A stretch of DNA of 64,000 bases, taken from NCBI GenBank assembly GCA_003611875.1, contig RAYY01000005.1, forward strand, positions 1 to 64,000, read 5' to 3'. Positions 1 through 64,000 of the stretch are shown here, one piece after another. The DNA is from a bacterium D16-56. GTDB taxonomy: Bacteria; Bacillota; Clostridia; Lachnospirales; Lachnospiraceae. Position 1 is the stretch's first letter. Each line of letters begins with the position of its first letter. The notes under the pieces were generated by a model. The model made no database searches. It had not been told where the DNA came from and saw only the letters and a program-made list of their open reading frames with translations. Made by a program: the position numbers and the translations under genes.

Positions 1-38
1 TCTTCACTCAAAGTAATTTTAGTAATATTTTTAGACAT
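1..38 (-). CDS. Start of an unidentified gene, running off the left edge
   Basis: An ATG at 38 reads MSKNITKITLSE to the edge of the window without a stop. A purine-rich AAAGGAA sits about 14 bases upstream, and a good sigma-A promoter (74-102) points at it. Only 12 residues are visible, so no function can be given. It would be the next gene downstream of the glycan locus, with its own promoter. Confidence 0.45.
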   Translation of the reverse strand, partial: MSKNITKITLSE

Positions 39-73
39 AACGGGAAAGATTCCTTTCTTGTGATTCTTCCCTA

Positions 74-102
74 ATTATACCATATTTCTTAACTGTTCAC
101 AA
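74..102 (-). promoter_or_regulatory. Sigma-A-type promoter for the gene leaving the left edge
   Basis: On the minus strand, TTGTGA (97-102) and TATAAT (74-79) are separated by exactly 17 bases. The -10 box is perfect and the -35 matches four of six consensus bases. It lies just beyond the stop of the decayed methyltransferase and about 35 bases before the ATG at 38. Confidence 0.65.
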
Positions 103-103
103 C

Positions 104-624
104 TTAATTTACTATATAGTAGTCTATAATTTCCAGAAACAAACTTCCTCCCTTTTTCAATGATCTTCGCAACCATTGTACCATTTCAGCCTCTGCCGAA
201 TCATATAAAGGAGATATCAGCTGAAAAACAATATCTACCATTTATAATACAATCAAATTCATTCTCTTTCCTATCCTCTAAAAAATTACAATTTATATTT
301 TTTACATTTTTGCTTAATAGTATTTCTGAGAATTTTTGAGCCAAATCACATCTATTTTTACTGACTTCATAATTTAATCCACTTTTTAAAATTCCTTTTC
401 TTTCAAGACAGTATAATAGTTTACCGTTCCCTCCTCCTATTTCACAAACATTTAACAACCCCCCCCCGAAAATTTGCATATATCTCTTTTTCAATAAATT
501 CTGCATTATCTTTGGCAGTTTCTAATTTAAGCATGCAGTATCTATTCAATTCTTCTTCAGATAAAATATGGGCCTGTAAATATTCCACATTATCATAACT
601 ATGTAAATTATCCCTATTATCCAT
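104..624 (-). pseudogene. SAM-dependent methyltransferase, frame-disrupted (poly-G tract plus a second frameshift)
   Basis: The gene starts at ATG 624, overlapping the end of the aminotransferase gene by 8 bases. The first frame reads about 50 residues into a run of nine G (459-467) and then stops after VVKCL. With one G fewer it would continue into LLNVCEIGGGNGKLLYCL, which carries the class I methyltransferase motif I (EIGGGNG). A second frame break near 245, at an AAA, separates the part ending EFDCII from a third frame reading VDIVFQLISPLYDS and ending LKKGGSLFLEIIDYYIVN at the TAA at 104-106. The three pieces join into one plausible methyltransferase of about 173 residues, short for the family. 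The poly-G tract alone would suggest phase variation, but the second lesion points to decay. Its substrate was probably the glycan made by this locus; that is inference from position. Confidence 0.6.
459..467 (-). repeat. Nine-base poly-G tract inside the methyltransferase gene
   Basis: The plus strand has nine consecutive C. On the coding strand this is C followed by nine G. Eight G would join the N-terminal frame to the frame carrying motif I, while nine G give an early stop. Long poly-G runs slip readily during replication and are a known basis of phase variation. Confidence 0.8.
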
Positions 625-2020
625 TACAGGATTTCTCCTCTACAATTTCTTCCATAGATTCAATCAGCACATCCATGGCTTCCTTTAGAGCTTCGTCTGA
701 AATGGTCAGTGGCGGTCCTACTTTAATGGTTCCTGTCATTGTTCTGATTGACATTACACCTTTTTCAAACGCCCTCTCAATGATTCTGTCAACCAACTCC
801 ACATCCAGTTCCTTTGTTCCTGGTTTCACAACAACCGCTGCAAATGCCATTCCCATTCCATGAATGGTCTTCACTCTATCTGGGAATTTCTCCTTTAGTT
901 CATTAAATTTGTTTAACAGAATTTCCTCTTTTCTCTTGGACTCCTCTACAAGATGATGTTCCTCCAAATATTTCAAATTGGCCAGCGCGGAAGCGCACGG
1001 CAAAGGACTTCCCCCATGAGTGCTGTTTAAAGAACCATCTACGTCTAAAATCTCAGCAGAACTGAGAACAGCAGATAAAGGCAAAGCACCACTGATCGCT
1101 TTTCCGCAACAGATAATATCAACGTCAACCCCATAATATTCATAACCAAACAGTTTTCCTGTCCTGCCAAACCCTGCCTGAACCTCATCCGAAACTAGCA
1201 GCGCACCTTTTTCCGTAAGAAATTCCCTTAACGCCTTAATATATCCAATGGGATAAAACAATGCCGCCCATCCCTGGTAAGGTTCAAAAATAGCGCCGGC
1301 GATTGTATCCAAATCCACACCAGATGCCTCTAGTTCTTTGATATCTCTCTCAAACATCTTTCTTCCTTTATCTTCATCATAAATTTGATCCATATCCTCA
1401 AACGGATCCGTTGGGCAAGGCAAATGATAGATACAAGGGTCAAGATTTCCAATCCACTTCCATGAACTTGGCTTCCCCGCCATAGTCTGTGCTCCAAGAG
1501 TCTTTCCATGAAAGGCTCCATGAAACGCGATCATTCCTAATTTTTTCTTATTCTGTTTAATTCCATGTAATCTGCATAATTTCAAAGCGCACTCGGTAGT
1601 CTCCGCTCCAGTAGTAAGCAAAAACACCTTGTCCATACCCTCTGGAGCCATTTTGGCCAACTGTTCTGTAAGGAGAGAACGCTCTTCTAAAAAATAATAA
1701 TAGCTGTTTAACATAGGCTTTTGGATCATTTTTTCCAATGCCTCTACCATCTCTGGATTTCCATGCCCTGTATTGGTCACAAAAATTCCTGATGACAAAT
1801 CAATCCACTTGTTTCCCCATTTGTCGTATACATGAAAATCTGTAGCATGGTCCCATACTGCATAAAGCTGGTGATTCATGGACCAAGGCTCATTTTTTAA
1901 GGAACGTTCTATAATCTCCATGCTCTCTGGCACCGGAATTTTTGTACAAATCTCTCTGTTTTCTGTATGAATTAATTTTACTTTCTTTGGTGTCCTGCGA
2001 AATAAATACTCATTTTCCAT
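617..2020 (-). CDS. Class III PLP-dependent aminotransferase
   Basis: A 467-residue fold-type I aminotransferase of the class III family (4-aminobutyrate, ornithine and taurine aminotransferase relatives). Visible hallmarks are the cofactor loop TTGAETTECALKL (about 136-148), the PLP-ring aspartate in SDEVQAGFGRTGK (D278) and the Schiff-base lysine in CCGKAISG (K307). The length is usual for the family. ATG 2020 is preceded by AGGAAGG about 11 bases upstream. It follows the CMP-sugar synthetase gene by about 20 bases and overlaps the methyltransferase gene. In this setting it most likely transfers an amino group to a sugar precursor or to a small molecule used for decoration. The sequence does not fix the substrate, and a catabolic omega-amino-acid transaminase remains possible. 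Confidence 0.9.
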   Translation of the reverse strand: MENEYLFRRTPKKVKLIHTENREICTKIPVPESMEIIERSLKNEPWSMNHQLYAVWDHATDFHVYDKWGNKWIDLSSGIFVTNTGHGNPEMVEALEKMIQKPMLNSYYYFLEERSLLTEQLAKMAPEGMDKVFLLTTGAETTECALKLCRLHGIKQNKKKLGMIAFHGAFHGKTLGAQTMAGKPSSWKWIGNLDPCIYHLPCPTDPFEDMDQIYDEDKGRKMFERDIKELEASGVDLDTIAGAIFEPYQGWAALFYPIGYIKALREFLTEKGALLVSDEVQAGFGRTGKLFGYEYYGVDVDIICCGKAISGALPLSAVLSSAEILDVDGSLNSTHGGSPLPCASALANLKYLEEHHLVEESKRKEEILLNKFNELKEKFPDRVKTIHGMGMAFAAVVVKPGTKELDVELVDRIIERAFEKGVMSIRTMTGTIKVGPPLTISDEALKEAMDVLIESMEEIVEEKSCNG

Positions 2021-2041
2021 ATATTAAACACCTTCCTCTCA

Positions 2042-2815
2042 CTAAAAATTCTGCCTCAAATATTCATAAAGCTTTGACCCGCTTTTCTCTATTTGATACC
2101 TGATGTAATCCAAATCCTCAACCGTATCAACCTCTGTGCAGTCAGGTGATACAAATGCCAGCATTTTATCTCCATGTAATTTTTGATTCTGGATCACATA
2201 ACTGCTTTTTATTACATCCACATATCCATCGGGAATGTACACGTCAGGGAAATTTTGTCTGGCTGTGTTAGCTGTATCATTATCCAAATCCTTATGCATA
2301 CTCCTGTAAAATCCCTCACTGCTTTTTAAAAACCACTTATAAGGCGATTCGGAAGCCTTATGTCCTGAACGGAGAGAACAACATTCCTGCCGTTCTCTGC
2401 AATATGCAATAGCCCTGTCAACGATTTCTACCTCCCGCAAAGGCGTGGTTACTCTCAGATGAACAAGATACTCTGGTATAGATCTTTCCTTTTCATATAG
2501 GTATTGAATCGCATGTTCTACAAACTCAATATCTCCAGACAGATCAGAAGCAAACTCCTTTGGTCTCAAAAATGGAACCTCTGCACCAAAATGCAATGCA
2601 ATCTGAGCAATTTCTTCCGAATCTGTTGAAACAACTACACGATGAATCCATTTTGACAGTCTTCCTGCCGCAATGGAATACGCAATAAGGGGATACCCTT
2701 TTACCATCTGAATGTTTTTCTTTGGAACTCCTTTTGAGCCACCACGGGCAGGAATCAGGGCCAAAACCTGTTTTTCATCAATTTTTGTTAAATATTCTTG
2801 TCTCCGTTCTATCAT
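2042..2815 (-). CDS. CMP-N-acylneuraminate (CMP-ketosugar) cytidylyltransferase, NeuA-like
   Basis: A 257-residue nucleotidyltransferase of the NeuA/KdsB type. The CTP-binding signature PARGGSKGVPKKN is near residues 19-31, followed by STDSEEIA and FLRPKEFASD, all typical of acylneuraminate cytidylyltransferases. It should couple CTP to a 2-keto-3-deoxy sugar acid and release pyrophosphate in the cytoplasm. AGGTG lies 6 bases before ATG 2815, and the stop of the isomerase gene lies 6 bases further on, so the genes are co-transcribed. Its neighbours (NeuB-like synthase, KdsC-like phosphatase) support a nonulosonate-type pathway. Which acid is activated cannot be told from sequence. Confidence 0.88.
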   Translation of the reverse strand: MIERRQEYLTKIDEKQVLALIPARGGSKGVPKKNIQMVKGYPLIAYSIAAGRLSKWIHRVVVSTDSEEIAQIALHFGAEVPFLRPKEFASDLSGDIEFVEHAIQYLYEKERSIPEYLVHLRVTTPLREVEIVDRAIAYCRERQECCSLRSGHKASESPYKWFLKSSEGFYRSMHKDLDNDTANTARQNFPDVYIPDGYVDVIKSSYVIQNQKLHGDKMLAFVSPDCTEVDTVEDLDYIRYQIEKSGSKLYEYLRQNF

Positions 2816-2823
2816 ATGTACAC

Positions 2824-3672
2824 CTAAACGTTATATTTCTCTATATACTCGCATACAAATTTCATCTGGGCAGAGATATTGTCTTCTTCCTTCCCTTCAT
2901 CGCCCCGGGCTGCCTGGAGTATGAAATTATGGGAATATCCAATTTCACTCAGACCTTTAAACAACTGCTCAAAATCTGCGCTTCCGGTTCCCAACGGAAC
3001 CGTTGTCCCTTGATAGACACGATCCTTGATATGGATATTGAAAATATGATCTCTCAAAGTAGTCACTTCTTCATACAAGTCATATCCTATCCCTGAGCTG
3101 TTTCCACTATCATAATTAGCTCCTACCCTTGGATTACAGAACCCTTCTATATATTCCAGAAAATCTTTAGGTTTCAAATCGGTCTCCAGCCCAAACCGAA
3201 TGGATGTATCCTCTCGGTCAACAATCCCCAGCAGCCATTCCTGAAATGCTAACTTTTCCTGATTATTCTTTAAAGAAGAAGCATCAACCAGAGGAATTTC
3301 GATCAGTCCGATCTCTAATTCCTTCATGGCCAAAAGAACCTTTTCAAGTATTTCTGTGTTCTCTTTTTTTATTAAAGACTGCTCTTTCAAATCTGACTTA
3401 TAAAAGGGTCTGCGCATAAAATAGTCAAAACAGACAACATTCACCTGTATCCCGGTCTTTTTCTTTAATTCTCTAATCGTTTCAATTCCCTCTTTTGTCC
3501 ATAATGGATTCTGGGTATACTTATCATAATCAAAAATAAATTCAATTTCCTCCAGTCCGATCTTTTGGGCTGAAAAAAACTCATTTTCCCAATTATCAAA
3601 GGGAAAGAACTGTATTCCTCTCCCTTTAGGCTGAGTCAGCCGTCCCTGCATAATTCCTATCTGATGTTTCAA
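2824..3672 (-). CDS. Xylose-isomerase-like TIM-barrel sugar isomerase/epimerase
   Basis: A 282-residue protein of the AP endonuclease 2 / xylose isomerase-like TIM barrel family. Family features are the opening GIMQGRLTQP, the strand-end acidic residues in GLEEIEFIFD and FGLETDLKP, and the metal-site-like NIHIKDR near residue 218. The start is a TTG at 3672 with AAGGA six bases upstream; there is no better ATG. The protein probably interconverts sugars or sugar phosphates feeding the NeuB-like condensation. It lies between the neuB-like and neuA-like genes with gaps of about 20 and 8 bases, so it belongs to the same operon. The actual reaction is unknown. Confidence 0.8.
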   Translation of the reverse strand: MKHQIGIMQGRLTQPKGRGIQFFPFDNWENEFFSAQKIGLEEIEFIFDYDKYTQNPLWTKEGIETIRELKKKTGIQVNVVCFDYFMRRPFYKSDLKEQSLIKKENTEILEKVLLAMKELEIGLIEIPLVDASSLKNNQEKLAFQEWLLGIVDREDTSIRFGLETDLKPKDFLEYIEGFCNPRVGANYDSGNSSGIGYDLYEEVTTLRDHIFNIHIKDRVYQGTTVPLGTGSADFEQLFKGLSEIGYSHNFILQAARGDEGKEEDNISAQMKFVCEYIEKYNV

Positions 3673-3692
3673 TTTTTTCCTTCTTTCTGCAA

Positions 3693-4526
3693 TTAGCCCC
3701 GCAATTTCTTTCGCACAGCAGCCTCAGCCTCTGTCAACATCTTCTCCCCATCACCTAGTGCCTTTTCGACAGTACGGATGTCCTTTATCAGTCTCTGTAA
3801 GTCATCAACCTCTAAGGAAGCTGCCTGGTCAGAACCATACATGGTTCTATCCAAGGTGATATGGCGCTCAATTGATGTAGCCCCCAGCGCAACTGCAGAA
3901 GTTGATACAATACGTCCTGTCTCATGTCCGCTGTACCCTACTTTCACACCATATCTCTCCCTCAGAATCGGAATCATCTTCAGATTGGCATCCTCATTTT
4001 TCATCGGATAGGTGCTATTACAGTGCAATATTTCATAAGGGCAATCATTTCGCTTAAAGACCTCCACTGCCGCATCAATCTCCTCATAGGTGCTCATGCC
4101 CGTAGCAATAAACGTATATTTTTTCTCCTCTGCAACCGTTTGAAGCAATTCCATATTTGTAAGCATGGCTGAAGCGATTTTATTATACTTAAGATCATAC
4201 TGACGTAAAAAAAGCTGAGCCTCTATATCCCATGCTGAGGCATACCATTCAATCTGATATTCTTTGCAAAGAGCATTAATTTTGTCATATTCCTCTTTTC
4301 CAAATTCCAGCCCTTCCTTTTGAGCTCTTTGAGTAGTTCCCCAAGGAGACTCTCTGTAACTATCTAAATATTCCTTTGTATATACCTTATCCACAGTCCT
4401 TTTCTGAAACTTTACAGCATCACATCCACATAAATGAGCCCACTCAATCAACTGCTTTGCAATCTCCAGACTGCCATTATGATTAATTCCTATCTCGGCT
4501 GTTACAAATACATGTGTATTACTCAT
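3693..4526 (-). CDS. NeuB-family ketosugar acid synthase lacking the SAF domain
   Basis: A 277-residue NeuB-family enzyme that should condense phosphoenolpyruvate with an aldose or amino-sugar. Landmarks are EIGINHNGSLEIAK near the N-terminus, DAVKFQKRT, IATGMSTYEE, LHCNSTYPM, GYSGHETG and ERHITLDRTMYGSDQAAS, covering the complete TIM barrel. Classical NeuB, LegI and PseI proteins are about 330-350 residues because of a C-terminal antifreeze-like (SAF) domain. This one stops after the barrel (TEAEAAVRKKLRG) at a genuine stop codon. Its last bases do not overlap the isomerase gene, but its ATG overlaps the stop of the HAD-SIS gene by 4 bases. The substrate is uncertain; this SAF-less form may act on a sugar other than N-acetylmannosamine (inference). 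Confidence 0.87.
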   Translation of the reverse strand: MSNTHVFVTAEIGINHNGSLEIAKQLIEWAHLCGCDAVKFQKRTVDKVYTKEYLDSYRESPWGTTQRAQKEGLEFGKEEYDKINALCKEYQIEWYASAWDIEAQLFLRQYDLKYNKIASAMLTNMELLQTVAEEKKYTFIATGMSTYEEIDAAVEVFKRNDCPYEILHCNSTYPMKNEDANLKMIPILRERYGVKVGYSGHETGRIVSTSAVALGATSIERHITLDRTMYGSDQAASLEVDDLQRLIKDIRTVEKALGDGEKMLTEAEAAVRKKLRG

Positions 4527-5611
4527 TTTAATCCTCCCATAGTTAATTTTTCATTTATTATCTCACATATCATGTGGATCATCATTTGTTGTCCTTCCTG
4601 CACTCGCATAGTGTCGTCAGAAGGAATCTCTATCATAAAATCTGCATAATTCCTGATTGATATATACAATGGATCTTTCCCTGTTATTAATACAGTTAAA
4701 AGTTCTTTTTCTCTAGCTTGTTTAAAAGCATTAAAAATACTCGCTGCGTTCTTCTTGACAGTAATGCCAAAGATTACATCTCCTGCTCTACTCTTTCTCT
4801 CTAACTGTCTAGAAAAAACCAAAGAACAATCATTATCTGCTGCTGGCAATGTCATATAGTAACAACTCGCAGGTAAAACTCCTGCTGAATCATAACTTTT
4901 TTTTTCACAAAATATTTCAGATAATTGTGCTGCAAAATATCGGGCCAGCAAATCCCCAGTCCCATTTCCGCAAAAAAATAACCGTCCATTCTTCTGAAAA
5001 ACGCTTACCAACCTCTGGCACACAATTTCTACAGCATGTAACAACGGTTCTTCCAGCATCATCTGTTCAGCCATATTATTGTGTGCTGTCATACTTCTTT
5101 GAATAATCTCCATGACATCTGTCTGAACTGTTAAAGTCTTCTCATTCATCCTATTTCTCTGATGAAGTCTTGTATACAACTCTGCCAGACAGCCCTCCCC
5201 GCCACAAACAGTCAAAATCATGTCAGCGACTTCCCTCACCTCATAGATCGCATCATAAGGACAAACAGACAATCCTGCATACATTAAAGCCTCTATATCA
5301 TATTTCCCATCACCTATGTAACAAACCTCTTTTGAATCAATCTGGTAATCCCTGCAGAATTCTTCAAGAACCTTTTTTTTATTTTTTTTCCCAAGAGAGC
5401 TGTAATCTAAATGTGCAGATATTGATCTCGAAAAGGCTGTATCCTCGCCGGAAATACATCCTACAATCATCCCTTCATTCTGAAACGATTTAATTGCATC
5501 CAAATCTTTGAAAGCCACTGATTTCATTTCCTGAGACAAGCCATCTGTATATTTTTTCCCGTCTGTAATCACTCCATCTATATCAAAAATCAATACATGT
5601 ATGTTATTCAT
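4523..5611 (-). CDS. Fusion of KdsC-like HAD phosphatase and GmhA-like SIS sugar-phosphate isomerase
   Basis: A 362-residue two-domain protein. Residues 1-155 form a KdsC/NeuA-tail type HAD phosphatase: FDIDGVITDG (catalytic D10, D12), SFQNEGMIVGCISGED and YIGDGKYDIEAL. Residues from about 170 on form a SIS domain like GmhA phosphoheptose isomerase, with GRLFFCGNGTGD and a C-terminal EGQQMMIHMICEII helix. The GNGGSAADAQH loop of GmhA is altered here. The fusion suggests isomerisation of a sugar phosphate and removal of phosphate from the condensation product in one polypeptide. It overlaps the neuB-like gene by 4 bases (ATGA), which implies translational coupling. The family-level call is firm; the substrate is inferred from neighbours. 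Confidence 0.82.
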   Translation of the reverse strand: MNNIHVLIFDIDGVITDGKKYTDGLSQEMKSVAFKDLDAIKSFQNEGMIVGCISGEDTAFSRSISAHLDYSSLGKKNKKKVLEEFCRDYQIDSKEVCYIGDGKYDIEALMYAGLSVCPYDAIYEVREVADMILTVCGGEGCLAELYTRLHQRNRMNEKTLTVQTDVMEIIQRSMTAHNNMAEQMMLEEPLLHAVEIVCQRLVSVFQKNGRLFFCGNGTGDLLARYFAAQLSEIFCEKKSYDSAGVLPASCYYMTLPAADNDCSLVFSRQLERKSRAGDVIFGITVKKNAASIFNAFKQAREKELLTVLITGKDPLYISIRNYADFMIEIPSDDTMRVQEGQQMMIHMICEIINEKLTMGGLK

Positions 5612-5634
5612 GAAATTATGCCTTTCTGTTCTGT

Positions 5635-6948
5635 CTAAAACAGAGAATCAAAATCTACCCGTTCAAAAATTCCTAATTTTCCACCTCGTGTTACATTATA
5701 GATTTTGATTTCGTGTGAATCTGTATATTGTTTTGCAGATTCATAGGCCAACGTAACTTGTTTTACATATCCTATTCCTTTTTCCTCTGGTTTGTATGAT
5801 TCATAAAAATGTGTGTAACTTATATTTTTTTTTGAATTTCCATACGAAAAATCCACCCCTAATAGATAAATTTCCCGAAAACCCATATAAACAGCTAACT
5901 GCATACAAGTATAAGTAACCGTTGTTCCTATATAACTTCGTATCGAAAAATCATCTGAAAATTTAGGCAATCTATCAGAACAATATTCATAATGCTGATG
6001 ATAACGAAAAACATTATTTGCATGAGGCATGTTCCAAAAGCTTTCCGAAGTATCACTCAAAAATTTTTCTTTTACAGATAAAGTATCTAACAAATCCTTG
6101 TATTCATCAAACCCTCTATAATCCGACATCACATAATAATCTGGTCTCCATTCTGTTTGATCAAATGCATGATAAATACTATTCATACTAAAACATATTT
6201 CATTATGATCTTTTAACATATTAAGATCACTCACCGTTAAGCTTGGCCCTGTTGCCACAATAAAACATCGTTTTCCATTATGCAGGTTACGGAATTTTGC
6301 TATTGCCGGATTATGATAACTTGTTATCCTGTCAGAACAATCATAAATATCCGTTAGCTGATAGTTCGCAAATACATCTGCTTTTTTCAATTCATCATAA
6401 TTATGCAAACACACACAAACTTCATCCAAATCACCGATTGATCCTTCATTGTTTATCAAATTCAAATTGCTGTATTGCTGCTTTAACTTGTCAACAAATT
6501 CTCCAGAAATATTATCTTGTATTATAATATATGGGTGGTATCCATATTTCTTATAAATCCAATCATCCAGAATAATGCTATACAAATTCAACCCATATAA
6601 AGCATAATTCTTCCTGTCTTTTAAATACGATATTACATATTCCTTTAAATCTTCTCTAATACACGGCTCTTTAAACTCTCCCGGAAGATCACAATGAACA
6701 AAATAATTGATGATGTTTTTACTCTGCAAAATCTTGATACTCTCAATTTCATACAAATGTGCAATTAAGATAAATTCGTGAGAATGATTTTGCAAATATT
6801 CCTCAACACTTATAACCTTTTTTTCATAGTATTTCTTATTGGCTAACTGTATTTTAGAATCAACAAAAACAATTTCCCAATCATCATCCAAATGGTTTAA
6901 CACCCGGCGCCCAATGTCCCCTGCACCCCATATGTACAATTTTTTCAT
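5635..6948 (-). CDS. DUF115 (Maf-like) protein, probable glycosyltransferase
   Basis: A 437-residue protein. Residues 1-90 form a nucleotide-binding-like fold opening KKLYIWGAGDIGRRV. The C-terminal half is a DUF115/MptE-like domain with IVATGPSLTVSDL near residue 232, YYVMSDYRGFDEY, YIGTTVTYTCMQLAVYMG and IYLLGVDFSYG. DUF115 proteins include the Maf family that attaches nonulosonic acids to flagellin in other bacteria. Next to CMP-ketosugar genes, transfer of that sugar is the likeliest role; this is inference. The ATG at 6948 overlaps the stop of the phosphatase gene as ATGA and has AAGGG upstream. A longer in-frame start at 7002 exists but lies inside the previous gene. Confidence 0.75.
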   Translation of the reverse strand: MKKLYIWGAGDIGRRVLNHLDDDWEIVFVDSKIQLANKKYYEKKVISVEEYLQNHSHEFILIAHLYEIESIKILQSKNIINYFVHCDLPGEFKEPCIREDLKEYVISYLKDRKNYALYGLNLYSIILDDWIYKKYGYHPYIIIQDNISGEFVDKLKQQYSNLNLINNEGSIGDLDEVCVCLHNYDELKKADVFANYQLTDIYDCSDRITSYHNPAIAKFRNLHNGKRCFIVATGPSLTVSDLNMLKDHNEICFSMNSIYHAFDQTEWRPDYYVMSDYRGFDEYKDLLDTLSVKEKFLSDTSESFWNMPHANNVFRYHQHYEYCSDRLPKFSDDFSIRSYIGTTVTYTCMQLAVYMGFREIYLLGVDFSYGNSKKNISYTHFYESYKPEEKGIGYVKQVTLAYESAKQYTDSHEIKIYNVTRGGKLGIFERVDFDSLF

Positions 6949-7796
6949 AAGATTACCCTTTTCATTGACATAAAATGTTCGATGGCTTCTGCCACCCCAC
7001 ACGCATCGTTTGTCCCTGTCACATAAGCTGCTGCATCGATAACCTCGGGCATTGCATTTCCCATAGCCACTCCTGTTCCCGCCGTCTTAATAATATCCAA
7101 ATCATTAATCGAATCACCAATCGCTATCGTATCATCCAATGAGATCTGCAATTGCCTGCAAAGTATTTTTAATGCTTTTCCTTTGTCCACTCCGCTTTTG
7201 GTAAGTTCCAGATTTCCCCAGCCTCCACTTACTAAACGAATCATTGGATTATTTTCCAGATATTCCTTTACTTCTTTGCGATCAACCAATTCTCCTGATT
7301 GATCCGGATAGAAATTCATGGTAGTTTTCTGCATGGTAAGCTGATTTTTCTCTATATATTCAATCGGATCATCAAGCCATACCCGATTGTTTAAAATATA
7401 AACCTTCCGCGCCTTTGGTACATTTAACTTATTTACAATTGCTTTTGTATTACTTGGACAATATCCCTTACCCTGAATGAACATGTCAATATGCATATCT
7501 TTTTCTAACAGAAATGTAAGAATGGGAACAATTGTATTTGTATCAATACTTTCTTCATAAATACATTTTCCTGTCTTGTACTCATAGATTGCACTTCCAT
7601 TTGCAGTAATTGCATAGGAAATATTCAGTCCTCTCAAATCATCGTGGGGCATCAATCCATAGGGACTGCCTGTTGATATAATCACTTCAATTCCCTTTTG
7701 AGTAGCTGACTGTATGGCTCTACGGTTCCTATCTGGCAGCCTGCGCTCTGTGTCCAGTAAAGTTCCGTCCAGATCTAATGATATCAGTTTAATCAA
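6945..7796 (-). CDS. Cof-type HAD hydrolase (sugar phosphatase family)
   Basis: A 283-residue HAD-superfamily phosphatase with a C2 cap of the Cof/YidA type. The catalytic motif is SLDLDGTLLDTERRLP at the N-terminus; motif II is IISTGSP; motifs III and IV are GVDKGKAL and AIGDSINDLDII, then GVAMGNA. I place the start at TTG 7796, because AGGAGG lies nine bases before it and it gives the canonical opening MIKLISLDLDGT. The upstream ATG at 7817 lacks a site. The enzyme would dephosphorylate a small sugar or alcohol phosphate. Between the TagD-like gene and the DUF115 gene it probably serves precursor supply. Specificity is unknown. Confidence 0.85.
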   Translation of the reverse strand: MIKLISLDLDGTLLDTERRLPDRNRRAIQSATQKGIEVIISTGSPYGLMPHDDLRGLNISYAITANGSAIYEYKTGKCIYEESIDTNTIVPILTFLLEKDMHIDMFIQGKGYCPSNTKAIVNKLNVPKARKVYILNNRVWLDDPIEYIEKNQLTMQKTTMNFYPDQSGELVDRKEVKEYLENNPMIRLVSGGWGNLELTKSGVDKGKALKILCRQLQISLDDTIAIGDSINDLDIIKTAGTGVAMGNAMPEVIDAAAYVTGTNDACGVAEAIEHFMSMKRVIL

Positions 7797-7829
7797 ATTG
7801 TCGTATCCTCCTGCCATTCCATTTTTCTA

Positions 7830-8252
7830 TCACCCCTCCCCAGCCAAAATTCTCTGACGAATCTTTGTTGTGGATACGCTTTGTGTATAGGGAAGGTAGA
7901 TCACATCCACCCCAACTTCATTTAATTCTTTTTCAAACTGGTTCCACCACTTTGTCCCTTTATAGTCATCTCCGATAAAAATCACATCAAAGTGATATAA
8001 TTCCCACAGCTTCTTTTTATCCCGGAAACGTGTTATCTCAGCCTGATCTACATCCTTGATTGCAGCCACAATTCTGCGCCTGTCTTCTTCTCCAATAATG
8101 GGGGCAGGTTTGCGCTCCTTCACCACCTCGTCCCCATGTACTGCTACAATCAGGTATTCACAGTATTGTTTTGCCGCCTCAATAATATTAAGGTGTCCTA
8201 TATGAAACAAGTCATAGGTTCCGTCTGTATAACCAATTTTATATTTTTTCAT
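7830..8252 (-). CDS. TagD-like cytidylyltransferase (glycerol-3-phosphate cytidylyltransferase family)
   Basis: A 140-residue protein of the TagD/CTP:phosphocholine-cytidylyltransferase fold. It carries HxGH in GTYDLFHIGHLN near residues 12-23 and the closing signature SVSTTKIRQRI. It should join CTP to an alcohol phosphate such as glycerol 3-phosphate, giving the CDP-activated donor used by LicD- or TagB/F-type transferases. ATG 8252 has GGAGGA at optimal distance; the ATG at 8276 lacks one. It lies downstream of licD, with a copy of a diverged intergenic repeat in the gap. The alcohol activated is not determinable; glycerol or choline phosphate are candidates. Confidence 0.85.
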   Translation of the reverse strand: MKKYKIGYTDGTYDLFHIGHLNIIEAAKQYCEYLIVAVHGDEVVKERKPAPIIGEEDRRRIVAAIKDVDQAEITRFRDKKKLWELYHFDVIFIGDDYKGTKWWNQFEKELNEVGVDVIYLPYTQSVSTTKIRQRILAGEG

Positions 8253-8275
8253 CGTAGTTTCCTCCACTCTATACA

Positions 8276-8322
8276 CAATTCACAGAACAAAATGGTATAG
8301 ATGCAATGTTTTTCTTTTACCC
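8276..8322 (-). repeat. Truncated copy (C) of a conserved intergenic element
   Basis: On the minus strand, GGGTAAAAGAAAAACATT followed by ATCTATACCATTTTGT matches the first part of two longer copies at 13459-13547 and 60927-61007. The stop codon of licD lies inside it. The similarity fades after roughly 40 bases. Confidence 0.55.
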
Positions 8323-9147
8323 TTCATCCTTTTCCAATTTTAATTCTGATATAGGATGCACTTTTCTCTCTGATTCTGGAGGAAGTTCCATGTAATTTCC
8401 GAATTTATGTTTAAGGTATCCTTCATAGTCTTTTGCGCCCGTCAATGTAATAGTTCCAAAACGGTATCTTCCCTGACTTAAAAACCACTTCCGATAAAAT
8501 CCATATGTATTTTTGGGTGTTGGAAATGTCAATATTCTGACCATCTCTGTTTTATGACGGGCATTTATTTTAATTAACAATTCATACCAGACAATCAGTG
8601 CCTTTCTTGGCATAAGCCGCATAATCCCATATAGCCATCTAATCATTTTGTTTTTTTCAGTACGGCACCCGACCTCTGACCATAAAAATTTGCGCAGCAA
8701 AAAGCAGCTAAAAAAATGTATTTTTCTTAACATTCTGTTGTCAGGAACATTATCCAGCGGAAACAAATCAATAAAAATACCTTGCTCATATGGCATAAAT
8801 TCCTGTCCAAGCCGCACAAATTTTGTATTCTTCTTCCTTAACTTAGCATATCCCCAACGATATCCTTCTGTATCCCGTATTTCCTGAAAATAATACTTCT
8901 CTGTATCCAACTCTGTCTGGCAGGCTTTCCTGAATTTTTCATATTCTGTTCGTAAAAAACCGAGATCCGCATCATCATCCCAGGGTATATAACCGCCATG
9001 CCGAATTGCCCCTAGCATCGTCCCGCCTACCATATTGTAATGGATATTGCATTTTCTGCATATTCTGTCTACTTCCTGTAAAAGTTCTGTTTCTACCTTC
9101 TGGAGCATATGCAGTTCATCCTGTGTCATATAATAACGTTCTGCCAT
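8317..9147 (-). CDS. LicD-family phosphotransferase
   Basis: A 276-residue LicD-family protein. The family core YNMVGGTMLGAIRHGG then YIPWDDDADLG lies near residues 37-64 (conserved acidic WDDDAD), followed by FIDLFPLDNVP. LicD proteins move phosphocholine or similar CDP-linked alcohol phosphates onto surface polysaccharide or teichoic acid. I use ATG 9147, which has AGAAGGA eight bases upstream inside the 3' end of the transporter gene; the ATG at 9165 has none. The TagD-like cytidylyltransferase gene is next in the operon, so an activating enzyme and its transferase are adjacent. The transferred group is unknown. Confidence 0.9.
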   Translation of the reverse strand: MAERYYMTQDELHMLQKVETELLQEVDRICRKCNIHYNMVGGTMLGAIRHGGYIPWDDDADLGFLRTEYEKFRKACQTELDTEKYYFQEIRDTEGYRWGYAKLRKKNTKFVRLGQEFMPYEQGIFIDLFPLDNVPDNRMLRKIHFFSCFLLRKFLWSEVGCRTEKNKMIRWLYGIMRLMPRKALIVWYELLIKINARHKTEMVRILTFPTPKNTYGFYRKWFLSQGRYRFGTITLTGAKDYEGYLKHKFGNYMELPPESERKVHPISELKLEKDEG

Positions 9148-9151
9148 TTCT

Positions 9152-10138
9152 TTATTCCTTCTCACTAAATGAAAAATCCAGATAATCTTCTATATTCACT
9201 TCTGTACTAATCAGCTTTTGTTCGTAAAGAAACTTTGCCGTATTTTTCAATTCACTCTGATCCTTTGCTGTCAGCCCAACCGGGAAATTACTGTTCTCCC
9301 AAGTCTGAATCAACAGTTCCTCCGGCAGCCCTGTGACTGAAGAATATTCTTTGGCATATCCGGGAAAATCACTTTTCAATTCTTCTACAGCCCTCTGATA
9401 TTGTTCCATAAATATTTTTACAATCTCCGGATTCTGAGCAGTATATTCCTGATTTGCCACAATCACATTTTCTCCGGCATACACTCCGGTTCCGTCAGCC
9501 AGCAGTACCCCTGCTCCATCTGCACATATTTTCAGCATGGTAGGATTCCACATGGCTACAGCATCTACCTGTCCTGTCACTAATGCAGTTTCCAGTTCGG
9601 AAACGCCTAAATTAATCAGCTCCACATCCTCCATAACCATTCCCTTATCAGTCAGGATTGCATTTAAAAAATCCTGTGCAATGGAACCAATTACAATCCC
9701 TATTTTCTTTCCCTTTAATCCTGTTACCTCTGTGATATCTGATTCGTTCTGAACCACAATCCCTAATGTCCGCTCCCCATTATAGGCAATTCCAATAATA
9801 TCCCGCTTTTGTCCTGCTGCAATTCCACTGATAGCAGGAACATTTCCCATGACGCCCAAATCCTGCGCTCCTACTGCAAAGGCTTCGTTTTCTGGTGGAC
9901 CAGATTCAAATTCCGTATAGGTCACTTCAATATCATATCCTGCTTTTGCAAGAGCTTCCTCCAGCCACCCCTTTTCCTCCATAATATATAGCGGGGTATA
10001 TCCAAGGACCAATTGTTTTGCAATATTAAGATGATCTGTAGAATTTAAAGAAGCTTCTTCTTTTACACTGGTTTTACCACATCCTGCCACAGTCAATGCC
10101 GTCATAAAAGATAACATAATACAAAATGTTTTTTTCAT
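9152..10138 (-). CDS. ABC transporter substrate-binding lipoprotein (SsuA/TauA/NMT1-like)
   Basis: A 328-residue extracytoplasmic solute-binding protein. The N-terminus is a lipoprotein signal peptide with the lipobox LTVAGC (lipidated Cys20). The rest resembles the nitrate/sulfonate/taurine/thiamine-precursor family, with YTPLYIMEEKGWLEEAL near residue 45, LGVMGNVPAISGIAAGQ and GKKIGIVIGSIAQDFL. It is the binding component for the ATPase and permease encoded upstream, all on one transcript. The ligand cannot be read from sequence. Placement just before licD and a cytidylyltransferase suggests it imports a decoration precursor (for example an amino-alcohol, sulfonate or phosphonate); that is inference. 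Confidence 0.88.
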   Translation of the reverse strand: MKKTFCIMLSFMTALTVAGCGKTSVKEEASLNSTDHLNIAKQLVLGYTPLYIMEEKGWLEEALAKAGYDIEVTYTEFESGPPENEAFAVGAQDLGVMGNVPAISGIAAGQKRDIIGIAYNGERTLGIVVQNESDITEVTGLKGKKIGIVIGSIAQDFLNAILTDKGMVMEDVELINLGVSELETALVTGQVDAVAMWNPTMLKICADGAGVLLADGTGVYAGENVIVANQEYTAQNPEIVKIFMEQYQRAVEELKSDFPGYAKEYSSVTGLPEELLIQTWENSNFPVGLTAKDQSELKNTAKFLYEQKLISTEVNIEDYLDFSFSEKE

Positions 10139-10151
10139 AATCTACATTCTC

Positions 10152-10946
10152 CTATTCTTCTTTTTCATCTTTGCTTTCAAAATACTTATATATATTTCTT
10201 CGTATTTTCTGAAATACTTCGGAGCTTCTGTCTCGTATTTCTGGCAAATGGATCTCTACAATATCCAAAATCTTAGCTGGTCTGTTGGCCAGAACAATCA
10301 CCCTGTCTGCCAGGTACACCGCTTCCTCTATATCATGAGTAACTAACAGCATGGTGCTTTTTTGCTTTTTTCTGATTGTCAATAGTTCTTTTTGTAATTG
10401 GATTCTTGTCAATGCATCCAAAGCACCAAATGGCTCGTCCAGGAACAAGATTTCAGGTTCATTTACCAAAGCTCTGGCAATATTGACTCTTTGAGCCATA
10501 CCCCCAGATAATTCTCTCGGATATGCATTCTCAAAGCCTTTCAACCCTACCAGTTCCAGTACTTCGCTTATCTTCCTTCTCTTTGCCTCCTGGTCTTTGT
10601 CGTTCATAACAAATCCTATGTTTTTTTCAACTGTAAACCAAGGAAACAGCCTGTGCTCCTGATATACAAATCCCCTTCTTTTATCAGTCTTTTTTACTAA
10701 TTCGTGATCAATGATAACCTGACCTTCATAATCTGGATCCAGACCTGACATTAAGCGCAGCAAAGTGCTCTTTCCGCATCCGCTTCCACCTACTATACAG
10801 ACAAACTCTCCTCTGCTTATCTCAAAATTAATGCTGTCAAGCACCTGCAAATCTTTTTGTCTTTTCCGTTTGTATTTTTTTCGTAAGTCCCGTACTGAAA
10901 TATACTTGTTTTGCTGTTCCATATCCCTGCTTTCTAAAGATTCCAT
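10152..10946 (-). CDS. ABC transporter ATP-binding protein (SsuB/TauB-like)
   Basis: A 264-residue ABC ATPase. The Walker A motif GGSGCGKST is near residue 54, the Q-loop YQEHRLFPW near 95, the signature LSGGMAQR near 146, Walker B ILFLDEP near 166 and the switch histidine in LLVTHD. It energises the permease (10934-11701) and works with the lipoprotein (9152-10138). AAAGG lies eight bases before ATG 10946, and the start overlaps the permease stop by 13 bases. The family (nitrate, sulfonate, taurine importers) is clear, the substrate is not. Confidence 0.93.
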   Translation of the reverse strand: MESLESRDMEQQNKYISVRDLRKKYKRKRQKDLQVLDSINFEISRGEFVCIVGGSGCGKSTLLRLMSGLDPDYEGQVIIDHELVKKTDKRRGFVYQEHRLFPWFTVEKNIGFVMNDKDQEAKRRKISEVLELVGLKGFENAYPRELSGGMAQRVNIARALVNEPEILFLDEPFGALDALTRIQLQKELLTIRKKQKSTMLLVTHDIEEAVYLADRVIVLANRPAKILDIVEIHLPEIRDRSSEVFQKIRRNIYKYFESKDEKEE

Positions 10947-11701
10947 GCCAATACCTTTTTCTCCAGCAATTTCAAGATCTCATCCATAACTTTCCCCACA
11001 ATACCAATCGTAATCATTCCTATAATGACCACATCCATCTGTCCAAAGTTTCTTGCATTAGAGATCATATATCCAATCCCGCTGCTTGCCGCCACTAATT
11101 CTGCTGCTACTACACAGGACCAACTGGTTCCTAAAGCCACCCTTAATCCTGTAAATATACTTGGCATAGCTGCCGGTATTATCAGACCTAAAATATATTT
11201 AACTTTTGGTGTTTCCACCGCGTCTGCTACCTCTAACAGCTTTGGATCTATATAGCGTATTCCATCAATCACATTCAGCAAAACCACAAAAAATCCTCCT
11301 AAAAATATGAGAAAGACCTTTGAGGATTCCCCAATGCCCATCCACAAAATCACTAAAGGGATCCATGCAATCGGAGGTATTGGTTTTAATATCTGAATCA
11401 ATATTTTTGTCATTCGATAAATCGATTCCGACAAACCGATAATAACTCCACAGCAAATTCCTCCTGCAACTGCAAAGAAATATCCCTTCAACACACGTCC
11501 AACACTGATTCCAATCTCTGTCAGCAAAGAACCATCTCCAAATTTTTTCATAAATGTACTTCCAATCGTAAGAGGAGATGGCAGCAAAATTCTGCTGACG
11601 CTGCCAGTTTCTGCTGCAATATACCAAACTGCAACAATGACTATGATTAAAAACATACTTTCAAATGAACAGACCAAACTTCCCTTCATTTTATCTCTCA
11701 T
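10934..11701 (-). CDS. ABC transporter permease (SsuC/TauC-like)
   Basis: A 255-residue inner-membrane permease with about six hydrophobic helices. The EAA loop region is VADAVETPKVKYILGLIIPAAMPSIFTG, seen as EVADAVETPKV and LIIPAAMPSIFTGLRVALG near residues 155-190. It belongs to the binding-protein-dependent transport family next to SsuC and TauC. It is the first gene of the transporter trio in transcription order and follows the phase-variable acetyltransferase gene by about 26 bases. AAAGG about ten bases before ATG 11701 serves as ribosome site. Confidence 0.92.
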   Translation of the reverse strand: MRDKMKGSLVCSFESMFLIIVIVAVWYIAAETGSVSRILLPSPLTIGSTFMKKFGDGSLLTEIGISVGRVLKGYFFAVAGGICCGVIIGLSESIYRMTKILIQILKPIPPIAWIPLVILWMGIGESSKVFLIFLGGFFVVLLNVIDGIRYIDPKLLEVADAVETPKVKYILGLIIPAAMPSIFTGLRVALGTSWSCVVAAELVAASSGIGYMISNARNFGQMDVVIIGMITIGIVGKVMDEILKLLEKKVLAWNL

Positions 11702-11727
11702 TTAATGTTGCCTTTCATTATTAGTAC

Positions 11728-12652
11728 CTATTTCTCATCCTGATTATTTTCATGTCTCCTGATAAACTCATCAATATTTTCAAAAAAATCCTTATAATAT
11801 TTTCTGATTTTTTCATCTGTCCAATTCCACCATGCAATCTGATTCAATGCTTGAATTTGATACGGCTCAAATCGATATTTAATGATCCTTGCCGGTATTC
11901 CTGCTACAACAGCATAATCAGGAACATTTTTTGTGATAACTGCTCCTGCTGCTGCAATTACCCCATTACCAATATCAGAACCATTTGTAATAATTACATT
12001 TTTTCCTAGCCACACATCATTGCCAATCCTTATCCTTTTTAATTTTGGCGCCTTCCCCTGAGGCTGTACTCCTGGGAAATACCACGGTGAATCTTGACAG
12101 TCATCATATTTTTCCTGATAAATTTCATTACAATCTTCATCATGATATAAAAATGGATGTGTTGATATGTATTGCAATGCATGATTTTGCACAACATCCG
12201 CGCCAGCCGCAAAACTGCAAAATGCTCCCACGCTTTCCACTAACCAATGCTTGCACAATGGCCCGTAGCTGTACTTACCACATTGCGTTGCATATTTATC
12301 TTCTTCTGGAAAAATATCCAAAATATTTTGGTCACCGAAAATGTCAACAGCCATCTGTCGGACTTCTGTATAAACATCTGGATTTGCATTGGTTAATAAA
12401 ATCGTATATTTAGAAACATCCTTATTATGAAAGTATCCCAAACTTTTAATATTGGAATTATATTTGGAAAGCTTATTATCTACAATGTATCGCTCCAAAA
12501 TTCCAAAGCTTTCATTTAATATTTTTTTAGTAAGCATTCCATATTCCCCAAAAGGATAAATGATAAATTGATTATCTCTTTCCCCCCCCCCGAAGCTGAA
12601 TTAATAGATATTCTTCAATAGTATTTCGGATTTTTTGGTAATCGGTTACCAT
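11728..12652 (-). pseudogene. CatB-type hexapeptide acetyltransferase, switched out of frame by a poly-G tract (probably phase-variable)
   Basis: A gene in two frames. ATG 12652 has AAAGGAA upstream and reads MVTDYQKIRNTIEEYLLIQL into ten G (12582-12591), then stops at TAA as sequenced. With nine G the frame continues RGGERDNQFIIYPFGEYG straight into MLTKKILNESFGILERYIVD, giving about 307 residues. The large downstream part (from 12537) has an N-terminal domain seen in other clostridial sugar-modification proteins. It ends in a left-handed beta-helix acetyltransferase domain: RIGNDVWLGKNVIITNGSDIG, AAAGAVITKNVPDYAVVAG, IPARIIKYRF. It would acetylate a sugar of the local glycan. An internal start at 12537 preceded by GGGGA could give a shortened product even in this state, so the switch may be partial. 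No other lesion is visible, which favours phase variation over decay. Confidence 0.8.
12582..12591 (-). repeat. Ten-base poly-G tract near the 5' end of the acetyltransferase gene
   Basis: There are ten C on the plus strand, so C followed by ten G on the coding strand, 21 codons after the start at 12652. Ten G lead to a stop five codons later; nine G restore the full reading frame. It is the longest homopolymer in the window and resembles known slipped-strand contingency tracts. Confidence 0.85.
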
Positions 12653-12705
12653 CTCTATTTCCTTTCAATAATTCCTTTTTTATGATGTTTTATTCAGCAT
12701 TTCAA

Positions 12706-13437
12706 TCAAAATACTCCTAAATACACCTCTGGTTCATTCAAAAAAACATCCGTAATCCCTTGCTTCTCTAATGCTGTCAAATCCAGTAATGTCCCTGTCG
12801 GTTTCTCTGGATATAGGTGCCCGGTAAACCACGCTCGTACCGGATATCCTTTCACTCGGTCTGCCATCAAATCCATCCCTTGCCAACTCGGATGCAAAGC
12901 ATTTGCCCCACATCCCTTTAGCTTAAACAAGCAATCAGAAACCTTGGTATCCAAAACTCCAGTCTCAACATCTGGTTCCAACTTTTGTATTTTTTCCAAA
13001 GATAAGGTATAAAAAGAAGAATATATCACGCTTTCCTGCAATCCCCTTTTATGTACTAACTCTACAATCTTCTCCTCAATTCCAGGATAATGATAAACGC
13101 TTGTCTTTAACTCTATATTCAGTTTCATACCTGCTTTTAATTTATCTTCAGTCAAATCCAATACCTCATTCATTGTAGGGATACATTGGCTTGAACTGTC
13201 TCCTGCATAAATATGAAGTCGTTTCAACTCCAAAAGTGTGTAATCTTTTACAAATCCAATTCCTTCTGTAGTCCGGTCCACACGTTCATCATGAATCACC
13301 ACAAGCTGCCCATCTCTTGTTAATTGAATATCCAATTCAATTCCCACAAGCCCTTTCAATCCTGCTGCTTGTTCAAATGCCAACAAAGTATTTTCTGGGT
13401 ATCTCTGACTGCATCCCCTATGTGCCCAAATCTTCAT
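12706..13437 (-). CDS. Glycerophosphodiester phosphodiesterase (GDPD)
   Basis: A 243-residue GDPD-family phosphodiesterase. The catalytic opening is IWAHRGCSQRYPENT, then GIELDIQLTRDGQLVVIHDERVDRTT near residues 30-60 (metal-binding E-x-D and catalytic H), then LNIELKT. It hydrolyses glycerophosphodiesters to an alcohol plus glycerol 3-phosphate. There is no signal peptide, so it acts in the cytoplasm. ATG 13437 has GGAGG six bases away; the start at 13458 does not. It is the first gene of the glycan train and could supply glycerol 3-phosphate or free choline-like alcohols to the TagD/LicD pair, which is inference. Confidence 0.92.
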   Translation of the reverse strand: MKIWAHRGCSQRYPENTLLAFEQAAGLKGLVGIELDIQLTRDGQLVVIHDERVDRTTEGIGFVKDYTLLELKRLHIYAGDSSSQCIPTMNEVLDLTEDKLKAGMKLNIELKTSVYHYPGIEEKIVELVHKRGLQESVIYSSFYTLSLEKIQKLEPDVETGVLDTKVSDCLFKLKGCGANALHPSWQGMDLMADRVKGYPVRAWFTGHLYPEKPTGTLLDLTALEKQGITDVFLNEPEVYLGVF

Positions 13438-13458
13438 GATTTCCTCCACGCTGTGCAT

Positions 13459-13547
13459 GCTTCACAGCACATCGTATTTTGTGAAATATTGCATATCCCG
13501 CTTTATCAGGTATCAAATGGTATAGGTGAAACATTTCTCTTTCACCC
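13459..13547 (-). repeat. Conserved intergenic element, copy A, upstream of the GDPD gene
   Basis: An approximately 85-base minus-strand element starting at GGGTGAAAGAGAAATGTTTC and ending near CTGTGAAGC. It aligns along its length with 60927-61007. It contains a GTGAAA/TTTCAC hairpin and a TTCACA/TGTGAA stem; in the other copy the second stem is ACAGA/TCTGT, so pairing is kept while bases differ. It ends just before the GDPD ribosome site and could be a structured RNA leader or a small mobile palindrome. Confidence 0.6.
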
Positions 13548-13602
13548 TTCTTTCTCCTGATTTTTTGATATTGCCTTCCAAAATCTATTTATTTAATTCA
13601 AA

Positions 13603-13653
13603 CAAAAAAATCTGATGCATCTGTATGACAATCTCATACTTTACATCAGATTT
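13603..13653 (-). terminator. Intrinsic terminator after the broken Rpn gene
   Basis: AAATCTGATG (13608-13617) pairs with CATCAGATTT (13644-13653), with an inner GTATGA/TCATAC pairing. On the minus strand the hairpin is followed by seven T. The right arm is also part of a 30-base inverted repeat with 14968-14997. Confidence 0.8.
13624..13653 (+). repeat. Left 30-base imperfect inverted repeat flanking the Rpn gene
   Basis: It matches the reverse complement of 14968-14997 at 26 of 30 positions. The shared core is TCATACTTTACAT. The two copies bracket the broken nuclease gene and face each other. Confidence 0.6.
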
Positions 13654-13690
13654 CTCTTGGTAAACCCTATTTTCTTTTTTCTAATATATG

Positions 13691-14733
13691 TTACTTTGCT
13701 TTCTCAAGTCCAAATTCAACAAACAGCTTCTTTTGCAGTCCTTTATCAGATAAGGATCTTAAAAAATCATTAGTTCTTCCGGATTCTGACAATAAAATAC
13801 CCAGCCTGTTCACCTTATCTTCGCCTCTTGCTTCGCCTCTTGCTTCGCCTCTTGCTTCGCCTCTTGCCTCGCCCTCTGCTACAATGTAATCCAGTGCTGC
13901 ATCCATATTCACACCTCCTGCCATTTCTTCATCTGAAATATGGTCTATATATTCTATATATCTTTTGTCGTTTTTGATCTTACTAATAGCATAATTTGTC
14001 ACCAACCGTAAGGTTGATGACCTGCGTGCGCATCAGCGCACTTCCTCTATTACCATGTTTCACGATGCATCGCAACCACGGACTTTAACTTTTCCCGGTC
14101 AAATCGATCTTTTAGCATCAGCAGAAACGCCTTCATATCCCCATCAAACCGGTCAATCTCCTCCTCGGGCATATGTCTCGCATCAATCAGGTTCATCCGG
14201 TAATCCGGCGTGGTTCGTTTCATCCAGTCCTTCATATCCTCCGGAATATCCAGCATATCGTACACACTTTCCGGGCCATCCCACGGTTTGCTTCCTGTAT
14301 AAAATACCAGTGTAACCGTTGGCAGGATTTTTGTCCCTTTTGGCACTCCGTCTGCATATTTTTTCAGCTCTTTGTTCTCCTTGGCTTTTTCTGAAACCTT
14401 TCTGCACTGATAAGAATAAGTCAATGCATCCAACTCCATACAGCGTACCGGCATATAATAATGTACCCCTGTCTGGCCTTCTATTCCCATAAGGACCTGC
14501 AGCGCTATCTTATCATCAAAAATCATTGCCACCTTTTCTGCGTCTCTCAACCGTTCCAGACTTTTCTGCTCACCGTTTTCGAGAAGAAGGACCTCCTGAT
14601 TCACCGTGTCCATTTCCTGCAGCTTTGCAGGATCAATCTCTACCTGTCCGCCATAAACTCCCTGGCTGAAAAGCTGTGCAAACACCGAATCAATCTTCAG
14701 GAAATTCTTCACATTCATATCGATATCGCCCAT
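13691..14733 (-). pseudogene. Rpn-family recombination-promoting nuclease, split by a hairpin insert
   Basis: Two open pieces form one Rpn-type (PD-(D/E)XK, transposase_31-like) gene. The first (14050-14733, ATG 14733 with GAGGTG upstream) carries the nuclease core, including VNQEVLLLENGEQ, VHYYMPVRCM and LPTVTLVFYTGSKPWDGP, and ends VVAMHRETW. The second (13691-14005) resumes YAISKIKNDKRYIEYI and ends in a GEAR repeat encoded by 12-base tandem units (about 13822-13870), typical of this family. Between them about 59 bases carry two hairpins and a stop. An intact protein would be roughly 320 residues. Rpn proteins are DNA nucleases linked to RecA-independent recombination in E. coli. Confidence 0.8.
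13994..14052. repeat. Palindromic insert disrupting the Rpn gene
   Basis: The insert holds two perfect hairpins: CAACC-GTAA-GGTTG (14003-14016) and GTGCGC-ATCA-GCGCAC (14026-14041). Flanking codons (HRETW and YAISKI) read as continuous protein once it is removed. Its borders are known only to a few bases, because no related intact gene is available here. Confidence 0.65.
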
Positions 14734-15108
14734 ATCTTATCACCTCTCTCCTCTTTTTCTCATTATAACATATGTTCGATTCGACTGTAAATAGATTCTC
14801 TGTATTACGGCTTCCGTCCTGGCCACTGTTTTATTACCATTCACAGCCCCCTATGCGCCTGGCTGCGGCGCACCACCAATCACGAAAATCCGGCAGGCGC
14901 ATTTGGCATCCCTGATTCTAAATCGCCTCCGGCGATAGAACTTTCACTGAAAAAACAGCAGGCATAAAAATCTAATGTAAAGTATGAAATTGTCAAGGTA
15001 CATAACCTGTTTTTATTCAAAAGCCTTGCCATCAGCAGCTCCTGTACCAACCAGAACCTCTGCTGCATCCACCTATTATTATCCTCACAGGTATCCCAAG
15101 CTTCTTCC
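14734..15108. other. Gene-free stretch upstream of the Rpn gene
   Basis: About 375 bases with no convincing gene. It holds the right inverted repeat (14968-14997) and a possible minus-strand promoter inside it. The open frames here lack ribosome sites and family signals. Confidence 0.6.
14968..14997 (+). repeat. Right 30-base imperfect inverted repeat flanking the Rpn gene
   Basis: Partner of 13624-13653 (26 of 30 positions). On the minus strand it contains TTGACA (14991-14996) and, 16 bases on, TAGATT (14969-14974), a weak promoter aimed at the Rpn gene. Confidence 0.55.
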
Positions 15109-16446
15109 TTACCCCCGCCCTTCCACCTCCAAAAACCTCTCCATCACCCCTGCTAAAGCTGTCGAATCTCCTCGTGTCAGCTTATATTCACTTCGGCTGT
15201 TCCCATTAATCATGGAAAGGAAATCGCTGATCTCATACCGCAGGCCATCCCCCAGAAATCGCTCTGAGAACTTTTCCACATCCTGCGGGTTTTCATGATG
15301 GACCTCAAAATATGCTGTCTTCCACCAGGGCGCCTCCACCACGATATATCCCAGGGTTCCCGAAACCACCAGCCTTCCTTCTGACTTCACTCCCAGACCG
15401 CAGGTTGCGGTTCCCATTCCTTCCGGATAGGTAAAAAAGGCTTTTGTAAACAAATCCAGCCCGTTCTTCCCACGGATGCACTCAAACCGAAGCTCCTGAT
15501 ACTGGCTTCCCAATAGCTTTATGATCGGCAGCATCACATAGCTTCCCAATTCCGTAAAGCTTCCTCCGTACCTTTCATCTGTCAGCTCCCGATGGGAGGG
15601 ATTCTCCAGCTTTGTAAAACATGCTTCCACATTCCGTATGGTTCCGATCATACCGCTGCACGCAATCCCCAACAGCCTGGTAAATCCCGGACAGTAAGCC
15701 GTCTTGATCCCTTCAAACAGGATAAGTCCCTGTTCCTTCGCATATTCAAACAATTCCTCGGCCTGGCTTTTTCTAAGCGCCATCGGTTTTTCACAGAGTA
15801 CATGCTTCCCATGCTTCAAGGCAGAACGGATATATTGGTAATGGGTCTCATGAGGGGCGGCAATGTAAACCGCGTCCACAGCCTCACAAAAATCTTCCAA
15901 GCTCTCATAAGCATCGATCTCCCATCTTTTGGCAAACCGTCTGCCGCTTTCCAGATGAGGGTTGTACACAGCCTCTGTATTGATTCCGCTGACCAGCTTT
16001 GCCTCCGGGATGAAACGCTCTGCGATTCTTCCGGTGCCGATCATACCGATTCTGCAAATACTTGCCCTCTGCGCCCGCAGCATAGTGCTGGAAATGTTCT
16101 TGGTCCGTTCCAGATACACCACCTTACAGTATTCCTTCAGATAGTCGAACTGACCTGCCCAGTCAGAGCCTACGGTAAAGATGTCGATCTGGTATTTCTG
16201 AATGTCCAGGGCCTTTTGCCCCGGCGAGCTTTCGATCAGCACCTCATCGGCAAACCCGGATTTCTTTACATTTTCAATTCGGGTCATAAGGGAATCCATT
16301 ACATTGAGCTTTCCTCTGGCCTGGTCATATTCTTCTGTGGTCACTCCCACAATCAGGTAATCCCCCAGCTCCTTTGCTCTCTGCAAAAGCCGGTAATGTC
16401 CCTCATGGAACAAGTCAAACGTGCCATAGGTAATCACTTTTGTCAC
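15109..16446 (-). CDS. Fusion of TagD-like cytidylyltransferase and Gfo/Idh/MocA oxidoreductase
   Basis: A 445-residue protein. Residues 1-130 are a complete cytidylyltransferase: GTFDLFHEGHYRL with HxGH, and ISSTMLRAQR at the end. From about residue 132 a Gfo/Idh/MocA dehydrogenase follows: RIGMIGTGRIAERF (Rossmann glycine motif), AAPHETHYQYIRSAL, CEKPMAL with the conserved lysine, and a C-terminal substrate domain. The likely chemistry is NAD(P)-dependent reduction or oxidation of a sugar or polyol phosphate and its activation as a CDP derivative. The start is GTG 16446 with GGAGGA upstream, overlapping the stop of the 850-residue transferase gene as GTGA. So the donor-making enzyme and the transferase are translationally coupled. 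Confidence 0.87.
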   Translation of the reverse strand: MTKVITYGTFDLFHEGHYRLLQRAKELGDYLIVGVTTEEYDQARGKLNVMDSLMTRIENVKKSGFADEVLIESSPGQKALDIQKYQIDIFTVGSDWAGQFDYLKEYCKVVYLERTKNISSTMLRAQRASICRIGMIGTGRIAERFIPEAKLVSGINTEAVYNPHLESGRRFAKRWEIDAYESLEDFCEAVDAVYIAAPHETHYQYIRSALKHGKHVLCEKPMALRKSQAEELFEYAKEQGLILFEGIKTAYCPGFTRLLGIACSGMIGTIRNVEACFTKLENPSHRELTDERYGGSFTELGSYVMLPIIKLLGSQYQELRFECIRGKNGLDLFTKAFFTYPEGMGTATCGLGVKSEGRLVVSGTLGYIVVEAPWWKTAYFEVHHENPQDVEKFSERFLGDGLRYEISDFLSMINGNSRSEYKLTRGDSTALAGVMERFLEVEGRG

Positions 16447-18995
16447 GTTGGTTTCCTCCCTAATTTTTCCTTCACAAATTCATATATTTTCTCACCGCTT
16501 GTCCCGTCATGATTGGCAGCGATAGATCCATAGGCATCCAGCTGGCTCTGTCTGTCAAAGGCATGGCCGGTAATATTTCCGTCAAGAAAATCCGGCAGAG
16601 AATTGAATGCATTTTCCAGGCAGCAATACTGCAGCCACTGGGATTCTTTCTGAAATCCTGCCTCCCCTTTTTCCAGATCCGTTCGGTCAAATCCAATGTC
16701 TATCTCCTGCCATTCATTAGTCTTTAGATCAATCTTATAAAGCTTCCTGTCATATCCAGAGAACACCAGGTGTTCTCTGCCTGAGACATTTTTTGCCGGA
16801 GTGACAAAACTTGCCATACCACTGAAAGTAAAATAACCGTTCTTCTCTTTTTCCGGAACCGGGAAAGGTGGTTTCCATTCTGTCATTTTCCCGCTGTCCT
16901 TATCCAGCCTGACGAACATATTTCCCCAGCCAGGGGAAAGAAATACCTCATTCTGATAAAATACAGCCCGGCTGAAGGGAATCGTCATACATTCATATTT
17001 CCGGACCGGATGTTTGCATGTCAGTCCTTGGGGAAGATCTGCATATCCTTGCTGTTCTCCGGTCTTAGGATTCCATCTGACAATGGTTTTTCCCTCATAA
17101 GGCAGGCACCAAATATCCGTGCCGTCACAAACCAATCCGCAGAATCCTTTTACCCCGTCTGCTTCAAGGGCCGCAATCTTCTGCTCTCCAGTATGGGCAT
17201 AGACCACCAAGATACGGTTGTCAAGCGGTGAGGCCAGATATAATTTTCCGTCACAAACACAATATCCTCCCAAATACCGTTCTCCATTGGGCGCTGTGCC
17301 GGCAAAAACATCTTGATTGCCCTGTATGTACTGAACCGTATCCTTCGCCGTATCATATTTCACAATGGCCGGATAATAATTAGGAATCAGAAACAGATAA
17401 TCCCCGCAGCTGATAAATCCGTAAAAAGCTCCTGGCTGTTCAAGGTGATTTTCCAGTGGGATTCGTCTCTTGATTCCCTGGGCAGTTACCTCCACAATAT
17501 CATTCGCATTGGTGGGACAAACATAATTTTTTCCATTAACCGTCACAGTCCAGATATAATAATCCCCCCGCGCATACTCTGACAGATCGCAGCAATACTG
17601 ATACTGAAAATCTTCCTTCTGCGCATAATAAAGCTTATTCCCCTGGGCAACCATCCAGTTCTGATTGCCATAGACGAAAAATCCCCGAATTACTTCCCCC
17701 CGCCAGTCCTCCTCCTCCGGTACACTGTGAATGTTGTTATTCAGCACAAACAAGGGCTTTCCTGCAATTCCAAACAAGGATGTAACCGAGGTTGCCGAAT
17801 CCCCAATATAAGCATCAGAATGTACAATGGCATCCGTCATATCCGGAGAATCGTCATAGATTCCCCAATCTCCTGATACAAAATACCGTTTCAGTGTGTC
17901 ATATACCGGCTTAAACTGAGGACGCATGGATACAAAGGTTGATTCCAGCAGCGGATGAGGGCGCCACAAAAGACAGGTATCCTTCCTTCCCTCAAAGCAT
18001 CGGAACACATATTCCATTTTTTTCAGAAATCCTTCTGTATTTCCCAGCATTCCGTTAATGCTGGTGTTATAGAAGCAGACCCTTTTTCCTGCCATTTTCT
18101 CCTTCCACGCTTCCGGAGGTTCAGGCGGATTGCTGCAAAGACGAATAACCCGGTCAAACTTGGGTGAGCCGAGAGCAACCAGCTTTTCCTGGGAAAGTGC
18201 GTCGTCAAAAAACCGCCGATACTTCTCTGCCTGCATCACAATATAGTCTGCGTGATAGTATGCCGGGCATTGGCGCTGTCCTTCACTCATACCCCCTGCC
18301 GTAGAATAATAAGGTATATACACCAACAGATCGGCAAAACGTTTTAAGTTGGAAGAATAAAAAAACGGATGGATGCTGGTCACAAAATTACAATCGTCAT
18401 AGGGATTATGGATAAACACGACATCCGGCTGTCTTTCCTGAAAATCATAATCCTCGTACCACAGAACCGGCACATAATCCGGATACTGCTCCCCCTCATA
18501 ATGCATCTGCCCCAGGCTTCTGTCCTGGTTTCGGTCAAAATAAGGAATGGGAATCACATAAGCATCGCAGTTTTCATCCTGCTCTGCTGCCATCCATATG
18601 CTTTCCAAGGAATCCCACATCGAAACTTTATAAGGAAGAAACACTACCTCCAAACGTTCCCGGATCTCGTGCTTGATGCTGTTCTCTATGGGAATGAGCT
18701 GCTTCTTCAACTGTTTATGTACTTTTGCCGGATTCAGGGCCTGCTTCTGACCTGCCAGGGTATAGATCTGAAATACCAGCTCACAGTATTCCTCCAGCAT
18801 CCTGACTGCCCTGCAGTCTTCCCCTTCTTCTGCCTCGATCATGGTTCCTAGGTGAATGGCAGCCTCCTGACACTGGCCAAGCAAATCCAACACAGTACGC
18901 TCATCCTCGGTTTCCATGGATCTCCTGACCGCACTGTGGGCCTGCTCCAAAAGCTCAATATATTCTTTTGCTATTTTTTTCTGATATCGTCTCAT
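16443..18995 (-). CDS. TagB/TagF-like (CDP-glycerol glycerophosphotransferase) protein with C-terminal beta-propeller-like region
   Basis: An 850-residue protein with no signal peptide. After a helical N-terminus (1-110), residues 120-420 resemble CDP-glycerol glycerophosphotransferases: YVPVLWYEDYDF, PDVVFIHNPYD, ADYIVMQAEKYR, LVALGSPKFDRV, LLWRPHPLLEST, DAIVHSDAYIGDSATSV and GKPLFVLNN, which includes the H-P and D-S-x-x-S-type donor site. From about 430 to 790 there are repeating beta-strand blades of 40-50 residues (YLFLIPNYYPAIVKYD, LYLASPLDNRILVVY, IWCLPYEGKTIVRWN, VFLSPGWGNMFVRLD, LVFSGYDRKLYKID), as in a propeller. It probably transfers an alcohol phosphate from the CDP donor made by the adjacent fusion enzyme. 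The propeller role is unknown. Confidence 0.82.
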   Translation of the reverse strand: MRRYQKKIAKEYIELLEQAHSAVRRSMETEDERTVLDLLGQCQEAAIHLGTMIEAEEGEDCRAVRMLEEYCELVFQIYTLAGQKQALNPAKVHKQLKKQLIPIENSIKHEIRERLEVVFLPYKVSMWDSLESIWMAAEQDENCDAYVIPIPYFDRNQDRSLGQMHYEGEQYPDYVPVLWYEDYDFQERQPDVVFIHNPYDDCNFVTSIHPFFYSSNLKRFADLLVYIPYYSTAGGMSEGQRQCPAYYHADYIVMQAEKYRRFFDDALSQEKLVALGSPKFDRVIRLCSNPPEPPEAWKEKMAGKRVCFYNTSINGMLGNTEGFLKKMEYVFRCFEGRKDTCLLWRPHPLLESTFVSMRPQFKPVYDTLKRYFVSGDWGIYDDSPDMTDAIVHSDAYIGDSATSVTSLFGIAGKPLFVLNNNIHSVPEEEDWRGEVIRGFFVYGNQNWMVAQGNKLYYAQKEDFQYQYCCDLSEYARGDYYIWTVTVNGKNYVCPTNANDIVEVTAQGIKRRIPLENHLEQPGAFYGFISCGDYLFLIPNYYPAIVKYDTAKDTVQYIQGNQDVFAGTAPNGERYLGGYCVCDGKLYLASPLDNRILVVYAHTGEQKIAALEADGVKGFCGLVCDGTDIWCLPYEGKTIVRWNPKTGEQQGYADLPQGLTCKHPVRKYECMTIPFSRAVFYQNEVFLSPGWGNMFVRLDKDSGKMTEWKPPFPVPEKEKNGYFTFSGMASFVTPAKNVSGREHLVFSGYDRKLYKIDLKTNEWQEIDIGFDRTDLEKGEAGFQKESQWLQYCCLENAFNSLPDFLDGNITGHAFDRQSQLDAYGSIAANHDGTSGEKIYEFVKEKLGRKPT

Positions 18996-19374
18996 ATCCG
19001 GTACCCTTTTTGTTTGGATTTGTAATAGGCTTTTATTACCTTATCATATCTCCGCAAATATTTCAATGTCTTTTCTGCGGCAGAATATTTTGCCATTCCA
19101 TTGATTCTGTATTAGTATATCGGCAGTATCAAAAAAAAATTAACCTTTATTCTTTTCCTCCCTGGTCAGAGCCTTTAACTGTGCGCCTGCAAAGCAACGG
19201 CGTAGTGGGACCTACGTCTAGCTTCGCAGGCATGCACACTGAAGGTGTCCCTTGTGGAGACGGAATTGACAGCGGGTGATTTATTCACCGGAATTTAGGC
19301 AAGGCTCTACTAGCAGACCTCATTCCTCCGCTTTGTACAGAAATACTTATCCTGCGTCATATGCAAAGTTCATT
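18996..19374. other. Gene-free stretch with a palindromic repeat
   Basis: About 380 bases between the transferase start and a broken gene. It is A+T-rich to 19150, then carries the palindrome at 19181-19237. I see no gene; a promoter for the transferase must lie here but no clear pair of boxes is visible. Confidence 0.55.
19181..19237. repeat. 57-base palindromic element, copy 1
   Basis: The outer arms GTGCGCCTGCAAAGC and GCTTCGCAGGCATGCAC pair with few mismatches around an inner CGTAG-TGGGAC-CTACG hairpin. A related element lies at 27502-27557 with the same layout and a different inner stem. Confidence 0.65.
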
Positions 19375-20109
19375 CTAAGAGTTTATTTTAGAGTCAGCCC
19401 ACATCATCCCACATTTTGTTTCCATCATATCCTCCAAAATTCTTGCCCTAATTTTCCCGCTTTCCTCAAATTCTTCCTTTTCTAGCCGAAGATACATCTC
19501 TACCCATAATGGTTCCTTATTTTTCACTTCACAGTGACGAAGCATATTTTCAATCTCCATAAAAATCACTTTATGAGGCAGATCAATCTTTAAGATATGA
19601 TCCAAACACTCTTTTGCAATTCTATTGTCGCTCATACATATCTGAAGCAATGATATGGATAAAGCATTGGATGGAACCAAATATTCCAGTCTTTCCAATT
19701 CCCTCATATCATTTTCAGAAATACATTCTTTTCCTTCACATATAACTCGATCCTATCCTTGATTCCTGTATCTTTTGCTGGAGTAAGAACAAGATTAGTA
19801 TAAAACAGATAATGATCTGGCCTGTATTCTTTTTCCTTCTCCCGAAAACGTTTCAGCTCTCCGTCAATCGCATTTACAAGCCACTTATAATTGTCCTCAC
19901 CACCTGTATGATTCTTTGGAGCGTGGGCACTTCGTGCCATAAGGTATACCCTAAAGGGTACCCCTTAATGCATGCTCCTTCGGAGCTGGACACTTCGTGC
20001 CATAAGGTATGGCAAAGAACAGATCAAGCCAATACTTGCCTATTATATCATCATAAATCAAAAAAGACTTATACTCTGTCACCTTTTCTTCCAAAATGAT
20101 CCAACCCAT
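19375..20109 (-). pseudogene. Broken gene, possible remnant of a large NTPase/endonuclease-type protein
   Basis: Three minus-strand pieces probably derive from one gene. It starts near ATG 20109 (MGWIILEEKVTEYKSFLIYD), is interrupted by a palindromic duplication (19928-20010), resumes with GGEDNYKWLVNAIDGELKRF and DHYLFYTNLVLTPAKDTG (19704-19927), then changes frame near 19705 to KGKECISENDMRELERLEYL and runs to 19375. The block DHYLFYTN-V-L resembles the endonuclease-like region found at the N-terminus of some large predicted P-loop NTPases, but that is a weak recognition. The C-terminal part I do not recognise. As it stands no full product can be made. Confidence 0.5.
19928..20010. repeat. 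Palindrome-rich direct duplication interrupting the gene
   Basis: CACTTCGTGCCATAAGGTAT occurs exactly twice, at 19928-19947 and 19991-20010, a 63-base period. Between the copies are the hairpins TACCC-TAAA-GGGTA and GCTCC-TTC-GGAGC, and each copy starts with a GCAC-TTC-GTGC type hairpin. Protein-like sequence resumes on both sides, so it appears inserted. Confidence 0.65.
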
Positions 20110-20223
20110 TGCATTCCCCCCGTCTCTTATGCTAAAATATACCTATATTATACACAACAAGAATTCCAAAATAAGGTTCATCATCATCGGAATCAACAAA
20201 AATATACACCCGGAGGATCCGCC

Positions 20224-21099
20224 ATGGACATTAACTACGAATTATATAAAGTCTTTTACCATGTAGCCAACACCTTAAGCTTTTCCGAAGCCTCCAAGCA
20301 GCTTTTTATCTCCCAGTCTGCTGTCAGCCAATCCATTAAGGTCTTAGAAAAGAAGCTGAACCAGCCCCTGTTTATCCGCAGCACCAAACGGGTCCAGCTG
20401 ACTCCGGAAGGAGAGATTTTGCTAAAACACATTGAACCTGCCATGAATCTGATCCGCCGGGGGGAGAATCAGCTTTTGGAAGCCAATACTCTAGGCGGCG
20501 GCCAGCTCCGCATCGGAGCCAGCGATACCATCTGCCGCTATTATCTGGTCTCATACTTAAAGGAATTTCACCGCAGGTTTCCCAAGGTACACATTAAGGT
20601 TGCCAACCAGACCTCCATTGCCTGCGCAAAGCTGTTAGACTCCGGCCAAGTAGATTTCTGCATCACCAACTATCCTAATTCCGGCCTGTCCAATACCCAG
20701 AATGTACGGATGATCCGGGAATTTCACGATGTGTTTGTGGCCAATGAAGAATATCTGCATTTAAAAGGAAGAAAGATCGATCTGGGAGAGCTTCAGGACT
20801 CCCCCATTTTAATGCTGGACCGAAAAAGTACCACCAGCGAATTTCTCCACAGCCTGTTCCAGCGCCACCAGCTTGACCTGGTTCCGGAGATCGAGCTCAG
20901 CAGCAATGACTTGCTGATTGATTTGGCGAGAATCGGCCTGGGCATTGCCTTTGTGCCGGATTATTGTGTCCCGAAAAACATCTCTAACCTGTTTGTGCTG
21001 GACTTAAACGAGCAGATTCCCGCCCGGCACCTGGTGGTGGCGCACAATGAGAACCTTCCCGTATCCCAGGCGGCAAGACAGTTTATGAATATGCTGTAG
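20224..21099 (+). CDS. LysR-type transcriptional regulator
   Basis: A 291-residue LysR-family regulator. The winged helix-turn-helix is at residues 1-60 (ELYKVFYHVANTLSFSEASK, then LFISQSAVSQSIKVLEKKL), followed by the periplasmic-binding-like effector domain from about 90 (GGQLRIGASDTICRYYLV). CGGAGGA six bases before ATG 20224 decides the start; a much longer open frame upstream crosses the broken gene and has no site. It is convergent with the helicase gene, the stop codons being 3 bases apart. Its effector and targets are not evident, and no divergently transcribed partner survives intact next to it. Confidence 0.92.
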   Translation: MDINYELYKVFYHVANTLSFSEASKQLFISQSAVSQSIKVLEKKLNQPLFIRSTKRVQLTPEGEILLKHIEPAMNLIRRGENQLLEANTLGGGQLRIGASDTICRYYLVSYLKEFHRRFPKVHIKVANQTSIACAKLLDSGQVDFCITNYPNSGLSNTQNVRMIREFHDVFVANEEYLHLKGRKIDLGELQDSPILMLDRKSTTSEFLHSLFQRHQLDLVPEIELSSNDLLIDLARIGLGIAFVPDYCVPKNISNLFVLDLNEQIPARHLVVAHNENLPVSQAARQFMNML

Positions 21100-21102
21100 C
21101 AT

Positions 21103-23499
21103 TTACTCTCCCTTCTCCTGCCAGAACCGCTCCAGCCATCCTCCTATGGTCCTTCTTGTAACCATCCCATATTCGGACCACTCCCAAGGGAACATTTCCT
21201 GAACCTCCGGCCGCAGAAACCGGTCGTCCAGCAGCAGGATAATCCCCTTATCTGTATCTGTCCGGATCACCCGCCCGGCTGCCTGCAGCACCTTGTTCAT
21301 GCCTGGATACTGATAGGCATAATCATAGCCTTTTCCCTCACGCTCCTGAAAATAATCCTTTAAAATCTCCTGCTCTGCACAGACCATAGGCAGACCGGTT
21401 CCCACCACGATCACCCCTTCCAGCCGGTCTGCCCTGAGATCAATCCCCTCGGAAAATATTCCCCCAAGTACACACAGACCCACAAAGGATCTTTCCCGCC
21501 TTGTGTCAAAGTCTTCCAAAAATGCCTCCCTCTCATCTTCTGTCATCCGGCTTCCCTGCATCTGCCAGGTAAAGCTTCCGTCAAATCCCCGGTCCAGCTC
21601 CTTTTCTACTGCCTCCATATAACGGTATGAGGGAAAAAACACCATATAATTGCCCTTGTGGCTTTCTGCCACTGCCCGGATATAGTCTGCCGTCTTTTCA
21701 TATTCTGCCTGATTTCTGCGGCTGTAGCGACTGCTCACATCAGAGCCGATCAGCAGCAGCCGGTTTTCCTTCGGAAACGGCGAGGGCGCATATACCGCAT
21801 AATCCTCCATATTTCCCGAAAGCAGCTTCTTGTAATAGAGAATCGGCAAAAGGGTGGCCGAGAAGAGCACACTTGCCTTTCCTTTTTCCAGACAATCGGA
21901 AAGGCATTTGGACGGATCCACACAAAATAACCGCAGCAAAAAGGTTCCGTCCTCCCTAAGCTCCGTATAAATACGGTAATGGTCGTCCAAGTTCTCATAC
22001 ATGTTTAAAAAATGACGCACCTGAAAATAAAAATCCAATAAGACGTCCTGGTCCTTCCGATCCCCTTCTCCCGTATGCTCCTCCATAAAAATCTCCAATT
22101 CCCCAAACAGCTCCATTAAATTCACCGCAAACAGGTTCACCTCCTCTACTGCCTGATAGGTCTGGCACTCCCGCTTCATCTCCAGCAGCTTCCGATTGCA
22201 CCGCTCCAAAAGCCGTTCCGCCTTTCCGGCACGGCCCTTTAAAATCCGCTTTGCTGCCAGAAAATCCTCCTTTACCACTGCGGCGCTGTACATTTCCCTG
22301 GCACGGCCCACCAGATTATGGGCCTCATCCACCAAAAATAAATATTCTCCAAAGCTTCCCTCCGAAAAATACCGCTTCAGCTTCACATCCGGGTCAAACA
22401 CATAATTATAATCGCAAATAATGCCATCCACCCAGTTGCTGATATCCAGACAAAATTCAAACGGACAGACCTGATATCGATCTGCATACTGCAGCACTGT
22501 CTCTCGGCTAATATCTCCCTCCTGGCTGATAATATCAAATACGGCTTCATTTACCCGGTCAAAATGTCCCTTTGCCAGCCTGCATGCCTCTGGATTGCAC
22601 TCTGGCTTCTCAAGAGGGCAAAGCTTCTCCTTTGCCGTGATGGTTACAATGCTGAAAAAAAGCCCGTGTTTCCGCAGAAGCCGAAAACATTCCTCTGCCA
22701 CACTTCGGGTAATGGTTTTGGCTGTCAGATAAAACAGCTTCTCTCCATGCCCCTCTCCCATGGCTTTTAAGGCCGGGTACACGGTGGAAAGAGTCTTGCC
22801 GATTCCTGTAGGCGCCTGGATGAAAAGATTCCTTCCCTGGCTTAAAGCCCGATACACGGACACAGCCAAATCCCGCTGTCCTGCCCGGTAAGGATATGGA
22901 AAATCAAGAGCACGCAGGGTTTCGTCTCTTTTCTGTTCATGAAAGTACAAATACTCTGCCCATCTTACATATTCTCCAATCAGTTCCTGAAACCAAAGCT
23001 CCAACTCCGAAAAACTCTTTTCCTGAGAAAACCGGCGGATTTCTTCTGTTTCAATATTGCAATAGGTCACTTGTACCCCAATCCTTTTTTCATAATCCTC
23101 TGTTTTGTGTTCACACAAATATTTCTGTCCGTACATATATGCATAACAGAGCGCCTGAGCCAGATGTACTTTGATCGGTTCCTGAAGCCATGTTAAATCC
23201 ATATAGATGCCTTTGATCTCATCAATGATGATTTTCTCGGATCTTTGGATAATTCCGTCTGCACGTCCTTCCACCACGATCTCATACTTTTCCTTTTCCA
23301 CTATAATCTTAAGCGGCACCTCTGCCCGGTAGTCTGAGCCCATCCTCCGCTGAATTTTCCGGTGAATCCGGCTTCCTGCCTGCATGGCGTCCCGATCCGC
23401 CCCTGCGGTTCTTCTATTGTCAATATCTCCGCTTTTCATTACAAACTCTACCAGATTGCGGACAGAAATTTTTATTCTCCTTTTTACATTCTGCTCCAT
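21103..23499 (-). CDS. DinG/XPD-like DNA helicase with N-terminal PD-(D/E)XK nuclease domain
   Basis: A 798-residue superfamily 2 helicase of the Rad3/DinG type. Residues 5-190 look like a Cas4/RecB-type nuclease (GSRIHRKIQRRMG, then VEGRADGIIQRSEKIIIDEIKG with the D...E-x-K pattern). The helicase follows with FIQAPTGIGKT (Walker A), LVDEAHN (DEAH box) and VLQAAGRVIRTDTDKG (motif VI). Four cysteines between Walker A and DEAH (CPLEKPECNPEAC and CPFEFC) fit the iron-sulfur cluster of XPD/DinG helicases. It should unwind damaged or structured DNA 5' to 3', perhaps with cleavage. It is a stand-alone gene. GGAGACAGGG precedes ATG 23499. Confidence 0.9.
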   Translation of the reverse strand: MEQNVKRRIKISVRNLVEFVMKSGDIDNRRTAGADRDAMQAGSRIHRKIQRRMGSDYRAEVPLKIIVEKEKYEIVVEGRADGIIQRSEKIIIDEIKGIYMDLTWLQEPIKVHLAQALCYAYMYGQKYLCEHKTEDYEKRIGVQVTYCNIETEEIRRFSQEKSFSELELWFQELIGEYVRWAEYLYFHEQKRDETLRALDFPYPYRAGQRDLAVSVYRALSQGRNLFIQAPTGIGKTLSTVYPALKAMGEGHGEKLFYLTAKTITRSVAEECFRLLRKHGLFFSIVTITAKEKLCPLEKPECNPEACRLAKGHFDRVNEAVFDIISQEGDISRETVLQYADRYQVCPFEFCLDISNWVDGIICDYNYVFDPDVKLKRYFSEGSFGEYLFLVDEAHNLVGRAREMYSAAVVKEDFLAAKRILKGRAGKAERLLERCNRKLLEMKRECQTYQAVEEVNLFAVNLMELFGELEIFMEEHTGEGDRKDQDVLLDFYFQVRHFLNMYENLDDHYRIYTELREDGTFLLRLFCVDPSKCLSDCLEKGKASVLFSATLLPILYYKKLLSGNMEDYAVYAPSPFPKENRLLLIGSDVSSRYSRRNQAEYEKTADYIRAVAESHKGNYMVFFPSYRYMEAVEKELDRGFDGSFTWQMQGSRMTEDEREAFLEDFDTRRERSFVGLCVLGGIFSEGIDLRADRLEGVIVVGTGLPMVCAEQEILKDYFQEREGKGYDYAYQYPGMNKVLQAAGRVIRTDTDKGIILLLDDRFLRPEVQEMFPWEWSEYGMVTRRTIGGWLERFWQEKGE

Positions 23500-23554
23500 C
23501 CCTGTCTCCGTTTCGCTCTGATTCTCACTTTCCTATTTCATTGTAATATAATAG

Positions 23555-23593
23555 CAAAAAGCAGGCAAGTACAACTTTTTGCACTGCCTGCTT
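23555..23593 (-). terminator. Terminator after the HPr-like gene
   Basis: AAGCAGGCA (23559-23567) pairs with TGCCTGCTT (23585-23593), with an inner GTGCAA/TTGTAC pairing. On the minus strand five T follow. It lies between the HPr-like gene and the helicase gene. Confidence 0.85.
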
Positions 23594-23622
23594 CATTGCC
23601 TAAATTCTATTTCATTTTTGTT

Positions 23623-23865
23623 TTATGCGATTTTTTCCTCCACCGGCGCTATGGTTTCCAGATATTCTTCAAACTCTGCGCTTTCTCCATGCAGTCTTAC
23701 GTTCAGGATTTTTGTCAGATCCAGACTCAGTACGCCCAGGATTGATTTCCCGTCGATGACCACACGATCATAAAATACATCAACATCAAAATCGCACTTC
23801 ATGGCTTCCACCACAAACGCCTTTGCGTCTGCAATGCTCAACAACTTAATCTTTCTCTCTTTCAT
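23623..23865 (-). CDS. HPr-like protein without the phosphorylatable histidine (Crh-like)
   Basis: An 80-residue HPr-fold protein. The region that in HPr reads GLHARPA around His15 is replaced here by LLSIADAKAF, so PEP-dependent phosphorylation is not possible. The regulatory-serine segment is kept: DGKSILGVLSLDL matches the Ser46 region of HPr, GKSIMGVMSL. This is the pattern of Bacillus Crh, which lacks His15 but is phosphorylated on Ser46 by HPr kinase and helps CcpA repress carbon genes. By analogy this would be a regulatory paralogue; that is inference. The second ATG (23865) is chosen because GGAG lies eight bases before it. Single gene with its own terminator. Confidence 0.82.
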   Translation of the reverse strand: MKERKIKLLSIADAKAFVVEAMKCDFDVDVFYDRVVIDGKSILGVLSLDLTKILNVRLHGESAEFEEYLETIAPVEEKIA

Positions 23866-24210
23866 ATCCATTACTCCTTTTTTGTAAACACCATTATTAG
23901 TGTTATCACCGTTATATCACGTTCCCCCCTAAATGTCAAATTCTGGATTAGAACTCTTTTTTCCAGGAGTTTCTACACAGTTTTCCTAATTTTTTTCTGT
24001 TCTTTTCTCTTTTTTTATCAAAATTTCCACTTAACCTTTCCACCATTTCCCTTTCATTACAGAAAATAAAATGATCCCGTCGTTTTAATGCCGAAAAAAT
24101 ACATATTTTATGGAAATAAATTCTAAACTTCATTTTTATGGAAAGTCAGTATTTGTTACTGTTCCGCTGATAAAATTAAAGGTATTTTCCATAATCTCTA
24201 TAAAAAGCAG
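23866..24210. other. A+T-rich gene-free stretch
   Basis: About 345 bases between the HPr-like gene and the tRNA terminator. One short open frame here lacks a ribosome site. I see an imperfect AACAC/GTGTT palindrome just upstream of the HPr-like gene and nothing else of note. Confidence 0.5.
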
Positions 24211-24256
24211 AAAAAAAGAAACTCAAAGTCCTGTATATACCTGACCTTCCGTTTCT
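24211..24256 (-). terminator. Terminator after tRNA-Trp
   Basis: AGAAAC (24217-24222) pairs with GTTTCT (24251-24256), with a second six-pair stem inside across a small internal loop. Seven T follow on the minus strand. Confidence 0.8.
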
Positions 24257-24266
24257 TTATTAAAAA

Positions 24267-24337
24267 CAGGGGAAGAGGGGCTCGAACCCCCATCTACGGT
24301 TTTGGAGACCGCCGCTCTACCATTGAACTATTCCCCT
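24267..24337 (-). tRNA. tRNA-Trp (anticodon CCA)
   Basis: Reading the minus strand, a 7-base acceptor stem AGGGGAA pairs with TTCCCCT, followed by discriminator G. The D-arm region is TTCAATGGTAGAGC, the anticodon arm CGGTCTCCAAAACCG with CCA in the loop, and the T arm GGGGGTTCGAGCCCC. The length is 71 bases and no CCA tail is encoded, so it must be added. It is followed directly by a terminator. Confidence 0.96.
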
Positions 24338-24462
24338 ATCTGTCAATATTCTATCATGACTGACAACTTCTATAGTCTATCACGCTTTGCAGTATTTGTC
24401 AATATTTTTTTGCCGATTTTCATCCTTGATTTTTACGCCTGATTTTCATGCTTAATTTTTTT

Positions 24463-24544
24463 ATCTGATTTTTATGTCTGATTTTCATGCCCCTGATTTT
24501 TATATCTGATTTTTATGTCTGATTTTCATGCCCCTGATTTTCAT
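24463..24544. repeat. Two tandem copies of a 41-base repeat
   Basis: The unit starts ATCTGATTTTTATGTCTG and contains three degenerate 13-base subunits of the type TCTGATTTTTATG. Copy 1 is 24463-24503 and copy 2 is 24504-24544, differing at one base. More diverged subunits extend to about 24415. It is A+T-rich and non-coding, between tRNA-Trp and the chaperone genes. Confidence 0.85.
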
Positions 24545-24623
24545 AACAATGATTTCATGACAAACCCATGAAAAAAAGTACTGTTTCCCCCCATACACGA
24601 TGTGAATCATCTTTTCTTCCTGC

Positions 24624-24666
24624 AAAAACAGCGGCCAAAGCTAAAACAACTTAACTCTGGCCGCTG
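24624..24666 (-). terminator. Terminator after the chaperone operon
   Basis: CAGCGGCCA (24629-24637) pairs with TGGCCGCTG (24658-24666). On the minus strand five T follow. It lies about 50 bases beyond the J-domain gene stop. Confidence 0.88.
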
Positions 24667-24713
24667 CCCACAGTTCCAAATGTCCCTCAATAGAAAAATG
24701 AACCATAACCAGA

Positions 24714-25739
24714 TCAGACGACCGCACGAATAAAATAACCTATCAGCAGAATCAGAACAGCACATAATATTTTCCACAGGAACCTATGTTCTTGTTTCTG
24801 ACAAGGCATAATGTCTTCCTTTTTCATCAGCAATTCTGACCTGGCTTTCTTTTTTCCCCGCTCTCCATACATGTTAAATTTTTCCAAAAACAGCTCTGCA
24901 TTCCATATGCTTTGATAAAATATAAATTCATAGGTAATACGGCGAAGTTCTGGTATTTTCTTTTCATATCTGCGCGCTCTCCATGGATGTCCTATGATCC
25001 GTTTTTTCATCTGATAAATCCGAAGGAGTCCAATAATGGTAGGGATATGAAGCTTCCCCCGTTCCGCGTTCAGCCAGTCAAACAGTATCTGGAAATAGCA
25101 GGGGTTCTCCCCCAACTGTCGGAACAGGCGGCTGTATCCCAGCAAATCCCAGCGTTCCATCAACTGCTTCCAATCAGAATCATCCTGGGGCGGATGATCC
25201 CTGCAAAAACTTTCTAAGAGTTTCATCTGCTCAAGCAGCTCCTCTAAACCCGTAAGCGCGGCAGCGGAAAACTGTGTCCGGTCCACTTGCTGCCAAGAAA
25301 AGGGATCCGGCGAGACAGGGAAGGAAGCATTTTCTTCCATCCCACGCTCTAACAGCTCATCCCAGCGTTTTGGGGAAAGGACACGCTCAGATGCCTGCTT
25401 ATCTTCCCCTCCGGCCCGCAGCTGCTCATCCCAACATTCCGGCGAAAGGGTGTTTTCAGATGCCTCCTCCCTTTCTCCTTCATCCCGCAGCAGCTCATCC
25501 CACTGTCCGTGAGAAAAAAATTCATTTTCTCCCCCACGCTTCGGGGTATGGGGTTCTTTTTTCTTATCTGCCCAGTCAAGGGCCTGTTCATAGGACTGAT
25601 GCAGCAGACGAAACTCCTCCGGATGATCTTCCGGATGGCACTCCCGGCATTTGCATGCATAAGCATGCCGAATGGCTCTTTTATCTGCAGTCGGCTCGAT
25701 TCCAAGAGTCTCCCATATGGTTTGAAGTTGTCCGCTCAT
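24714..25739 (-). CDS. DjlC-like J-domain co-chaperone, tail-anchored
   Basis: A 341-residue protein. Residues 5-60 form a divergent J domain (LGIEPTADKRAIRHAYA, then CHPEDHPEEFRLLHQSYEQA) with HPE-D in place of HPD, as in the DjlB/DjlC group. Residues about 72-140 hold three imperfect repeats of roughly 23 residues, each around a W-DELL core (QWDELLRDEG, CWDEQLRAGG, RWDELLERGM). The C-terminus ends in one hydrophobic helix (LWKILCAVLILLIGYFIRA), so the protein is probably tail-anchored with its J domain in the cytoplasm. The ATG overlaps the stop of the HscC gene as ATGA, strongly coupling it to that Hsp70. It is the last gene before a terminator. Confidence 0.82.
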   Translation of the reverse strand: MSGQLQTIWETLGIEPTADKRAIRHAYACKCRECHPEDHPEEFRLLHQSYEQALDWADKKKEPHTPKRGGENEFFSHGQWDELLRDEGEREEASENTLSPECWDEQLRAGGEDKQASERVLSPKRWDELLERGMEENASFPVSPDPFSWQQVDRTQFSAAALTGLEELLEQMKLLESFCRDHPPQDDSDWKQLMERWDLLGYSRLFRQLGENPCYFQILFDWLNAERGKLHIPTIIGLLRIYQMKKRIIGHPWRARRYEKKIPELRRITYEFIFYQSIWNAELFLEKFNMYGERGKKKARSELLMKKEDIMPCQKQEHRFLWKILCAVLILLIGYFIRAVV

Positions 25740-27430
25740 GTCAGCTTCTCCAGTCCAAGCTTTTCTTCCAAATAGTCAAAAATCGGCTCAACCTGCTTTT
25801 TTGCTGCACGAAGCTCTGCCAAGGATTTCCCATCCATAAGAGAGCAGAGCCACTGGCTGTTGTTTTGCACAACCTCCCTGTATCTTCCCAGGGATTCCTG
25901 GTACAGCCGATCCGCCCGTGCCAGAAGATACTTTACCTGTTCTTCTTCCTGGGAAATATAATTCAGGTTTTTAAGCTGACATAACTTTTCCTCCAGTTCC
26001 TTATCGCTCATACGAATATGGCTGTTAAGGATCACTTTTCGCTGCTTCTGCCCGACGTGATTAACTGCCTCCACCTCCAGGATTCCATTAATATCATAGG
26101 TAAAGCGTACCTTTACAAAACGGGAATCAGAACCAGCAGTCGGCATATCAAGATGCAGGGTTCCTAAAAACAGATTTTCACTGCAGTGCATGGATTCTCC
26201 CTGGAAGATATGAATCATTACATGGGTTTGCGTATCGCTGCAGGGAGTATAGGTCTGCTCCCTGCTGAATGGAAGCACACAATTTCGTTCTATCACCGGT
26301 GACAAAAGCAAATCCTGGCTGGAAGGGTCACGTACCCCAATCCCCAGGGTAAAGGGGCAAATATCCGTCAGAAGCACATCTCGGATTTCGGCCCTGCGCT
26401 CCTTAATCGCCCCATAGATTGCCGTGCCTCTGGCAACAATCTCGTCCGGGTTTCCCTCCGTCACCGGAGCGATATCCATGAAATGGCGAATGTACTGGCG
26501 TATAACCGGCATACGGCAGGTTCCTCCCACCAGCACGATCCTGTCAATAACATCCACACCAACCGAAGCGTCCCGCAGCGCCTTTTGCACTACAGCTTCC
26601 ATCCGTTTGAACAGAGGAGCGCCAATCCGTATCAGATCCTCCTGGGTCAAGATCATCCCCATCTTTCCCTCAGGCCCTTCCCATTCCATCATCCCCGCGT
26701 CCTTTTCCGTTAGCTGCCGTTTACACTGCTCTGCGCTTCGAAGCAAGGTCAGCCACTGAGCCGGCTTTAAACTGCCCCTCTCTATTTTGTGCTCTCGGCA
26801 GAAATGCTCTGCAATCCGCTGATCAAAATCATCGCCTCCTAAGTGATTATCCCCTGCTACTGCCATAATCTCTACCACCTGATCAAAGCACTCTACCACA
26901 GACACATCCAGCGTACCTCCTCCAAAATCGATTACCAGAAATGTCTCGTCATTCTCCTCGTGAATGCTTCGGTATGCCAGAGCTGCTGCTGAAGGTTCAT
27001 TGACAAGCCGCTCCACCCGCAATCCTGCCAAAAGTCCTGCCTGCTTTGTGGCAAAGCGCTGTTCATCATTAAAATACGCAGGGACGCTGATCACAGCTTC
27101 CTCTACCGCCTCACCCAGAAATTCCTCCGCATCCTGCTTTAGCTGCCGCAGAACCATAGCGGACAATTCCTGGGGCGTAAAGCCACGGCTTCCAAGATAA
27201 ATCTTTCTGTTTGTTCCCATAAGCCTTTTAAAAGAAGCAGCGCTCCGCTCCGGATATAACGGACGTTTCTCTTTTGCCACAATACCCACTAAAACCGCCC
27301 CGTCCTCCTCCGTCACCACGCTGGGCGTCAGGTAAGAACCGAAACGGTTGGGAATCAGAACTTCATGACCATCCTTCCATACAGCCGCCAGACTGTTTGT
27401 TGTTCCCAGATCAATTCCAATAACCGGCAT
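25736..27430 (-). CDS. hscC: HscC-type Hsp70 chaperone
   Basis: A 564-residue Hsp70 of the short HscC (Hsc62) class; DnaK is about 610-640. The ATPase domain shows GIDLGTTNSLAAVWKDG at the N-terminus, EEAVISVPAYFNDEQR, VNEPSAAALAY, VIDFGGGTLDVSVVE and VLVGGTCRMPVIRQYI. The substrate domain runs from about 350, with TPFTLGIGV-type sequence (CPFTLGIGVRD), and ends in a short lid. It should fold or hold specific clients with the J protein encoded downstream. GGAGGAA precedes ATG 27430. In E. coli, HscC works with DjlB/DjlC and not with DnaJ, and the same pairing is seen here as an operon. Confidence 0.92.
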   Translation of the reverse strand: MPVIGIDLGTTNSLAAVWKDGHEVLIPNRFGSYLTPSVVTEEDGAVLVGIVAKEKRPLYPERSAASFKRLMGTNRKIYLGSRGFTPQELSAMVLRQLKQDAEEFLGEAVEEAVISVPAYFNDEQRFATKQAGLLAGLRVERLVNEPSAAALAYRSIHEENDETFLVIDFGGGTLDVSVVECFDQVVEIMAVAGDNHLGGDDFDQRIAEHFCREHKIERGSLKPAQWLTLLRSAEQCKRQLTEKDAGMMEWEGPEGKMGMILTQEDLIRIGAPLFKRMEAVVQKALRDASVGVDVIDRIVLVGGTCRMPVIRQYIRHFMDIAPVTEGNPDEIVARGTAIYGAIKERRAEIRDVLLTDICPFTLGIGVRDPSSQDLLLSPVIERNCVLPFSREQTYTPCSDTQTHVMIHIFQGESMHCSENLFLGTLHLDMPTAGSDSRFVKVRFTYDINGILEVEAVNHVGQKQRKVILNSHIRMSDKELEEKLCQLKNLNYISQEEEQVKYLLARADRLYQESLGRYREVVQNNSQWLCSLMDGKSLAELRAAKKQVEPIFDYLEEKLGLEKLT

Positions 27431-27501
27431 ATATATTCCTCCCTAACAGTGCAGCATTGCATAAATCTTGAAGTAAATCGTGCTTGATATTCGTGTCAGA
27501 T

Positions 27502-27557
27502 GTATGATTGCAAAACGAAGGCGCAATGGCGCTGCGATAAGTTTTGCAGGCGTGTAC
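27502..27557. repeat. 56-base palindromic element, copy 2
   Basis: It aligns with 19181-19237: GTATGATTGCAAAACGA on the left, AGTTTTGCAGGCGTGTAC on the right, and a GCGC-AATG-GCGC hairpin inside. It sits in the gap between radA and hscC. Arms are conserved while the centre differs. Confidence 0.6.
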
Positions 27558-27585
27558 TTGGCGGGAATGAATTTTCAGACGCGCT

Positions 27586-28956
27586 CTAGATCCATCCAAT
27601 CGCTTCCCGTACATTGCGGACTCCGTGAAGATCAATCCCCTCCACCTTCTTCATCTTTTCCAGACACACTTGCGGCAGAATGCAGCTCTCAAATCCCAGC
27701 TTTATGGCCTCCCTGACCCGCTGTTCTGCCATAGAGACAGCCCGGACCTCGCCTGACAGCCCTACCTCGCCGAATATGATGCATTTCGGATTCACCGGCC
27801 GGTCTTTCAGGCTGGACACCAGAGCCAGAACGATTGCCAGATCCAAAGCCGGTTCATTCATCCGCACACCGCCTGCAATATTCACATAGGCATCATACCG
27901 AGACATTTCATAATGACAGCGCTTTTCCAAAACTGCCATCAAAAGGTTCACCCGATTGTAATCTGTTCCTGCTGCTGTCCTTCTGGCCATGCCGAAATTG
28001 GTCTGCGCCACCAATGCCTGAACCTCCAAAAGAATCGGCCTGGTCCCCTCAAGAGAACAGGCCACTGCCGCGCCGGATGCTTCCTCCGGCCGGCCGCTCA
28101 GAAGATATTCGGATGGATTCTCTACCTCCTCCAGTCCTTGCTCCTGCATCTCAAATACCCCGATCTCATTCGTAGAGCCAAACCGGTTTTTCACCCCTCT
28201 CAGAATACGGTAGGAAGCGTTGCGCTCCCCTTCAAAATACAGAACCGTATCCACCATATGCTCCAGCACTCGGGGGCCGGCCACCACCCCTTCCTTGGTC
28301 ACATGGCCTACAATAAAAACAGAGATTCCCATCCCCTTGGCAATCTGCAGCAGGATATTGGTTGACTCTCTTACCTGACTTACACTTCCCGGAGCAGAAG
28401 AAACATCCTCCCGGTACATAGTCTGAATCGAATCAATAATCACAATCTCCGGCTTTGTCTCCTGAATAGCTTCCTGGATATCATCCAGGCTTGTCTCGCA
28501 GAGAAACAAAAGCTCTCCTGTGATCCGTCCAATCCGGTTGGCCCGCAGCTTAATCTGCTTTAAAGATTCTTCCCCGGAAATATACAATACCTTATGCCCT
28601 TCTGCCGCTAAGTTTCTGCACACCTGCAGAAGCAGCGTAGATTTGCCGATACCTGGATCTCCTCCCACAAGAACCAGGGAGCCGGCAACAATGCCGCTCC
28701 CCAATACCCGATCCAACTCCTGATATCCTGTTGAAATCCGATCCTGTTCTTCAATGGACACCTCTGACAGCCTTACAGGCTGAATCTTCTGTCTCCCCCT
28801 CTCAGGAATCACAGACCTGCGGTCCGAAGCCTTTTTAGCCACCGGCTCCTCCACCATGGTATTCCACTCCCTGCAGGCCGGGCACTGCCCTGTCCACTTG
28901 GCAGATTCATATCCACACTCCTTACAGAAAAATGCCGTGGTTCTTCCCTTTGCCAT
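27586..28956 (-). CDS. radA: DNA repair protein RadA (Sms)
   Basis: A 456-residue RadA/Sms. It has the N-terminal zinc finger CKECGYESAKWTGQCPAC (residues 11-28), a RecA-like ATPase with GGDPGIGKST (Walker A near 98), the RadA-specific KNRFGSTNEIG, and a C-terminal Lon-protease-like domain without a catalytic dyad. It drives branch migration during recombination and repair. Position after the clpC block is the standard arrangement in Firmicutes (mcsA-mcsB-clpC-radA). Here a small gene lies between clpC and radA. The ribosome site before ATG 28956 is AAGGGCGG-like. Confidence 0.97.
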   Translation of the reverse strand: MAKGRTTAFFCKECGYESAKWTGQCPACREWNTMVEEPVAKKASDRRSVIPERGRQKIQPVRLSEVSIEEQDRISTGYQELDRVLGSGIVAGSLVLVGGDPGIGKSTLLLQVCRNLAAEGHKVLYISGEESLKQIKLRANRIGRITGELLFLCETSLDDIQEAIQETKPEIVIIDSIQTMYREDVSSAPGSVSQVRESTNILLQIAKGMGISVFIVGHVTKEGVVAGPRVLEHMVDTVLYFEGERNASYRILRGVKNRFGSTNEIGVFEMQEQGLEEVENPSEYLLSGRPEEASGAAVACSLEGTRPILLEVQALVAQTNFGMARRTAAGTDYNRVNLLMAVLEKRCHYEMSRYDAYVNIAGGVRMNEPALDLAIVLALVSSLKDRPVNPKCIIFGEVGLSGEVRAVSMAEQRVREAIKLGFESCILPQVCLEKMKKVEGIDLHGVRNVREAIGWI

Positions 28957-29044
28957 ATGTATCTGCCGCCCTTCCTATCCTTTTGTCATAAAATGACGTA
29001 AAGCTCCTTTATTCTCAATAACATTCCTTTACTGTCGGCAGCAT

Positions 29045-29458
29045 TTACCGCTTCACAACCTTCACATGGCTCCCCACGCCCTCATTCAATTCCACGCTGG
29101 CCATCAGCTTTCCGCTCATATTGGTCTTCATGCCGCCCACTGCCACATCGTCCACAAAGACCTCATATTCCGTATCATCCTCCAACTGGATGGTAATCTG
29201 CGCATCCTTGTCCCCTTCCACCACAAATTCCACTCCGTTATTGTTCACCGCAAAATGCTCCACCGCTGTTCCCGGTACAGACTCATAGACAAACATACCG
29301 TTCCGCTCTAATTTGGTGATTTCATAAAAAGTCTTAATCTTATAGGAATCTCCATCATGCTCGAAATCCTGGAGCTTGGATTTAGTGGGTAATTTGTAAT
29401 TCCCAAAGCTGATAGTCCCGTCTGCTTCCGAACGAATTAAAGATTCAACTACTGGCAT
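29045..29458 (-). CDS. Small conserved hypothetical protein, beta-rich
   Basis: A 137-residue protein I cannot assign. The start at ATG 29458 is fixed by an AGGAGGG site nine bases upstream; a longer open frame to 29635 has none. The sequence opens MPVVESLIRSEADGTISFGN and is rich in alternating hydrophobic and acidic residues (VEFVVEGDKDAQITIQLEDD, EYEVFVDDVAVGGMKTNM), ending GSHVKVVKR. It lacks a signal peptide, membrane segment or cysteines, so it is probably a soluble beta-sandwich. It lies between clpC and radA, separated from clpC by the 181-base inverted-repeat element. Confidence 0.8.
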   Translation of the reverse strand: MPVVESLIRSEADGTISFGNYKLPTKSKLQDFEHDGDSYKIKTFYEITKLERNGMFVYESVPGTAVEHFAVNNNGVEFVVEGDKDAQITIQLEDDTEYEVFVDDVAVGGMKTNMSGKLMASVELNEGVGSHVKVVKR

Positions 29459-29935
29459 AACTGTTGCCCTCCTGTAAAAAATGGTGTTTAAAATAAGGAT
29501 ACCTGGATCTTTGGCCTTTAAAGTCCCGCCAAAAATCCATACCCAACGGCACAAAATACCGCTATGCCCCAAGGAGCAGATAGTATTAAAGAATGCCTTC
29601 CAGGTATGATCTAAGTATACTCTAATATCATTCAAAACGCTAGTACTGCTTTCATAAATTTCTATAACCTTTAACCTTGCGTTACTGTTCAGGGGACATC
29701 TTCTTGTCCGGATTATATTTTTCAGGCAAACCGCCCTGCCTAAATATCCATCAGACTGTGTTGTCTGCGGTCAGCGATGCCGCCGCATGGCCTCCCTTCT
29801 CCGCCTTGCCGATGAAAATTTATGCCCGATAAAGCGGGGCACACTGTCCCGCAAGGTTTCACCAGATATAATCCGGACAAGACACACCCTAGAGCGTGAT
29901 TCCAACGTTCATCCCACATAAGCAGCCGCGTCTCT
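29459..29935. other. Intergenic stretch between clpC and the small gene
   Basis: About 475 bases without a supported gene. The 29702-29882 inverted-repeat element fills the middle. The part nearer 29640 is plain A+T-rich DNA that probably holds the promoter of the small gene, but no clear boxes are visible. Confidence 0.5.
29702..29882. repeat. 181-base element bounded by perfect 17-base inverted repeats
   Basis: TCTTGTCCGGATTATAT (29702-29718) is the exact reverse complement of 29866-29882. The 147 bases between are G+C-richer than the flanks and contain smaller hairpins, such as GCAGGGCGG-type and GCGGGAC/GTCCCGC pairings. No open frame is present. It looks like a miniature inverted-repeat element or a large structured RNA. 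Confidence 0.7.
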
Positions 29936-32404
29936 CTACGTTACCGAAACCTCCTTTAGCTCCTCAGACGCAAATATCAGCCCATCCTCCTTCACGCCCA
30001 CAAACACCTTATCTCCGTTTTTAACAGTCCCATCCAAAACCGCCTCTGCCAGCTTATCCTCCAGATAATTCTGGATGGCGCGGCGAAGGGGTCTGGCGCC
30101 ATACTTCTCATCATAGCCCTTTTCCACCAAAAATGCCCTGGCCTCATCCTCCACCACCAGCTCCAGCTCCATCTGCCGGGCTGTCCGCTTAATAATACTG
30201 TGCAGCATAATGGAAACAATTTCCTTCATATGGTTCTGATTCAAGGGATGGAATACCATAATCTCATCGATCCGGTTTAAAAATTCCGGCTTAAACAGCC
30301 TTTTCACCTCGCCCATGACCCGGTCCTTCATGGCCTTATATCGCTCCTCCTCATTTTCCTGCGACATAAATCCCAGACGCTTCGGAGAAATAATATTCTC
30401 TGCCCCTGCATTAGAGGTCATAATCAGAATCGTATTTTTAAAATCAATTTTTCTTCCCTGGGCATCCGTAATATGCCCGTCATCCAGTACCTGCAGAAGA
30501 ATATTAAACACATCCGGATGAGCCTTCTCGATCTCGTCAAATAAGATCACGGAATAAGGATTGCGCCTCACCTTTTCGCTGAGCTGTCCTCCCTCATCAT
30601 ACCCCACATATCCTGGCGGCGATCCGATCATACGGGATACGCTGTGCTTCTCCATATATTCCGACATATCCACCCGGATCAGGGAACTCTCCGTGCCGAA
30701 CATGGCCTCAGCCAAGGTCTTGCACAGCTCGGTTTTTCCCACGCCTGTAGGGCCTAAGAACAAGAAGGAGCCGATGGGACGCTTCGGATCCTTTAATCCC
30801 ACTCTCCCTCTCCGAATCGCCTTGGAAACAGCCGTCACAGCCTCCTCCTGGCCTACCACCCGCTCATGGAGAATGGATTCCAGCCTTTTGAGCCGTTCTG
30901 ACTCCTCCTCCTCCAGCTTGCGCACCGGAATCTTAGTCCAGCCGGACACCACATCCGCCACCTGTCCCTCATCCACAACCAGCTTGCGGGAAAGCTTTTC
31001 CTTCTGCCACTTTCCGCGGATTTTTTCGATTTTTTCCCGCTTCTTCTCCTGTTTTCGTTTAATATCCCCTGCCTTCTCGTAGGCCTCTGCCTTGATGGCT
31101 GCCACCTTCTGCTTTTCTAAATTCGCAATATCCTGCTCCAGCTCCTTGATCTCTGCAGGCTCCACATAGGTGGTCAGGCGAACCTTGGAGGATGCTTCAT
31201 CAATCAGGTCAATGGCCTTATCCGGCAAAAACCGGTCATTGATATACCGGGCAGAAAGCCGCACTGCCGCTGTCAGGGCATCGTCTGTGATCGTCACTCG
31301 ATGGTGCTCCTCATAGCGGGGCCTTAATCCCTTTAAGATGCTGATGGACTCCTCCTCCCCCGGCTCCTCCACTGTCACCGGCTGGAAGCGTCTCTCCAGC
31401 GCCGCATCCTTCTCAATGTATTTCCGGTATTCATCAATCGTAGTAGCGCCGATAAGCTGGATCTCGCCTCTTGCCAAAGACGGTTTTAAAATATTAGAGG
31501 CATCAATGGCTCCCTCCGCCCCTCCTGCACCGATAATGGTGTGGATCTCATCAATAAACAGCAGAACCTCCCCGTCCTCCTTCACCTCAGCCAGCACCCT
31601 TTTGATCCGTTCCTCAAACTCGCCTCTGTATTTGGAGCCTGCCACCATTCCGGACAGATCCAGGGTCAGCACCCGCTTGCGGGCAATGATCTCCGGAATA
31701 TCCCCGGATACGATCATTTGGGCCAGCCCCTCCACCACCGCCGTCTTTCCCACTCCCGGCTCACCGATCAGGCAGGGGTTGTTTTTGGTGCGGCGGCTTA
31801 GAATCTGAATAACCCGGTGGATTTCCTGTTCCCGTCCGATAACCGGGTCCAGCTTTCCCTCTCTTGCCAGGGCAGTCAAATCACGGCTGTAATTATTAAG
31901 GACCGGTGTATTGGCTTTTCCCCGTCCGCTCCTGCCCGGCTGGAAATCCTCCCGATTGGCCGGTGCATCCTCACCCATGGCTGATAAAATCTCTATATAC
32001 AGCTTCTGGATACTGACCCCTATGGTATTTAAAAGCCGGGCCGCCACACAATCACTCTCCCGGATCATGGCAATCAGCAAATGCTCTGTTCCGATCAAAG
32101 GCGCCTTAAAGCGGACTGCTTCCCGGTAGCTGTTCTCCAACACTCTCCTGGCACTGGGGGTATAGGTGCCGCGCTCTGCCAGCCCTACTCCCTGATTGGG
32201 AGAAATAAGCTGGCTGACCAGCTCAATCACCTTGTCCGACTTCACACCGCAGTCTGACAAAACACGGGCTGCCACACCGTTTCCCTCCTGCAGAAGTCCG
32301 ATCAAAAGATGCTCGGTCCCCACATAGCTGTGCCCAAGCTGCCCGGCCACATCCACTGCAAGGCTGACTGCCTCCTTTGCCTGTTCCGTAAACCTGTCTA
32401 TCAT
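29936..32404 (-). CDS. clpC: ATP-dependent Clp protease ATPase subunit ClpC
   Basis: An 822-residue class I Clp/Hsp100 ATPase. The N-domain opens [20 protein letters not shown]; the first AAA module has [16 protein letters not shown], then GTKYRG-type [10 protein letters not shown] and [14 protein letters not shown]. The UVR middle region ([20 protein letters not shown]) marks ClpC rather than ClpA or ClpB. The second module has [14 protein letters not shown] and [15 protein letters not shown]. It unfolds substrates, including McsB-tagged phosphoarginine proteins, for ClpP. I use ATG 32404, because the upstream TTG at 32416 is too close to AGGAGG. It is the last gene of the gntR-mcsA-mcsB-clpC operon. 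Confidence 0.97.
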
Positions 32405-32562
32405 CGCTAATTTCAATCCTCCTGGTCTGTTTTTCCTTTCAAAACGGTCCGGAAATAGCTGGTGAAAGCTGCACAGCCCCTTACTTTCCGGTCCTTTGAA
32501 CCGCTTTTTTACGGCAATTCTGCCTCTTGGAATGCCTGCTCTTTTCTGTTTCGCTGATCCGG

Positions 32563-33597
32563 CTATTTTAGCTCCGGAAGCTCTGCCCGGATATAATCTG
32601 CCCTGGCCTCATCCAGTTCTTCCTTTCCCAAGGGCTTTTCCGAAAGGCTCTGCAGGTTTGCCGGCTGGATCCCCAGCATCATCCGGTAAACGGCACAGCC
32701 TTCCTCCGTCTCTAATATTCCGTCCACAATCCCGGACATAATGCGGGACAAAAAGATCATGGCGTCCTTTGCGCTCATTCTTCTGGCGTATTTTAATACT
32801 CCGTAGGATTTGTATACCTCATCCGCATATTCCAGACGGCGCTTCTCCAGCGTCATTTTCCGAACCTGTCTTTCCTGGGTCAAAAGCTGTAAGGCCACCC
32901 GATTCACCAGATCCACGATCTCCTTCTCTGTCATTCCTAAGGTCTTTTGGTTGGAAATCTCATACAAAGCTCCATAATTCTCACTGCCCTCTCCGTACAC
33001 ACCACGGACAGAAGCCCCGAACCGGCCCATCTCTGCCACCAGCCCGTTGAACTTTTTCCCCAGAGAAAGGGTTGGCAGATGCAGGACCACGGAAGCCCTC
33101 ATGCCGGTTCCCACATTGGTGGGAAAGGAGGTAAGATATCCGTACTTTTTGTCAAAAGCATAGGGAAACCTTGCATTGATAAAATCATCCATCTGGTCGC
33201 ATCGCGTCCACAGCTCATCCAGATGAAGTCCTGGAGAAAACATGTGGAGCCGGATGTGATCGGTTCCGTTGAGCACAATTGCGGTATCCTCATCTTCTGA
33301 AAGAATCAGACCGGCAGGCGTCTTTTTGGAGGCTACGGTAGAATTAAACACACGCCGCTCCTGAAGGGCTTTTTTCTCCAGCTCTCCCATCTCGCCTAAA
33401 TTCCGGTATTCATAATGCCTCCCGTCCAGACTTCCCAGATTCTGCAGACCCACCTCCAGCCTGTGAAGCATCTCTGCACTCTCCTTCTGAGGAAGCCTGG
33501 AAGGAAATGCATACTGGCTCCAGTTCCGCACCAGCCTGACTCGGCTGCTGACGATCTCCGGACGCTTCTGGTCCACCTTCTCAAACCATTTTAACAT
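32563..33597 (-). CDS. mcsB: Protein arginine kinase McsB
   Basis: A 344-residue guanido-kinase-family protein. The features are EIVSSRVRLVRNWSQYAFP near residue 14 (phosphagen kinase N-terminal arginines), DTAIVLNGTDHIRLHMF, the loop FPTNVGTGMRASVVLHLP and KFNGLVAEMGRFG. It phosphorylates arginines on substrates and on the regulator, marking proteins for ClpCP. McsA is its activator. Its start overlaps the mcsA stop by 7 bases. A 150-base gap separates it from clpC. The substrate arginine site and the catalytic residues are intact as far as the motifs show. Confidence 0.96.
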   Translation of the reverse strand: MLKWFEKVDQKRPEIVSSRVRLVRNWSQYAFPSRLPQKESAEMLHRLEVGLQNLGSLDGRHYEYRNLGEMGELEKKALQERRVFNSTVASKKTPAGLILSEDEDTAIVLNGTDHIRLHMFSPGLHLDELWTRCDQMDDFINARFPYAFDKKYGYLTSFPTNVGTGMRASVVLHLPTLSLGKKFNGLVAEMGRFGASVRGVYGEGSENYGALYEISNQKTLGMTEKEIVDLVNRVALQLLTQERQVRKMTLEKRRLEYADEVYKSYGVLKYARRMSAKDAMIFLSRIMSGIVDGILETEEGCAVYRMMLGIQPANLQSLSEKPLGKEELDEARADYIRAELPELK

Positions 33598-34169
33598 TTC
33601 CTGATTTCCTCTCTCAGTTCTTTAATCTTGTCTCTGCACTGGGCAGCTATCTCATATTCCTCCCGGAGAACCGCCTCGTGAAGCCGTGTCTCCAGAACCT
33701 GAATCTGTTCCTCCACATCCAGCTCTCCTCCCGGGACAGCCTGTGCCTGCTTTGCCATATCTTCCACGGAAAAGGCTGTGCCCTCTTCGCTATAGTGATA
33801 CCGGGGAACCTTTCCCTTGTGAGCATTGCTGCCCTGAAGCTGCTTAATGTTCTCTCCGATCAGCAGATCAAACACCCCGTAGCAGTCCGGACATCCAAAA
33901 CGGCTGTTCTGAATAAAATCCTCATAGGTAGTCTTACATGCAGGGCAGATCACCTGATGAGCCTTCTGCTCCTCCTGCTCCTCCCCGATCCCCAAAAGGC
34001 CGGACAGCAGCTTTCCCAAAGGAAACTCGCTGTCAAAAATAGCCGCATACGGGCCAAAATCCATCTCCTTGGCACATTGGGCACAAAAATGGTGCTCGGT
34101 CTTGACTCCGTTGACCACTTCGGTATATTGAATATTGGCCTCCCTGATCTTACAGCGTTCACATAACAT
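33591..34169 (-). CDS. mcsA: McsA, activator of the McsB arginine kinase
   Basis: A 192-residue zinc-binding protein. Four CxxC pairs are visible (CERC, CAQC, CPAC, CPDC), matching McsA, followed by a C-terminal UVR-type coiled coil (EQIQVLETRLHEAVLREEYE). McsA stimulates McsB and senses thiol or metal stress. GGAGGA seven bases before ATG 34169 gives the start; an in-frame start at 34235 would run through the end of the gntR gene. It lies 25 bases after the regulator gene and overlaps mcsB. Confidence 0.95.
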   Translation of the reverse strand: MLCERCKIREANIQYTEVVNGVKTEHHFCAQCAKEMDFGPYAAIFDSEFPLGKLLSGLLGIGEEQEEQKAHQVICPACKTTYEDFIQNSRFGCPDCYGVFDLLIGENIKQLQGSNAHKGKVPRYHYSEEGTAFSVEDMAKQAQAVPGGELDVEEQIQVLETRLHEAVLREEYEIAAQCRDKIKELREEIRKC

Positions 34170-34194
34170 AATAATCCTCCATCGGTCTTTATCC

Positions 34195-34578
34195 TTATTC
34201 TCTGCATTTTCCGGCATAATAATCATAAATTTCATCTACCAATTCATGCACCTCCCGCCGGCTGATCCGCTTGCAGATACACCGTGCCAGGATCACTGCC
34301 AGCTCCTCCCGCAGCTCCTCTACAGCCCGCAGCTTATCTGCATCCAGGGCAATGACCGCTCCCTTTCTCCGGTCCAGCTTGATAAAGCCTTCCTGCTTCA
34401 ATACAGCATATGCTTTATTTACCGTATGCATGTTAATCCCGATATTATCTGCCAACTGCCGTACTGACGGCAGAGAATCTCCCTCCCGAAACCGCTCTGC
34501 GGCAATTCCTATAATAATTTGATTCCGTAACTGGATATATATCGCCTCATCGCTCTCAAAATCAATCGTCAGAACCAT
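34195..34578 (-). CDS. GntR-family (YtrA-like) transcriptional regulator
   Basis: A 127-residue regulator with a GntR winged helix (EAIYIQLRNQIIIGIAAERF, then GDSLPSVRQLADNIGINMHT) and a short C-terminal helical part, the YtrA subfamily shape, with no ligand domain. It is the first gene of the mcsA-mcsB-clpC operon, where Firmicutes normally carry ctsR. ATG 34578 is used; the earlier frame to 34632 crosses the operator. A palindrome TGTTATA-n7-TATAACA sits between the promoter and the gene, so it probably represses its own operon. Whether it has replaced CtsR functionally is unknown. Confidence 0.88.
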   Translation of the reverse strand: MVLTIDFESDEAIYIQLRNQIIIGIAAERFREGDSLPSVRQLADNIGINMHTVNKAYAVLKQEGFIKLDRRKGAVIALDADKLRAVEELREELAVILARCICKRISRREVHELVDEIYDYYAGKCRE

Positions 34579-34599
34579 ATCCTCACCATCTTTCGTCAC

Positions 34600-34620
34600 T
34601 GTTATACAGATAATATAACA
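34600..34620. promoter_or_regulatory. Palindromic operator of the gntR-mcsA-mcsB-clpC operon
   Basis: TGTTATA, seven bases, TATAACA: a perfect 7-base inverted repeat immediately downstream of the -10 box (34621-34626). This is where a repressor would block transcription. The first gene of the operon encodes a GntR-type protein, the likely binder. Confidence 0.7.
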
Positions 34621-34649
34621 ATTATAAAGCAAGAAAGCGGCGAAGTCAA
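34621..34649 (-). promoter_or_regulatory. Sigma-A promoter of the gntR-mcsA-mcsB-clpC operon
   Basis: On the minus strand TTGACT (34644-34649), a 17-base spacer, then TATAAT (34621-34626). It is one of the best promoters in the window. It overlaps the terminator hairpin of the upstream gene: the -35 box falls in the loop and the spacer in the 3' arm. Confidence 0.85.
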
Positions 34650-34660
34650 TACGCCGCTTT
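34634..34660 (-). terminator. Terminator of the cohesin-domain gene, overlapping the next promoter
   Basis: AAAGCGGCG (34634-34642) pairs with CGCCGCTTT (34652-34660) around a 9-base loop. A T-rich but interrupted tail follows on the minus strand. The stem lies 15 bases after the stop at 34675. Confidence 0.75.
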
Positions 34661-34674
34661 GAAATCCCTGCTTT

Positions 34675-36294
34675 TTACTCATCCAAATCAAATATCTCAA
34701 AATCCTCTGTATCCTTTAAGGACGGCCTTTCCAAAGCTGCCGCGGTCTGGGCTGCCGCTGCCTGGGACCCGGTCTGATTCCCGCCCGACACGGCAGATCT
34801 TTCCCCGTAGAAAGGCACCTGAACCGCAGGCCGGCTTCTGGTCACAGGCTGGGGCCGGCGAGCAGGCTCTTGTACCGCTTTTTCTGTCTGAACCCCCTCT
34901 GCTCCTCCTGCCATGCTTCTTCTCTGACGTGTTTCTGATTTCTCCGGCTCTGCAGGCTCCGGCTGATAGGCATCTATGGAAAGCTCCTCCTCATACTCAT
35001 CGTCCGGATCTTCCTCTTCCCCCATCATATACCGTTCCTCTTCTGTCATTCCTTTTCCTAAGCCACGGTCCTTTGGCGCTCTGTCCTCTCCTCTGCGGGC
35101 TGCCGGCCTTCCAAAGCTGTCCTGGCTGCGTCTTGCCACAATCAGCAAAATCAGCAGTATCAGTGACAGCAGCACAAGCGCTCCTCCCACGCCAAGAGAG
35201 AGCCATTTCATCTTATTATAATCATCTACCAGCTCATTATACTTCTCAGCCGCTTCCAAAACCTCCGGGTTAATCTTCTCCCCGTCGTCAAAATATCTCT
35301 GAAGAGTCTTGTCCTTCCGGTCAAAACGATAGAAATCCTTGTCGCCGTTTTCATTCATTCCATAGAAGACACAGTAAGCAGGATCGTCGTCGCCGTCCGG
35401 AACCCATCCGATCACCTTTGCATCTCCGATGGTGATCTCACTTTCCTTCAGATTGCCCGGAATCTCCATATCCGTCGGAAGGCCGATGATCTGTACCTTT
35501 TTCGCCAGGGAATTAAGCTCTGCAAGCACCTCCGGCACTTCCTCCGGCACAGCAGCCGCCCCGCTGTTCTCCCCGCCCTCTACCTTATTCACAAGGATTG
35601 TATAATTTTTAACCGTGGAACCATCCTCTGCCGTGACCTTGCACAGAACCGTATTTTCTCCTGGCTGAAGACCGGTGTCTCCCTCCAAGGCCACAGCAGC
35701 CTTCTCATTGTTTGGAATCGCGCTGATGGCAAGGCTTTCTGTATCCAGCCCCACTGTGGTCCGGTAGGTATCTGTCTCCGGACTGAAGGACGGGTCTAAT
35801 GTGCCGGGAGAAATCTGCAGAGACTGCAGAGAAGCATCATCCGAAGATGTAGGCAGCCCCTGAATGGTAATGGCAGAAGAACCGGTCTTTACCTCTGCCA
35901 ATACCTGTCCGTTGTTGTCATAGCCTTCCCAATCACTGACCGTAATCGCAGCCGTGCCGGACCGAAGCGCCTTAAAGCGCAGCTCGGAGGCCACCTCCGC
36001 CGTACCGGAACCGCCCCGTACCTGGAGAATCCCAATGTCGCCGCTGACATTGTCGCTTCCTCCCACATATTCCAGCATGGACGTATCGTAGTTCAGCGTC
36101 ACCTTGGTGTCTCCTAAAAGCTGCCCGTCTGTTGAGCTGAATTTCATGGTTACGGTAACCTCCTGCCCCACCTGGGTGGAGGGGTCAGAAAATGAAATCC
36201 GTGCACTTGCTGCAAAGCTCTCAAATGCCATGATTGCTGACAGCAAAAGCACTGCTGACAGTCTGCTGATGAAATTTTTTCGTTGTCTGCTCAT
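34675..36294 (-). CDS. Membrane-anchored cohesin-domain and cadherin-like protein
   Basis: A 539-residue surface protein. It has a signal peptide (RLSAVLLLSAIMAFESFAAS), then a cohesin-type domain at about 30-145 (ARISFSDPSTQVGQEVTVTM, VTLNYDTSMLEYVGG). A cadherin-like beta-sandwich domain at about 150-240 opens SLQSLQISPGTLDPSFSP and ends KNYTILVNKVEG. After a linker there is one transmembrane helix near 370 (LSLGVGGALVLLSLILLILL) and a long charged cytoplasmic tail of about 150 residues rich in E, R and P. Cohesins normally bind dockerins in cellulosomes; here a lone anchored cohesin could display or bind a partner. The tail suggests a link to cytoplasmic factors. GGAGAGA precedes ATG 36294. 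Confidence 0.82.
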   Translation of the reverse strand: MSRQRKNFISRLSAVLLLSAIMAFESFAASARISFSDPSTQVGQEVTVTMKFSSTDGQLLGDTKVTLNYDTSMLEYVGGSDNVSGDIGILQVRGGSGTAEVASELRFKALRSGTAAITVSDWEGYDNNGQVLAEVKTGSSAITIQGLPTSSDDASLQSLQISPGTLDPSFSPETDTYRTTVGLDTESLAISAIPNNEKAAVALEGDTGLQPGENTVLCKVTAEDGSTVKNYTILVNKVEGGENSGAAAVPEEVPEVLAELNSLAKKVQIIGLPTDMEIPGNLKESEITIGDAKVIGWVPDGDDDPAYCVFYGMNENGDKDFYRFDRKDKTLQRYFDDGEKINPEVLEAAEKYNELVDDYNKMKWLSLGVGGALVLLSLILLILLIVARRSQDSFGRPAARRGEDRAPKDRGLGKGMTEEERYMMGEEEDPDDEYEEELSIDAYQPEPAEPEKSETRQRRSMAGGAEGVQTEKAVQEPARRPQPVTRSRPAVQVPFYGERSAVSGGNQTGSQAAAAQTAAALERPSLKDTEDFEIFDLDE

Positions 36295-36360
36295 AATCTC
36301 TCCTGACTCTTTGCTCTCTTTTTTTCAGCAATTCCGATATTTTCTGAATTGCTGCCTCCT

Positions 36361-36390
36361 TTTATACCTGCAAGCCAAATGATTTGCCAA
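36361..36390 (-). promoter_or_regulatory. Probable promoter of the cohesin-domain gene
   Basis: TTGGCA (36385-36390), an 18-base spacer and TATAAA (36361-36366) on the minus strand. The inverted repeat CAAATGAT (36376-36383) and ATCATTTG (36397-36404) overlaps it and could be an operator. Confidence 0.55.
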
Positions 36391-36453
36391 GCTACCATCA
36401 TTTGACAATAAGTATGCTCTTAAGTATCATCCCATTGCTTCCCGAATTATCGT

Positions 36454-38673
36454 TTACGGATGAATTATGATCACATTGCTTCCGCCCGGTGTGGGAGCGG
36501 CGCTTGTCTGTCCCCCGGAGCTGCTTGCTGCACCGGGTCCGGCAATAACAGGAGACTGCCCGTTTCCTCCCGGACTATTGTTGGTATTGCCGCCTGGAAC
36601 ATTTTGGCCTCCCTGCCGCACAACATGAAGCACGTACTCTCTCTCATTGCCGTTCTGCGCCTTTACCCGCACCCGAATCTCATTGTTCCCTGACGAAAGC
36701 TGGAAGCTTCCTGTTCCGCTGACCACAGCAGAGCTGTCAATGGCAGAAGCATGAACGGAAACCACACTTACCGAATCACCTACAATCAGGTTGTAGGAAT
36801 AAATATCCCGATTAAACGTAGGCGTAAGGGCAAATCCGTCTACCCCCAGACTGCCCAGCTTATTGTTGGGACTTCCGTCTCCGGTAGGCTTTGGACAGGC
36901 TTCCCCCGGCATATTGTTGTATACAGGGATCCGAAAGCGGAGGGGCATTGCTTTAATCCGGTCAGAAAAGCTCTCGGCAAAAATAGATGCCTCAGAGGCA
37001 GCTCCGTCCACATTGGTCATATATTGATGCTTGTACAAATTACTGCCCTGCACATTATATTTTTTCAGATAAAACGTATCCTGCCCTGCCTTGACATAAT
37101 TCTCCCCGTAAAACTGGGCGCCGCCGATAATGGATTTTTCCGGCGTGTTCCAGGGCCTTCCATAGCTGCCTGACTGAGAGGCATACCATAAGCCCCGCTC
37201 CACGGCCCCCATGCCGTCAGAAGCATACGCTCCCACGTTAAAATAATTGTAATATCCCGGGTAAGCAGCATTAGTTCCGGAAATCGAATTGCCGCTGCCG
37301 TTGGATCCCTGTTCCTGGATAATCATAGCAGTCAGCACATAAGGATTTACCCCGGAAGTCTCTGCTGCTCTCATTATAATATCCACATAGGAAACATTTC
37401 CGCCGGTTCCTGCATTGCTTTGGCCAGAAGATGAATCGGTCGGTGAGGAGGTTACGCCCTGGGAATTGCCTCCTGGCATTACCACCGGTGAGGAGGAGGT
37501 CCCCCCCGGCGTCACAGTAGGTGAGGAGGAGGTCCCCCCCTGGGAATTGCCTCCCGGCATTACCACCGGTGAGGAGGAGGTCCCCCCCGGAGACTGGGTA
37601 CTCCCTCCTGAGCCTTGGCCCTCTCCCGGCTTCACCCCAACCCGCACGGCGGAGGCTACTTTGGGCGCATCATGTCTGCTTATGGAAGCCGAGGGTCCCT
37701 GAAGCCTTACCTCCTGACTCCCTGAAGTATTGGGACCTGTGCTTGTTCCGTTCGGCGATGAGGTGACGCCGGGACTCACAACGCCATTGGATGCGCCGGG
37801 CCCGCCGCTTGTGCCGGAGGTTCCCGGCGATACCACGACGCCGGAACCGGCGCTGCTTCCGCTTCCCGGCTGCACGGCTGTACTGCCGCCTGTATTGGTC
37901 CAGGTGCCTCCTCCGGTGGTGATTCCCTCCAGAAAGGTTCCCTTCACCAGGGCCTCCAGCCCCTCTCTCGTCTGGATAGAGGCATCATACTTATGATTCA
38001 TAAACTGGAATATATACACATCATCCAGAAAATTCCTGGGATCCATGTAATACCGGATAATTTCTTCTGACGCTGCCACCCAGGAGCTCCCGTCAAAACC
38101 GGTCCAGGTGCCGGTATCCCAGTTATAAGCTCCGTCTGCCACGGATTTATGAGAAGAAATACTATTTTTATGAATCAGACTTCTGGGAATAATGCTTTCG
38201 TTCTGAATCACAGTATTCCAGTCCAAGCCTGTCTGCTGGGCCTCAAACACCCAGTTAGGGTATTGGGCATGAAGCTGTCTGAGACCAGGCTTATAGCTTT
38301 CCGGAAAACCTTGGGAGGACAAAAATGTCTCAAAATTTGAATCCTGATGATATGTGACCGGAAAACGTATGTATGTCCCCAGCACATATCCTGTGCTGCC
38401 ATTACTCAGCTGAAGCTGATACCAAAGCTTTCCGTCGCTGCCTGTCGTTTCATTGATCACAGTCACAGAGGTTCCCTTGGCAAGATTAGCCACTCTTGAG
38501 TAGGAAGTGCCGGGACCGCTGCGCACATTTAAAGAGGATGCATTGATCGTCGCCTGACGGGCCGTATAGGCATAAACATGCCCCGATGATACCGGCATAA
38601 CAAAAGGCGCCTGAATACTGAGCACAAATGCCAGAAAAACCGCAATCCTTTTTTTCCATATTTGTCGTTTCAT
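36454..38673 (-). CDS. Secreted SH3 and glucosaminidase-like cell-wall protein with low-complexity repeats
   Basis: A 739-residue exported protein. It has a signal peptide (AVFLAFVLSIQAPFVMPVSS), then a bacterial SH3 domain at about 42-105 (ASSLNVRSGPGTSYSRVANL). A central region carries tandem Gly/Ser/Pro/Thr repeats with a 27-residue period (about residues 358-430; PGGTSSSPVVMPGG). A glucosaminidase-like region at about 430-590 includes NPYVLTAMIIQEQGSNGS, GYYNYFNVGAYASDGMGAVE and NTPEKSIIGGAQFYGENYV. The C-terminus is cadherin-like (VDGFALTPTFNRDIYSYNLI) with another Gly-rich end. It probably cleaves or binds peptidoglycan. The catalytic residue is not verified from sequence. The gene has a strong promoter (38714-38743). 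Confidence 0.82.
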   Translation of the reverse strand: MKRQIWKKRIAVFLAFVLSIQAPFVMPVSSGHVYAYTARQATINASSLNVRSGPGTSYSRVANLAKGTSVTVINETTGSDGKLWYQLQLSNGSTGYVLGTYIRFPVTYHQDSNFETFLSSQGFPESYKPGLRQLHAQYPNWVFEAQQTGLDWNTVIQNESIIPRSLIHKNSISSHKSVADGAYNWDTGTWTGFDGSSWVAASEEIIRYYMDPRNFLDDVYIFQFMNHKYDASIQTREGLEALVKGTFLEGITTGGGTWTNTGGSTAVQPGSGSSAGSGVVVSPGTSGTSGGPGASNGVVSPGVTSSPNGTSTGPNTSGSQEVRLQGPSASISRHDAPKVASAVRVGVKPGEGQGSGGSTQSPGGTSSSPVVMPGGNSQGGTSSSPTVTPGGTSSSPVVMPGGNSQGVTSSPTDSSSGQSNAGTGGNVSYVDIIMRAAETSGVNPYVLTAMIIQEQGSNGSGNSISGTNAAYPGYYNYFNVGAYASDGMGAVERGLWYASQSGSYGRPWNTPEKSIIGGAQFYGENYVKAGQDTFYLKKYNVQGSNLYKHQYMTNVDGAASEASIFAESFSDRIKAMPLRFRIPVYNNMPGEACPKPTGDGSPNNKLGSLGVDGFALTPTFNRDIYSYNLIVGDSVSVVSVHASAIDSSAVVSGTGSFQLSSGNNEIRVRVKAQNGNEREYVLHVVRQGGQNVPGGNTNNSPGGNGQSPVIAGPGAASSSGGQTSAAPTPGGSNVIIIHP
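37434..37600 (-). repeat. Tandem coding repeats with three G7 tracts
   Basis: An 81-base period encodes PGGTSSSP-type sequence roughly twice. Within it, three runs of seven C on the plus strand (37501-37507, 37534-37540, 37582-37588) sit in the same local context. Such repeats favour slippage and length variation of the linker. Confidence 0.75.
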
Positions 38674-38713
38674 CTATATTCTCCAATAATTTTCCTTTTA
38701 TGACAATATCCCT

Positions 38714-38743
38714 ATTATAATGATAAACGATAGGAAATGTCAA
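38714..38743 (-). promoter_or_regulatory. Sigma-A promoter of the SH3/glucosaminidase gene
   Basis: TTGACA (38738-38743), an 18-base spacer and TATAAT (38714-38719) on the minus strand. Both boxes are perfect. The start codon lies about 40 bases downstream. Confidence 0.85.
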
Positions 38744-38814
38744 CTAAATCTCAAAAAAGTTCACAATTTTGGAATAATTTGTAAGAAAGTATTAAAAAAG
38801 GATAGAAGAAACTA

Positions 38815-38853
38815 CAGAAAAAGCAGGGCCTATGATTCTACAGGCCCTGCTTT
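38815..38853 (-). terminator. Terminator of the sodium-pump decarboxylase operon
   Basis: AAAGCAGGGCCT (38820-38831) pairs perfectly with AGGCCCTGCTTT (38842-38853). On the minus strand the T-rich tail completes a classic terminator, about 38 bases after the end of the oadA-like gene. Confidence 0.92.
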
Positions 38854-38891
38854 CAAGCTTTTTCATGATTTGATCAAGACGCTGCCCTTCC

Positions 38892-40301
38892 TTATACCGG
38901 GTATGCCTTGCTCTGGGTGTCTGCCACAGACGAATCCACCTTGGTCTGCTGTGCCTCCCGATACTTAAAGAATTCCTCTGCTACCTTGGGGAACAGAGCA
39001 TAGGACAGCACATCCTCATCCTGCTGTTTCCACCGGGCGCACTCCTTCTCAAACTGAGGAAGCTGCGGCGGAATCAGGTCTGCGGGACGGCAGGTAATGG
39101 GAGTCTCCTCTCCGATGATCTTCTTCTGAACCTCCGGATTAAAGGGCTTTACAGTCTGGCCAAACTCTCCCAGCATGATCTTCTTGGACTCTTTTGGCAC
39201 CATCTTATACCGCTCTCCGGCAATTACATTCATAACTGCCTGGGTACCCACGATCTGAGAAGACGGAGTAACCAGAGGCGGCTCGCCAAAGTCCTTGCGC
39301 ACCCGGGGAATCTCCTCCAGCACTTCACGGTATTTGTCTTCCTTGCCTGCCTCCTTTAACTGGGAAACCAGGTTGGACAGCATACCGCCCGGCACCTGAT
39401 ACTGCAGGGTCTTAATATTCACGCCCAATACCTTGGGATTCAAAAGGCCGCTCTTTAAGACCTGCTCACGGATCGGCGTAAAGTAATCTGCAATCTCAGC
39501 CAGCTTCACCTGGTCAAGTCCCGTGTCATAAGGAGTGCCGCGGAAGGTCTCTACCATAACCTCCGTAGCCGGCTGGCTGGTTCCCAGAGCCAGCGGGGAC
39601 ATGGCCGTATCAATAATGTCACAGCCTGACTCTACTGCCTTTAAGTAAGTCATGGAAGCCACGCCGGATGTATAGTGGGTATGCAGATCAATGGGCAGTG
39701 CCGTGGATTCCTTCAATGCCGCTACCAGCTCCTGAGCCGCATAGGGAGTCAGAAGGCCGGCCATATCCTTGATACAGATGGAATCTGCCCCCATATCCTC
39801 GATCCTCTTGGCAATATCCTTCCAATAATCCATGGTATAGGCATCGCCTAAGGTATAGCACAGTGCGATCTGGGCGTGGGCCTTTTCCTTATTGGCTGCC
39901 GTCACAGCTGTCTGCAGGTTGCGCAGGTCGTTGAGACAGTCAAAAATACGGATAATATCAATGCCGTTAGCCACGGATTTCTGGACAAAATATTCCACCA
40001 CATCATCAGCATAGTGGTTGTAGCCCAAAATATTCTGTCCGCGGAACAGCATCTGCAGCTTGGTATTCTTAAAGCCTGCCTTCAGCTTTCTGAGACGCTC
40101 CCACGGATCTTCCTTTAAGAAACGGAGGGATGCGTCAAAGGTAGCTCCGCCCCAGCACTCCACTGCATAATAGCCGATCTTGTCCATCTTATCAATAATG
40201 GGCAGCATCTGCTCGGTACTCATTCTTGTAGCGATCAAGGACTGGTGTGCGTCACGGAGGACGGTTTCCACGATCTTAACCGGCTTCTTTTCTATTGCCA
40301 T
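38892..40301 (-). CDS. oadA: Oxaloacetate decarboxylase alpha / pyruvate carboxylase type carboxyltransferase
   Basis: A 469-residue carboxyltransferase of the OadA/PycB/5S class. The TIM barrel shows VETVLRDAHQSLIATRM (metal aspartate), WGGATFDASLRFL, FDCLNDLRNL, ICIKDMAGLL (carboxylated lysine) and IDLHTHYTSG (metal histidines). It lacks the C-terminal biotinyl domain of full OadA (about 590 residues); the biotin carrier is encoded separately at 41532-41903. It moves carboxyl between oxaloacetate or pyruvate and biotin. AGGAGG nine bases before ATG 40301 decides the start over ATG 40307. It is the last gene of the operon. Confidence 0.9.
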   Translation of the reverse strand: MAIEKKPVKIVETVLRDAHQSLIATRMSTEQMLPIIDKMDKIGYYAVECWGGATFDASLRFLKEDPWERLRKLKAGFKNTKLQMLFRGQNILGYNHYADDVVEYFVQKSVANGIDIIRIFDCLNDLRNLQTAVTAANKEKAHAQIALCYTLGDAYTMDYWKDIAKRIEDMGADSICIKDMAGLLTPYAAQELVAALKESTALPIDLHTHYTSGVASMTYLKAVESGCDIIDTAMSPLALGTSQPATEVMVETFRGTPYDTGLDQVKLAEIADYFTPIREQVLKSGLLNPKVLGVNIKTLQYQVPGGMLSNLVSQLKEAGKEDKYREVLEEIPRVRKDFGEPPLVTPSSQIVGTQAVMNVIAGERYKMVPKESKKIMLGEFGQTVKPFNPEVQKKIIGEETPITCRPADLIPPQLPQFEKECARWKQQDEDVLSYALFPKVAEEFFKYREAQQTKVDSSVADTQSKAYPV

Positions 40302-40341
40302 TTTCATTTACCTCCTAATGAAATTAAACCTTATATCTGAT

Positions 40342-41490
40342 TTACACGCCAAAGATTGCCATAAAAGTACCTGCCGCTACTGCAGTACCGATTACGCCGG
40401 CCACATTGGGTCCCATGGCATGCATCAGCAGGAAGTTGGTGGGATCTGCCTCAGCGCCTACCTTTTGAGATACACGGGCTGCCATAGGCACTGCAGATAC
40501 ACCGGCCGAGCCGATCAGCGGATTTACCTTGCCGCCGGTCAGCTTACACATAATTTTCCCGAAAGTAACGCCTGCAGCCGTACCAAAGGCAAAGGCGATC
40601 AAGCCCAAAGCCACGATCTGCAGAGTCGTTACCTTTAAAAATGCCTCGGCGCTGGTGCTGGCTCCGACAGAGGTGCCCAGAAGAATCACCACGATGTACA
40701 TCAAAGCATTGCTTGCCGTCTCCTGAAGCTGCTTTACCACGCCGGATTCCCGGAAAAGGTTCCCCAGCATCAGCATGCCCACAAGGGGAGCCGTGGTCGG
40801 CAGAATCAGGCAGACCACAATCGTAACAATGATCGGGAACAGGATCTTCTCCAGCTTGGACACCGGACGAAGCTGCTCCATCTTGATCTTGCGCTCCTCC
40901 TCCGTGGTCATCAGCTTCATGATGGGAGGCTGAATAATAGGAACCAGCGCCATGTAAGAATAAGCCGCCACCGCAATGGGACCCATAAATTCCTTCTGGC
41001 CCAGCTTTCCTGCCAGGAAGATGGAGGTAGGGCCGTCTGCGCCGCCGATAATGGAAATGGCTGCGGCAGCCTTGTCATTAAAGCCCATAAAGATTGCCAT
41101 AAAATAAGCGGCATAAATACCAAACTGGGCAGCAGCCCCTAAAAGAAAGCTCTTAGGGTTGGAAATAAGCGGGCCAAAATCCGTCATGGCGCCCACACCC
41201 ATGAAGATCAGAGACGGCAAAATACTCCACTCATCTAACAGGAAGAAATAATGAAGCAGTCCGCCTACACCATTTGACATATCTTCAGGCTCTGCCATAA
41301 TATCCGGGTAGATATTGACAAGCAGCATACCGAATGCAATCGGAACCAAAAGAAGCGGTTCAAACCCGAACCGGATGGCCAGCAGAAGAAACACCAGCGC
41401 TACGCCGATCATCGCGAAGTTTCCTATGGTAAGGTTGCAAAATGCTGTCTGCTGAAGAAGATTAGACAATGTCGTTGCAATATAATCCAT
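40342..41490 (-). CDS. oadB: Sodium-ion-translocating decarboxylase beta subunit (OadB/MmdB/GcdB)
   Basis: A 382-residue membrane protein with about nine hydrophobic segments. The diagnostic motif GGADGPTSIFLAGKLG is near residue 150 and a C-terminal GSAGVSAVPMAARVSQ carries the second conserved polar region. This subunit decarboxylates carboxybiotin and uses the energy to export sodium. GGAGGG precedes ATG 41490. Oxaloacetate, methylmalonyl-CoA and glutaconyl-CoA pumps share this subunit, so the substrate depends on the carboxyltransferases at either end of the operon. Confidence 0.95.
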   Translation of the reverse strand: MDYIATTLSNLLQQTAFCNLTIGNFAMIGVALVFLLLAIRFGFEPLLLVPIAFGMLLVNIYPDIMAEPEDMSNGVGGLLHYFFLLDEWSILPSLIFMGVGAMTDFGPLISNPKSFLLGAAAQFGIYAAYFMAIFMGFNDKAAAAISIIGGADGPTSIFLAGKLGQKEFMGPIAVAAYSYMALVPIIQPPIMKLMTTEEERKIKMEQLRPVSKLEKILFPIIVTIVVCLILPTTAPLVGMLMLGNLFRESGVVKQLQETASNALMYIVVILLGTSVGASTSAEAFLKVTTLQIVALGLIAFAFGTAAGVTFGKIMCKLTGGKVNPLIGSAGVSAVPMAARVSQKVGAEADPTNFLLMHAMGPNVAGVIGTAVAAGTFMAIFGV

Positions 41491-41531
41491 TTTAATCCCT
41501 CCATGTGGAATTTGAGTTTTCTATCAGCAGA

Positions 41532-41903
41532 TTAGTTCATGGTAGCAAGGGCAGCACCCGGCTCTACGGAATCGCCAACCGCAACGTTGATGGTAGCAAT
41601 GGTTCCGTCCTGGGGAGCCACAATATCGTTCTCCATTTTCATGGCCTCTAAGACCATGATCACATCCCCCTTCTTTACGGCCTGGCCGGCGCTTGCCTTT
41701 ACGGCAAGGATCTTGCCGGGCATGGGAGCGCTCACTGCCACTGCGCCCTGAGCACCTGCGGGGGCTGCGGCCTTGGGGGCTGCTTTCGGTGCGGCCTTGG
41801 GAGCTGCCTTAGGGGCTGCGGCTGCCGGAGCGCCGGTGGAAGCGCCTTCCTCTACGGTTACATCATAAACATTGCCATTGACTGTAATTGTATAATTCTT
41901 CAT
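41532..41903 (-). CDS. Biotin carboxyl carrier subunit (MmdC/GcdC/1.3S-like)
   Basis: A 123-residue protein with an N-terminal beta segment (YTITVNGNVYDVTVEEG), an Ala/Pro/Lys-rich hinge built of APKAA repeats (about 28-52), and a C-terminal biotinyl domain. The biotinylated lysine lies in VLEAMKMEND. The hinge lets the biotin swing between the soluble carboxyltransferases and OadB. AGGAGGA lies before ATG 41903. It occupies the middle of the operon. Confidence 0.95.
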   Translation of the reverse strand: MKNYTITVNGNVYDVTVEEGASTGAPAAAAPKAAPKAAPKAAPKAAAPAGAQGAVAVSAPMPGKILAVKASAGQAVKKGDVIMVLEAMKMENDIVAPQDGTIATINVAVGDSVEPGAALATMN

Positions 41904-41924
41904 GATCGAAATCCTCCTGTTTAT

Positions 41925-42692
41925 TTATGCTCTTTTCCATTTTGCCCCGGGGGCACGTTTGATGGAACGAACCACCAGCCCGTCGGCGGATGTGTTGTCA
42001 AATGCTGCGATAGCCGCGGTGATCACTGCTGCCAGCTCCAGATCGTCTGCCAGATTTTCCTCCTCTGCCACCGGGACCGGAGCCGGCGCAGGAGCTGCCG
42101 GAGCAGGGGCTGCCACCTTATTCTTGTTCTCAAACGCATTGATATATTTAAAGCAGCTGATCAGAATGCTGATAAAGATCAGCACCAGGAACACGATTCC
42201 CATGCCCATAAGCGTATTCATGCCGGCCTTTGCCAGCTTTTCTCCGGTAGTATACTCCGGAGTGAAGGAAAATGTCGTGGGAGAAACACCTAACGGGCTG
42301 TCATAATCCTCTGCAAAGAAGCCCTTAAATTCCCCCTTCCGGCTGGCAAATTCCACGGTAAGGACACACTCATATCCGCCGTCCTCTGATTCTGTCACCA
42401 CACCGGAAATCACATTTTGAACCTTCCCGGTATCATGCATCACGCTTTTCCAGGAAGAAAGCCCGTCTGCAATCGCCGTATTCTTTTCCTTGATGGCCTC
42501 TGCCTCCTCCGCCTCCACGGAGTCTTCCGGGACCGCATTAATACTCTCCAGAGCTCCTGCCGTAAGCATCAGGATCTCATTTGCAAGCTCCCCTTCCAGG
42601 GGTGCCGGCTCCGCAGCCGTACATGCCGACAAGGCAAGCAGGCTGAACACCAGGCATACCATTAACCATAATCGTCTCATATTCTGTTTCAT
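41925..42692 (-). CDS. OadG-like gamma subunit carried on a lipoprotein-type extension
   Basis: A 255-residue protein. The N-terminus is a lipoprotein signal peptide (LVFSLLALSAC lipobox). Residues about 30-150 are an extracytoplasmic domain of unknown role. The single helix near 165-190 (GMGIVFLVLIFISILISCF) and the following charged and proline/alanine-rich tail (APAPAAPAPAPVPVAEEE) match OadG-type gamma subunits, which are normally only about 80-120 residues. OadG assembles the decarboxylase complex. The start ATG 42692 has GAGGTG eight bases upstream; the GTG at 42698 is too close. The extension is unusual. Confidence 0.75.
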   Translation of the reverse strand: MKQNMRRLWLMVCLVFSLLALSACTAAEPAPLEGELANEILMLTAGALESINAVPEDSVEAEEAEAIKEKNTAIADGLSSWKSVMHDTGKVQNVISGVVTESEDGGYECVLTVEFASRKGEFKGFFAEDYDSPLGVSPTTFSFTPEYTTGEKLAKAGMNTLMGMGIVFLVLIFISILISCFKYINAFENKNKVAAPAPAAPAPAPVPVAEEENLADDLELAAVITAAIAAFDNTSADGLVVRSIKRAPGAKWKRA

Positions 42693-42709
42693 ATACACGT
42701 CACCTCATT

Positions 42710-44164
42710 CTAGACCGTTCCGTGTTTTCTGTCCGGACGATCCTCTCTCTTGGTAAACAGCATCTCAAACGCGGCAATCACACGTTTTCTGGTATCGCAT
42801 GCCTCAATAATATCATCCACATACCCTCTCTTTGCAGCAGCGACTGCACTGGACTGAAGCTCCCGGTACAAACCAGCCTTCTCATTGATCATGCTCAGGC
42901 TGTCATCTGCCTTTGCAAGCTCGTCCGCATACATGATCTTTACGGCTGCTGTGGGATCCATCATGCCAATCACTGCCTGGGGCCACGCATACACGATATC
43001 CGCCCCGATGGACTTGCTGTTCATGGTCAGGTAGGCAGTGCCGTAGGCTTCTCCCACGATCACGGACACCTTGGGAACCGTGGCGCTTGCAAAGGCATAA
43101 GTCAGGCGGCCTGCCGTCTTGGCGATCTTGCGCTCTGTGCATTTGCTTGCCTTATATCCCTTTACATTAACCAAAGTCAGAAGCGGAATGTTGAAGGCGT
43201 CACAGAAGGAGACAAGCTTTTCCGCCTTCTCACATCCATGGGAGGTCAGCACCGGCTCATACTCTCCATCCTTTACGCCGTTCTCCCCATAGATCTCGGT
43301 CCGGTTAGCCACACAGCCCACGGTAGTTCCGTTCAGCCGGATAAAGCCAGTCACCATGGACGGGTCATAATCCTTTTTCACCTCCAGGAAAAATCCGTTG
43401 TCCGAAATCTGGGCAAGGGCAATGTCTGTAGCCCCTGCACAATTCTCCAGGCTGGCACACACCCTATTCAAATCATCGTCGCACTCGCTGTAGGACATGT
43501 CATCCTCATTATTGGCAGGAAGAATGGAAATCAGGCTGCGGATCTGACTTAAGACGGCATCCTCGTCCCCCGCAAAATCCACAAGTCCTGTATCTCCGCT
43601 CTGGAATGCCGCGCTGGAGGTATCACACTTTTCAATACGGTTGCCCTCAAGGGCATTGGGAGAATTAACAAACAGCTTTGCCTTCTTTTCCTCCATGAAA
43701 ATGAAATCTGCCATGGCTGAAGACACGGCCATACCGCCGCCGCAGGTGCCGAACACTGCCGCGATCTGCGGGATCACGCCAGATGCCATAGCCTGGCTTA
43801 AATAGATCTGGCCAAAGCCGTTCAGCGCATCAGTAGCCTCCTGCAGACGCAGGCCTGCACAGTCAATGAGGCCCACCACAGGAGCGCCCATTTTCATGGC
43901 CATAGAATAAATGTTGGAAATTTTCTTCGCGTGCATCTCGCCTACAGATCCGCCTAACACAGCAGCATCCTGGCTGTACACGTACACAAGGCTTCCGTCG
44001 ATGGTGCCGTAACCGGTAATCACGCCATCTGCTGGAGTTTCCTTGTCAGTCATGTTAAAGTCCGTGGCTCTTGCAGTAATGTAAGAACCCACTTCAACAA
44101 AACTGTTCTCATCAAGCAAAGCACTGATTCTGCTGCCCGCTGACGTTTGTGCTGAATTACTCAT
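42710..44164 (-). CDS. Methylmalonyl-CoA decarboxylase alpha / acyl-CoA carboxyltransferase (12S-like)
   Basis: A 484-residue carboxyltransferase of the MmdA/PccB class with two crotonase-like halves. Motifs include YSQDAAVLGGSVGEMHAKKI (residues about 66-85), VGLIDCAGLRLQEATDALNG, IPQIAAVFGTCGGGMAVSSA, VNVKGYKASKCTERK and KVSVIVGEAYGTAYLTMNSK. It transfers carboxyl from an acyl-CoA such as methylmalonyl-CoA or malonyl-CoA to biotin. It is the first gene of the operon, behind a promoter at 44262-44290. GGAGGA precedes ATG 44164. Substrate choice among propionyl-type and glutaconyl-type CoA esters cannot be fixed here. Confidence 0.9.
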   Translation of the reverse strand: MSNSAQTSAGSRISALLDENSFVEVGSYITARATDFNMTDKETPADGVITGYGTIDGSLVYVYSQDAAVLGGSVGEMHAKKISNIYSMAMKMGAPVVGLIDCAGLRLQEATDALNGFGQIYLSQAMASGVIPQIAAVFGTCGGGMAVSSAMADFIFMEEKKAKLFVNSPNALEGNRIEKCDTSSAAFQSGDTGLVDFAGDEDAVLSQIRSLISILPANNEDDMSYSECDDDLNRVCASLENCAGATDIALAQISDNGFFLEVKKDYDPSMVTGFIRLNGTTVGCVANRTEIYGENGVKDGEYEPVLTSHGCEKAEKLVSFCDAFNIPLLTLVNVKGYKASKCTERKIAKTAGRLTYAFASATVPKVSVIVGEAYGTAYLTMNSKSIGADIVYAWPQAVIGMMDPTAAVKIMYADELAKADDSLSMINEKAGLYRELQSSAVAAAKRGYVDDIIEACDTRKRVIAAFEMLFTKREDRPDRKHGTV

Positions 44165-44207
44165 TTTGCAATCCTCCATTTTAAAATATTCACGGCGCCG
44201 CCCAAAA

Positions 44208-44225
44208 TTGTTAAATTTTTGACAG
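44208..44225. promoter_or_regulatory. Possible Rex-type operator before the decarboxylase operon
   Basis: TTGTTAA-ATTT-TTGACAG resembles the redox-sensor consensus TTGTTAA-n4-TTAACAA, but the right half has two mismatches. It lies between the promoter and the first gene, where a repressor would act. The call is weak. Confidence 0.3.
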
Positions 44226-44261
44226 CATTCCGCATAGTAACTCCAATTTCTGCCGATTTTA

Positions 44262-44290
44262 ATTGTATAATGTTATGAGACAAAATTCAA
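44262..44290 (-). promoter_or_regulatory. Promoter of the sodium-pump decarboxylase operon
   Basis: TTGAAT (44285-44290), a 17-base spacer, TACAAT (44262-44267) on the minus strand, about 100 bases before the first gene of the operon. Confidence 0.65.
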
Positions 44291-44351
44291 GCAGTTTTTG
44301 TATTTTTTTCAAGAACCGGCAAATTTTTCACGAGAATTTCACAACGAACCT

Positions 44352-45713
44352 TTAAAAGCCGAAAAATCTGTCCCAAACCTTTTGGAAACAATAGGTAAAA
44401 TCCCTTTTCTCCACGGTCCGGTCTGCAAAAAGAGGATAGGTACGGATGGTTTTTCCGTCCAAAAGATAACGGACATGACCCACCAGCTCCCCCTTTTTTA
44501 CAGGCGCCTTTAAACGATCCGGCAGTTCGGCCAGCCGCTCTACCTTCTCATCCTCTGCCAGAAGAAGCCTTAGGTGACGGTCCTTTTCCTCCAGGCGGGA
44601 AACCGGCTTTATCACAGCTGTCTGCTCCTGTCTGCCAGCGCCGATTCCCGCCGTCTCCCCGATTCCGTCCTCCACGGGAATCTCTTTTAAGTCCAGCTCC
44701 TGGTACACATCCTGATAATGATAGTGCTCCCTGCCGTAGCCAAAGAGAGTCCGGGCATCCGCCCATTTGTAGGTCTTATGAGGCGGCCAGCCGCTTCCCA
44801 AAAGAGCCAGAATATAGGTTCTTCCCTCGTCCTGCAGCGCTGCCACATAGGAATAGCCTGCCTTGTCCGTAAAGCCTGTCTTACCGGTTAAAAGCCCATC
44901 CATCATGGACAATAAGGCATTGTGGTTTACGCAGGAAAACGAGCTCTTTTTCTCTACGTCCGTAAAGGCATAGCTGAATGTGCGGGTGATCTCCAGAAAT
45001 TCCTCCCTCCTGGGGGATTCCCTGATGCAGTAACGCATAACAGCCGCCAAATCCGCTGCCGTGGTACCGTGAATATACTCCTGTCCATTGGGAGCCGTGT
45101 AGGTTTTATCCAGCCCGTTGGGAGTTAAAAAGCAGGTATTTTTGCACCCAAGCTGCTTTGCCTTCTCATTCATCATGGCCGAAAAGCCTTCTACGCTTCC
45201 CCCGATGTGCTCTGCAATGACCACTGCCGTGTCATTGTGGGATTCCAGCATCAGGGAATAAAGTAAATCCTTCAGGTAAAACTGTGTTCCCTTCCTTGCT
45301 CCCAAACGGACCTTGGGCTGAGCCGCGGCTGTCTCTGATACGGTGCAGACATCCTGGGGATTCCCGTTTTCCAGGGCAAGGATACAGGTCATGATCTTTG
45401 TGGTGCTTGCCATGGAACGGAATACCTGCCCGTCCTTTTCATAGAGGATCCGTCCCGTATCTCCGTCCATCAAAACAGCAGAAAGGGCATAAAGGGAAAG
45501 CTCCTCCTTGCTTTCAGTATCCTCCTCCTGCCGGGCCTCTGTCCGGATTATTCCCACATTTGCGTGTTCTGATTCCCCAAAGGATGATACCTGCGCCGTT
45601 TCTTTTACGGATCGTTCTGCCGGTATTTTCCACACGGCCTGGGTGCTTCCCCAAAAAGCAAAGCCGATGGTAATTCCTGCCATCAGTCCGCGTATGCGAT
45701 TTTCTCTCACCAT
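44352..45713 (-). CDS. D-alanyl-D-alanine carboxypeptidase (PBP5/DacF family)
   Basis: A 453-residue serine-type D,D-carboxypeptidase. It has an N-terminal hydrophobic export segment (GLMAGITIGFAFWGSTQAVW). The active site is S-T-T-K in MASTTKIMTC, then SHND (the SxN motif) and TGKTGFTDKAGYS (KTG). A C-terminal beta domain follows (VKKGELVGHVRYLLDGK). It trims the terminal D-alanine of peptidoglycan stem peptides outside the membrane. GAGGGGGA precedes ATG 45713. It is divergent from the polymerase gene and is a single gene. Confidence 0.93.
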   Translation of the reverse strand: MVRENRIRGLMAGITIGFAFWGSTQAVWKIPAERSVKETAQVSSFGESEHANVGIIRTEARQEEDTESKEELSLYALSAVLMDGDTGRILYEKDGQVFRSMASTTKIMTCILALENGNPQDVCTVSETAAAQPKVRLGARKGTQFYLKDLLYSLMLESHNDTAVVIAEHIGGSVEGFSAMMNEKAKQLGCKNTCFLTPNGLDKTYTAPNGQEYIHGTTAADLAAVMRYCIRESPRREEFLEITRTFSYAFTDVEKKSSFSCVNHNALLSMMDGLLTGKTGFTDKAGYSYVAALQDEGRTYILALLGSGWPPHKTYKWADARTLFGYGREHYHYQDVYQELDLKEIPVEDGIGETAGIGAGRQEQTAVIKPVSRLEEKDRHLRLLLAEDEKVERLAELPDRLKAPVKKGELVGHVRYLLDGKTIRTYPLFADRTVEKRDFTYCFQKVWDRFFGF

Positions 45714-45869
45714 GATCCCCCTCTTGTTTTTGATTTCTATCCTTTATCCTATTCTCTGAAGGGCTTGTATATTCCTTCTGTGAAAATTCATCCTTCCGTG
45801 TTGGAGGAATCTGTGATAAAATAAAAAGGTCGTTTATGGATAAGCATGAATCGCAGGAAAGGAAATTCC

Positions 45870-47117
45870 ATGAAGCATGACCGCCTGATTTTTCACATTG
45901 ATGTAAACTCTGCCTTCCTGAGCTGGGAATCGGTCTATCGGCTGAAGCAGGACCCGGATGCCGTAGATCTGCGGTCCATTCCCTCTGCAGTAGGCGGCGA
46001 TTCCAAATCCCGCCATGGCATTGTGCTGGCCAAGTCCACCTTGGCCAGAAAGTATGGTGTGGCCACAGGAGAGCCTTTGGCCAGCGCCCGGCGCAAATGT
46101 CCGTCTCTGACCATCGTGCCTTCCCGCTTTGATTTCTACATAAAATGCTCCCAAAAACTGCATCATCTGCTGGAGGACTATACCCCGGACATTGAAAAAT
46201 TCAGCATTGACGAGGCATTCCTGGACATGACAGAGACCATTCACCTGTTTGGAGATCCCAGAGAAACCGCAGACGCCATACGCAGACGAATTGCCCGTGA
46301 GCTGAATTTCACGGTAAATATCGGCATTTCTTCCAACAAGCTTTTGGCAAAAATGGCTTCTGACTTTGAAAAGCCTGACAGGACCCACACCTTGTTCCCG
46401 GAAGAAATTCAGGAAAAAATGTGGCCCCTGCCTCTGCGCGACTTATTTTTCGTGGGAAGCTCTGCGGCAGACAAGATGAACCGGATCGGCCTGCACACCA
46501 TCGGAGATATGGCAGCCTGCCATGAGCGGATTCTCAAGGCCCACTTAGGCGACAAGTACGGCTCCCAGATCCACCGCTATGCCAACGGTATGGACGACGA
46601 GCCGGTGGAAAGCCGCGAGCCTGCCAACAAGGGCTATGGCAACCGCATCACCCTGGCCAGGGACGTGTCGGATTTTGACACGGCCTGTCAGGTTCTTCTT
46701 GCCCTCAGCGAGACCGTGGGCGCCAGACTGAGGGAGGAAAGGGTCCGCTGCAACTGTATCTGTGTAGAGTTAAAGGACTGGCAGTTTGTAAGCCGCTCCC
46801 ACCAGCTTACCCTGGATACGCCTACAGACTCCACCCAGATCCTGTATCAGAATGCCTGCCGGCTTTTAAAGGAATTTTGGGATTTAACACCTGTGCGCTT
46901 AATCGGCCTTCGGACTACCCGAATATCAGAGGACTCCTATGAACAGCTCAGTCTGTTCGAAACAAGTCAATCAAGAAAAATGAAAGAATTAGAACGGGCC
47001 GTGGATAAGATCCGCGGAAAATACGGCATTGACAGCATCAAACGGGCCAGCTTTTTAAAAGAAGACGCTCTTACCGACCATGCTGTCAGCAAGAAAAAAC
47101 ATCTGCACAGCACATAA
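45870..47117 (+). CDS. dinB: DNA polymerase IV (Y family)
   Basis: A 415-residue Y-family polymerase. The catalytic carboxylates are FHIDVNSAFLSWE at the N-terminus and FSIDEAFLDMT near residue 110. NIGISSNKLLAKMASDFEKP and the thumb helix-hairpin-helix VGSSAADKMNRIGLHTIGDM follow. A little-finger domain comes last. It performs error-prone bypass synthesis. The start at 45870 has AAAGGA eight bases upstream; the in-frame ATG at 45846 has none. The C-terminal end lacks the beta-clamp motif spelled in the E. coli form, though FETSQSRKMK could mask one. Confidence 0.95.
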   Translation: MKHDRLIFHIDVNSAFLSWESVYRLKQDPDAVDLRSIPSAVGGDSKSRHGIVLAKSTLARKYGVATGEPLASARRKCPSLTIVPSRFDFYIKCSQKLHHLLEDYTPDIEKFSIDEAFLDMTETIHLFGDPRETADAIRRRIARELNFTVNIGISSNKLLAKMASDFEKPDRTHTLFPEEIQEKMWPLPLRDLFFVGSSAADKMNRIGLHTIGDMAACHERILKAHLGDKYGSQIHRYANGMDDEPVESREPANKGYGNRITLARDVSDFDTACQVLLALSETVGARLREERVRCNCICVELKDWQFVSRSHQLTLDTPTDSTQILYQNACRLLKEFWDLTPVRLIGLRTTRISEDSYEQLSLFETSQSRKMKELERAVDKIRGKYGIDSIKRASFLKEDALTDHAVSKKKHLHST

Positions 47118-47180
47118 CCGTTCCGTCTGAGAGAGGGGTTATGCACTGTGCCACTATCAATACAAGGAGACTGTCGTCTT

Positions 47181-48677
47181 ATGAGACAAAAGACCTTTAC
47201 CAACAGCCAGATTATCAATGGAATCGCCTTTGCTTTTTCTGTCTTTTTCCTTCTTTCTGCCCTGGCTGCCGCCCTGTGGACCGGCGAATGGGGAAGTACG
47301 TTTCTTAACTGGTATTACATTATGATCACTCCCGGCCCTCTGGTCACGGATTATTTGGAAATCGGAGGTCTTTCCAGCGCCATGCTCAATGCCGGGGCCT
47401 GCGGCATGGCCTGCTTTGCCTTTATGAAGGGTCTGAAAGGAGAGTCCAGGGCTGCCACCCTGGCAGGCTATTTCCTGGTGGTGGCACACTGCTTTTACGG
47501 CCTGAATTTTCTCAACATGTGGCCCTGCTTTCTGGCGCCCTTTTTATATCTGCACTGCAAAAAGCTGGATTTGAAAAGCAATCTGCATGTATGTATGTTC
47601 GCCACCTCCTTCAGCCCGTTTATCAGCGAGCTGCTGTTTCGGTATACCCAAGGGGAAACCTATACCTTCGGGGTCTTAAATCTTAATTCTTCCGGCATTT
47701 TGATGGCTGCGGCCTTCAGCCTGATCATCGGCTTTGTGATCCCGGCCATTCTTCCGGGCGCTCAGGCATGGCACAAGGGCTATAATCTTTACAACGGCGG
47801 CCTTGCCTTTGGACTGTTTGGTTTTTTCCTGTTTAACTTTTTATACCGGACGATGGGCATTACCCCTTTTGGGCCTGCTACCCGCCTAAATCCTATTTAT
47901 GAATCCTTTCACCGATCCTACCGCCTTTACGGCAACCTGTTTTTCCTGATACTTTTTGCATCCTGCCTTGCGGCCGGATACATACTGAATGGGAAAAGCC
48001 TAAAAGGCTATGGCCGTCTCATGAAGGATACCGGCCATTCCAGCGATTTTTCCGAAAAATACGGCATGCCTCTTTGTCTCATTAATATCGGCTGCTATGG
48101 AACCATGTTCCTAGTGTACATTAACCTGACGATTCTCTTTACCGAAGGGGTCGGCTTTACCGGACCTACCATCGGCGTGGTGCTGGCCTCCCTGACTTTT
48201 GCCGCCATGGGACAGCATCCCAAAAATGTGTGGCCCATCCTTTTAGGCTACCAGACACTTTATTTTCTCACCATGTATCTTTGCTTTATCCATGACAGGG
48301 AGCTGTCCTGGTCTCTTTCCAACCAAGGCTACATTAACGGCGTGGCCTTTGCCACCGGGCTCTGTCCCATTGTAGGCTGCTACGGAATCCGGGCCGGCGT
48401 TGCAGCAGGCTTTATGTGTGCTTCCATGTGTACGGCCACCAGCACCCTCCACGGCGGCTTTGTCCTGTACAACGGCGGCCTTACCACAGGCATTACTGCC
48501 CTGATTCTCCTGCCGATTTTAGAACATTATCAGCCTCACACCCGACAGGAGATCAAATCTCAGGCAAAGAATCTCCATACGATGATCTCTCTGGTGGATG
48601 ATCTTTCCCTGGAGGTGCGCAATGCACACAAGGAGATCAGCTTTGGTTCGGCTGCAGAGGAGACGGAGGAAGATTGA
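47181..48677 (+). CDS. DUF1576 family polytopic membrane protein
   Basis: A 498-residue membrane protein with roughly twelve hydrophobic helices. Two similar halves are visible: SSAMLNAGACGMACFAFM with GYNLYNGGLAFGLFGFFL, and SLSNQGYINGVAFATGLCPI with FVLYNGGLTTGITALI. This is the DUF1576 layout, suggesting an inverted or tandem repeated transporter fold. Function is unknown. AAGGAGA nine bases before ATG 47181 fixes the start. It is about 60 bases downstream of dinB on the same strand, so co-transcription is likely. Its 3' end overlaps the convergent methyltransferase gene by 41 bases. Confidence 0.85.
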   Translation: MRQKTFTNSQIINGIAFAFSVFFLLSALAAALWTGEWGSTFLNWYYIMITPGPLVTDYLEIGGLSSAMLNAGACGMACFAFMKGLKGESRAATLAGYFLVVAHCFYGLNFLNMWPCFLAPFLYLHCKKLDLKSNLHVCMFATSFSPFISELLFRYTQGETYTFGVLNLNSSGILMAAAFSLIIGFVIPAILPGAQAWHKGYNLYNGGLAFGLFGFFLFNFLYRTMGITPFGPATRLNPIYESFHRSYRLYGNLFFLILFASCLAAGYILNGKSLKGYGRLMKDTGHSSDFSEKYGMPLCLINIGCYGTMFLVYINLTILFTEGVGFTGPTIGVVLASLTFAAMGQHPKNVWPILLGYQTLYFLTMYLCFIHDRELSWSLSNQGYINGVAFATGLCPIVGCYGIRAGVAAGFMCASMCTATSTLHGGFVLYNGGLTTGITALILLPILEHYQPHTRQEIKSQAKNLHTMISLVDDLSLEVRNAHKEISFGSAAEETEED

Positions 48678-50208
48678 GACGCAGCCCTTTTGGGTAGTGG
48701 TTTTTCAGCACGCCGCCTGCTGCTTTTCCCCAGCCCAAGGGGTATTCCCCCACGCAGACAAGCACCCATCCCTTCAGGCCGTCTTCTGCCCTCAGAGTGT
48801 GCCCAGACAGATACTCCCCCACCCTTTTGTCATCCGGCTCCAGACAGATTTTTCTTTTGACCTGTGCCGGATGCAGGGCCTTTGCGAGTCCGTGTGAGGG
48901 CTCAAAACGGTTTTTCTTTAAAGTCCCTAAATGCAGTCCCGGCCTTAGAACCTTCCGTCCCTTTATCCTCGGCATTTCCTCTGGTATACGGTACACCTGC
49001 TGCCCGAACAGGATCAGATTTTTTTCCATCTCCCTAAGAGACAGCTCCTGAAAAGCAGCCCCATCCGCCCATAAAAGATCCTCTAAAAATTCCCGCAGGA
49101 TTCTTCTTCCTGCCGGATCCTCCCATGGCTTTTCCTTGTCTTGTCTTTCTCTTTCCGGAAGCTTATTTTTGGACTTCCTCTCTGACTTATACTCTCGTCT
49201 TTCCGTCCTGTGCTTTGGTTCCTCTGTCTTATTCTCCCGGCCTTCCGCCCTGTATTCCCGGTCATCTTCCTTTTCCAGCAATGCCAGATAATGTCCCTCT
49301 CCCTCTGTCAAATGAGGCCAGATCCGAAAGGTATTTTCCACTGCCCTGCAGCTGTTTTTCGTCCACTCCGGCCTTCCGGGCGACAGCCCGGGCAAACCAT
49401 TTTCTGACGGTATCCGAACCACAGAAAACTCTGGATGTCTTTCTAAAAACGCTTCTATCTGCTGCTCATTTTCTTCTGGGGAAAACGTGCAGGTGGAATA
49501 CGCCATCCGCCCTCCCGGCCGCAAAAGCCGGGCTCCGTTATCTAAGATTTCCCTCTGTCTGGCTGCGCACAGCCTTACATTTTCTTCACTCCACTCAAGT
49601 CTTGCCTGTTCATCCTTGCGGAACATGCCTTCCCCGGAGCAAGGTGCGTCTATAAGGATTCTGTCAAAAAATTCCGGAAACGCTTCTGCCAGATCTTCGG
49701 AGCTTTCGTTTACCACCACAGTGTTGATAAATCCCATCCTCTCTACATTTGCAGATAAAATCTTTGCCCGGCCGGCATGGATCTCGTTGCTGACCAAAAG
49801 CCCCGTAAATCCCAGCCTTTCTGCCGCCTGGGTGGTTTTTCCTCCCGGCGCGGCGCACAGATCCAGCATACGCTCCCCAGGCTGAGGATCCAAAAGCGGC
49901 ACTGCCCCCATAGCACTGGGCTCCTGAATATAGTACAGACCTGCTTCGTGAAGAGGGCTTTTTCCCGGCCTGGCCTCCTGCTGATAATAAAAGCCTTCCT
50001 GACACCAGGGAATCTGCCGCAGGCCAAACAGCTCCTTATACCTCTCATACAATTCTTGTATTCTGCCCTTTCCGCCATGGAAGCGAAGCCCATGGGTTCG
50101 CTCCCTCTCATAGCTCTGCACAAAGGCTTCGTATTCCTTCCCCAGCATCTGTTCCATCCGTACCAGAAACTGCTCCGGCAGCTTTCCTAAAACGCAGCCG
50201 TCTCCCAT
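48637..50208 (-). CDS. NOL1/NOP2/Sun-family rRNA cytosine-C5 methyltransferase (RsmF-like)
   Basis: A 523-residue m5C methyltransferase. The SAM site is LDLCAAPGGKTTQAAERL near residue 105, followed by DAPCSGEGMFRKDE (motif IV cysteine) and MAYSTCTFSPEENE (catalytic TC of motif VI). The long Lys/Glu-rich insert at about 310-355 is unusual in composition. A C-terminal RNA-binding PUA-like region (HPAQVKRKICLEP, VGEYLSGHTL, GWVLVCVGEYPLGWGKAAGG) completes the RsmF shape. It methylates cytosine in 16S rRNA or tRNA. GGAAGG eight bases before ATG 50208 decides the start. It follows the HerA-like gene with a short gap. Confidence 0.93.
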   Translation of the reverse strand: MGDGCVLGKLPEQFLVRMEQMLGKEYEAFVQSYERERTHGLRFHGGKGRIQELYERYKELFGLRQIPWCQEGFYYQQEARPGKSPLHEAGLYYIQEPSAMGAVPLLDPQPGERMLDLCAAPGGKTTQAAERLGFTGLLVSNEIHAGRAKILSANVERMGFINTVVVNESSEDLAEAFPEFFDRILIDAPCSGEGMFRKDEQARLEWSEENVRLCAARQREILDNGARLLRPGGRMAYSTCTFSPEENEQQIEAFLERHPEFSVVRIPSENGLPGLSPGRPEWTKNSCRAVENTFRIWPHLTEGEGHYLALLEKEDDREYRAEGRENKTEEPKHRTERREYKSERKSKNKLPERERQDKEKPWEDPAGRRILREFLEDLLWADGAAFQELSLREMEKNLILFGQQVYRIPEEMPRIKGRKVLRPGLHLGTLKKNRFEPSHGLAKALHPAQVKRKICLEPDDKRVGEYLSGHTLRAEDGLKGWVLVCVGEYPLGWGKAAGGVLKNHYPKGLRLNLPPSPLQPNQS

Positions 50209-50213
50209 TCTTC

Positions 50214-51878
50214 TCACCTTCCAAAAAGTGTTCCTAAAAGCCCGCGCCCGATGCTTGCCCCCAGATTGCCGCCCAGCCGCTTGCCAAAGCTGCCGCCCAC
50301 GGCTTTTCCGATTTCATTGCCTACCTCTCTGCCAATGGTTCCGGCAGCTGACTTGGCCACATTGGTCATCGCTCGTTTTTTGGCCTTCTCGGCGGCTTCC
50401 TGCTCCTTCTGCATCGCCTTTGCCTGTCGTTCGGCCTCTCTCTGGGCTTCCCTGACCTGCCGCTCCGCCTCCTTTTCCTGCTGTCTGGCTGCCTTTAAAG
50501 CTTCCTTTTCTTCTTCCTTCCTGGCTGTCTCCTCCTCTTTCCTCTGCAGTTCTTCCGCCAAGAAGCGCTCCTGCCTGGCCGCCTCCTCTTTTCCTCTTCG
50601 GATGAAAAATTCATAGGCTGAATCCCGGTCGATCATGGTACCGTATTTGGCATGGAGAAGATTCCCCTGGACCTGTTTCTGCCGCTCCTTATCCGCCACA
50701 GGTCCAAGCTGGCTTTGGGGCGGAAGAATCCTGGCCCGGCGCACAACCGAGGGAGAACCGTCCTCCTGCAGAAAAGACACCAGCGCCTCCCCGATCCCCA
50801 GCTCTGTCAGCACTGTTTTGGTGTCAAACTCCGGATTGACCCGGAAGGAATTGGCTGCCGCACGTACTGCTTTCTGGTCTGCCGGCGTATATGCGTGAAG
50901 GGCATGCTGAATCTTATTGCCTAATTGCCCTAATACCTCATCCGGAATATCACCCGGACTTTGGGTAATAAAATAGATTCCCACCCCCTTGGAGCGGATC
51001 AGCTTTACCACCTGCTCAATCTTCTGCAAAAGCGCCTTGGGCGCTCTTTTAAAGAGCAGGTGAGCCTCATCGAAAAAGAACACCATCTTGGGCCGCTCAC
51101 AGTCCCCTGCTTCCGGCAGCACCTCAAAAAGCTCTGACAGCATCCAAAGCATAAAGGTAGAATACATCATAGGATTGTTGATCAGGCTTTCGCTATGTAA
51201 AAGATTCACAATGCCCTTTCCGTTAACATCCGTTTTAAACCAGTCATGAATATCCAGAGCCGGCTCCCCGAAAAATTGATCGGCTCCCTGCTCCTCCAAA
51301 GCAGTCAGTCCTCTTAGAATACTGTTAATGCTCTGTCTGGGAACGCTTCCGTATCGGGCCCCGTATTCTTTGCCGTTCTCCCCCACATAGTTCAGCATGG
51401 CACGCAGGTCCTTGGTATCCAGCAGCAGCAGATCCTCGTCATCCGCTATCTTAAACACAACGGTCAGAACATCCTCCTGAACCACTGTCAGCCCCATCAG
51501 CCTGGCCAAAAGAGTCGGTCCCATCTCGCTGATCGTGGTTCTGAGGGGTAATCCCTTCTGTGCGAAAATATCCCAAAAGCACACAGGATATGCCTGGCCG
51601 GACCATTCCTCCGGCTCGATTCCCACCAGTTCCATGCGCTTTTTTATATCATCGGTAATACCTCCCGGACAGCACATGCCTGCCAAATCTCCCTTTACAT
51701 CTGCCAGAAATACGGGAACCCCTGCATCGCTGAAGGACTCTGCCAGCACCTTTAAGGTAACGGTCTTTCCTGTACCTGTAGCGCCGGCAATCAGCCCATG
51801 GCGGTTGGCCATCCGGGGAAGAATCGACAGCCTTTTATGACCGTCTGAAGCCACCCAAATCTGTTGTCCATAAAACAT
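50214..51878 (-). CDS. HerA-like ATPase, DUF853 (YjgR) family
   Basis: A 554-residue P-loop ATPase of the HerA/FtsK group. The N-terminus holds LIAGATGTGKTVTLKVLAES (Walker A near residue 33) and FLADVKGDLAG. Further on are MVFFFDEAHLLF (Walker B near 262) and GVGIYFITQSPGDIPDEVLG. From about 425 a charged coiled coil rich in EAERQ follows, ending in a Gly-rich tail (VGGSFGKRLGGNLGASIGRG). These proteins are predicted hexameric motors acting on DNA or secretion systems; the biological role of the DUF853 class is not established. AGGAGAAAAGGG precedes ATG 51878. Confidence 0.9.
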   Translation of the reverse strand: MFYGQQIWVASDGHKRLSILPRMANRHGLIAGATGTGKTVTLKVLAESFSDAGVPVFLADVKGDLAGMCCPGGITDDIKKRMELVGIEPEEWSGQAYPVCFWDIFAQKGLPLRTTISEMGPTLLARLMGLTVVQEDVLTVVFKIADDEDLLLLDTKDLRAMLNYVGENGKEYGARYGSVPRQSINSILRGLTALEEQGADQFFGEPALDIHDWFKTDVNGKGIVNLLHSESLINNPMMYSTFMLWMLSELFEVLPEAGDCERPKMVFFFDEAHLLFKRAPKALLQKIEQVVKLIRSKGVGIYFITQSPGDIPDEVLGQLGNKIQHALHAYTPADQKAVRAAANSFRVNPEFDTKTVLTELGIGEALVSFLQEDGSPSVVRRARILPPQSQLGPVADKERQKQVQGNLLHAKYGTMIDRDSAYEFFIRRGKEEAARQERFLAEELQRKEEETARKEEEKEALKAARQQEKEAERQVREAQREAERQAKAMQKEQEAAEKAKKRAMTNVAKSAAGTIGREVGNEIGKAVGGSFGKRLGGNLGASIGRGLLGTLFGR

Positions 51879-51945
51879 CCCTTTTCTCCTTATCCTGCTG
51901 AATATAATTGTCTGTCATACTGCTGCAAATAATACCCAAACAATA

Positions 51946-51979
51946 GAAAAGCCACGTATCCCCAAGCGGACCCGTGGCT
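51946..51979 (-). terminator. Terminator after the DUF6465 gene
   Basis: AGCCACG (51950-51956) pairs with CGTGGCT (51973-51979) around a 16-base loop, followed on the minus strand by TTTTC. It lies about 50 bases after the stop of the DUF6465 gene. Confidence 0.7.
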
Positions 51980-52026
51980 CCGATTATTCACTTTTCTCCT
52001 GCTTTTTTCTCAGATTTCAGATTTTC

Positions 52027-52479
52027 TCAGATCAGCGCAAGCTTATTGTTGCCTTCCGAATCATCGCCGTTTACCACATAGTAAACCGCATTCTCCTCAG
52101 GCTTAATATAGATAGTAATATTCTCAATCTCTGCGCCCTCATGAGCAGCTTTATAAGCCTCTGCTGCCGCTGTGGTCAAATCCTTTACCGTAACCTGGCC
52201 GGCGCTGCACTGAATCACTGCCGACACCTCCGGCTCTGCCTTCTTCACTGCCACAGGCTTTTCTTCTGTCTTCTTTTCTGCCTTTTTCTCTACCTTAGGA
52301 GCTGCCGCATCTTTTGCAGTCTCGGTCTTGGCCTCTGTCTTTCCTGCTGTGGACTTTTTGCCAGTGTCCTCACTGACTGCGCCGGCAGGCTTTCTTCCTC
52401 TTCTTTTCTTTTCTGTCGATTCCGCAGCCGCAATCTCCTTGGTCTCTGCTACTTCCTCAGCCGCTTTTCTTCTAGGCAT
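52027..52479 (-). CDS. Lys/Ala/Glu-rich small protein, DUF6465-like
   Basis: A 150-residue protein. The first two-thirds are low-complexity and strongly charged (AAEEVAETKEIAAAES, KKRRGRKPAGA with an AT-hook-like RGRKP, KKAEKKTEEKPVAVKKAEPE). The last 60 residues form a compact conserved domain (VIQCSAGQVTVKDLTTAAAE, then YIKPEENAVYYVVNGDDSEG). This matches the DUF6465 pattern of clostridial genomes; the function is unknown. The RGRKP block could contact DNA, which is speculation. GGAGGAGA lies before ATG 52479. A perfect consensus promoter lies 240 bases upstream, and the gene has its own terminator, so it is monocistronic and probably abundantly expressed. Confidence 0.8.
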   Translation of the reverse strand: MPRRKAAEEVAETKEIAAAESTEKKRRGRKPAGAVSEDTGKKSTAGKTEAKTETAKDAAAPKVEKKAEKKTEEKPVAVKKAEPEVSAVIQCSAGQVTVKDLTTAAAEAYKAAHEGAEIENITIYIKPEENAVYYVVNGDDSEGNNKLALI

Positions 52480-52925
52480 GATTCTCCTCCTCATTTAACT
52501 CCAGATTAAAATTCTTTTCATTGATACCCGCAGGTCCAATAATCTGTCCGCATATTCTCATAATTTCAAAATCATAATTTCAAAACCATATCCGATCATT
52601 TGACAAATCCATCGGCCCCCTGAGTACCGCTCTAAAACAGCCGCTTTCACAGCCATCAAAATCTTATAGCCATAAAAAGGCTTATACTCTTGTCTGTCAT
52701 ACCATAGTTGCTGATGGAATTATAAATCCATTTTTTCTGTTTGTCAATGAAATAACGGTTATTTTGCTCCAAAACCACCTGATTTTAAGCGATTTCGTAA
52801 AAAATTACGGTTTTTATGGCATCCGCTCCCACTTTCGGCCAGAAAAAACCTCAAAAACCCCAAAAAAATATCGGTTTTTCTCTCATTTATCACCATATGT
52901 AACAGTTTAAGCAAGTCAGAAACAG
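52480..52925. other. Gene-free stretch containing a strong promoter and long leader
   Basis: About 445 bases. It holds the promoter at 52719-52747 for the DUF6465 gene and a leader of about 235 bases. The leader includes a direct repeat of TTTTGAAATTATGA near 52560-52590. A 32-codon open frame in the leader has no ribosome site. The part from 52750 to 52925 downstream of azlD shows no clear terminator. Confidence 0.55.
52719..52747 (-). promoter_or_regulatory. Perfect consensus sigma-A promoter of the DUF6465 gene
   Basis: TTGACA (52742-52747), exactly 17 bases, TATAAT (52719-52724) on the minus strand. No other promoter in the window except 54112-54140 is this good. Confidence 0.9.
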
Positions 52926-53231
52926 TCACAGCCATAGTTCTGCCAGAAACACTGCCATACATGCACCGATAGAAACCCGGAATAAATTCCCGTCTACCCA
53001 GGCAATCACAGCTGCTGCCGTAAAGCCTGCCAGTCCTGACCAAAAGGAAGCGGTTGCCGACAATATGGCGGGGAATGTCATTACGGAAAGACTTACATAG
53101 GGTACATAATAAAGAAAGGAACGGATAAATGAATTTTTTATCTCCTTTTTCAGCAGGGTCAGCGGCAATGCCCGCACCAGGTAAATGGTAGCTGCCATCA
53201 CAAGCAGCCCCGGCCAAATGTTTGTCTTCAT
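52926..53231 (-). CDS. azlD: AzlD, small subunit of a branched-chain amino acid exporter
   Basis: A 101-residue membrane protein with about three to four hydrophobic helices (IWPGLLVMAATIYLVRALPL, YVPYVSLSVMTFPAILSA, GLAGFTAAAVIAWVDGNL). The arginine-alanine-leucine-proline (VRALPL) near residue 19 is typical of AzlD. It partners AzlC in exporting branched-chain or related amino acids. Its start overlaps the azlC stop by 4 bases (ATGA), so the two are coupled. Confidence 0.93.
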   Translation of the reverse strand: MKTNIWPGLLVMAATIYLVRALPLTLLKKEIKNSFIRSFLYYVPYVSLSVMTFPAILSATASFWSGLAGFTAAAVIAWVDGNLFRVSIGACMAVFLAELWL

Positions 53232-53980
53232 ACTCTGCTCCCCCTTTCCTCCTCATCCCTTACCGGAAACAGCAAAGCCGCTGCCCCTGCCACCACAATG
53301 GTCAGGATCATAATCTGAAATCCTGACGATATCTGCTTGAGCGCCGGAAGCAGCGCAAAAAGTCCGCTTGCCCCCATGGACACCAGAACCACCAGAGCAA
53401 TGATCCGATCCTTCTTTGAGGGCGGCACCACAATGGCAAGAAACATTCCATACAAGGCCACGCTCATGGCGCTCATAGCTCTGGCCGGAAGAATCATCCC
53501 CAGAAGAACTCCCATGACGGTTCCCAGCACCCATCCCGGCGCGGCGGCAGCAATAGCACCATACATATACCAGGGCTCCAGCTTTCCCTCTGCCCCCATG
53601 GACACGGCAAAAATTTCATCTGTAACCCCATAAGCCATGAAAAAACGGTGAAAAAACGGCCTGTCCCTTCTGACCTTTTGGGACAAGGCGCTTGACATCA
53701 AAAGATACCGAAGATTCACCACCAGCTCTGTCACCACTATCTCTCCATAGCCTGCCCCCACGACAAGTGCGCTGATGCCTGCAAACTGCCCTGCACTGGC
53801 CAGCATGGCAGCAGACATAAAGCCTGACTGGAGCCAGCTCATGCCTGCCTTTCTGGCTGCAATTCCCAAAGTAAAGGACACGGCAAAATACCCCATTCCG
53901 ATGGGAATTCCTGCCTGAAATCCCTGAAAAAAATGTTTCCTTATCTGGTTTGCTTTCATTTTCTCTGTTTTTTCTCCCAT
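53228..53980 (-). CDS. azlC: AzlC, large subunit of a branched-chain amino acid exporter
   Basis: A 250-residue membrane protein with about seven helices. AzlC features include GIPIGMGYFAVSFTLGIAAR near residue 24, AMLASAGQFAGISAL, VVNLRYLLMSSALSQKV and FFMAYGVTDEIFAVSMG. It forms the exporter with AzlD. GAGGAG precedes ATG 53980. It is transcribed divergently from the LysR gene at 54189, an arrangement in which the regulator often controls the transporter; that link is inferred. Confidence 0.94.
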   Translation of the reverse strand: MGEKTEKMKANQIRKHFFQGFQAGIPIGMGYFAVSFTLGIAARKAGMSWLQSGFMSAAMLASAGQFAGISALVVGAGYGEIVVTELVVNLRYLLMSSALSQKVRRDRPFFHRFFMAYGVTDEIFAVSMGAEGKLEPWYMYGAIAAAAPGWVLGTVMGVLLGMILPARAMSAMSVALYGMFLAIVVPPSKKDRIIALVVLVSMGASGLFALLPALKQISSGFQIMILTIVVAGAAALLFPVRDEEERGSRV

Positions 53981-54111
53981 AATCTTCGCTCCTCAATCGA
54001 CAAAAGCCTCTCTTATCATACCTGCAAGTCTCTTTCATGTCAACCTTGGACTTGGCATTACGATCCTGATCCTGCCGTATCTTTTAAAAAAATTCTATCC
54101 GCAAAAAGCTT

Positions 54112-54140
54112 TTGACACCCTTTCCGCTCTATACTATAAT
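54112..54140 (+). promoter_or_regulatory. Perfect consensus sigma-A promoter of the LysR gene
   Basis: TTGACA (54112-54117), 17 bases, TATAAT (54135-54140) on the plus strand, about 50 bases before ATG 54189. Confidence 0.88.
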
Positions 54141-54188
54141 CAATATGAAAGCACACCAAAACACCATCGAGAAAGGCCGCCTTCCCCC

Positions 54189-55127
54189 ATGACCAGCAAA
54201 GAACTCCTCTACGTAAAAACAGTAGCCGATGAAAAAAGCATCTCCCGCGCCGCCAAAAAGCTTTTTATCGCCCAGCCTTCCCTGAGCCAGTCCATCCAGC
54301 GAATCGAAGAAGCTCTGGGCACTCCTTTATTTAACCGCAACACCAAGGGCCTGACCCTCACATTTGCCGGCGAACGCTACTGCAAGATGGCATCGCAAGT
54401 CTTAAAAATGTACGAAGATTTTGAATCGGAGATCAGTGATATCAACAACCTTAGAACCGGAAGAGTCCACATGGGCATTACCAACCATTTAGGAACCCTG
54501 ACCTTAGCCCGCATCCTTCCGGAATACCGACGGCTCTGCCCCTATGTTGAACTGTACATCCATGAGGAAAATACCGCTACCTTAGAGCAGATGCTTCTTA
54601 GGGGTGAGTTGGATTTTGTCATTATGCATGCTCCCAAGGACCTTTCCTCCTCCCAGATTCACTATGACATCATGACTCGGGACCCTTTTGTGATTGCCAT
54701 TCACCCGCACCACAGCCTGATCCGGAAAGCCGTGGAAAAGCCCGGCTGCCCTTACCCGGTTCTGGACATTAAGCTGCTTGCAGAAGAACCCTTCCTTATG
54801 CTCCACAAGGAACAGCGGATCCGACAGATTACGGACGCGGTTCTCTTAAAGGCAGGGATCTCCCGCCCCTCCATTGCCCTTACCCTGCGCAATTATGAGA
54901 CGGCCCTTCTTCTTGCCGCCAGGGGTCTGGGCGCCACTTTGATCCCCCTTCAGTACTTTCAGATCGCTTCCTATGAGTATTGTCCGGCACTTTTATGGAT
55001 CGAAGAAAAATACGACGCCTGGTGGGATATGTGCATTGCCACCCTGCACAACGGGTTTTTGTCAAAAGCCGACCAGCTCTTTATCCGCCTGGCAAAGGAA
55101 CATTTTCAGCAAACAGGAAGCTGCTGA
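54189..55127 (+). CDS. LysR-type transcriptional regulator
   Basis: A 312-residue LysR-family protein. The helix-turn-helix is at 5-60 (LYVKTVADEKSISRAAKK, FIAQPSLSQSIQRIEEAL), and the effector domain runs from 90 (TGRVHMGITNHLGTLTLARI). It lies between the divergent azlCD pair and the co-directional dehydrogenase gene 53 bases downstream, so it may control either. The effector is unknown. It has a perfect promoter of its own. Confidence 0.93.
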   Translation: MTSKELLYVKTVADEKSISRAAKKLFIAQPSLSQSIQRIEEALGTPLFNRNTKGLTLTFAGERYCKMASQVLKMYEDFESEISDINNLRTGRVHMGITNHLGTLTLARILPEYRRLCPYVELYIHEENTATLEQMLLRGELDFVIMHAPKDLSSSQIHYDIMTRDPFVIAIHPHHSLIRKAVEKPGCPYPVLDIKLLAEEPFLMLHKEQRIRQITDAVLLKAGISRPSIALTLRNYETALLLAARGLGATLIPLQYFQIASYEYCPALLWIEEKYDAWWDMCIATLHNGFLSKADQLFIRLAKEHFQQTGSC

Positions 55128-55179
55128 CCTTATCATAAAATCATTCACAGTATTTACAAAAAATCAGGAGATGTATGCC

Positions 55180-56205
55180 ATGAGTATGATGAACGCCGTA
55201 CAGGTTATCCGGCCCAAAGCCATAAGACAAATCCAGACAGAAAAGCCTGCTTTAGATTCCCACAATAATATTCTGGTAAAAATGACCGCAGCCGGAATCT
55301 GTGGTTCTGACGGAACCATTTATCACGGAACCAACGCCATTGTTACCTATCCCCGGATTATCGGACACGAAATGGTAGGAATCGTGGAAAAAGCCGCAGA
55401 AAACGCAGAGCGCTTAAAGCCCGGAGACCGGGTTATCATCAATCAGGTCGTAAGCTGCGGCCGCTGCTATGCCTGCCGAAAGGGCCGGGGCAATGTATGT
55501 GACCATCTAAAAGTAAGAGGGGTACATATTGACGGAGGCTTTCGGGAATACATTGCGGTTCCCGAATCAGACTGTTATCTGCTTCCGGACTGCATTACGG
55601 ATCAAGATGCCGTCATGATCGAGCCTGCCACCATTGCCATACAAGCCTGCACCAGAGCCCAGCTTGCCTCTGACGACATGGTGCTGATCCTTGGCTACGG
55701 CGCTTTGGGAAGCTCGGTGCTGCGAATCGCAAGGCTGCTCTGCCGCCACATTATCGTTGCCTGCAGAACCGATGAAAAGCTGGAAAATGCCAGAAAAAAC
55801 GGAGCTCAATATACGATCAATGTAAAAAAAGAAGATTTGACAGAAAAAGTTTTGGCCTACACAGAGGGCCACGGCTCCACGGTCTCTATTGATGCCGCCA
55901 ACTCAGAGGATTCCCTGCCTGCTCTCCTAAAGGCAACCGGAAATGCAGGGCGGGTCATGGTCATGGGCCTTACCTCCAACCATTTTCAGATTTCCCCGTC
56001 CTTGATCACAGCTAAGGAGCTGGATGTACGCGGCTCTCGCCTGCAGAACCACATGTTCGAAAAAGCGATTCAGATGGTACAAGAGGGAACCCTGGATCTG
56101 AAGGGCAGCGTCTCCCACACCTTTCCCCTATCCAAGGTGCAGGAGGCCTTTGACTTGATCGACAGCCGGGACCCGTCTGTGCGAAAGGTTGTACTTACGT
56201 TTTAA
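55180..56205 (+). CDS. Zinc-dependent alcohol dehydrogenase (MDR family)
   Basis: A 341-residue medium-chain dehydrogenase. The catalytic zinc region is GICGSDGTIYHG and RIIGHEMVGIVEK near residues 36-70. Structural-zinc cysteines are CGRCYACRKGRGNVC. The NAD(P) fold is LILGYGALGSSVLRIARLL near 170. It resembles sorbitol/threonine-type dehydrogenases; the substrate is a secondary alcohol or polyol, not determined. AGGAG nine bases before ATG 55180 gives the start, and a longer in-frame extension into the regulator gene is rejected. It is likely co-transcribed with the LysR gene. Confidence 0.9.
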   Translation: MSMMNAVQVIRPKAIRQIQTEKPALDSHNNILVKMTAAGICGSDGTIYHGTNAIVTYPRIIGHEMVGIVEKAAENAERLKPGDRVIINQVVSCGRCYACRKGRGNVCDHLKVRGVHIDGGFREYIAVPESDCYLLPDCITDQDAVMIEPATIAIQACTRAQLASDDMVLILGYGALGSSVLRIARLLCRHIIVACRTDEKLENARKNGAQYTINVKKEDLTEKVLAYTEGHGSTVSIDAANSEDSLPALLKATGNAGRVMVMGLTSNHFQISPSLITAKELDVRGSRLQNHMFEKAIQMVQEGTLDLKGSVSHTFPLSKVQEAFDLIDSRDPSVRKVVLTF

Positions 56206-56215
56206 TATCCATGGA

Positions 56216-57160
56216 TTAATCCAGATTCCCGTCTTTGACAATAATCGGCGGGATCTGGGACATCATATTGTCAATATCTTCAAACATGGCGCTTTTTGTA
56301 GTACCCAGATAGGTTGCCTTGCTGATATGCTTTAACACCTCCTGGTACTGTCCCTTAATCTCATCCAAAAACCCGGACAAGGTCTGGAGTGCGCCTCTGG
56401 AAGTTCCGATCACCCCTGAAATCTCTGATTGAACCGAAGCCGCGCCCTCTGCTGCCTGGGTAATCCGGTCAAACACCTGGTGGGTTTCGTTGACCTTTTC
56501 CATGCTGTATCCCAATGCCTGTCTTGAGGTGTTGATACTGGCATTGAGCTTCTCAGTCCCCTGCTCCACATCGCTGATGCTGGCATCCACCATAGTGGTC
56601 AGATCCTTGATCTCATCCGCCAGCTTTTTCACCTCGGACGCCACCACGGAAAAGCCTTTCCCCTGAGCACCTGCCCTGGACGCCTCAATGGAAGCATTCA
56701 GCGCCAGAATGTTGGTCTGGTTTGCAATGGAAACGATCTTACCCATACAGCTTTTGATCTCCTCCACTGCTCCCTGAAGATCCTGAAAAGTCGTGTTCAT
56801 CTCCGCAAAATGATTCTCCACCTCCATGGCGCTGCTCTTTAACTGGGCCACCTCTCCCTGGGCCTGCACCACAGATTCATCGATCCTTTCTTTTACCTCT
56901 GCAAATTCACCGGATACCTGATCAATGTCAGAAAAGGACTGACCAAACTCCTGAAGCTTTTCCTGAAAGCTGTCAGTCTCCTCCATGGCTTCCTGGAAGG
57001 AGCTTTTTATCTTCCCCAGCTCATGAAGAGAATCAACCTCCTTCTCTATCAGGTCGTTCCGGTATTCATTTAAGGTATCGATCACAAACAATATGGGGTA
57101 CAGCCCCTTTTTATCTTCCCGGACCCCTGCCCCTTTTTGAGATTTCTTTAAAAATGCCAT
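56216..57160 (-). CDS. Soluble methyl-accepting chemotaxis-type transducer
   Basis: A 314-residue protein consisting almost entirely of an MCP signalling coil. The hairpin tip is [20 protein letters not shown] near residue 150 with KGFSVVASEVKKLADEIK. There is no transmembrane helix and no recognisable sensory domain at the N-terminus (about 30 residues before the coil). It should sit in cytoplasmic arrays and signal to CheA through CheW. Only 11 bases separate it from the FIST gene upstream, so the FIST protein is probably its input partner. Divergent chemoreceptor-like proteins can also act outside motility. Confidence 0.9.
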   Translation of the reverse strand: MAFLKKSQKGAGVREDKKGLYPILFVIDTLNEYRNDLIEKEVDSLHELGKIKSSFQEAMEETDSFQEKLQEFGQSFSDIDQVSGEFAEVKERIDESVVQAQGEVAQLKSSAMEVENHFAEMNTTFQDLQGAVEEIKSCMGKIVSIANQTNILALNASIEASRAGAQGKGFSVVASEVKKLADEIKDLTTMVDASISDVEQGTEKLNASINTSRQALGYSMEKVNETHQVFDRITQAAEGAASVQSEISGVIGTSRGALQTLSGFLDEIKGQYQEVLKHISKATYLGTTKSAMFEDIDNMMSQIPPIIVKDGNLD

Positions 57161-57171
57161 CTTTTCCTCCC

Positions 57172-58227
57172 TTATTCAAATACCACACAGGTCATGGACT
57201 GATTGACAAACCGGTTATTATAATGCTCTCCATATCCCACCAGTCCTCCATGGCTGCCCAGAGCGCTCATCTCCCGCAGGTACTCCTGCATATAATTGTT
57301 CTCACTGAAAAGCTTATAACGGAAAAGACAATTTACAGAAAACACGGCTGATATTCTAGGAAATTCCCTGCAGATCATATTGATGGTATCCTTCACGATC
57401 GCCCGGTAATCTCCCAGCTCTAAAAGAACCAGCACGTCGGAATCGTTGACCTGACGGAAACATGCCAGGGAATCATCCACTACCTCTTTGATGGAAACAA
57501 TGCACACATCATTGCCATTCATCTTTCCAAAGGGGTTTTTAAAGGTCTGGGTGGAAATCTGTTCCTCCGACACATTGAGAATCTTCTGATAGACACTCTT
57601 TGCAGGCATTCCGTTTAAGGCTCCCAGAATATATCTGGCCCGGTCTGTCCGGGAAGCAATAAAGCGGTAATCGCCCATGGTATGATAAATATTTTCCTTG
57701 TATGCCTTGACCCTTCCTCCTTCATTCCGAATCATGGCATAGGCCACAGCATCCGTGTAAACTCTGCCGTTAGCAGAAATTCTTCCGCCGTCGCCGGTTC
57801 CTCCCACCAGGGAAATACCCTTGTGCTTTAAAACACTGTATATGGTAGTCAGAACACAGGCATCGTTGCCTGTGCAAAAATCAATGCAGATCGTATTATC
57901 CATGGTACCGCTGACCTGGTTTACGTCCTTCTGCAGACGTTCAATATATCGAACTGGCATTACGGATACCTGCTCCAGCACATTTGCCACTGCACAGACT
58001 CCATCAGAAAAGGCAATAACCCCTACGCCGTTCTCCACCACCTGGGTATCATAGCTCATCCCAATACATCCAATACTGGGCACTCCGGGGAAAAGCGCCT
58101 CCAATTCCTTCACGTGCTGCTCAAACTGCCTGTCGTTGGACATCAGAAGAAGCATCTGAGGCACTCCTGCCCCTCTGACGGCTTCTCTCAAGTCGCCCTG
58201 TCTGCTCATACCGAAAAATTGTTTCAT
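57172..58227 (-). CDS. FIST-domain sensory protein
   Basis: A 351-residue protein with FIST_N (about 25-190: LFPGVPSIGCIGMSYDTQVV, ISLVGGTGDGGRIS) and FIST_C (about 205-340: SVYQKILNVSEEQIST, ending GGLVGYGEHYNNRFVNQSMT). FIST domains are predicted small-ligand, often amino-acid, sensors found next to signalling proteins. It has no signal peptide or membrane helix, so both it and the MCP partner are cytoplasmic. It is the first gene of the pair, behind a good promoter (58321-58350) and a leader hairpin (58265-58306). Confidence 0.9.
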   Translation of the reverse strand: MKQFFGMSRQGDLREAVRGAGVPQMLLLMSNDRQFEQHVKELEALFPGVPSIGCIGMSYDTQVVENGVGVIAFSDGVCAVANVLEQVSVMPVRYIERLQKDVNQVSGTMDNTICIDFCTGNDACVLTTIYSVLKHKGISLVGGTGDGGRISANGRVYTDAVAYAMIRNEGGRVKAYKENIYHTMGDYRFIASRTDRARYILGALNGMPAKSVYQKILNVSEEQISTQTFKNPFGKMNGNDVCIVSIKEVVDDSLACFRQVNDSDVLVLLELGDYRAIVKDTINMICREFPRISAVFSVNCLFRYKLFSENNYMQEYLREMSALGSHGGLVGYGEHYNNRFVNQSMTCVVFE

Positions 58228-58264
58228 GGCACCCTCTCTTAACTATGTATTCTTCTCACAAAAT

Positions 58265-58306
58265 AACAGCCAGAGGGTATTTTCTATAAATTGCCCTGCG
58301 GCTGTT
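58265..58306 (-). promoter_or_regulatory. Leader hairpin before the FIST-MCP operon
   Basis: AACAGCC (58265-58271, plus strand) pairs with GGCTGTT (58300-58306), with additional CCCTC/GCAGGG pairing inside. On the minus strand ATTTTG follows. It lies between the promoter and the start codon and could be an attenuator or just a stable leader. Confidence 0.5.
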
Positions 58307-58320
58307 AGAATTATGTTTCT

Positions 58321-58350
58321 ATTATACGTTATCCCATAACTTGGCGTCAA
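58321..58350 (-). promoter_or_regulatory. Sigma-A promoter of the FIST-MCP operon
   Basis: TTGACG (58345-58350), an 18-base spacer and TATAAT (58321-58326) on the minus strand. Confidence 0.8.
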
Positions 58351-58532
58351 CCAGAATTTCACAAAACCGGAAAATTTTCTATCTATTAGAATTTTTAATA
58401 AATACAAGGATTGTCTTCTCCATATCTTATATGTTACACTTAACACGCAGGATTTTTGCCGGATAGTAAGGATATGAATTATAAAGATATAGAATTTCAC
58501 AGACCATCAACAATACATTGGGAGGACTCAAA

Positions 58533-59996
58533 ATGGGCGGATTTTTCGGCGTTACCTCAAAGAAAGACTGCGTCATGGACTTGTTTTTCGGAACAGACTA
58601 CCATTCCCACTTAGGCACCCGCCGGGGCGGTATGGCGGTCTACGGCAAAGACGGTTTTCAAAGAAGCATTCACAACATCGAAAATTCTCCGTTCCGCACA
58701 AAGTTCGAGCGGGACGTAGAGGAGCTTTGCGGCAATTCCGGCATCGGCTCCATCTCTGACAATGAGCCGCAGCCGCTGCTCATTCAGTCACATCTCGGCA
58801 GCTATGCCATTGTCACCGTAGGTAAGATCAATAATGAAGATGCTCTGATTTACCAGGCATTTGAAAACGGCCACATTCATTTTATGGAAATGTCAGGAGG
58901 CCGAATCAACGCCACGGAGCTGACTGCCTCGATTATTAACCAAAAGCAGAGTCTGGTAGAAGGACTTCTTTACGCACAGGAGATAATCGAAGGCTCCATG
59001 ACTATCCTCCTTCTGACCCCGGAAGGCATCTATGCCTCCAGAGACCGCTATGGACGCACCCCGGTAGTCATTGGAAAAAAAGAGGACGCCTATTGTGTGT
59101 CCTTTGAAAGCTTTGCTTACATTAATCTCGGATACCAGGACTGCACAGAACTGGGTCCCGGAGAGATTGCCCTGATCAGCCCGTCCGGAATCCAGTCCCT
59201 CAGTCAGCCCAGAAAAGAAAGAAAGGTCTGCTCCTTTTTGTGGGTCTATTACGGCTACCCTACTTCCAGCTATGAGGGAGTGAATGTAGAGGAAATGCGC
59301 TACCGCTGCGGGGAGATCCTTGCCCAGCGGGATTTAGGATGCAAGGGGGAGAGCTGCAGCGGCTGTCCCGGACACAAGGATGCCTCTGATACCATTCACC
59401 CTGACATTGTGGCAGGAATTCCGGACTCCGGCATTGCCCATGCCATCGGCTATGCGAATCAGTCCGGCATTCCCTTTGCCCGCCCCTTCATCAAGTATAC
59501 CCCTACCTGGCCCCGCTCTTTTATGCCTCAGAACCAAAGCCAGAGAAACCTGATTGCCAAGATGAAGCTGATTCCCGTAGATGCCCTGATTCGCGGCAAA
59601 AGCCTTCTTTTAATTGACGATTCCATTGTACGAGGCACCCAGTTAGGTGAAACTACCGAATTTTTGTATAAAAGCGGAGCAAAAGAGGTACATATCCGCC
59701 CTGCATGTCCTCCCCTGCTCTTTGGCTGCAAATACTTAAATTTCTCCCGCTCCACCTCGGATCTGGATCTGATTACCCGCCGCATTATCCGGAAGCGGGA
59801 GGGCGATCAGATATCCCCGGAGCTGCTGGCTGACTATGCAGACCCGGACAGCCAGAATTATGCACAGATGGTACAGGAGATCTGCAGATGCCTGAATTTT
59901 ACCTCCTTAAAGTATCATCGCCTGGACGATCTGGTAGAATCCATCGGCCTTCCGGCAGACTCTCTTTGTACCTACTGCTGGAGCGGAAAGGAATAG
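58533..59996 (+). CDS. Amidophosphoribosyltransferase-like protein without the N-terminal glutaminase cysteine
   Basis: A 487-residue PurF paralogue. PurF begins with a catalytic cysteine (MCGI after processing); here the start is MGGFFGVTSKKDC, with Gly where Cys should be. The start is certain: GGGAGG six bases before ATG 58533. The remaining N-terminal fold (GTDYHSHLGTRRGGMAVYG) and the phosphoribosyltransferase domain (LLLIDDSIVRGTQLGE near 365) are kept. A Cys-rich insert with CKGESCSGC lies near residues 270-280, and C-terminal CTYCW is present. It probably cannot hydrolyse glutamine and may use ammonia or have another role. It is a single gene with a shared convergent terminator. Confidence 0.85.
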   Translation: MGGFFGVTSKKDCVMDLFFGTDYHSHLGTRRGGMAVYGKDGFQRSIHNIENSPFRTKFERDVEELCGNSGIGSISDNEPQPLLIQSHLGSYAIVTVGKINNEDALIYQAFENGHIHFMEMSGGRINATELTASIINQKQSLVEGLLYAQEIIEGSMTILLLTPEGIYASRDRYGRTPVVIGKKEDAYCVSFESFAYINLGYQDCTELGPGEIALISPSGIQSLSQPRKERKVCSFLWVYYGYPTSSYEGVNVEEMRYRCGEILAQRDLGCKGESCSGCPGHKDASDTIHPDIVAGIPDSGIAHAIGYANQSGIPFARPFIKYTPTWPRSFMPQNQSQRNLIAKMKLIPVDALIRGKSLLLIDDSIVRGTQLGETTEFLYKSGAKEVHIRPACPPLLFGCKYLNFSRSTSDLDLITRRIIRKREGDQISPELLADYADPDSQNYAQMVQEICRCLNFTSLKYHRLDDLVESIGLPADSLCTYCWSGKE

Positions 59997-60039
59997 ATCC
60001 AGAATCACCTGACAAGGCCAGGCTTCTTTCAGGAAAACA

Positions 60040-60105
60040 AAATATCCGGCATAAGACAGACATACCTGTAAGTATCATGGATCCTCTGTCTTATGCCGGA
60101 TATTT
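60040..60105. terminator. Bidirectional terminator with a perfect 21-base-pair stem
   Basis: AAATATCCGGCATAAGACAG plus one base (60040-60060) is the exact reverse complement of 60085-60105, around a 24-base loop. It lies between the convergent PurF-like and cobI genes and is flanked by A-rich and T-rich tracts on each side. Confidence 0.8.
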
Positions 60106-60156
60106 GATTCTCCATTGTTTTCATCCGGTCAGTGCATAAGCCTTGTCCGAACACTT

Positions 60157-60855
60157 TTAGCCTTCTTTTTCCTGCTTTTGTCTCACCAGAATCGTAGTAT
60201 AGTAGCTTGTCTTTTCCGGCGCCCTATCCATATCATAGTAAATCTGCTCGTCAGGAAAACCGCAGTTTTCTACCATAATCCCTTCTGTCTCTTTTTCCTT
60301 TAGGATCTGTTTCACAAAAGAAAGCTTAGAGCCTGCCTTCATGAGCACCTTGCTTCCCGGGTATTCCAGTGCCTTCTCAATCTCATAATTAGATGGAATA
60401 ATATGAAGCTGCTCTGACCGGTCAGCCAAGCTCTCTCCCACCCTTGCCGCGGCTGCACAAAAGGAAGGAATTCCATTAATGATTTCTGCCGGATATCCCT
60501 GTTCTCGAATCAGGCGGTGAAGATAAATATAGGTAGAGTAAATCGTAGGGTCTCCGATGGTAAGGTATGCCACATCCCTGCCATCCTTAAGCCTTTGGAT
60601 GATCAGCTCTGCGTCCTGCTTGTATTTTTCCTTTAAAATCTGCTGGTCCTTAGTCATGGGAATGGATAGGGTAAGACACTCCTTTTCCTCCATCCCGTTT
60701 ATCATTTTTTCTGCAATCCGATAACTGACTGCAAGCTTCCTGCTGTCAGCAGGAACGGCAATAACCGGACATTTTTCAATCGTCTCCACTGCCAAAAGGG
60801 TCATCAGCTTCGGATCTCCGGGGCCGACTCCCACGCCATATAGTATTCCGCTCAT
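60157..60855 (-). CDS. cobI: Precorrin-2 C20-methyltransferase (CobI/CbiL)
   Basis: A 232-residue tetrapyrrole methylase. The opening YGVGVGPGDPKLMTLLAVET is the SUMT-family SAM site, then YLTIGDPTIYSTYIYLHRLI, GIPSFCAAAARVGESLAD and KVLMKAGSKL. It methylates precorrin-2 or cobalt-factor II at C20 in corrin synthesis. No other cobalamin genes are in the window, so it is separated from the pathway cluster or is a lone survivor. The ribosome site before ATG 60855 is weak. No cobalamin riboswitch is recognisable upstream. Confidence 0.9.
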   Translation of the reverse strand: MSGILYGVGVGPGDPKLMTLLAVETIEKCPVIAVPADSRKLAVSYRIAEKMINGMEEKECLTLSIPMTKDQQILKEKYKQDAELIIQRLKDGRDVAYLTIGDPTIYSTYIYLHRLIREQGYPAEIINGIPSFCAAAARVGESLADRSEQLHIIPSNYEIEKALEYPGSKVLMKAGSKLSFVKQILKEKETEGIMVENCGFPDEQIYYDMDRAPEKTSYYTTILVRQKQEKEG

Positions 60856-60926
60856 CTTGTTATTCTTTTGACTCCATCATTCTTTTCATCGGTTCCATTC
60901 TGTTCTATTCTCACACTTTTTTCTGC

Positions 60927-61007
60927 GCTTTACAGAACATCCTGCTCTGTGAGTATTCCATGCCTTTTTTCATCGGATACAAAATGATATGGATGAAACA
61001 TTTTCAC
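60927..61007 (-). repeat. Conserved intergenic element, copy B, upstream of cobI
   Basis: It aligns along about 80 bases with 13459-13547: the core ATGTTTCATCCATATCATTT then TGTATCCGATGAAAAAAGGC, and the stem ACAGA/TCTGT around GCAGGATGT. The matching stem in copy A has a different sequence but still pairs. It ends about 70 bases before the cobI start. Confidence 0.6.
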
Positions 61008-61097
61008 TTTTTTTAATCCTTTGCAGCTATTCTATACCTTTAGGGCTGCAATACCGGATACCCCTGGCTCCACCCCAGACACCGAAGGTATTCAAAA

Positions 61098-61184
61098 TCA
61101 AATCACCCTGCTCCGAAATACGGTGATCCGCAGCAAAACGATCAGATAAATCACAAAGGAAAGTAAATAATAATTCCTCTTCAC
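61098..61184 (-). pseudogene. Truncated VanZ-family fragment
   Basis: A GTG at 61184 with GGAAGG six bases upstream reads MKRNYYLLSFVIYLIVLLRI then TVFRSRVI and stops after 28 residues. The hydrophobic run ending in R-I-T-V-F-R is the characteristic N-terminus of VanZ-like membrane proteins (about 150-200 residues). Nothing recognisable continues it in other frames, so it looks like a remnant just after the permease gene. Confidence 0.5.
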
Positions 61185-61187
61185 AGC

Positions 61188-62447
61188 TTATCCTTCCCTG
61201 TCATTAGTAAATCCTGCCCTGTCTAACAGGTAGAAGGCCAGGCTCAGCGCCATCCCTACAATACAGGCCAGAACCATACCCGTAAGCTGGATATTACCGA
61301 TCTTAACAGCAATTCCGGAAAGGCCGGTTACAAAAATAACCGAGGTCAGCGCCTGATTCCTGGATTTCCCAAAGTCTACCTTGGCATCCACCAGAATACG
61401 GAGTCCGGAAGTGCCGATCATTCCATACAGAAGAAAAGATATACCTCCGATCACCGGTCCGGGTATGGTGCTGATCAGCATGGACAGCTTGCCCACAAAG
61501 GAACAGATTATGGAGAGCACGGCTGCACCGGCAATCACATGAACACTGTACACGCCGGTCATAGCCATGACGCCGATATTCTCCCCATAGGTGGTGGTGG
61601 GTACGGAACCGATCATTCCGGAGATCATGGTTGAAAAATTATCCCCAAAAAGACTTCGGTGAAGCCCCGGATCCTTCAGCAAATCCCGTCCTACGATCTT
61701 ACTTGTCACCACCTGATGCCCGATATGCTCTGACGCAATAACTAATATCACAGGCAGAATTATCAGAATCGCCTCCGGATCAAACCTGGGAGCAGTAAAA
61801 TCAGGAAGGGCAAACCAAGGTGCTGCTGCCACTGTCTCAAAGCTGACGATCCCGCAGCACACTGCCGCCACATAGCCTGCGATCACGGCAATCAGAATCG
61901 GAATCACCGAGAGAAAGCCTTTAAACAAAATAGATCCAAACACGGCAAAGCCCAGAGTCACCAAAAATACAATCATATTTTCCGGCTGTATCCTCTCATC
62001 CAGCAGCCCGGCATTGCCGGCTGCAGAGGAGGAAAGCTCCAAACCAATCAAAGCCACCACCGGTCCCATGGCTGCCGGCGGAAGTACCACGTCAATCCAG
62101 TCTGTGCCGAACTTATACACAATCAGGGCCAGGATACAGCCGCATAATCCTACTGCCACAAAGCCTCCCAGGGCATATTCGTAGCCCCAGTTTTGAATCA
62201 CGATCCCTGCCGGCGCAAGGAAAGCAAAGCTGGAACCAAGATAGGCCGGCGCCTTGCCCTTTGTCACAAGAATGAAAAGCAAGGTTCCGATTCCGTTCAT
62301 GAAAAGTACAATGGCCGGACTGATTCCAAAGAGAAAGGGCACCAGCACAGACGCGCCGAACATGGCAAACATATGCTGAATGCTGAGTGGCGCTAAAAGC
62401 TGAAGGGGTACCTTTTCTTCTACCTGTATGATACGTTTTGTTCCCAT
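61188..62447 (-). CDS. Uracil/xanthine permease family transporter (UraA-like)
   Basis: A 419-residue nucleobase:cation symporter-2 protein with about 12-14 helices. The motifs are PLQLLAPLSIQHMFAMFGAS near residue 13, LGSSFAFLAPAGIVIQNWGY and the NAT signature region SEHIGHQVVTSKIVGRDL with PTTTYGENIGVMAMTGVYS. It imports uracil or a related nucleobase with protons. AGGAGGAG precedes ATG 62447. It starts 20 bases after the MCP gene stop, so the two genes probably share a transcript. Confidence 0.92.
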   Translation of the reverse strand: MGTKRIIQVEEKVPLQLLAPLSIQHMFAMFGASVLVPFLFGISPAIVLFMNGIGTLLFILVTKGKAPAYLGSSFAFLAPAGIVIQNWGYEYALGGFVAVGLCGCILALIVYKFGTDWIDVVLPPAAMGPVVALIGLELSSSAAGNAGLLDERIQPENMIVFLVTLGFAVFGSILFKGFLSVIPILIAVIAGYVAAVCCGIVSFETVAAAPWFALPDFTAPRFDPEAILIILPVILVIASEHIGHQVVTSKIVGRDLLKDPGLHRSLFGDNFSTMISGMIGSVPTTTYGENIGVMAMTGVYSVHVIAGAAVLSIICSFVGKLSMLISTIPGPVIGGISFLLYGMIGTSGLRILVDAKVDFGKSRNQALTSVIFVTGLSGIAVKIGNIQLTGMVLACIVGMALSLAFYLLDRAGFTNDREG

Positions 62448-62466
62448 AAGCTCCTCCTGCAGACGA

Positions 62467-64000
62467 TCAGTGTCTTCTCAGCCGGAATTTCTGTACAGAC
62501 ACCCTCATTTCCTCTGCCTGCAGATTCAGATCTCTTGCCGACCTTGCCGACTTTTCTGCTGTGGCCGCATTGGTCTGCACTACATTGGAAATCTGGTCCA
62601 TGCCTTCTGTAAGCTGCGCCAGAGACTCTGCCTGCTCAATGGCAGAATCCGCAATACGTCCCACCAGGTCTGTGGACCGCTTAGCCCCCATCACTCCCGT
62701 GGAAAGAGACTGTGTGGTATCGTTGGACAATGCTGTCCCATGCTCCACCAGCTTCATGGAAGCTTCGATCAGCTTTGTAATATCCTTTGCCGCTATGGAG
62801 CTCTTGGTGGCAAGGCTCTGGACCTCATCTGCCACCACGGCAAAGCCCTTGCCGGCAGCTCCTGCCCTGGCTGCCTCCACCGCTGCATTCAATGCCAAAA
62901 TATTGGTCTGGAAGGAGATATCTTCAATGGTTTTGATAATGCCGCTGATCTGCCGGGAGGATTTGGAGATGTCCTCCATGGCGCTGGTAAGCTGCTCCAT
63001 TTTCTGATTGCAGGCAGTAAGCTGTTCTGCGGCATCGATGGAACTCTGCTTCGCATCCTTGGCATCCTCAGAGGTCTGACGCACCTGCTCGGAAAGCCCC
63101 TGAATGCTTGCCGAAAGCTCCTCTACTGCCGACGCCTGCTGTACGGCCCCGTTAGACAATACCTCGGCATCAGATGCCATCTGCTCCGACTCCAGAGACA
63201 CATTCCCGGATGCTTGGTTGATCTGGGACAATGCACGGTTTAAGGAATCCAGGATCTGTCCCATGGCCTTCTGAATGGGACGGAATTCGCCCCGGTAATC
63301 ATTGCCGATGGTCAAATCCATCTTCCCTTCTGCCATCTGGGCCAGCTTGGTATCAATATCCTGAATATACTTTTTCAGCTCCTGCTTGGTCTCATAAATG
63401 GACTGCACCAGCATGCCAATCTCTGAGGTATCCGGCTGCAGAGGAAAATCGGCAGAAAGATTGCCCTGGGAAATCTCCCCCATCTGATCGCGAATCACGA
63501 AAATCGGCTTTAAAAGCTTCTTTTTTGTCACGGACATCACAATAATCTGCATTAAAGCCACAACGACCATGGATAAAAAGATCAGTGCCCGCACAATTTC
63601 TGACTGCAGCTTCAGGCTCTTGACCTTCTGGGAGGTTCTTTTGTCCAGGGCAGACAGAAACTGGTCCTTTAAAGCATTGATCTTTGTGATGGAATTTTGG
63701 TAGTCAGCCCCATACACATAATCAATCGCTTCCTGCAGGTTCCCCTGCTTTACGCTCTCCATGGCATTCTCCTCTAAGGGAACCAGCTGGTTGGAAAGGG
63801 CGGACATCTCATCGATCATGGCCTGTTCGCTGGAGGTAATTCCGATCTCCTGCATGGCAGCGACTCCGATCTCCCGGTTCTTCAAGTTGTTGACCTCATC
63901 AAAGTAATTGTTGTAATGGGTCAGGTTGCCGGTGGCAGAATAGGCTCTCACATCTGCCGTCAGAGAGGAGGAACCGTTCATAAACCGGTTGGCATTATAG
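62467..64000 (-). CDS. Methyl-accepting chemotaxis protein (5' end beyond the window)
   Basis: The open frame runs off the right edge ([14 protein letters not shown]), so ATG 63981 is internal and the first membrane helix is missing. About 511 residues are visible. A four-helix-bundle ligand domain ([35 protein letters not shown]) is followed by a membrane helix ([20 protein letters not shown]), a HAMP domain ([20 protein letters not shown]) and a signalling coil with the tip [20 protein letters not shown] near 350. It senses a periplasm-side ligand and signals to CheA. The uracil/xanthine permease gene follows 20 bases downstream, which hints at nucleobase-related sensing. Confidence 0.93.

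Follow-up and report, generated by a model that had tools for sequence, protein, structure and literature searches.

A SAF-less NeuB operon with a class III aminotransferase and a degenerate SIS domain suggests an amino-ulosonic acid pathway in bacterium D16-56

Introduction

Ulosonic acids influence how hosts and phages see bacteria, and the routes to sialic, legionaminic and pseudaminic acid are the main guide when the product of a gene cluster is predicted. The SAF domain of NeuB synthases completes the N-acyl hexosamine pocket. In the KDN pathway of Bacteroides thetaiotaomicron, a NeuB-family synthase is combined with a KdsC-type phosphatase and a CMP synthetase, and we know of no aminotransferase, TIM-barrel or SDR gene in that pathway. 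For Leptospira interrogans, the accessible part of one paper describes a CMP-synthetase (YP_002102), an aminotransferase (YP_002103) and a NeuB (YP_002104) with an extra C-terminal domain, presented there as an endonuclease homologue (PMC3438082). NeuB proteins without a SAF domain are already known and not new, since both the chain of PDB entry 6ncs and Shewanella SfmA, as given in the accessible text of PMC3765264, have only 290 aa.

Here, we describe a locus whose NeuB is placed by family models near the sialic acid synthases, while the precursor enzymes of the routes named above are not recognised beside it.

Results

Organization of the locus

The window is a stretch of 64,000 nucleotides from bacterium D16-56, and its first base is the first base of contig C157. 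Six minus-strand genes lie at 617-7002. The preliminary description had called them one tightly packed operon, which is borne out by the Pfam matches, by gaps of 8-23 nt (AT3-NeuA, 21 nt; NeuA-TIM, 8 nt; TIM-NeuB, 20 nt; KdsC-SIS-DUF115, 23 nt) and by a 4-nt overlap between NeuB and KdsC-SIS. Moreover, the stretch running from GDPD to AT3 is colinear in bacterium 1XD21-70 at 72-97% protein identity, so the arrangement is not due to chance. The gene run continues upstream of 7002 with a Cof phosphatase, a nucleotidyltransferase, LicD and further genes. The features are as follows:

1..616, no strand: contig start, where the operon is cut; continuation probably on C177, another contig of this genome
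617..2020, minus: AT3, class III PLP aminotransferase, 467 aa (Pfam Aminotran_3, 277 bits)
2042..2815, minus: NeuA/PseF-family CMP-ulosonate synthetase, 257 aa (CTP_transf_3, 73.7 bits)
2824..3672, minus: xylose-isomerase-like TIM barrel of the MQGRL subfamily, 282 aa (AP_endonuc_2, 71 bits)
3693..4526, minus: SAF-less NeuB-family PEP-condensing synthase, 277 aa (NeuB, 242.8 bits)
4523..5611, minus: KdsC-type HAD phosphatase (about 1-150) fused to a degenerate SIS domain (about 171-362) (HAD and SIS_2)
5635..7002, minus: DUF115/MptE-like protein, candidate glycosyltransferase (PF01973, 72.8 bits); the true start is probably M19, at about 6948
6945..7817, minus: Cof-type HAD phosphatase (profile matches)
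7830..8276, minus: cytidylyltransferase-like nucleotidyltransferase (HldE-C and GCT models, both under cut-off)
8317..9165, minus: LicD-family phosphotransferase (profile match)
9152..11701, minus: SsuA-, SsuB- and SsuC-like ABC transporter genes within the same run, colinear in 1XD21-70 (SsuA_fam, 191.9 bits for 9152-10138; the other two read from sequence)
11728..12537, minus: hexapeptide-type acyltransferase, colinear in 1XD21-70 (Hexapep, 25.5 bits; cut-off 27)

Five further genes were found on C177 (L055), their order being taken from 1XD21-70:

10694-11182, minus: VOC
9721-10671, minus: methyltransferase
8921-9700, minus: SDRb dehydrogenase
8113-8898, minus: C-N hydrolase
7280-8152, minus: SDRa dehydrogenase

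C177 probably carries the continuation of the operon, the link to C157 being synteny with one genome. For bases 1-640, the best match in L041, a 19.9-kb stretch of 1XD21-70, was not significant (E 0.13), and an insertion is therefore likely. Past the operon, C177 holds genes resembling surface polysaccharide genes.

The preliminary description had listed the standard nonulosonate enzymes as absent. Because the operon is truncated at the start of C157, that list was drawn from an incomplete operon. No NeuC-type epimerase was found in the genome, where wecB was the best model for all three Epimerase_2 proteins (two above its cut-off). Within the cluster, none of NeuC/LegG, LegB/PseB, LegC/PseC or an N-acetyltransferase was recognised. 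At 2.5-7 kb past the last operon gene of 1XD21-70 (L041), there are genes that look like those for a CapD-type 4,6-dehydratase and an Epimerase_2 protein; we take them as serving another sugar. The genome of the window has one clear NeuB; a second match, of 35 bits, has neighbours read as aromatic amino-acid genes. Its four Flagellin_N matches are all on other contigs.

Catalytic features of the encoded proteins

The Pfam scan of the 277-aa NeuB revealed no SAF domain, in agreement with the preliminary description. Aligned with the N. meningitidis enzyme, the protein keeps 11 of 14 positions that we take to be active-site residues (E25, K53, Q55, K129, S132, Y186, S213, H215, E234, H236 and D247, N. 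meningitidis numbering), while E134, S154 and N184 are changed to M, A and S; its omega is 0.026. AT3 carries a CCGK motif with K307, presumably the PLP lysine, invariant in the three rows compared. It is 97% identical to its 1XD21-70 counterpart and 44% to that of G1087 (omega 0.035). Aminotransferases of this kind outside the pathway, 40-44% identical to AT3, adjoin LacI, Gfo/Idh and transporter genes at five of six fetched loci (one confirmed with Pfam, the rest judged by eye). Such surroundings are consistent with a keto-sugar substrate, and AT3 could also act on something other than the sugar. NeuA matched the PseF model with 126 bits (cut-off 205.7); the synthetase assignment is at family level. 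In TIM, the E, D and H positions, assumed here to be ligand positions, are invariant in 11 sequences, and the fourth position is Q in the window protein. The DUF115 protein carries the PF01973 domain, as do the Maf/DUF115 flagellin glycosyltransferases.

The fusion protein combines two halves of different condition. The KdsC domain retains DxD and GDGxYD, and it scored 85.8 bits with the KDN-9-phosphatase model against a cut-off of 180, below equivalog level. The SIS half had been described as a GmhA-like isomerase. Its ancestry is upheld by 96.8 bits with PRK13938 (cut-off 320) and by 5i01 as the best PDB match, but the activity is not, since SIS_2 scored 26.0 bits, short of the Pfam cut-off of 27, and the motifs are lost. 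In both the window and 1XD21-70, the GmhA motif GGSAADAQHxAxE is replaced by GTGDLLARYFAAQ or GSGNLLAQYFAIQ, and TVKKNA or TVKANQ stands where the STSGxS-type loop has been lost; we take these two elements to be the metal/catalytic His-Glu motif and the phosphate loop of GmhA. Moreover, the SIS domain evolves fast, with an omega of 0.38 versus 0.03-0.14 in the other genes. The motif losses and the fast evolution suggest that the SIS half is probably not active as an isomerase, and the omega below 1 indicates that some function may remain. The predicted structure of the fusion (five sequences) had a mean pLDDT of 74.7 and a pTM of 0.46, with residues 237-264 below pLDDT 50. The best 50 of 1307 Foldseek matches were all KdsC/HAD-type entries, a match that concerns the KdsC half and not the SIS fold.

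Recurrence in bacterial and viral loci

A search for the same gene set elsewhere, suggested in the preliminary description, found it colinear in 1XD21-70, with related sets in other bacteria and in viral-classed DNA. NeuB, NeuA, AT3 and VOC co-occur in a different class of the phylum, as in the genome of the window, where VOC lies on C177 and is linked by synteny. One locus, G1141, has the order KdsC-NeuB-MT-TIM-NeuA-AT3-VOC-SDRb-SDRa; G1142 has the same set as far as a contig end within AT3, and G1087 has nearly this set minus KdsC, whose marker found no match in the G1087 stretches. No SIS match was seen in G1141 or G1142.

Among 11 bacterial loci, AT3 is found in the window, G021, G1087, G1141 and G1142, an intact SIS in G307, G107, G151, G327 and G844, and neither in Azospirillum; the loci are not independent, since a pair and a trio of close relatives are among them. 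In the five AT3-less relatives, both the GmhA motif and the STSGxS-type loop are intact, and a NeuB is present in G107 (L039:12067-12891; 71% identity). None of the 11 combines AT3 with an intact SIS, but mutual exclusion was dropped as a rule because two viral loci carry both. Several candidates were rejected. The Azospirillum HAD gene, taken from its length for a KdsC-SIS fusion, aligned as a NeuA-like part plus KdsC; the long NeuB proteins of G023 (706 aa) and G860 (561 aa), considered as NeuB-TIM fusions, gave no TIM match; and the class III aminotransferase adjoining NeuB in Methylomagnum belongs to a different subfamily, 27-28% identical to window-type AT3s.

The viral-classed loci numbered 80, or 66 after deduplication at 90%, and AT3 was present in 21 and 15 of them, respectively. 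VOC was found in 13/15 deduplicated AT3 loci versus 8/51 others (p 8e-7) and NeuA in 14/15 versus 10/51; all four of NeuB, NeuA, AT3 and VOC were present in 13/66. In the same deduplicated set, no association with AT3 was seen for TIM (4/15 AT3 loci, p 0.45) or SDRa (5/15, p 0.28), and the KdsC marker had no match in the 15 AT3 loci. SIS occurred in two of the 15 (Fisher p 0.22), namely L176, with all three motif patterns, and L200, with the phosphate-loop pattern only; AT3 thus does not make SIS obsolete. Directly before NeuB, a partial PF01973 domain was matched (43-44 bits) in both viral loci scanned, and an ORF with a GPSL motif was present in 11/19 AT3 loci versus 2/57 others (four of the 80 loci dropped for short flanks; near copies L127-L130 counted).

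Mixed ancestry of the window locus

For the AT3s of the pathway (four bacterial and six viral), a single clade was not rejected (AU p 0.44). A common clade of the bacterial AT3 loci was rejected for NeuB (p 0.002; tree without G107), SDRa (p 0.0003) and TIM (p 0.003). The window NeuA is 53-56% identical to those of the G1087, G1141 and G1142 clusters and 32% to that of G327, the sole SIS-type NeuA compared. Since the NeuB, TIM and SDRa trees reject one clade of the bacterial AT3 loci, the window locus looks like a SIS-type chassis with parts from an aminotransferase-type cluster, and a SIS-type cluster of this bacterial family may have acquired the NeuA-AT3 part.

Discussion

Judged from the genes, an amino-ulosonic acid, activated with CMP and destined for a surface glycan, would be the most likely product. 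In the reading that we prefer, with a probability of about one half, this would be an amino 3-deoxy-2-ulosonic acid that is attached as its CMP-activated form to a surface glycan (or flagellin). The gene content, the lost motifs, the recurrence and the mixed ancestry are shown by the data above, and from them we infer the reactions, their order and the product as follows. NeuB would condense PEP with an aldose, probably phosphorylated, and the KdsC domain would take off the phosphate. TIM and the two SDR dehydrogenases of C177 would create a keto group that AT3 turns into an amine; VOC, the methyltransferase and the C-N hydrolase would trim the product. NeuA would form the CMP sugar and the DUF115 protein would then transfer it, with the SIS domain as a decaying relic retained for folding or assembly. 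The KdsC marker found no match in the G1087 stretches or in the 15 deduplicated AT3 viral loci; a phosphorylated substrate is thus no general feature. Of the unusual CMP-ketosugar pathway in the preliminary description, the CMP-ulosonate set with an aminotransferase is retained, and a supply of heptose or pentose phosphate by SIS is not supported, because the motifs required are gone in this lineage.

That supply would need the fused SIS to be an active GmhA-like isomerase, feeding NeuB toward a Kdo-like or ten-carbon sugar acid. The homology to GmhA speaks for it, and it may hold for the five AT3-less relatives with motif and loop intact; for the window we consider it very unlikely, given the altered motifs, the fast evolution and the sets in G1141 and G1142 that have KdsC and lack a SIS match. 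An ordinary product is unlikely too, though less so: NeuB would take mannose 6-phosphate, giving KDN, or an N-acetylated hexosamine from enzymes encoded elsewhere in the genome, and AT3 would only decorate the product or another component. The KdsC half does belong to the KDN-9-phosphatase/Kdo-8-phosphatase family, the SAF-less NeuB-KdsC pair of G027 adjoins genes read as mannose-type, and L. interrogans, with its CMP-synthetase, aminotransferase and NeuB, is reported in the accessible part of PMC3438082 to make Neu5Ac. However, the failure to find a NeuC-type epimerase in the genome and the score below the KDN-9-phosphatase cut-off argue against it, and the G027 NeuB is only 44% identical and is parted from the pathway loci by a starred branch. 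TIM and the SDR genes, which recur, are to our knowledge no part of the KDN route.

Instead of aminating the sugar, AT3 might provide an amino acid or amine as a side group, to be joined to the sugar with the help of the C-N hydrolase and acyltransferases. Its best NCBIfam models are for acetylornithine, GABA and similar substrates (all 25 listed fall below cut-off), and the cluster encodes a C-N hydrolase as well as a hexapeptide acyltransferase. We regard this as quite unlikely, since the C-N hydrolase marker was found in 0/80 viral loci, of which 21 have AT3, and AT3 kin outside the pathway adjoin Gfo/Idh dehydrogenases. Returning to the amino-ulosonic acid, the operon seems to represent an uncharacterised pathway that recurs, not an isolated case. 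Among the titles and abstract openings surveyed, with subscription papers mostly outside this scope, none described the combination of NeuB, class III aminotransferase, VOC and TIM, and none of five sialic-acid terms was present in PMC9599517. We tentatively suggest, as a possibility on the weaker side, that a NeuB-NeuA-AT3-VOC module makes an undescribed class of such CMP-activated acids in two bacterial classes and in phages decorating their own or the host surface, and that in the genus of the window it was grafted onto a SIS-type pathway whose isomerase domain is decaying. The SIS and aminotransferase forms, together with a recently decayed domain, offer a natural comparison for assigning steps to parts.

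Compared with known systems, the locus shares the NeuB-family synthase, KdsC-type phosphatase and CMP synthetase of the B. thetaiotaomicron KDN pathway, but its phosphatase falls under the KDN-9-phosphatase cut-off. The Campylobacter PtmA model gave 119.9 bits (cut-off 350) with the SDRa of 1XD21-70, which shares 94% identity with its counterpart in the genome of the window, whereas no equivalents of the legionaminic LegB, LegC, LegH or LegG were seen in the window cluster. The Shewanella oneidensis sfmABCDE genes for flagellin modification likewise combine the short NeuB SfmA with an SDR of weak PtmA homology (SfmC) and a methyltransferase (SfmD); they differ in the ThDP-dependent SfmB and the ATP-grasp SfmE, and the accessible text of PMC3765264 does not use the words aminotransferase or isomerase. 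The Leptospira cluster resembles the locus in having NeuA, an aminotransferase and NeuB under consecutive accessions (PMC3438082, accessible part). From its description there, the extra NeuB domain may belong to the same AP_endonuc_2 family as TIM, in which case the putative TIM would, unlike here, be fused to NeuB. The Azospirillum thermophilum plasmid cluster, in which the fusion partner of KdsC is a NeuA-like domain and not SIS and no AT3 match was seen in the stretch, resembles the window locus in NeuB (60%), SDRa (52%) and TIM (39%).

Results

Six minus-strand genes at 617-7002, separated by gaps of 8-23 nt with one 4-nt overlap, bear out the tight operon of the preliminary description, which carries a SAF-less NeuB, NeuA, a KdsC-SIS fusion, a xylose-isomerase-like barrel protein (TIM), a class III PLP aminotransferase (AT3) and DUF115. 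All 14 genes compared are colinear with those of the sister genome, bacterium 1XD21-70.

617-7002, minus strand: DUF115/MptE-like, KdsC-SIS fusion, NeuB, TIM, NeuA, AT3, in reading order
Further upstream in the gene run: GDPD, hexapeptide acyltransferase, SsuCBA-like transporter, LicD, nucleotidyltransferase, Cof phosphatase (GDPD and SsuB/C assigned from the sequence by eye)
9152-11701: sulfonate/taurine-type ABC transporter (SsuA, SsuB, SsuC-like) inside the glycan run, its position kept in 1XD21-70
After AT3 in 1XD21-70: VOC, methyltransferase (MT), SDRb, C-N hydrolase, PtmA-like SDRa

The G+C content is 0.35-0.40 at 1-14000 versus 0.43-0.54 at 14001-64000, and with its low G+C the glycan gene run of the first 14 kb looks like an island. 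Since the window (G000:C157:1-64000) begins at position 1 of its contig, base 1 is the contig end and the operon is cut there. Orthologues of the VOC-to-SDRa genes of 1XD21-70, 86-94% identical and in unchanged order, were found near the end of C177, another contig of the window's genome. Window bases 1-640 gave no match to the 1XD21-70 stretch compared, so the C157-C177 junction may hold an insertion. Both SDRa and SDRb have the YxxxK motif. Within about 7 kb beyond the operon, 1XD21-70 carries glycosyltransferases followed by a CapD-type dehydratase gene and an Epimerase_2 gene (both assigned by eye), in place of which C177 carries other genes.

NeuB (277 aa, without a SAF domain) keeps most catalytic positions of N. 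meningitidis NeuB, with substitutions at the E134, S154 and N184 positions. The PDB entry that AT3 matches best is a GABA transaminase, in which the residue aligned with AT3 K433 is the arginine that binds the substrate carboxylate; the lysine in its place argues against AT3 being simply a GABA-type enzyme. Three of the four ligand positions of UlaE-type epimerases are conserved in TIM, and the fourth is Q in the window and E in two SIS-type loci without AT3 (G107 and G151), leaving ketose 3-epimerase chemistry uncertain.

The GNGGSA(A/S)DAxHxxxE motif and the (S/T)xSGxS loop are kept in GmhA structures and in the AT3-less loci G307, G107, G151, G327 and G844, and both are replaced in the window and 1XD21-70. 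The SIS half scored 26.0 bits for SIS_2, below the cut-off of 27, versus 79.3 bits for the intact protein of viral locus L176. For the single genome pair of window and 1XD21-70, omega (NG86) reached 0.38 in the SIS half and 0.14 in the KdsC half, which retains the HAD motifs, against 0.026 in NeuB, 0.035 in AT3 and 0.039 to 0.134 in the other 11 genes. Judged by its sequence, the SIS domain of both genomes is degenerate, although a folding or assembly role may be left to it. Thus, of the GmhA-like isomerase fused to a phosphatase described earlier, the SIS-domain fusion is present, but the replaced motif and loop and the omega of 0.38 speak against isomerase activity.

TIM is rare in the window's family (5/397 genomes); it was found in 2/24 genomes of the genus, 4/392 of the order (three being already-found loci or the window's own, the fourth, G554, weak at 61 bits) and 3/343 of the phylum (profile, stricter limit). 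The NeuB profile matched 28/398 genomes of the phylum at 1e-60, exceeding 290 bits only in G000, G307, G1087, G844 and G1100, with the remaining matches at 234 bits or less. In a search for the gene set in other genomes, as the preliminary description had proposed, AT3-type loci were found outside the genus in G1087, G1141 and G1142, of one family of another class (3/29 genomes of that class). The five AT3-less loci have NeuB, KdsC, SIS, TIM and SDRa in common, with ThDP-dependent genes in 4/5 and Gfo/Idh in 3/5. AT3 itself was found in 9/341 genomes of the window's class, G000 among them; no NeuB match was present in any of the six wider stretches fetched from the eight others. Five of these six carry LacI, Gfo/Idh, transporter and AT3 genes (by Pfam for one stretch, by eye for the others), and the sixth ends before.

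In Azospirillum thermophilum, a fusion of a NeuA-like part with KdsC (L089:12865-13950) adjoins a SAF-less NeuB, alongside a separate set annotated as legionaminic-type. One run on a Methylomagnum plasmid (L090:7847-13459) holds a split transketolase, a different class III aminotransferase, an SDR 51% identical to Azospirillum SDRa, NeuB (48%) and KdsC. Bacterial L037 and L040 and viral L175 each have, close to NeuB, a DegT-family gene taken to be RfbH-like (family confirmed for L040 and L175).

An alignment scan of viral contigs, viral by the classification of the collection, gave 517 NeuB relatives among 539 stretches. The top 80 (50-65% identity to window NeuB) were reduced to 66 loci by removing those with NeuB at least 90% identical, and markers were called with score limits that we set.

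Markers in deduplicated viral loci with and without AT3
Marker; with AT3; without AT3
VOC; 13/15; 8/51
NeuA; 14/15; 10/51
ThDP; 3/15; 0/51 (p 0.01)
MT; 5/15; 5/51 (weak, p 0.04)

AT3 lay near NeuB in 21/80 loci (15/66 deduplicated), and NeuB, NeuA, AT3 and VOC occurred together in 19/80 (13/66). No association of AT3 with TIM, SDRa or SIS was seen among the 66 loci, and KdsC was found in 1/66; flanks are short in some loci, which makes gene absence there weak evidence. ThDP, DegT-family and split transketolase genes lie beside NeuB in some of the viral loci (L123-L202). A PF01973 match directly precedes NeuB in L175 and L126, and in L123, whose NeuB ranks first (65%), a GT29 sialyltransferase-family match (50.4 bits, cut-off 23) lies about 0.9 kb ahead of that gene. 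Annotated phage records gave three NeuB matches, the best at 43%.

In NeuB, SDRa and TIM trees the window groups with SIS-type loci of its own family, and a single clade of bacterial AT3 loci was rejected (AU p 0.002, 0.0003 and 0.003, respectively). Window NeuA shares 53-56% identity with those of AT3-type loci versus 32% with that of G327, which alone represented the SIS-type loci in this comparison. A single clade of the ten pathway AT3s (four bacterial, six viral) was not rejected (p 0.44), whereas a clade of just the four bacterial ones was (p 0.007), since viral L157 groups with G1087 and G1141.

Discussion

The simplest reading is that a NeuA-AT3 part was exchanged into a SIS-type chassis and that the SIS domain decayed afterwards, with direction and timing inferred. 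The gene set is consistent with a pathway to a CMP-activated amino-ulosonic acid. The genome has flagellin genes (four matches), and C177 carries glycosyltransferase, TupA-type ATP-grasp and class I/II aminotransferase genes beyond the operon, which makes a surface polysaccharide as likely a target as flagellin.

Among known systems, the available part of the Leptospira report (PMC3438082) gives a CMP-synthetase, an aminotransferase and an extended NeuB with consecutive accessions. The C-terminal part of YP_002104 NeuB is called a phosphatase there from endonuclease homology; it may instead be a candidate AP_endonuc_2 TIM barrel like the window's. Shewanella sfmABCDE, in the accessible text (PMC3765264), resembles the window set in pairing a short, 290-aa NeuB with a PtmA-like SDR. 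As far as these portions of the two papers go, neither system covers the full gene set, so CMP-ulosonate biosynthesis takes a new form here.
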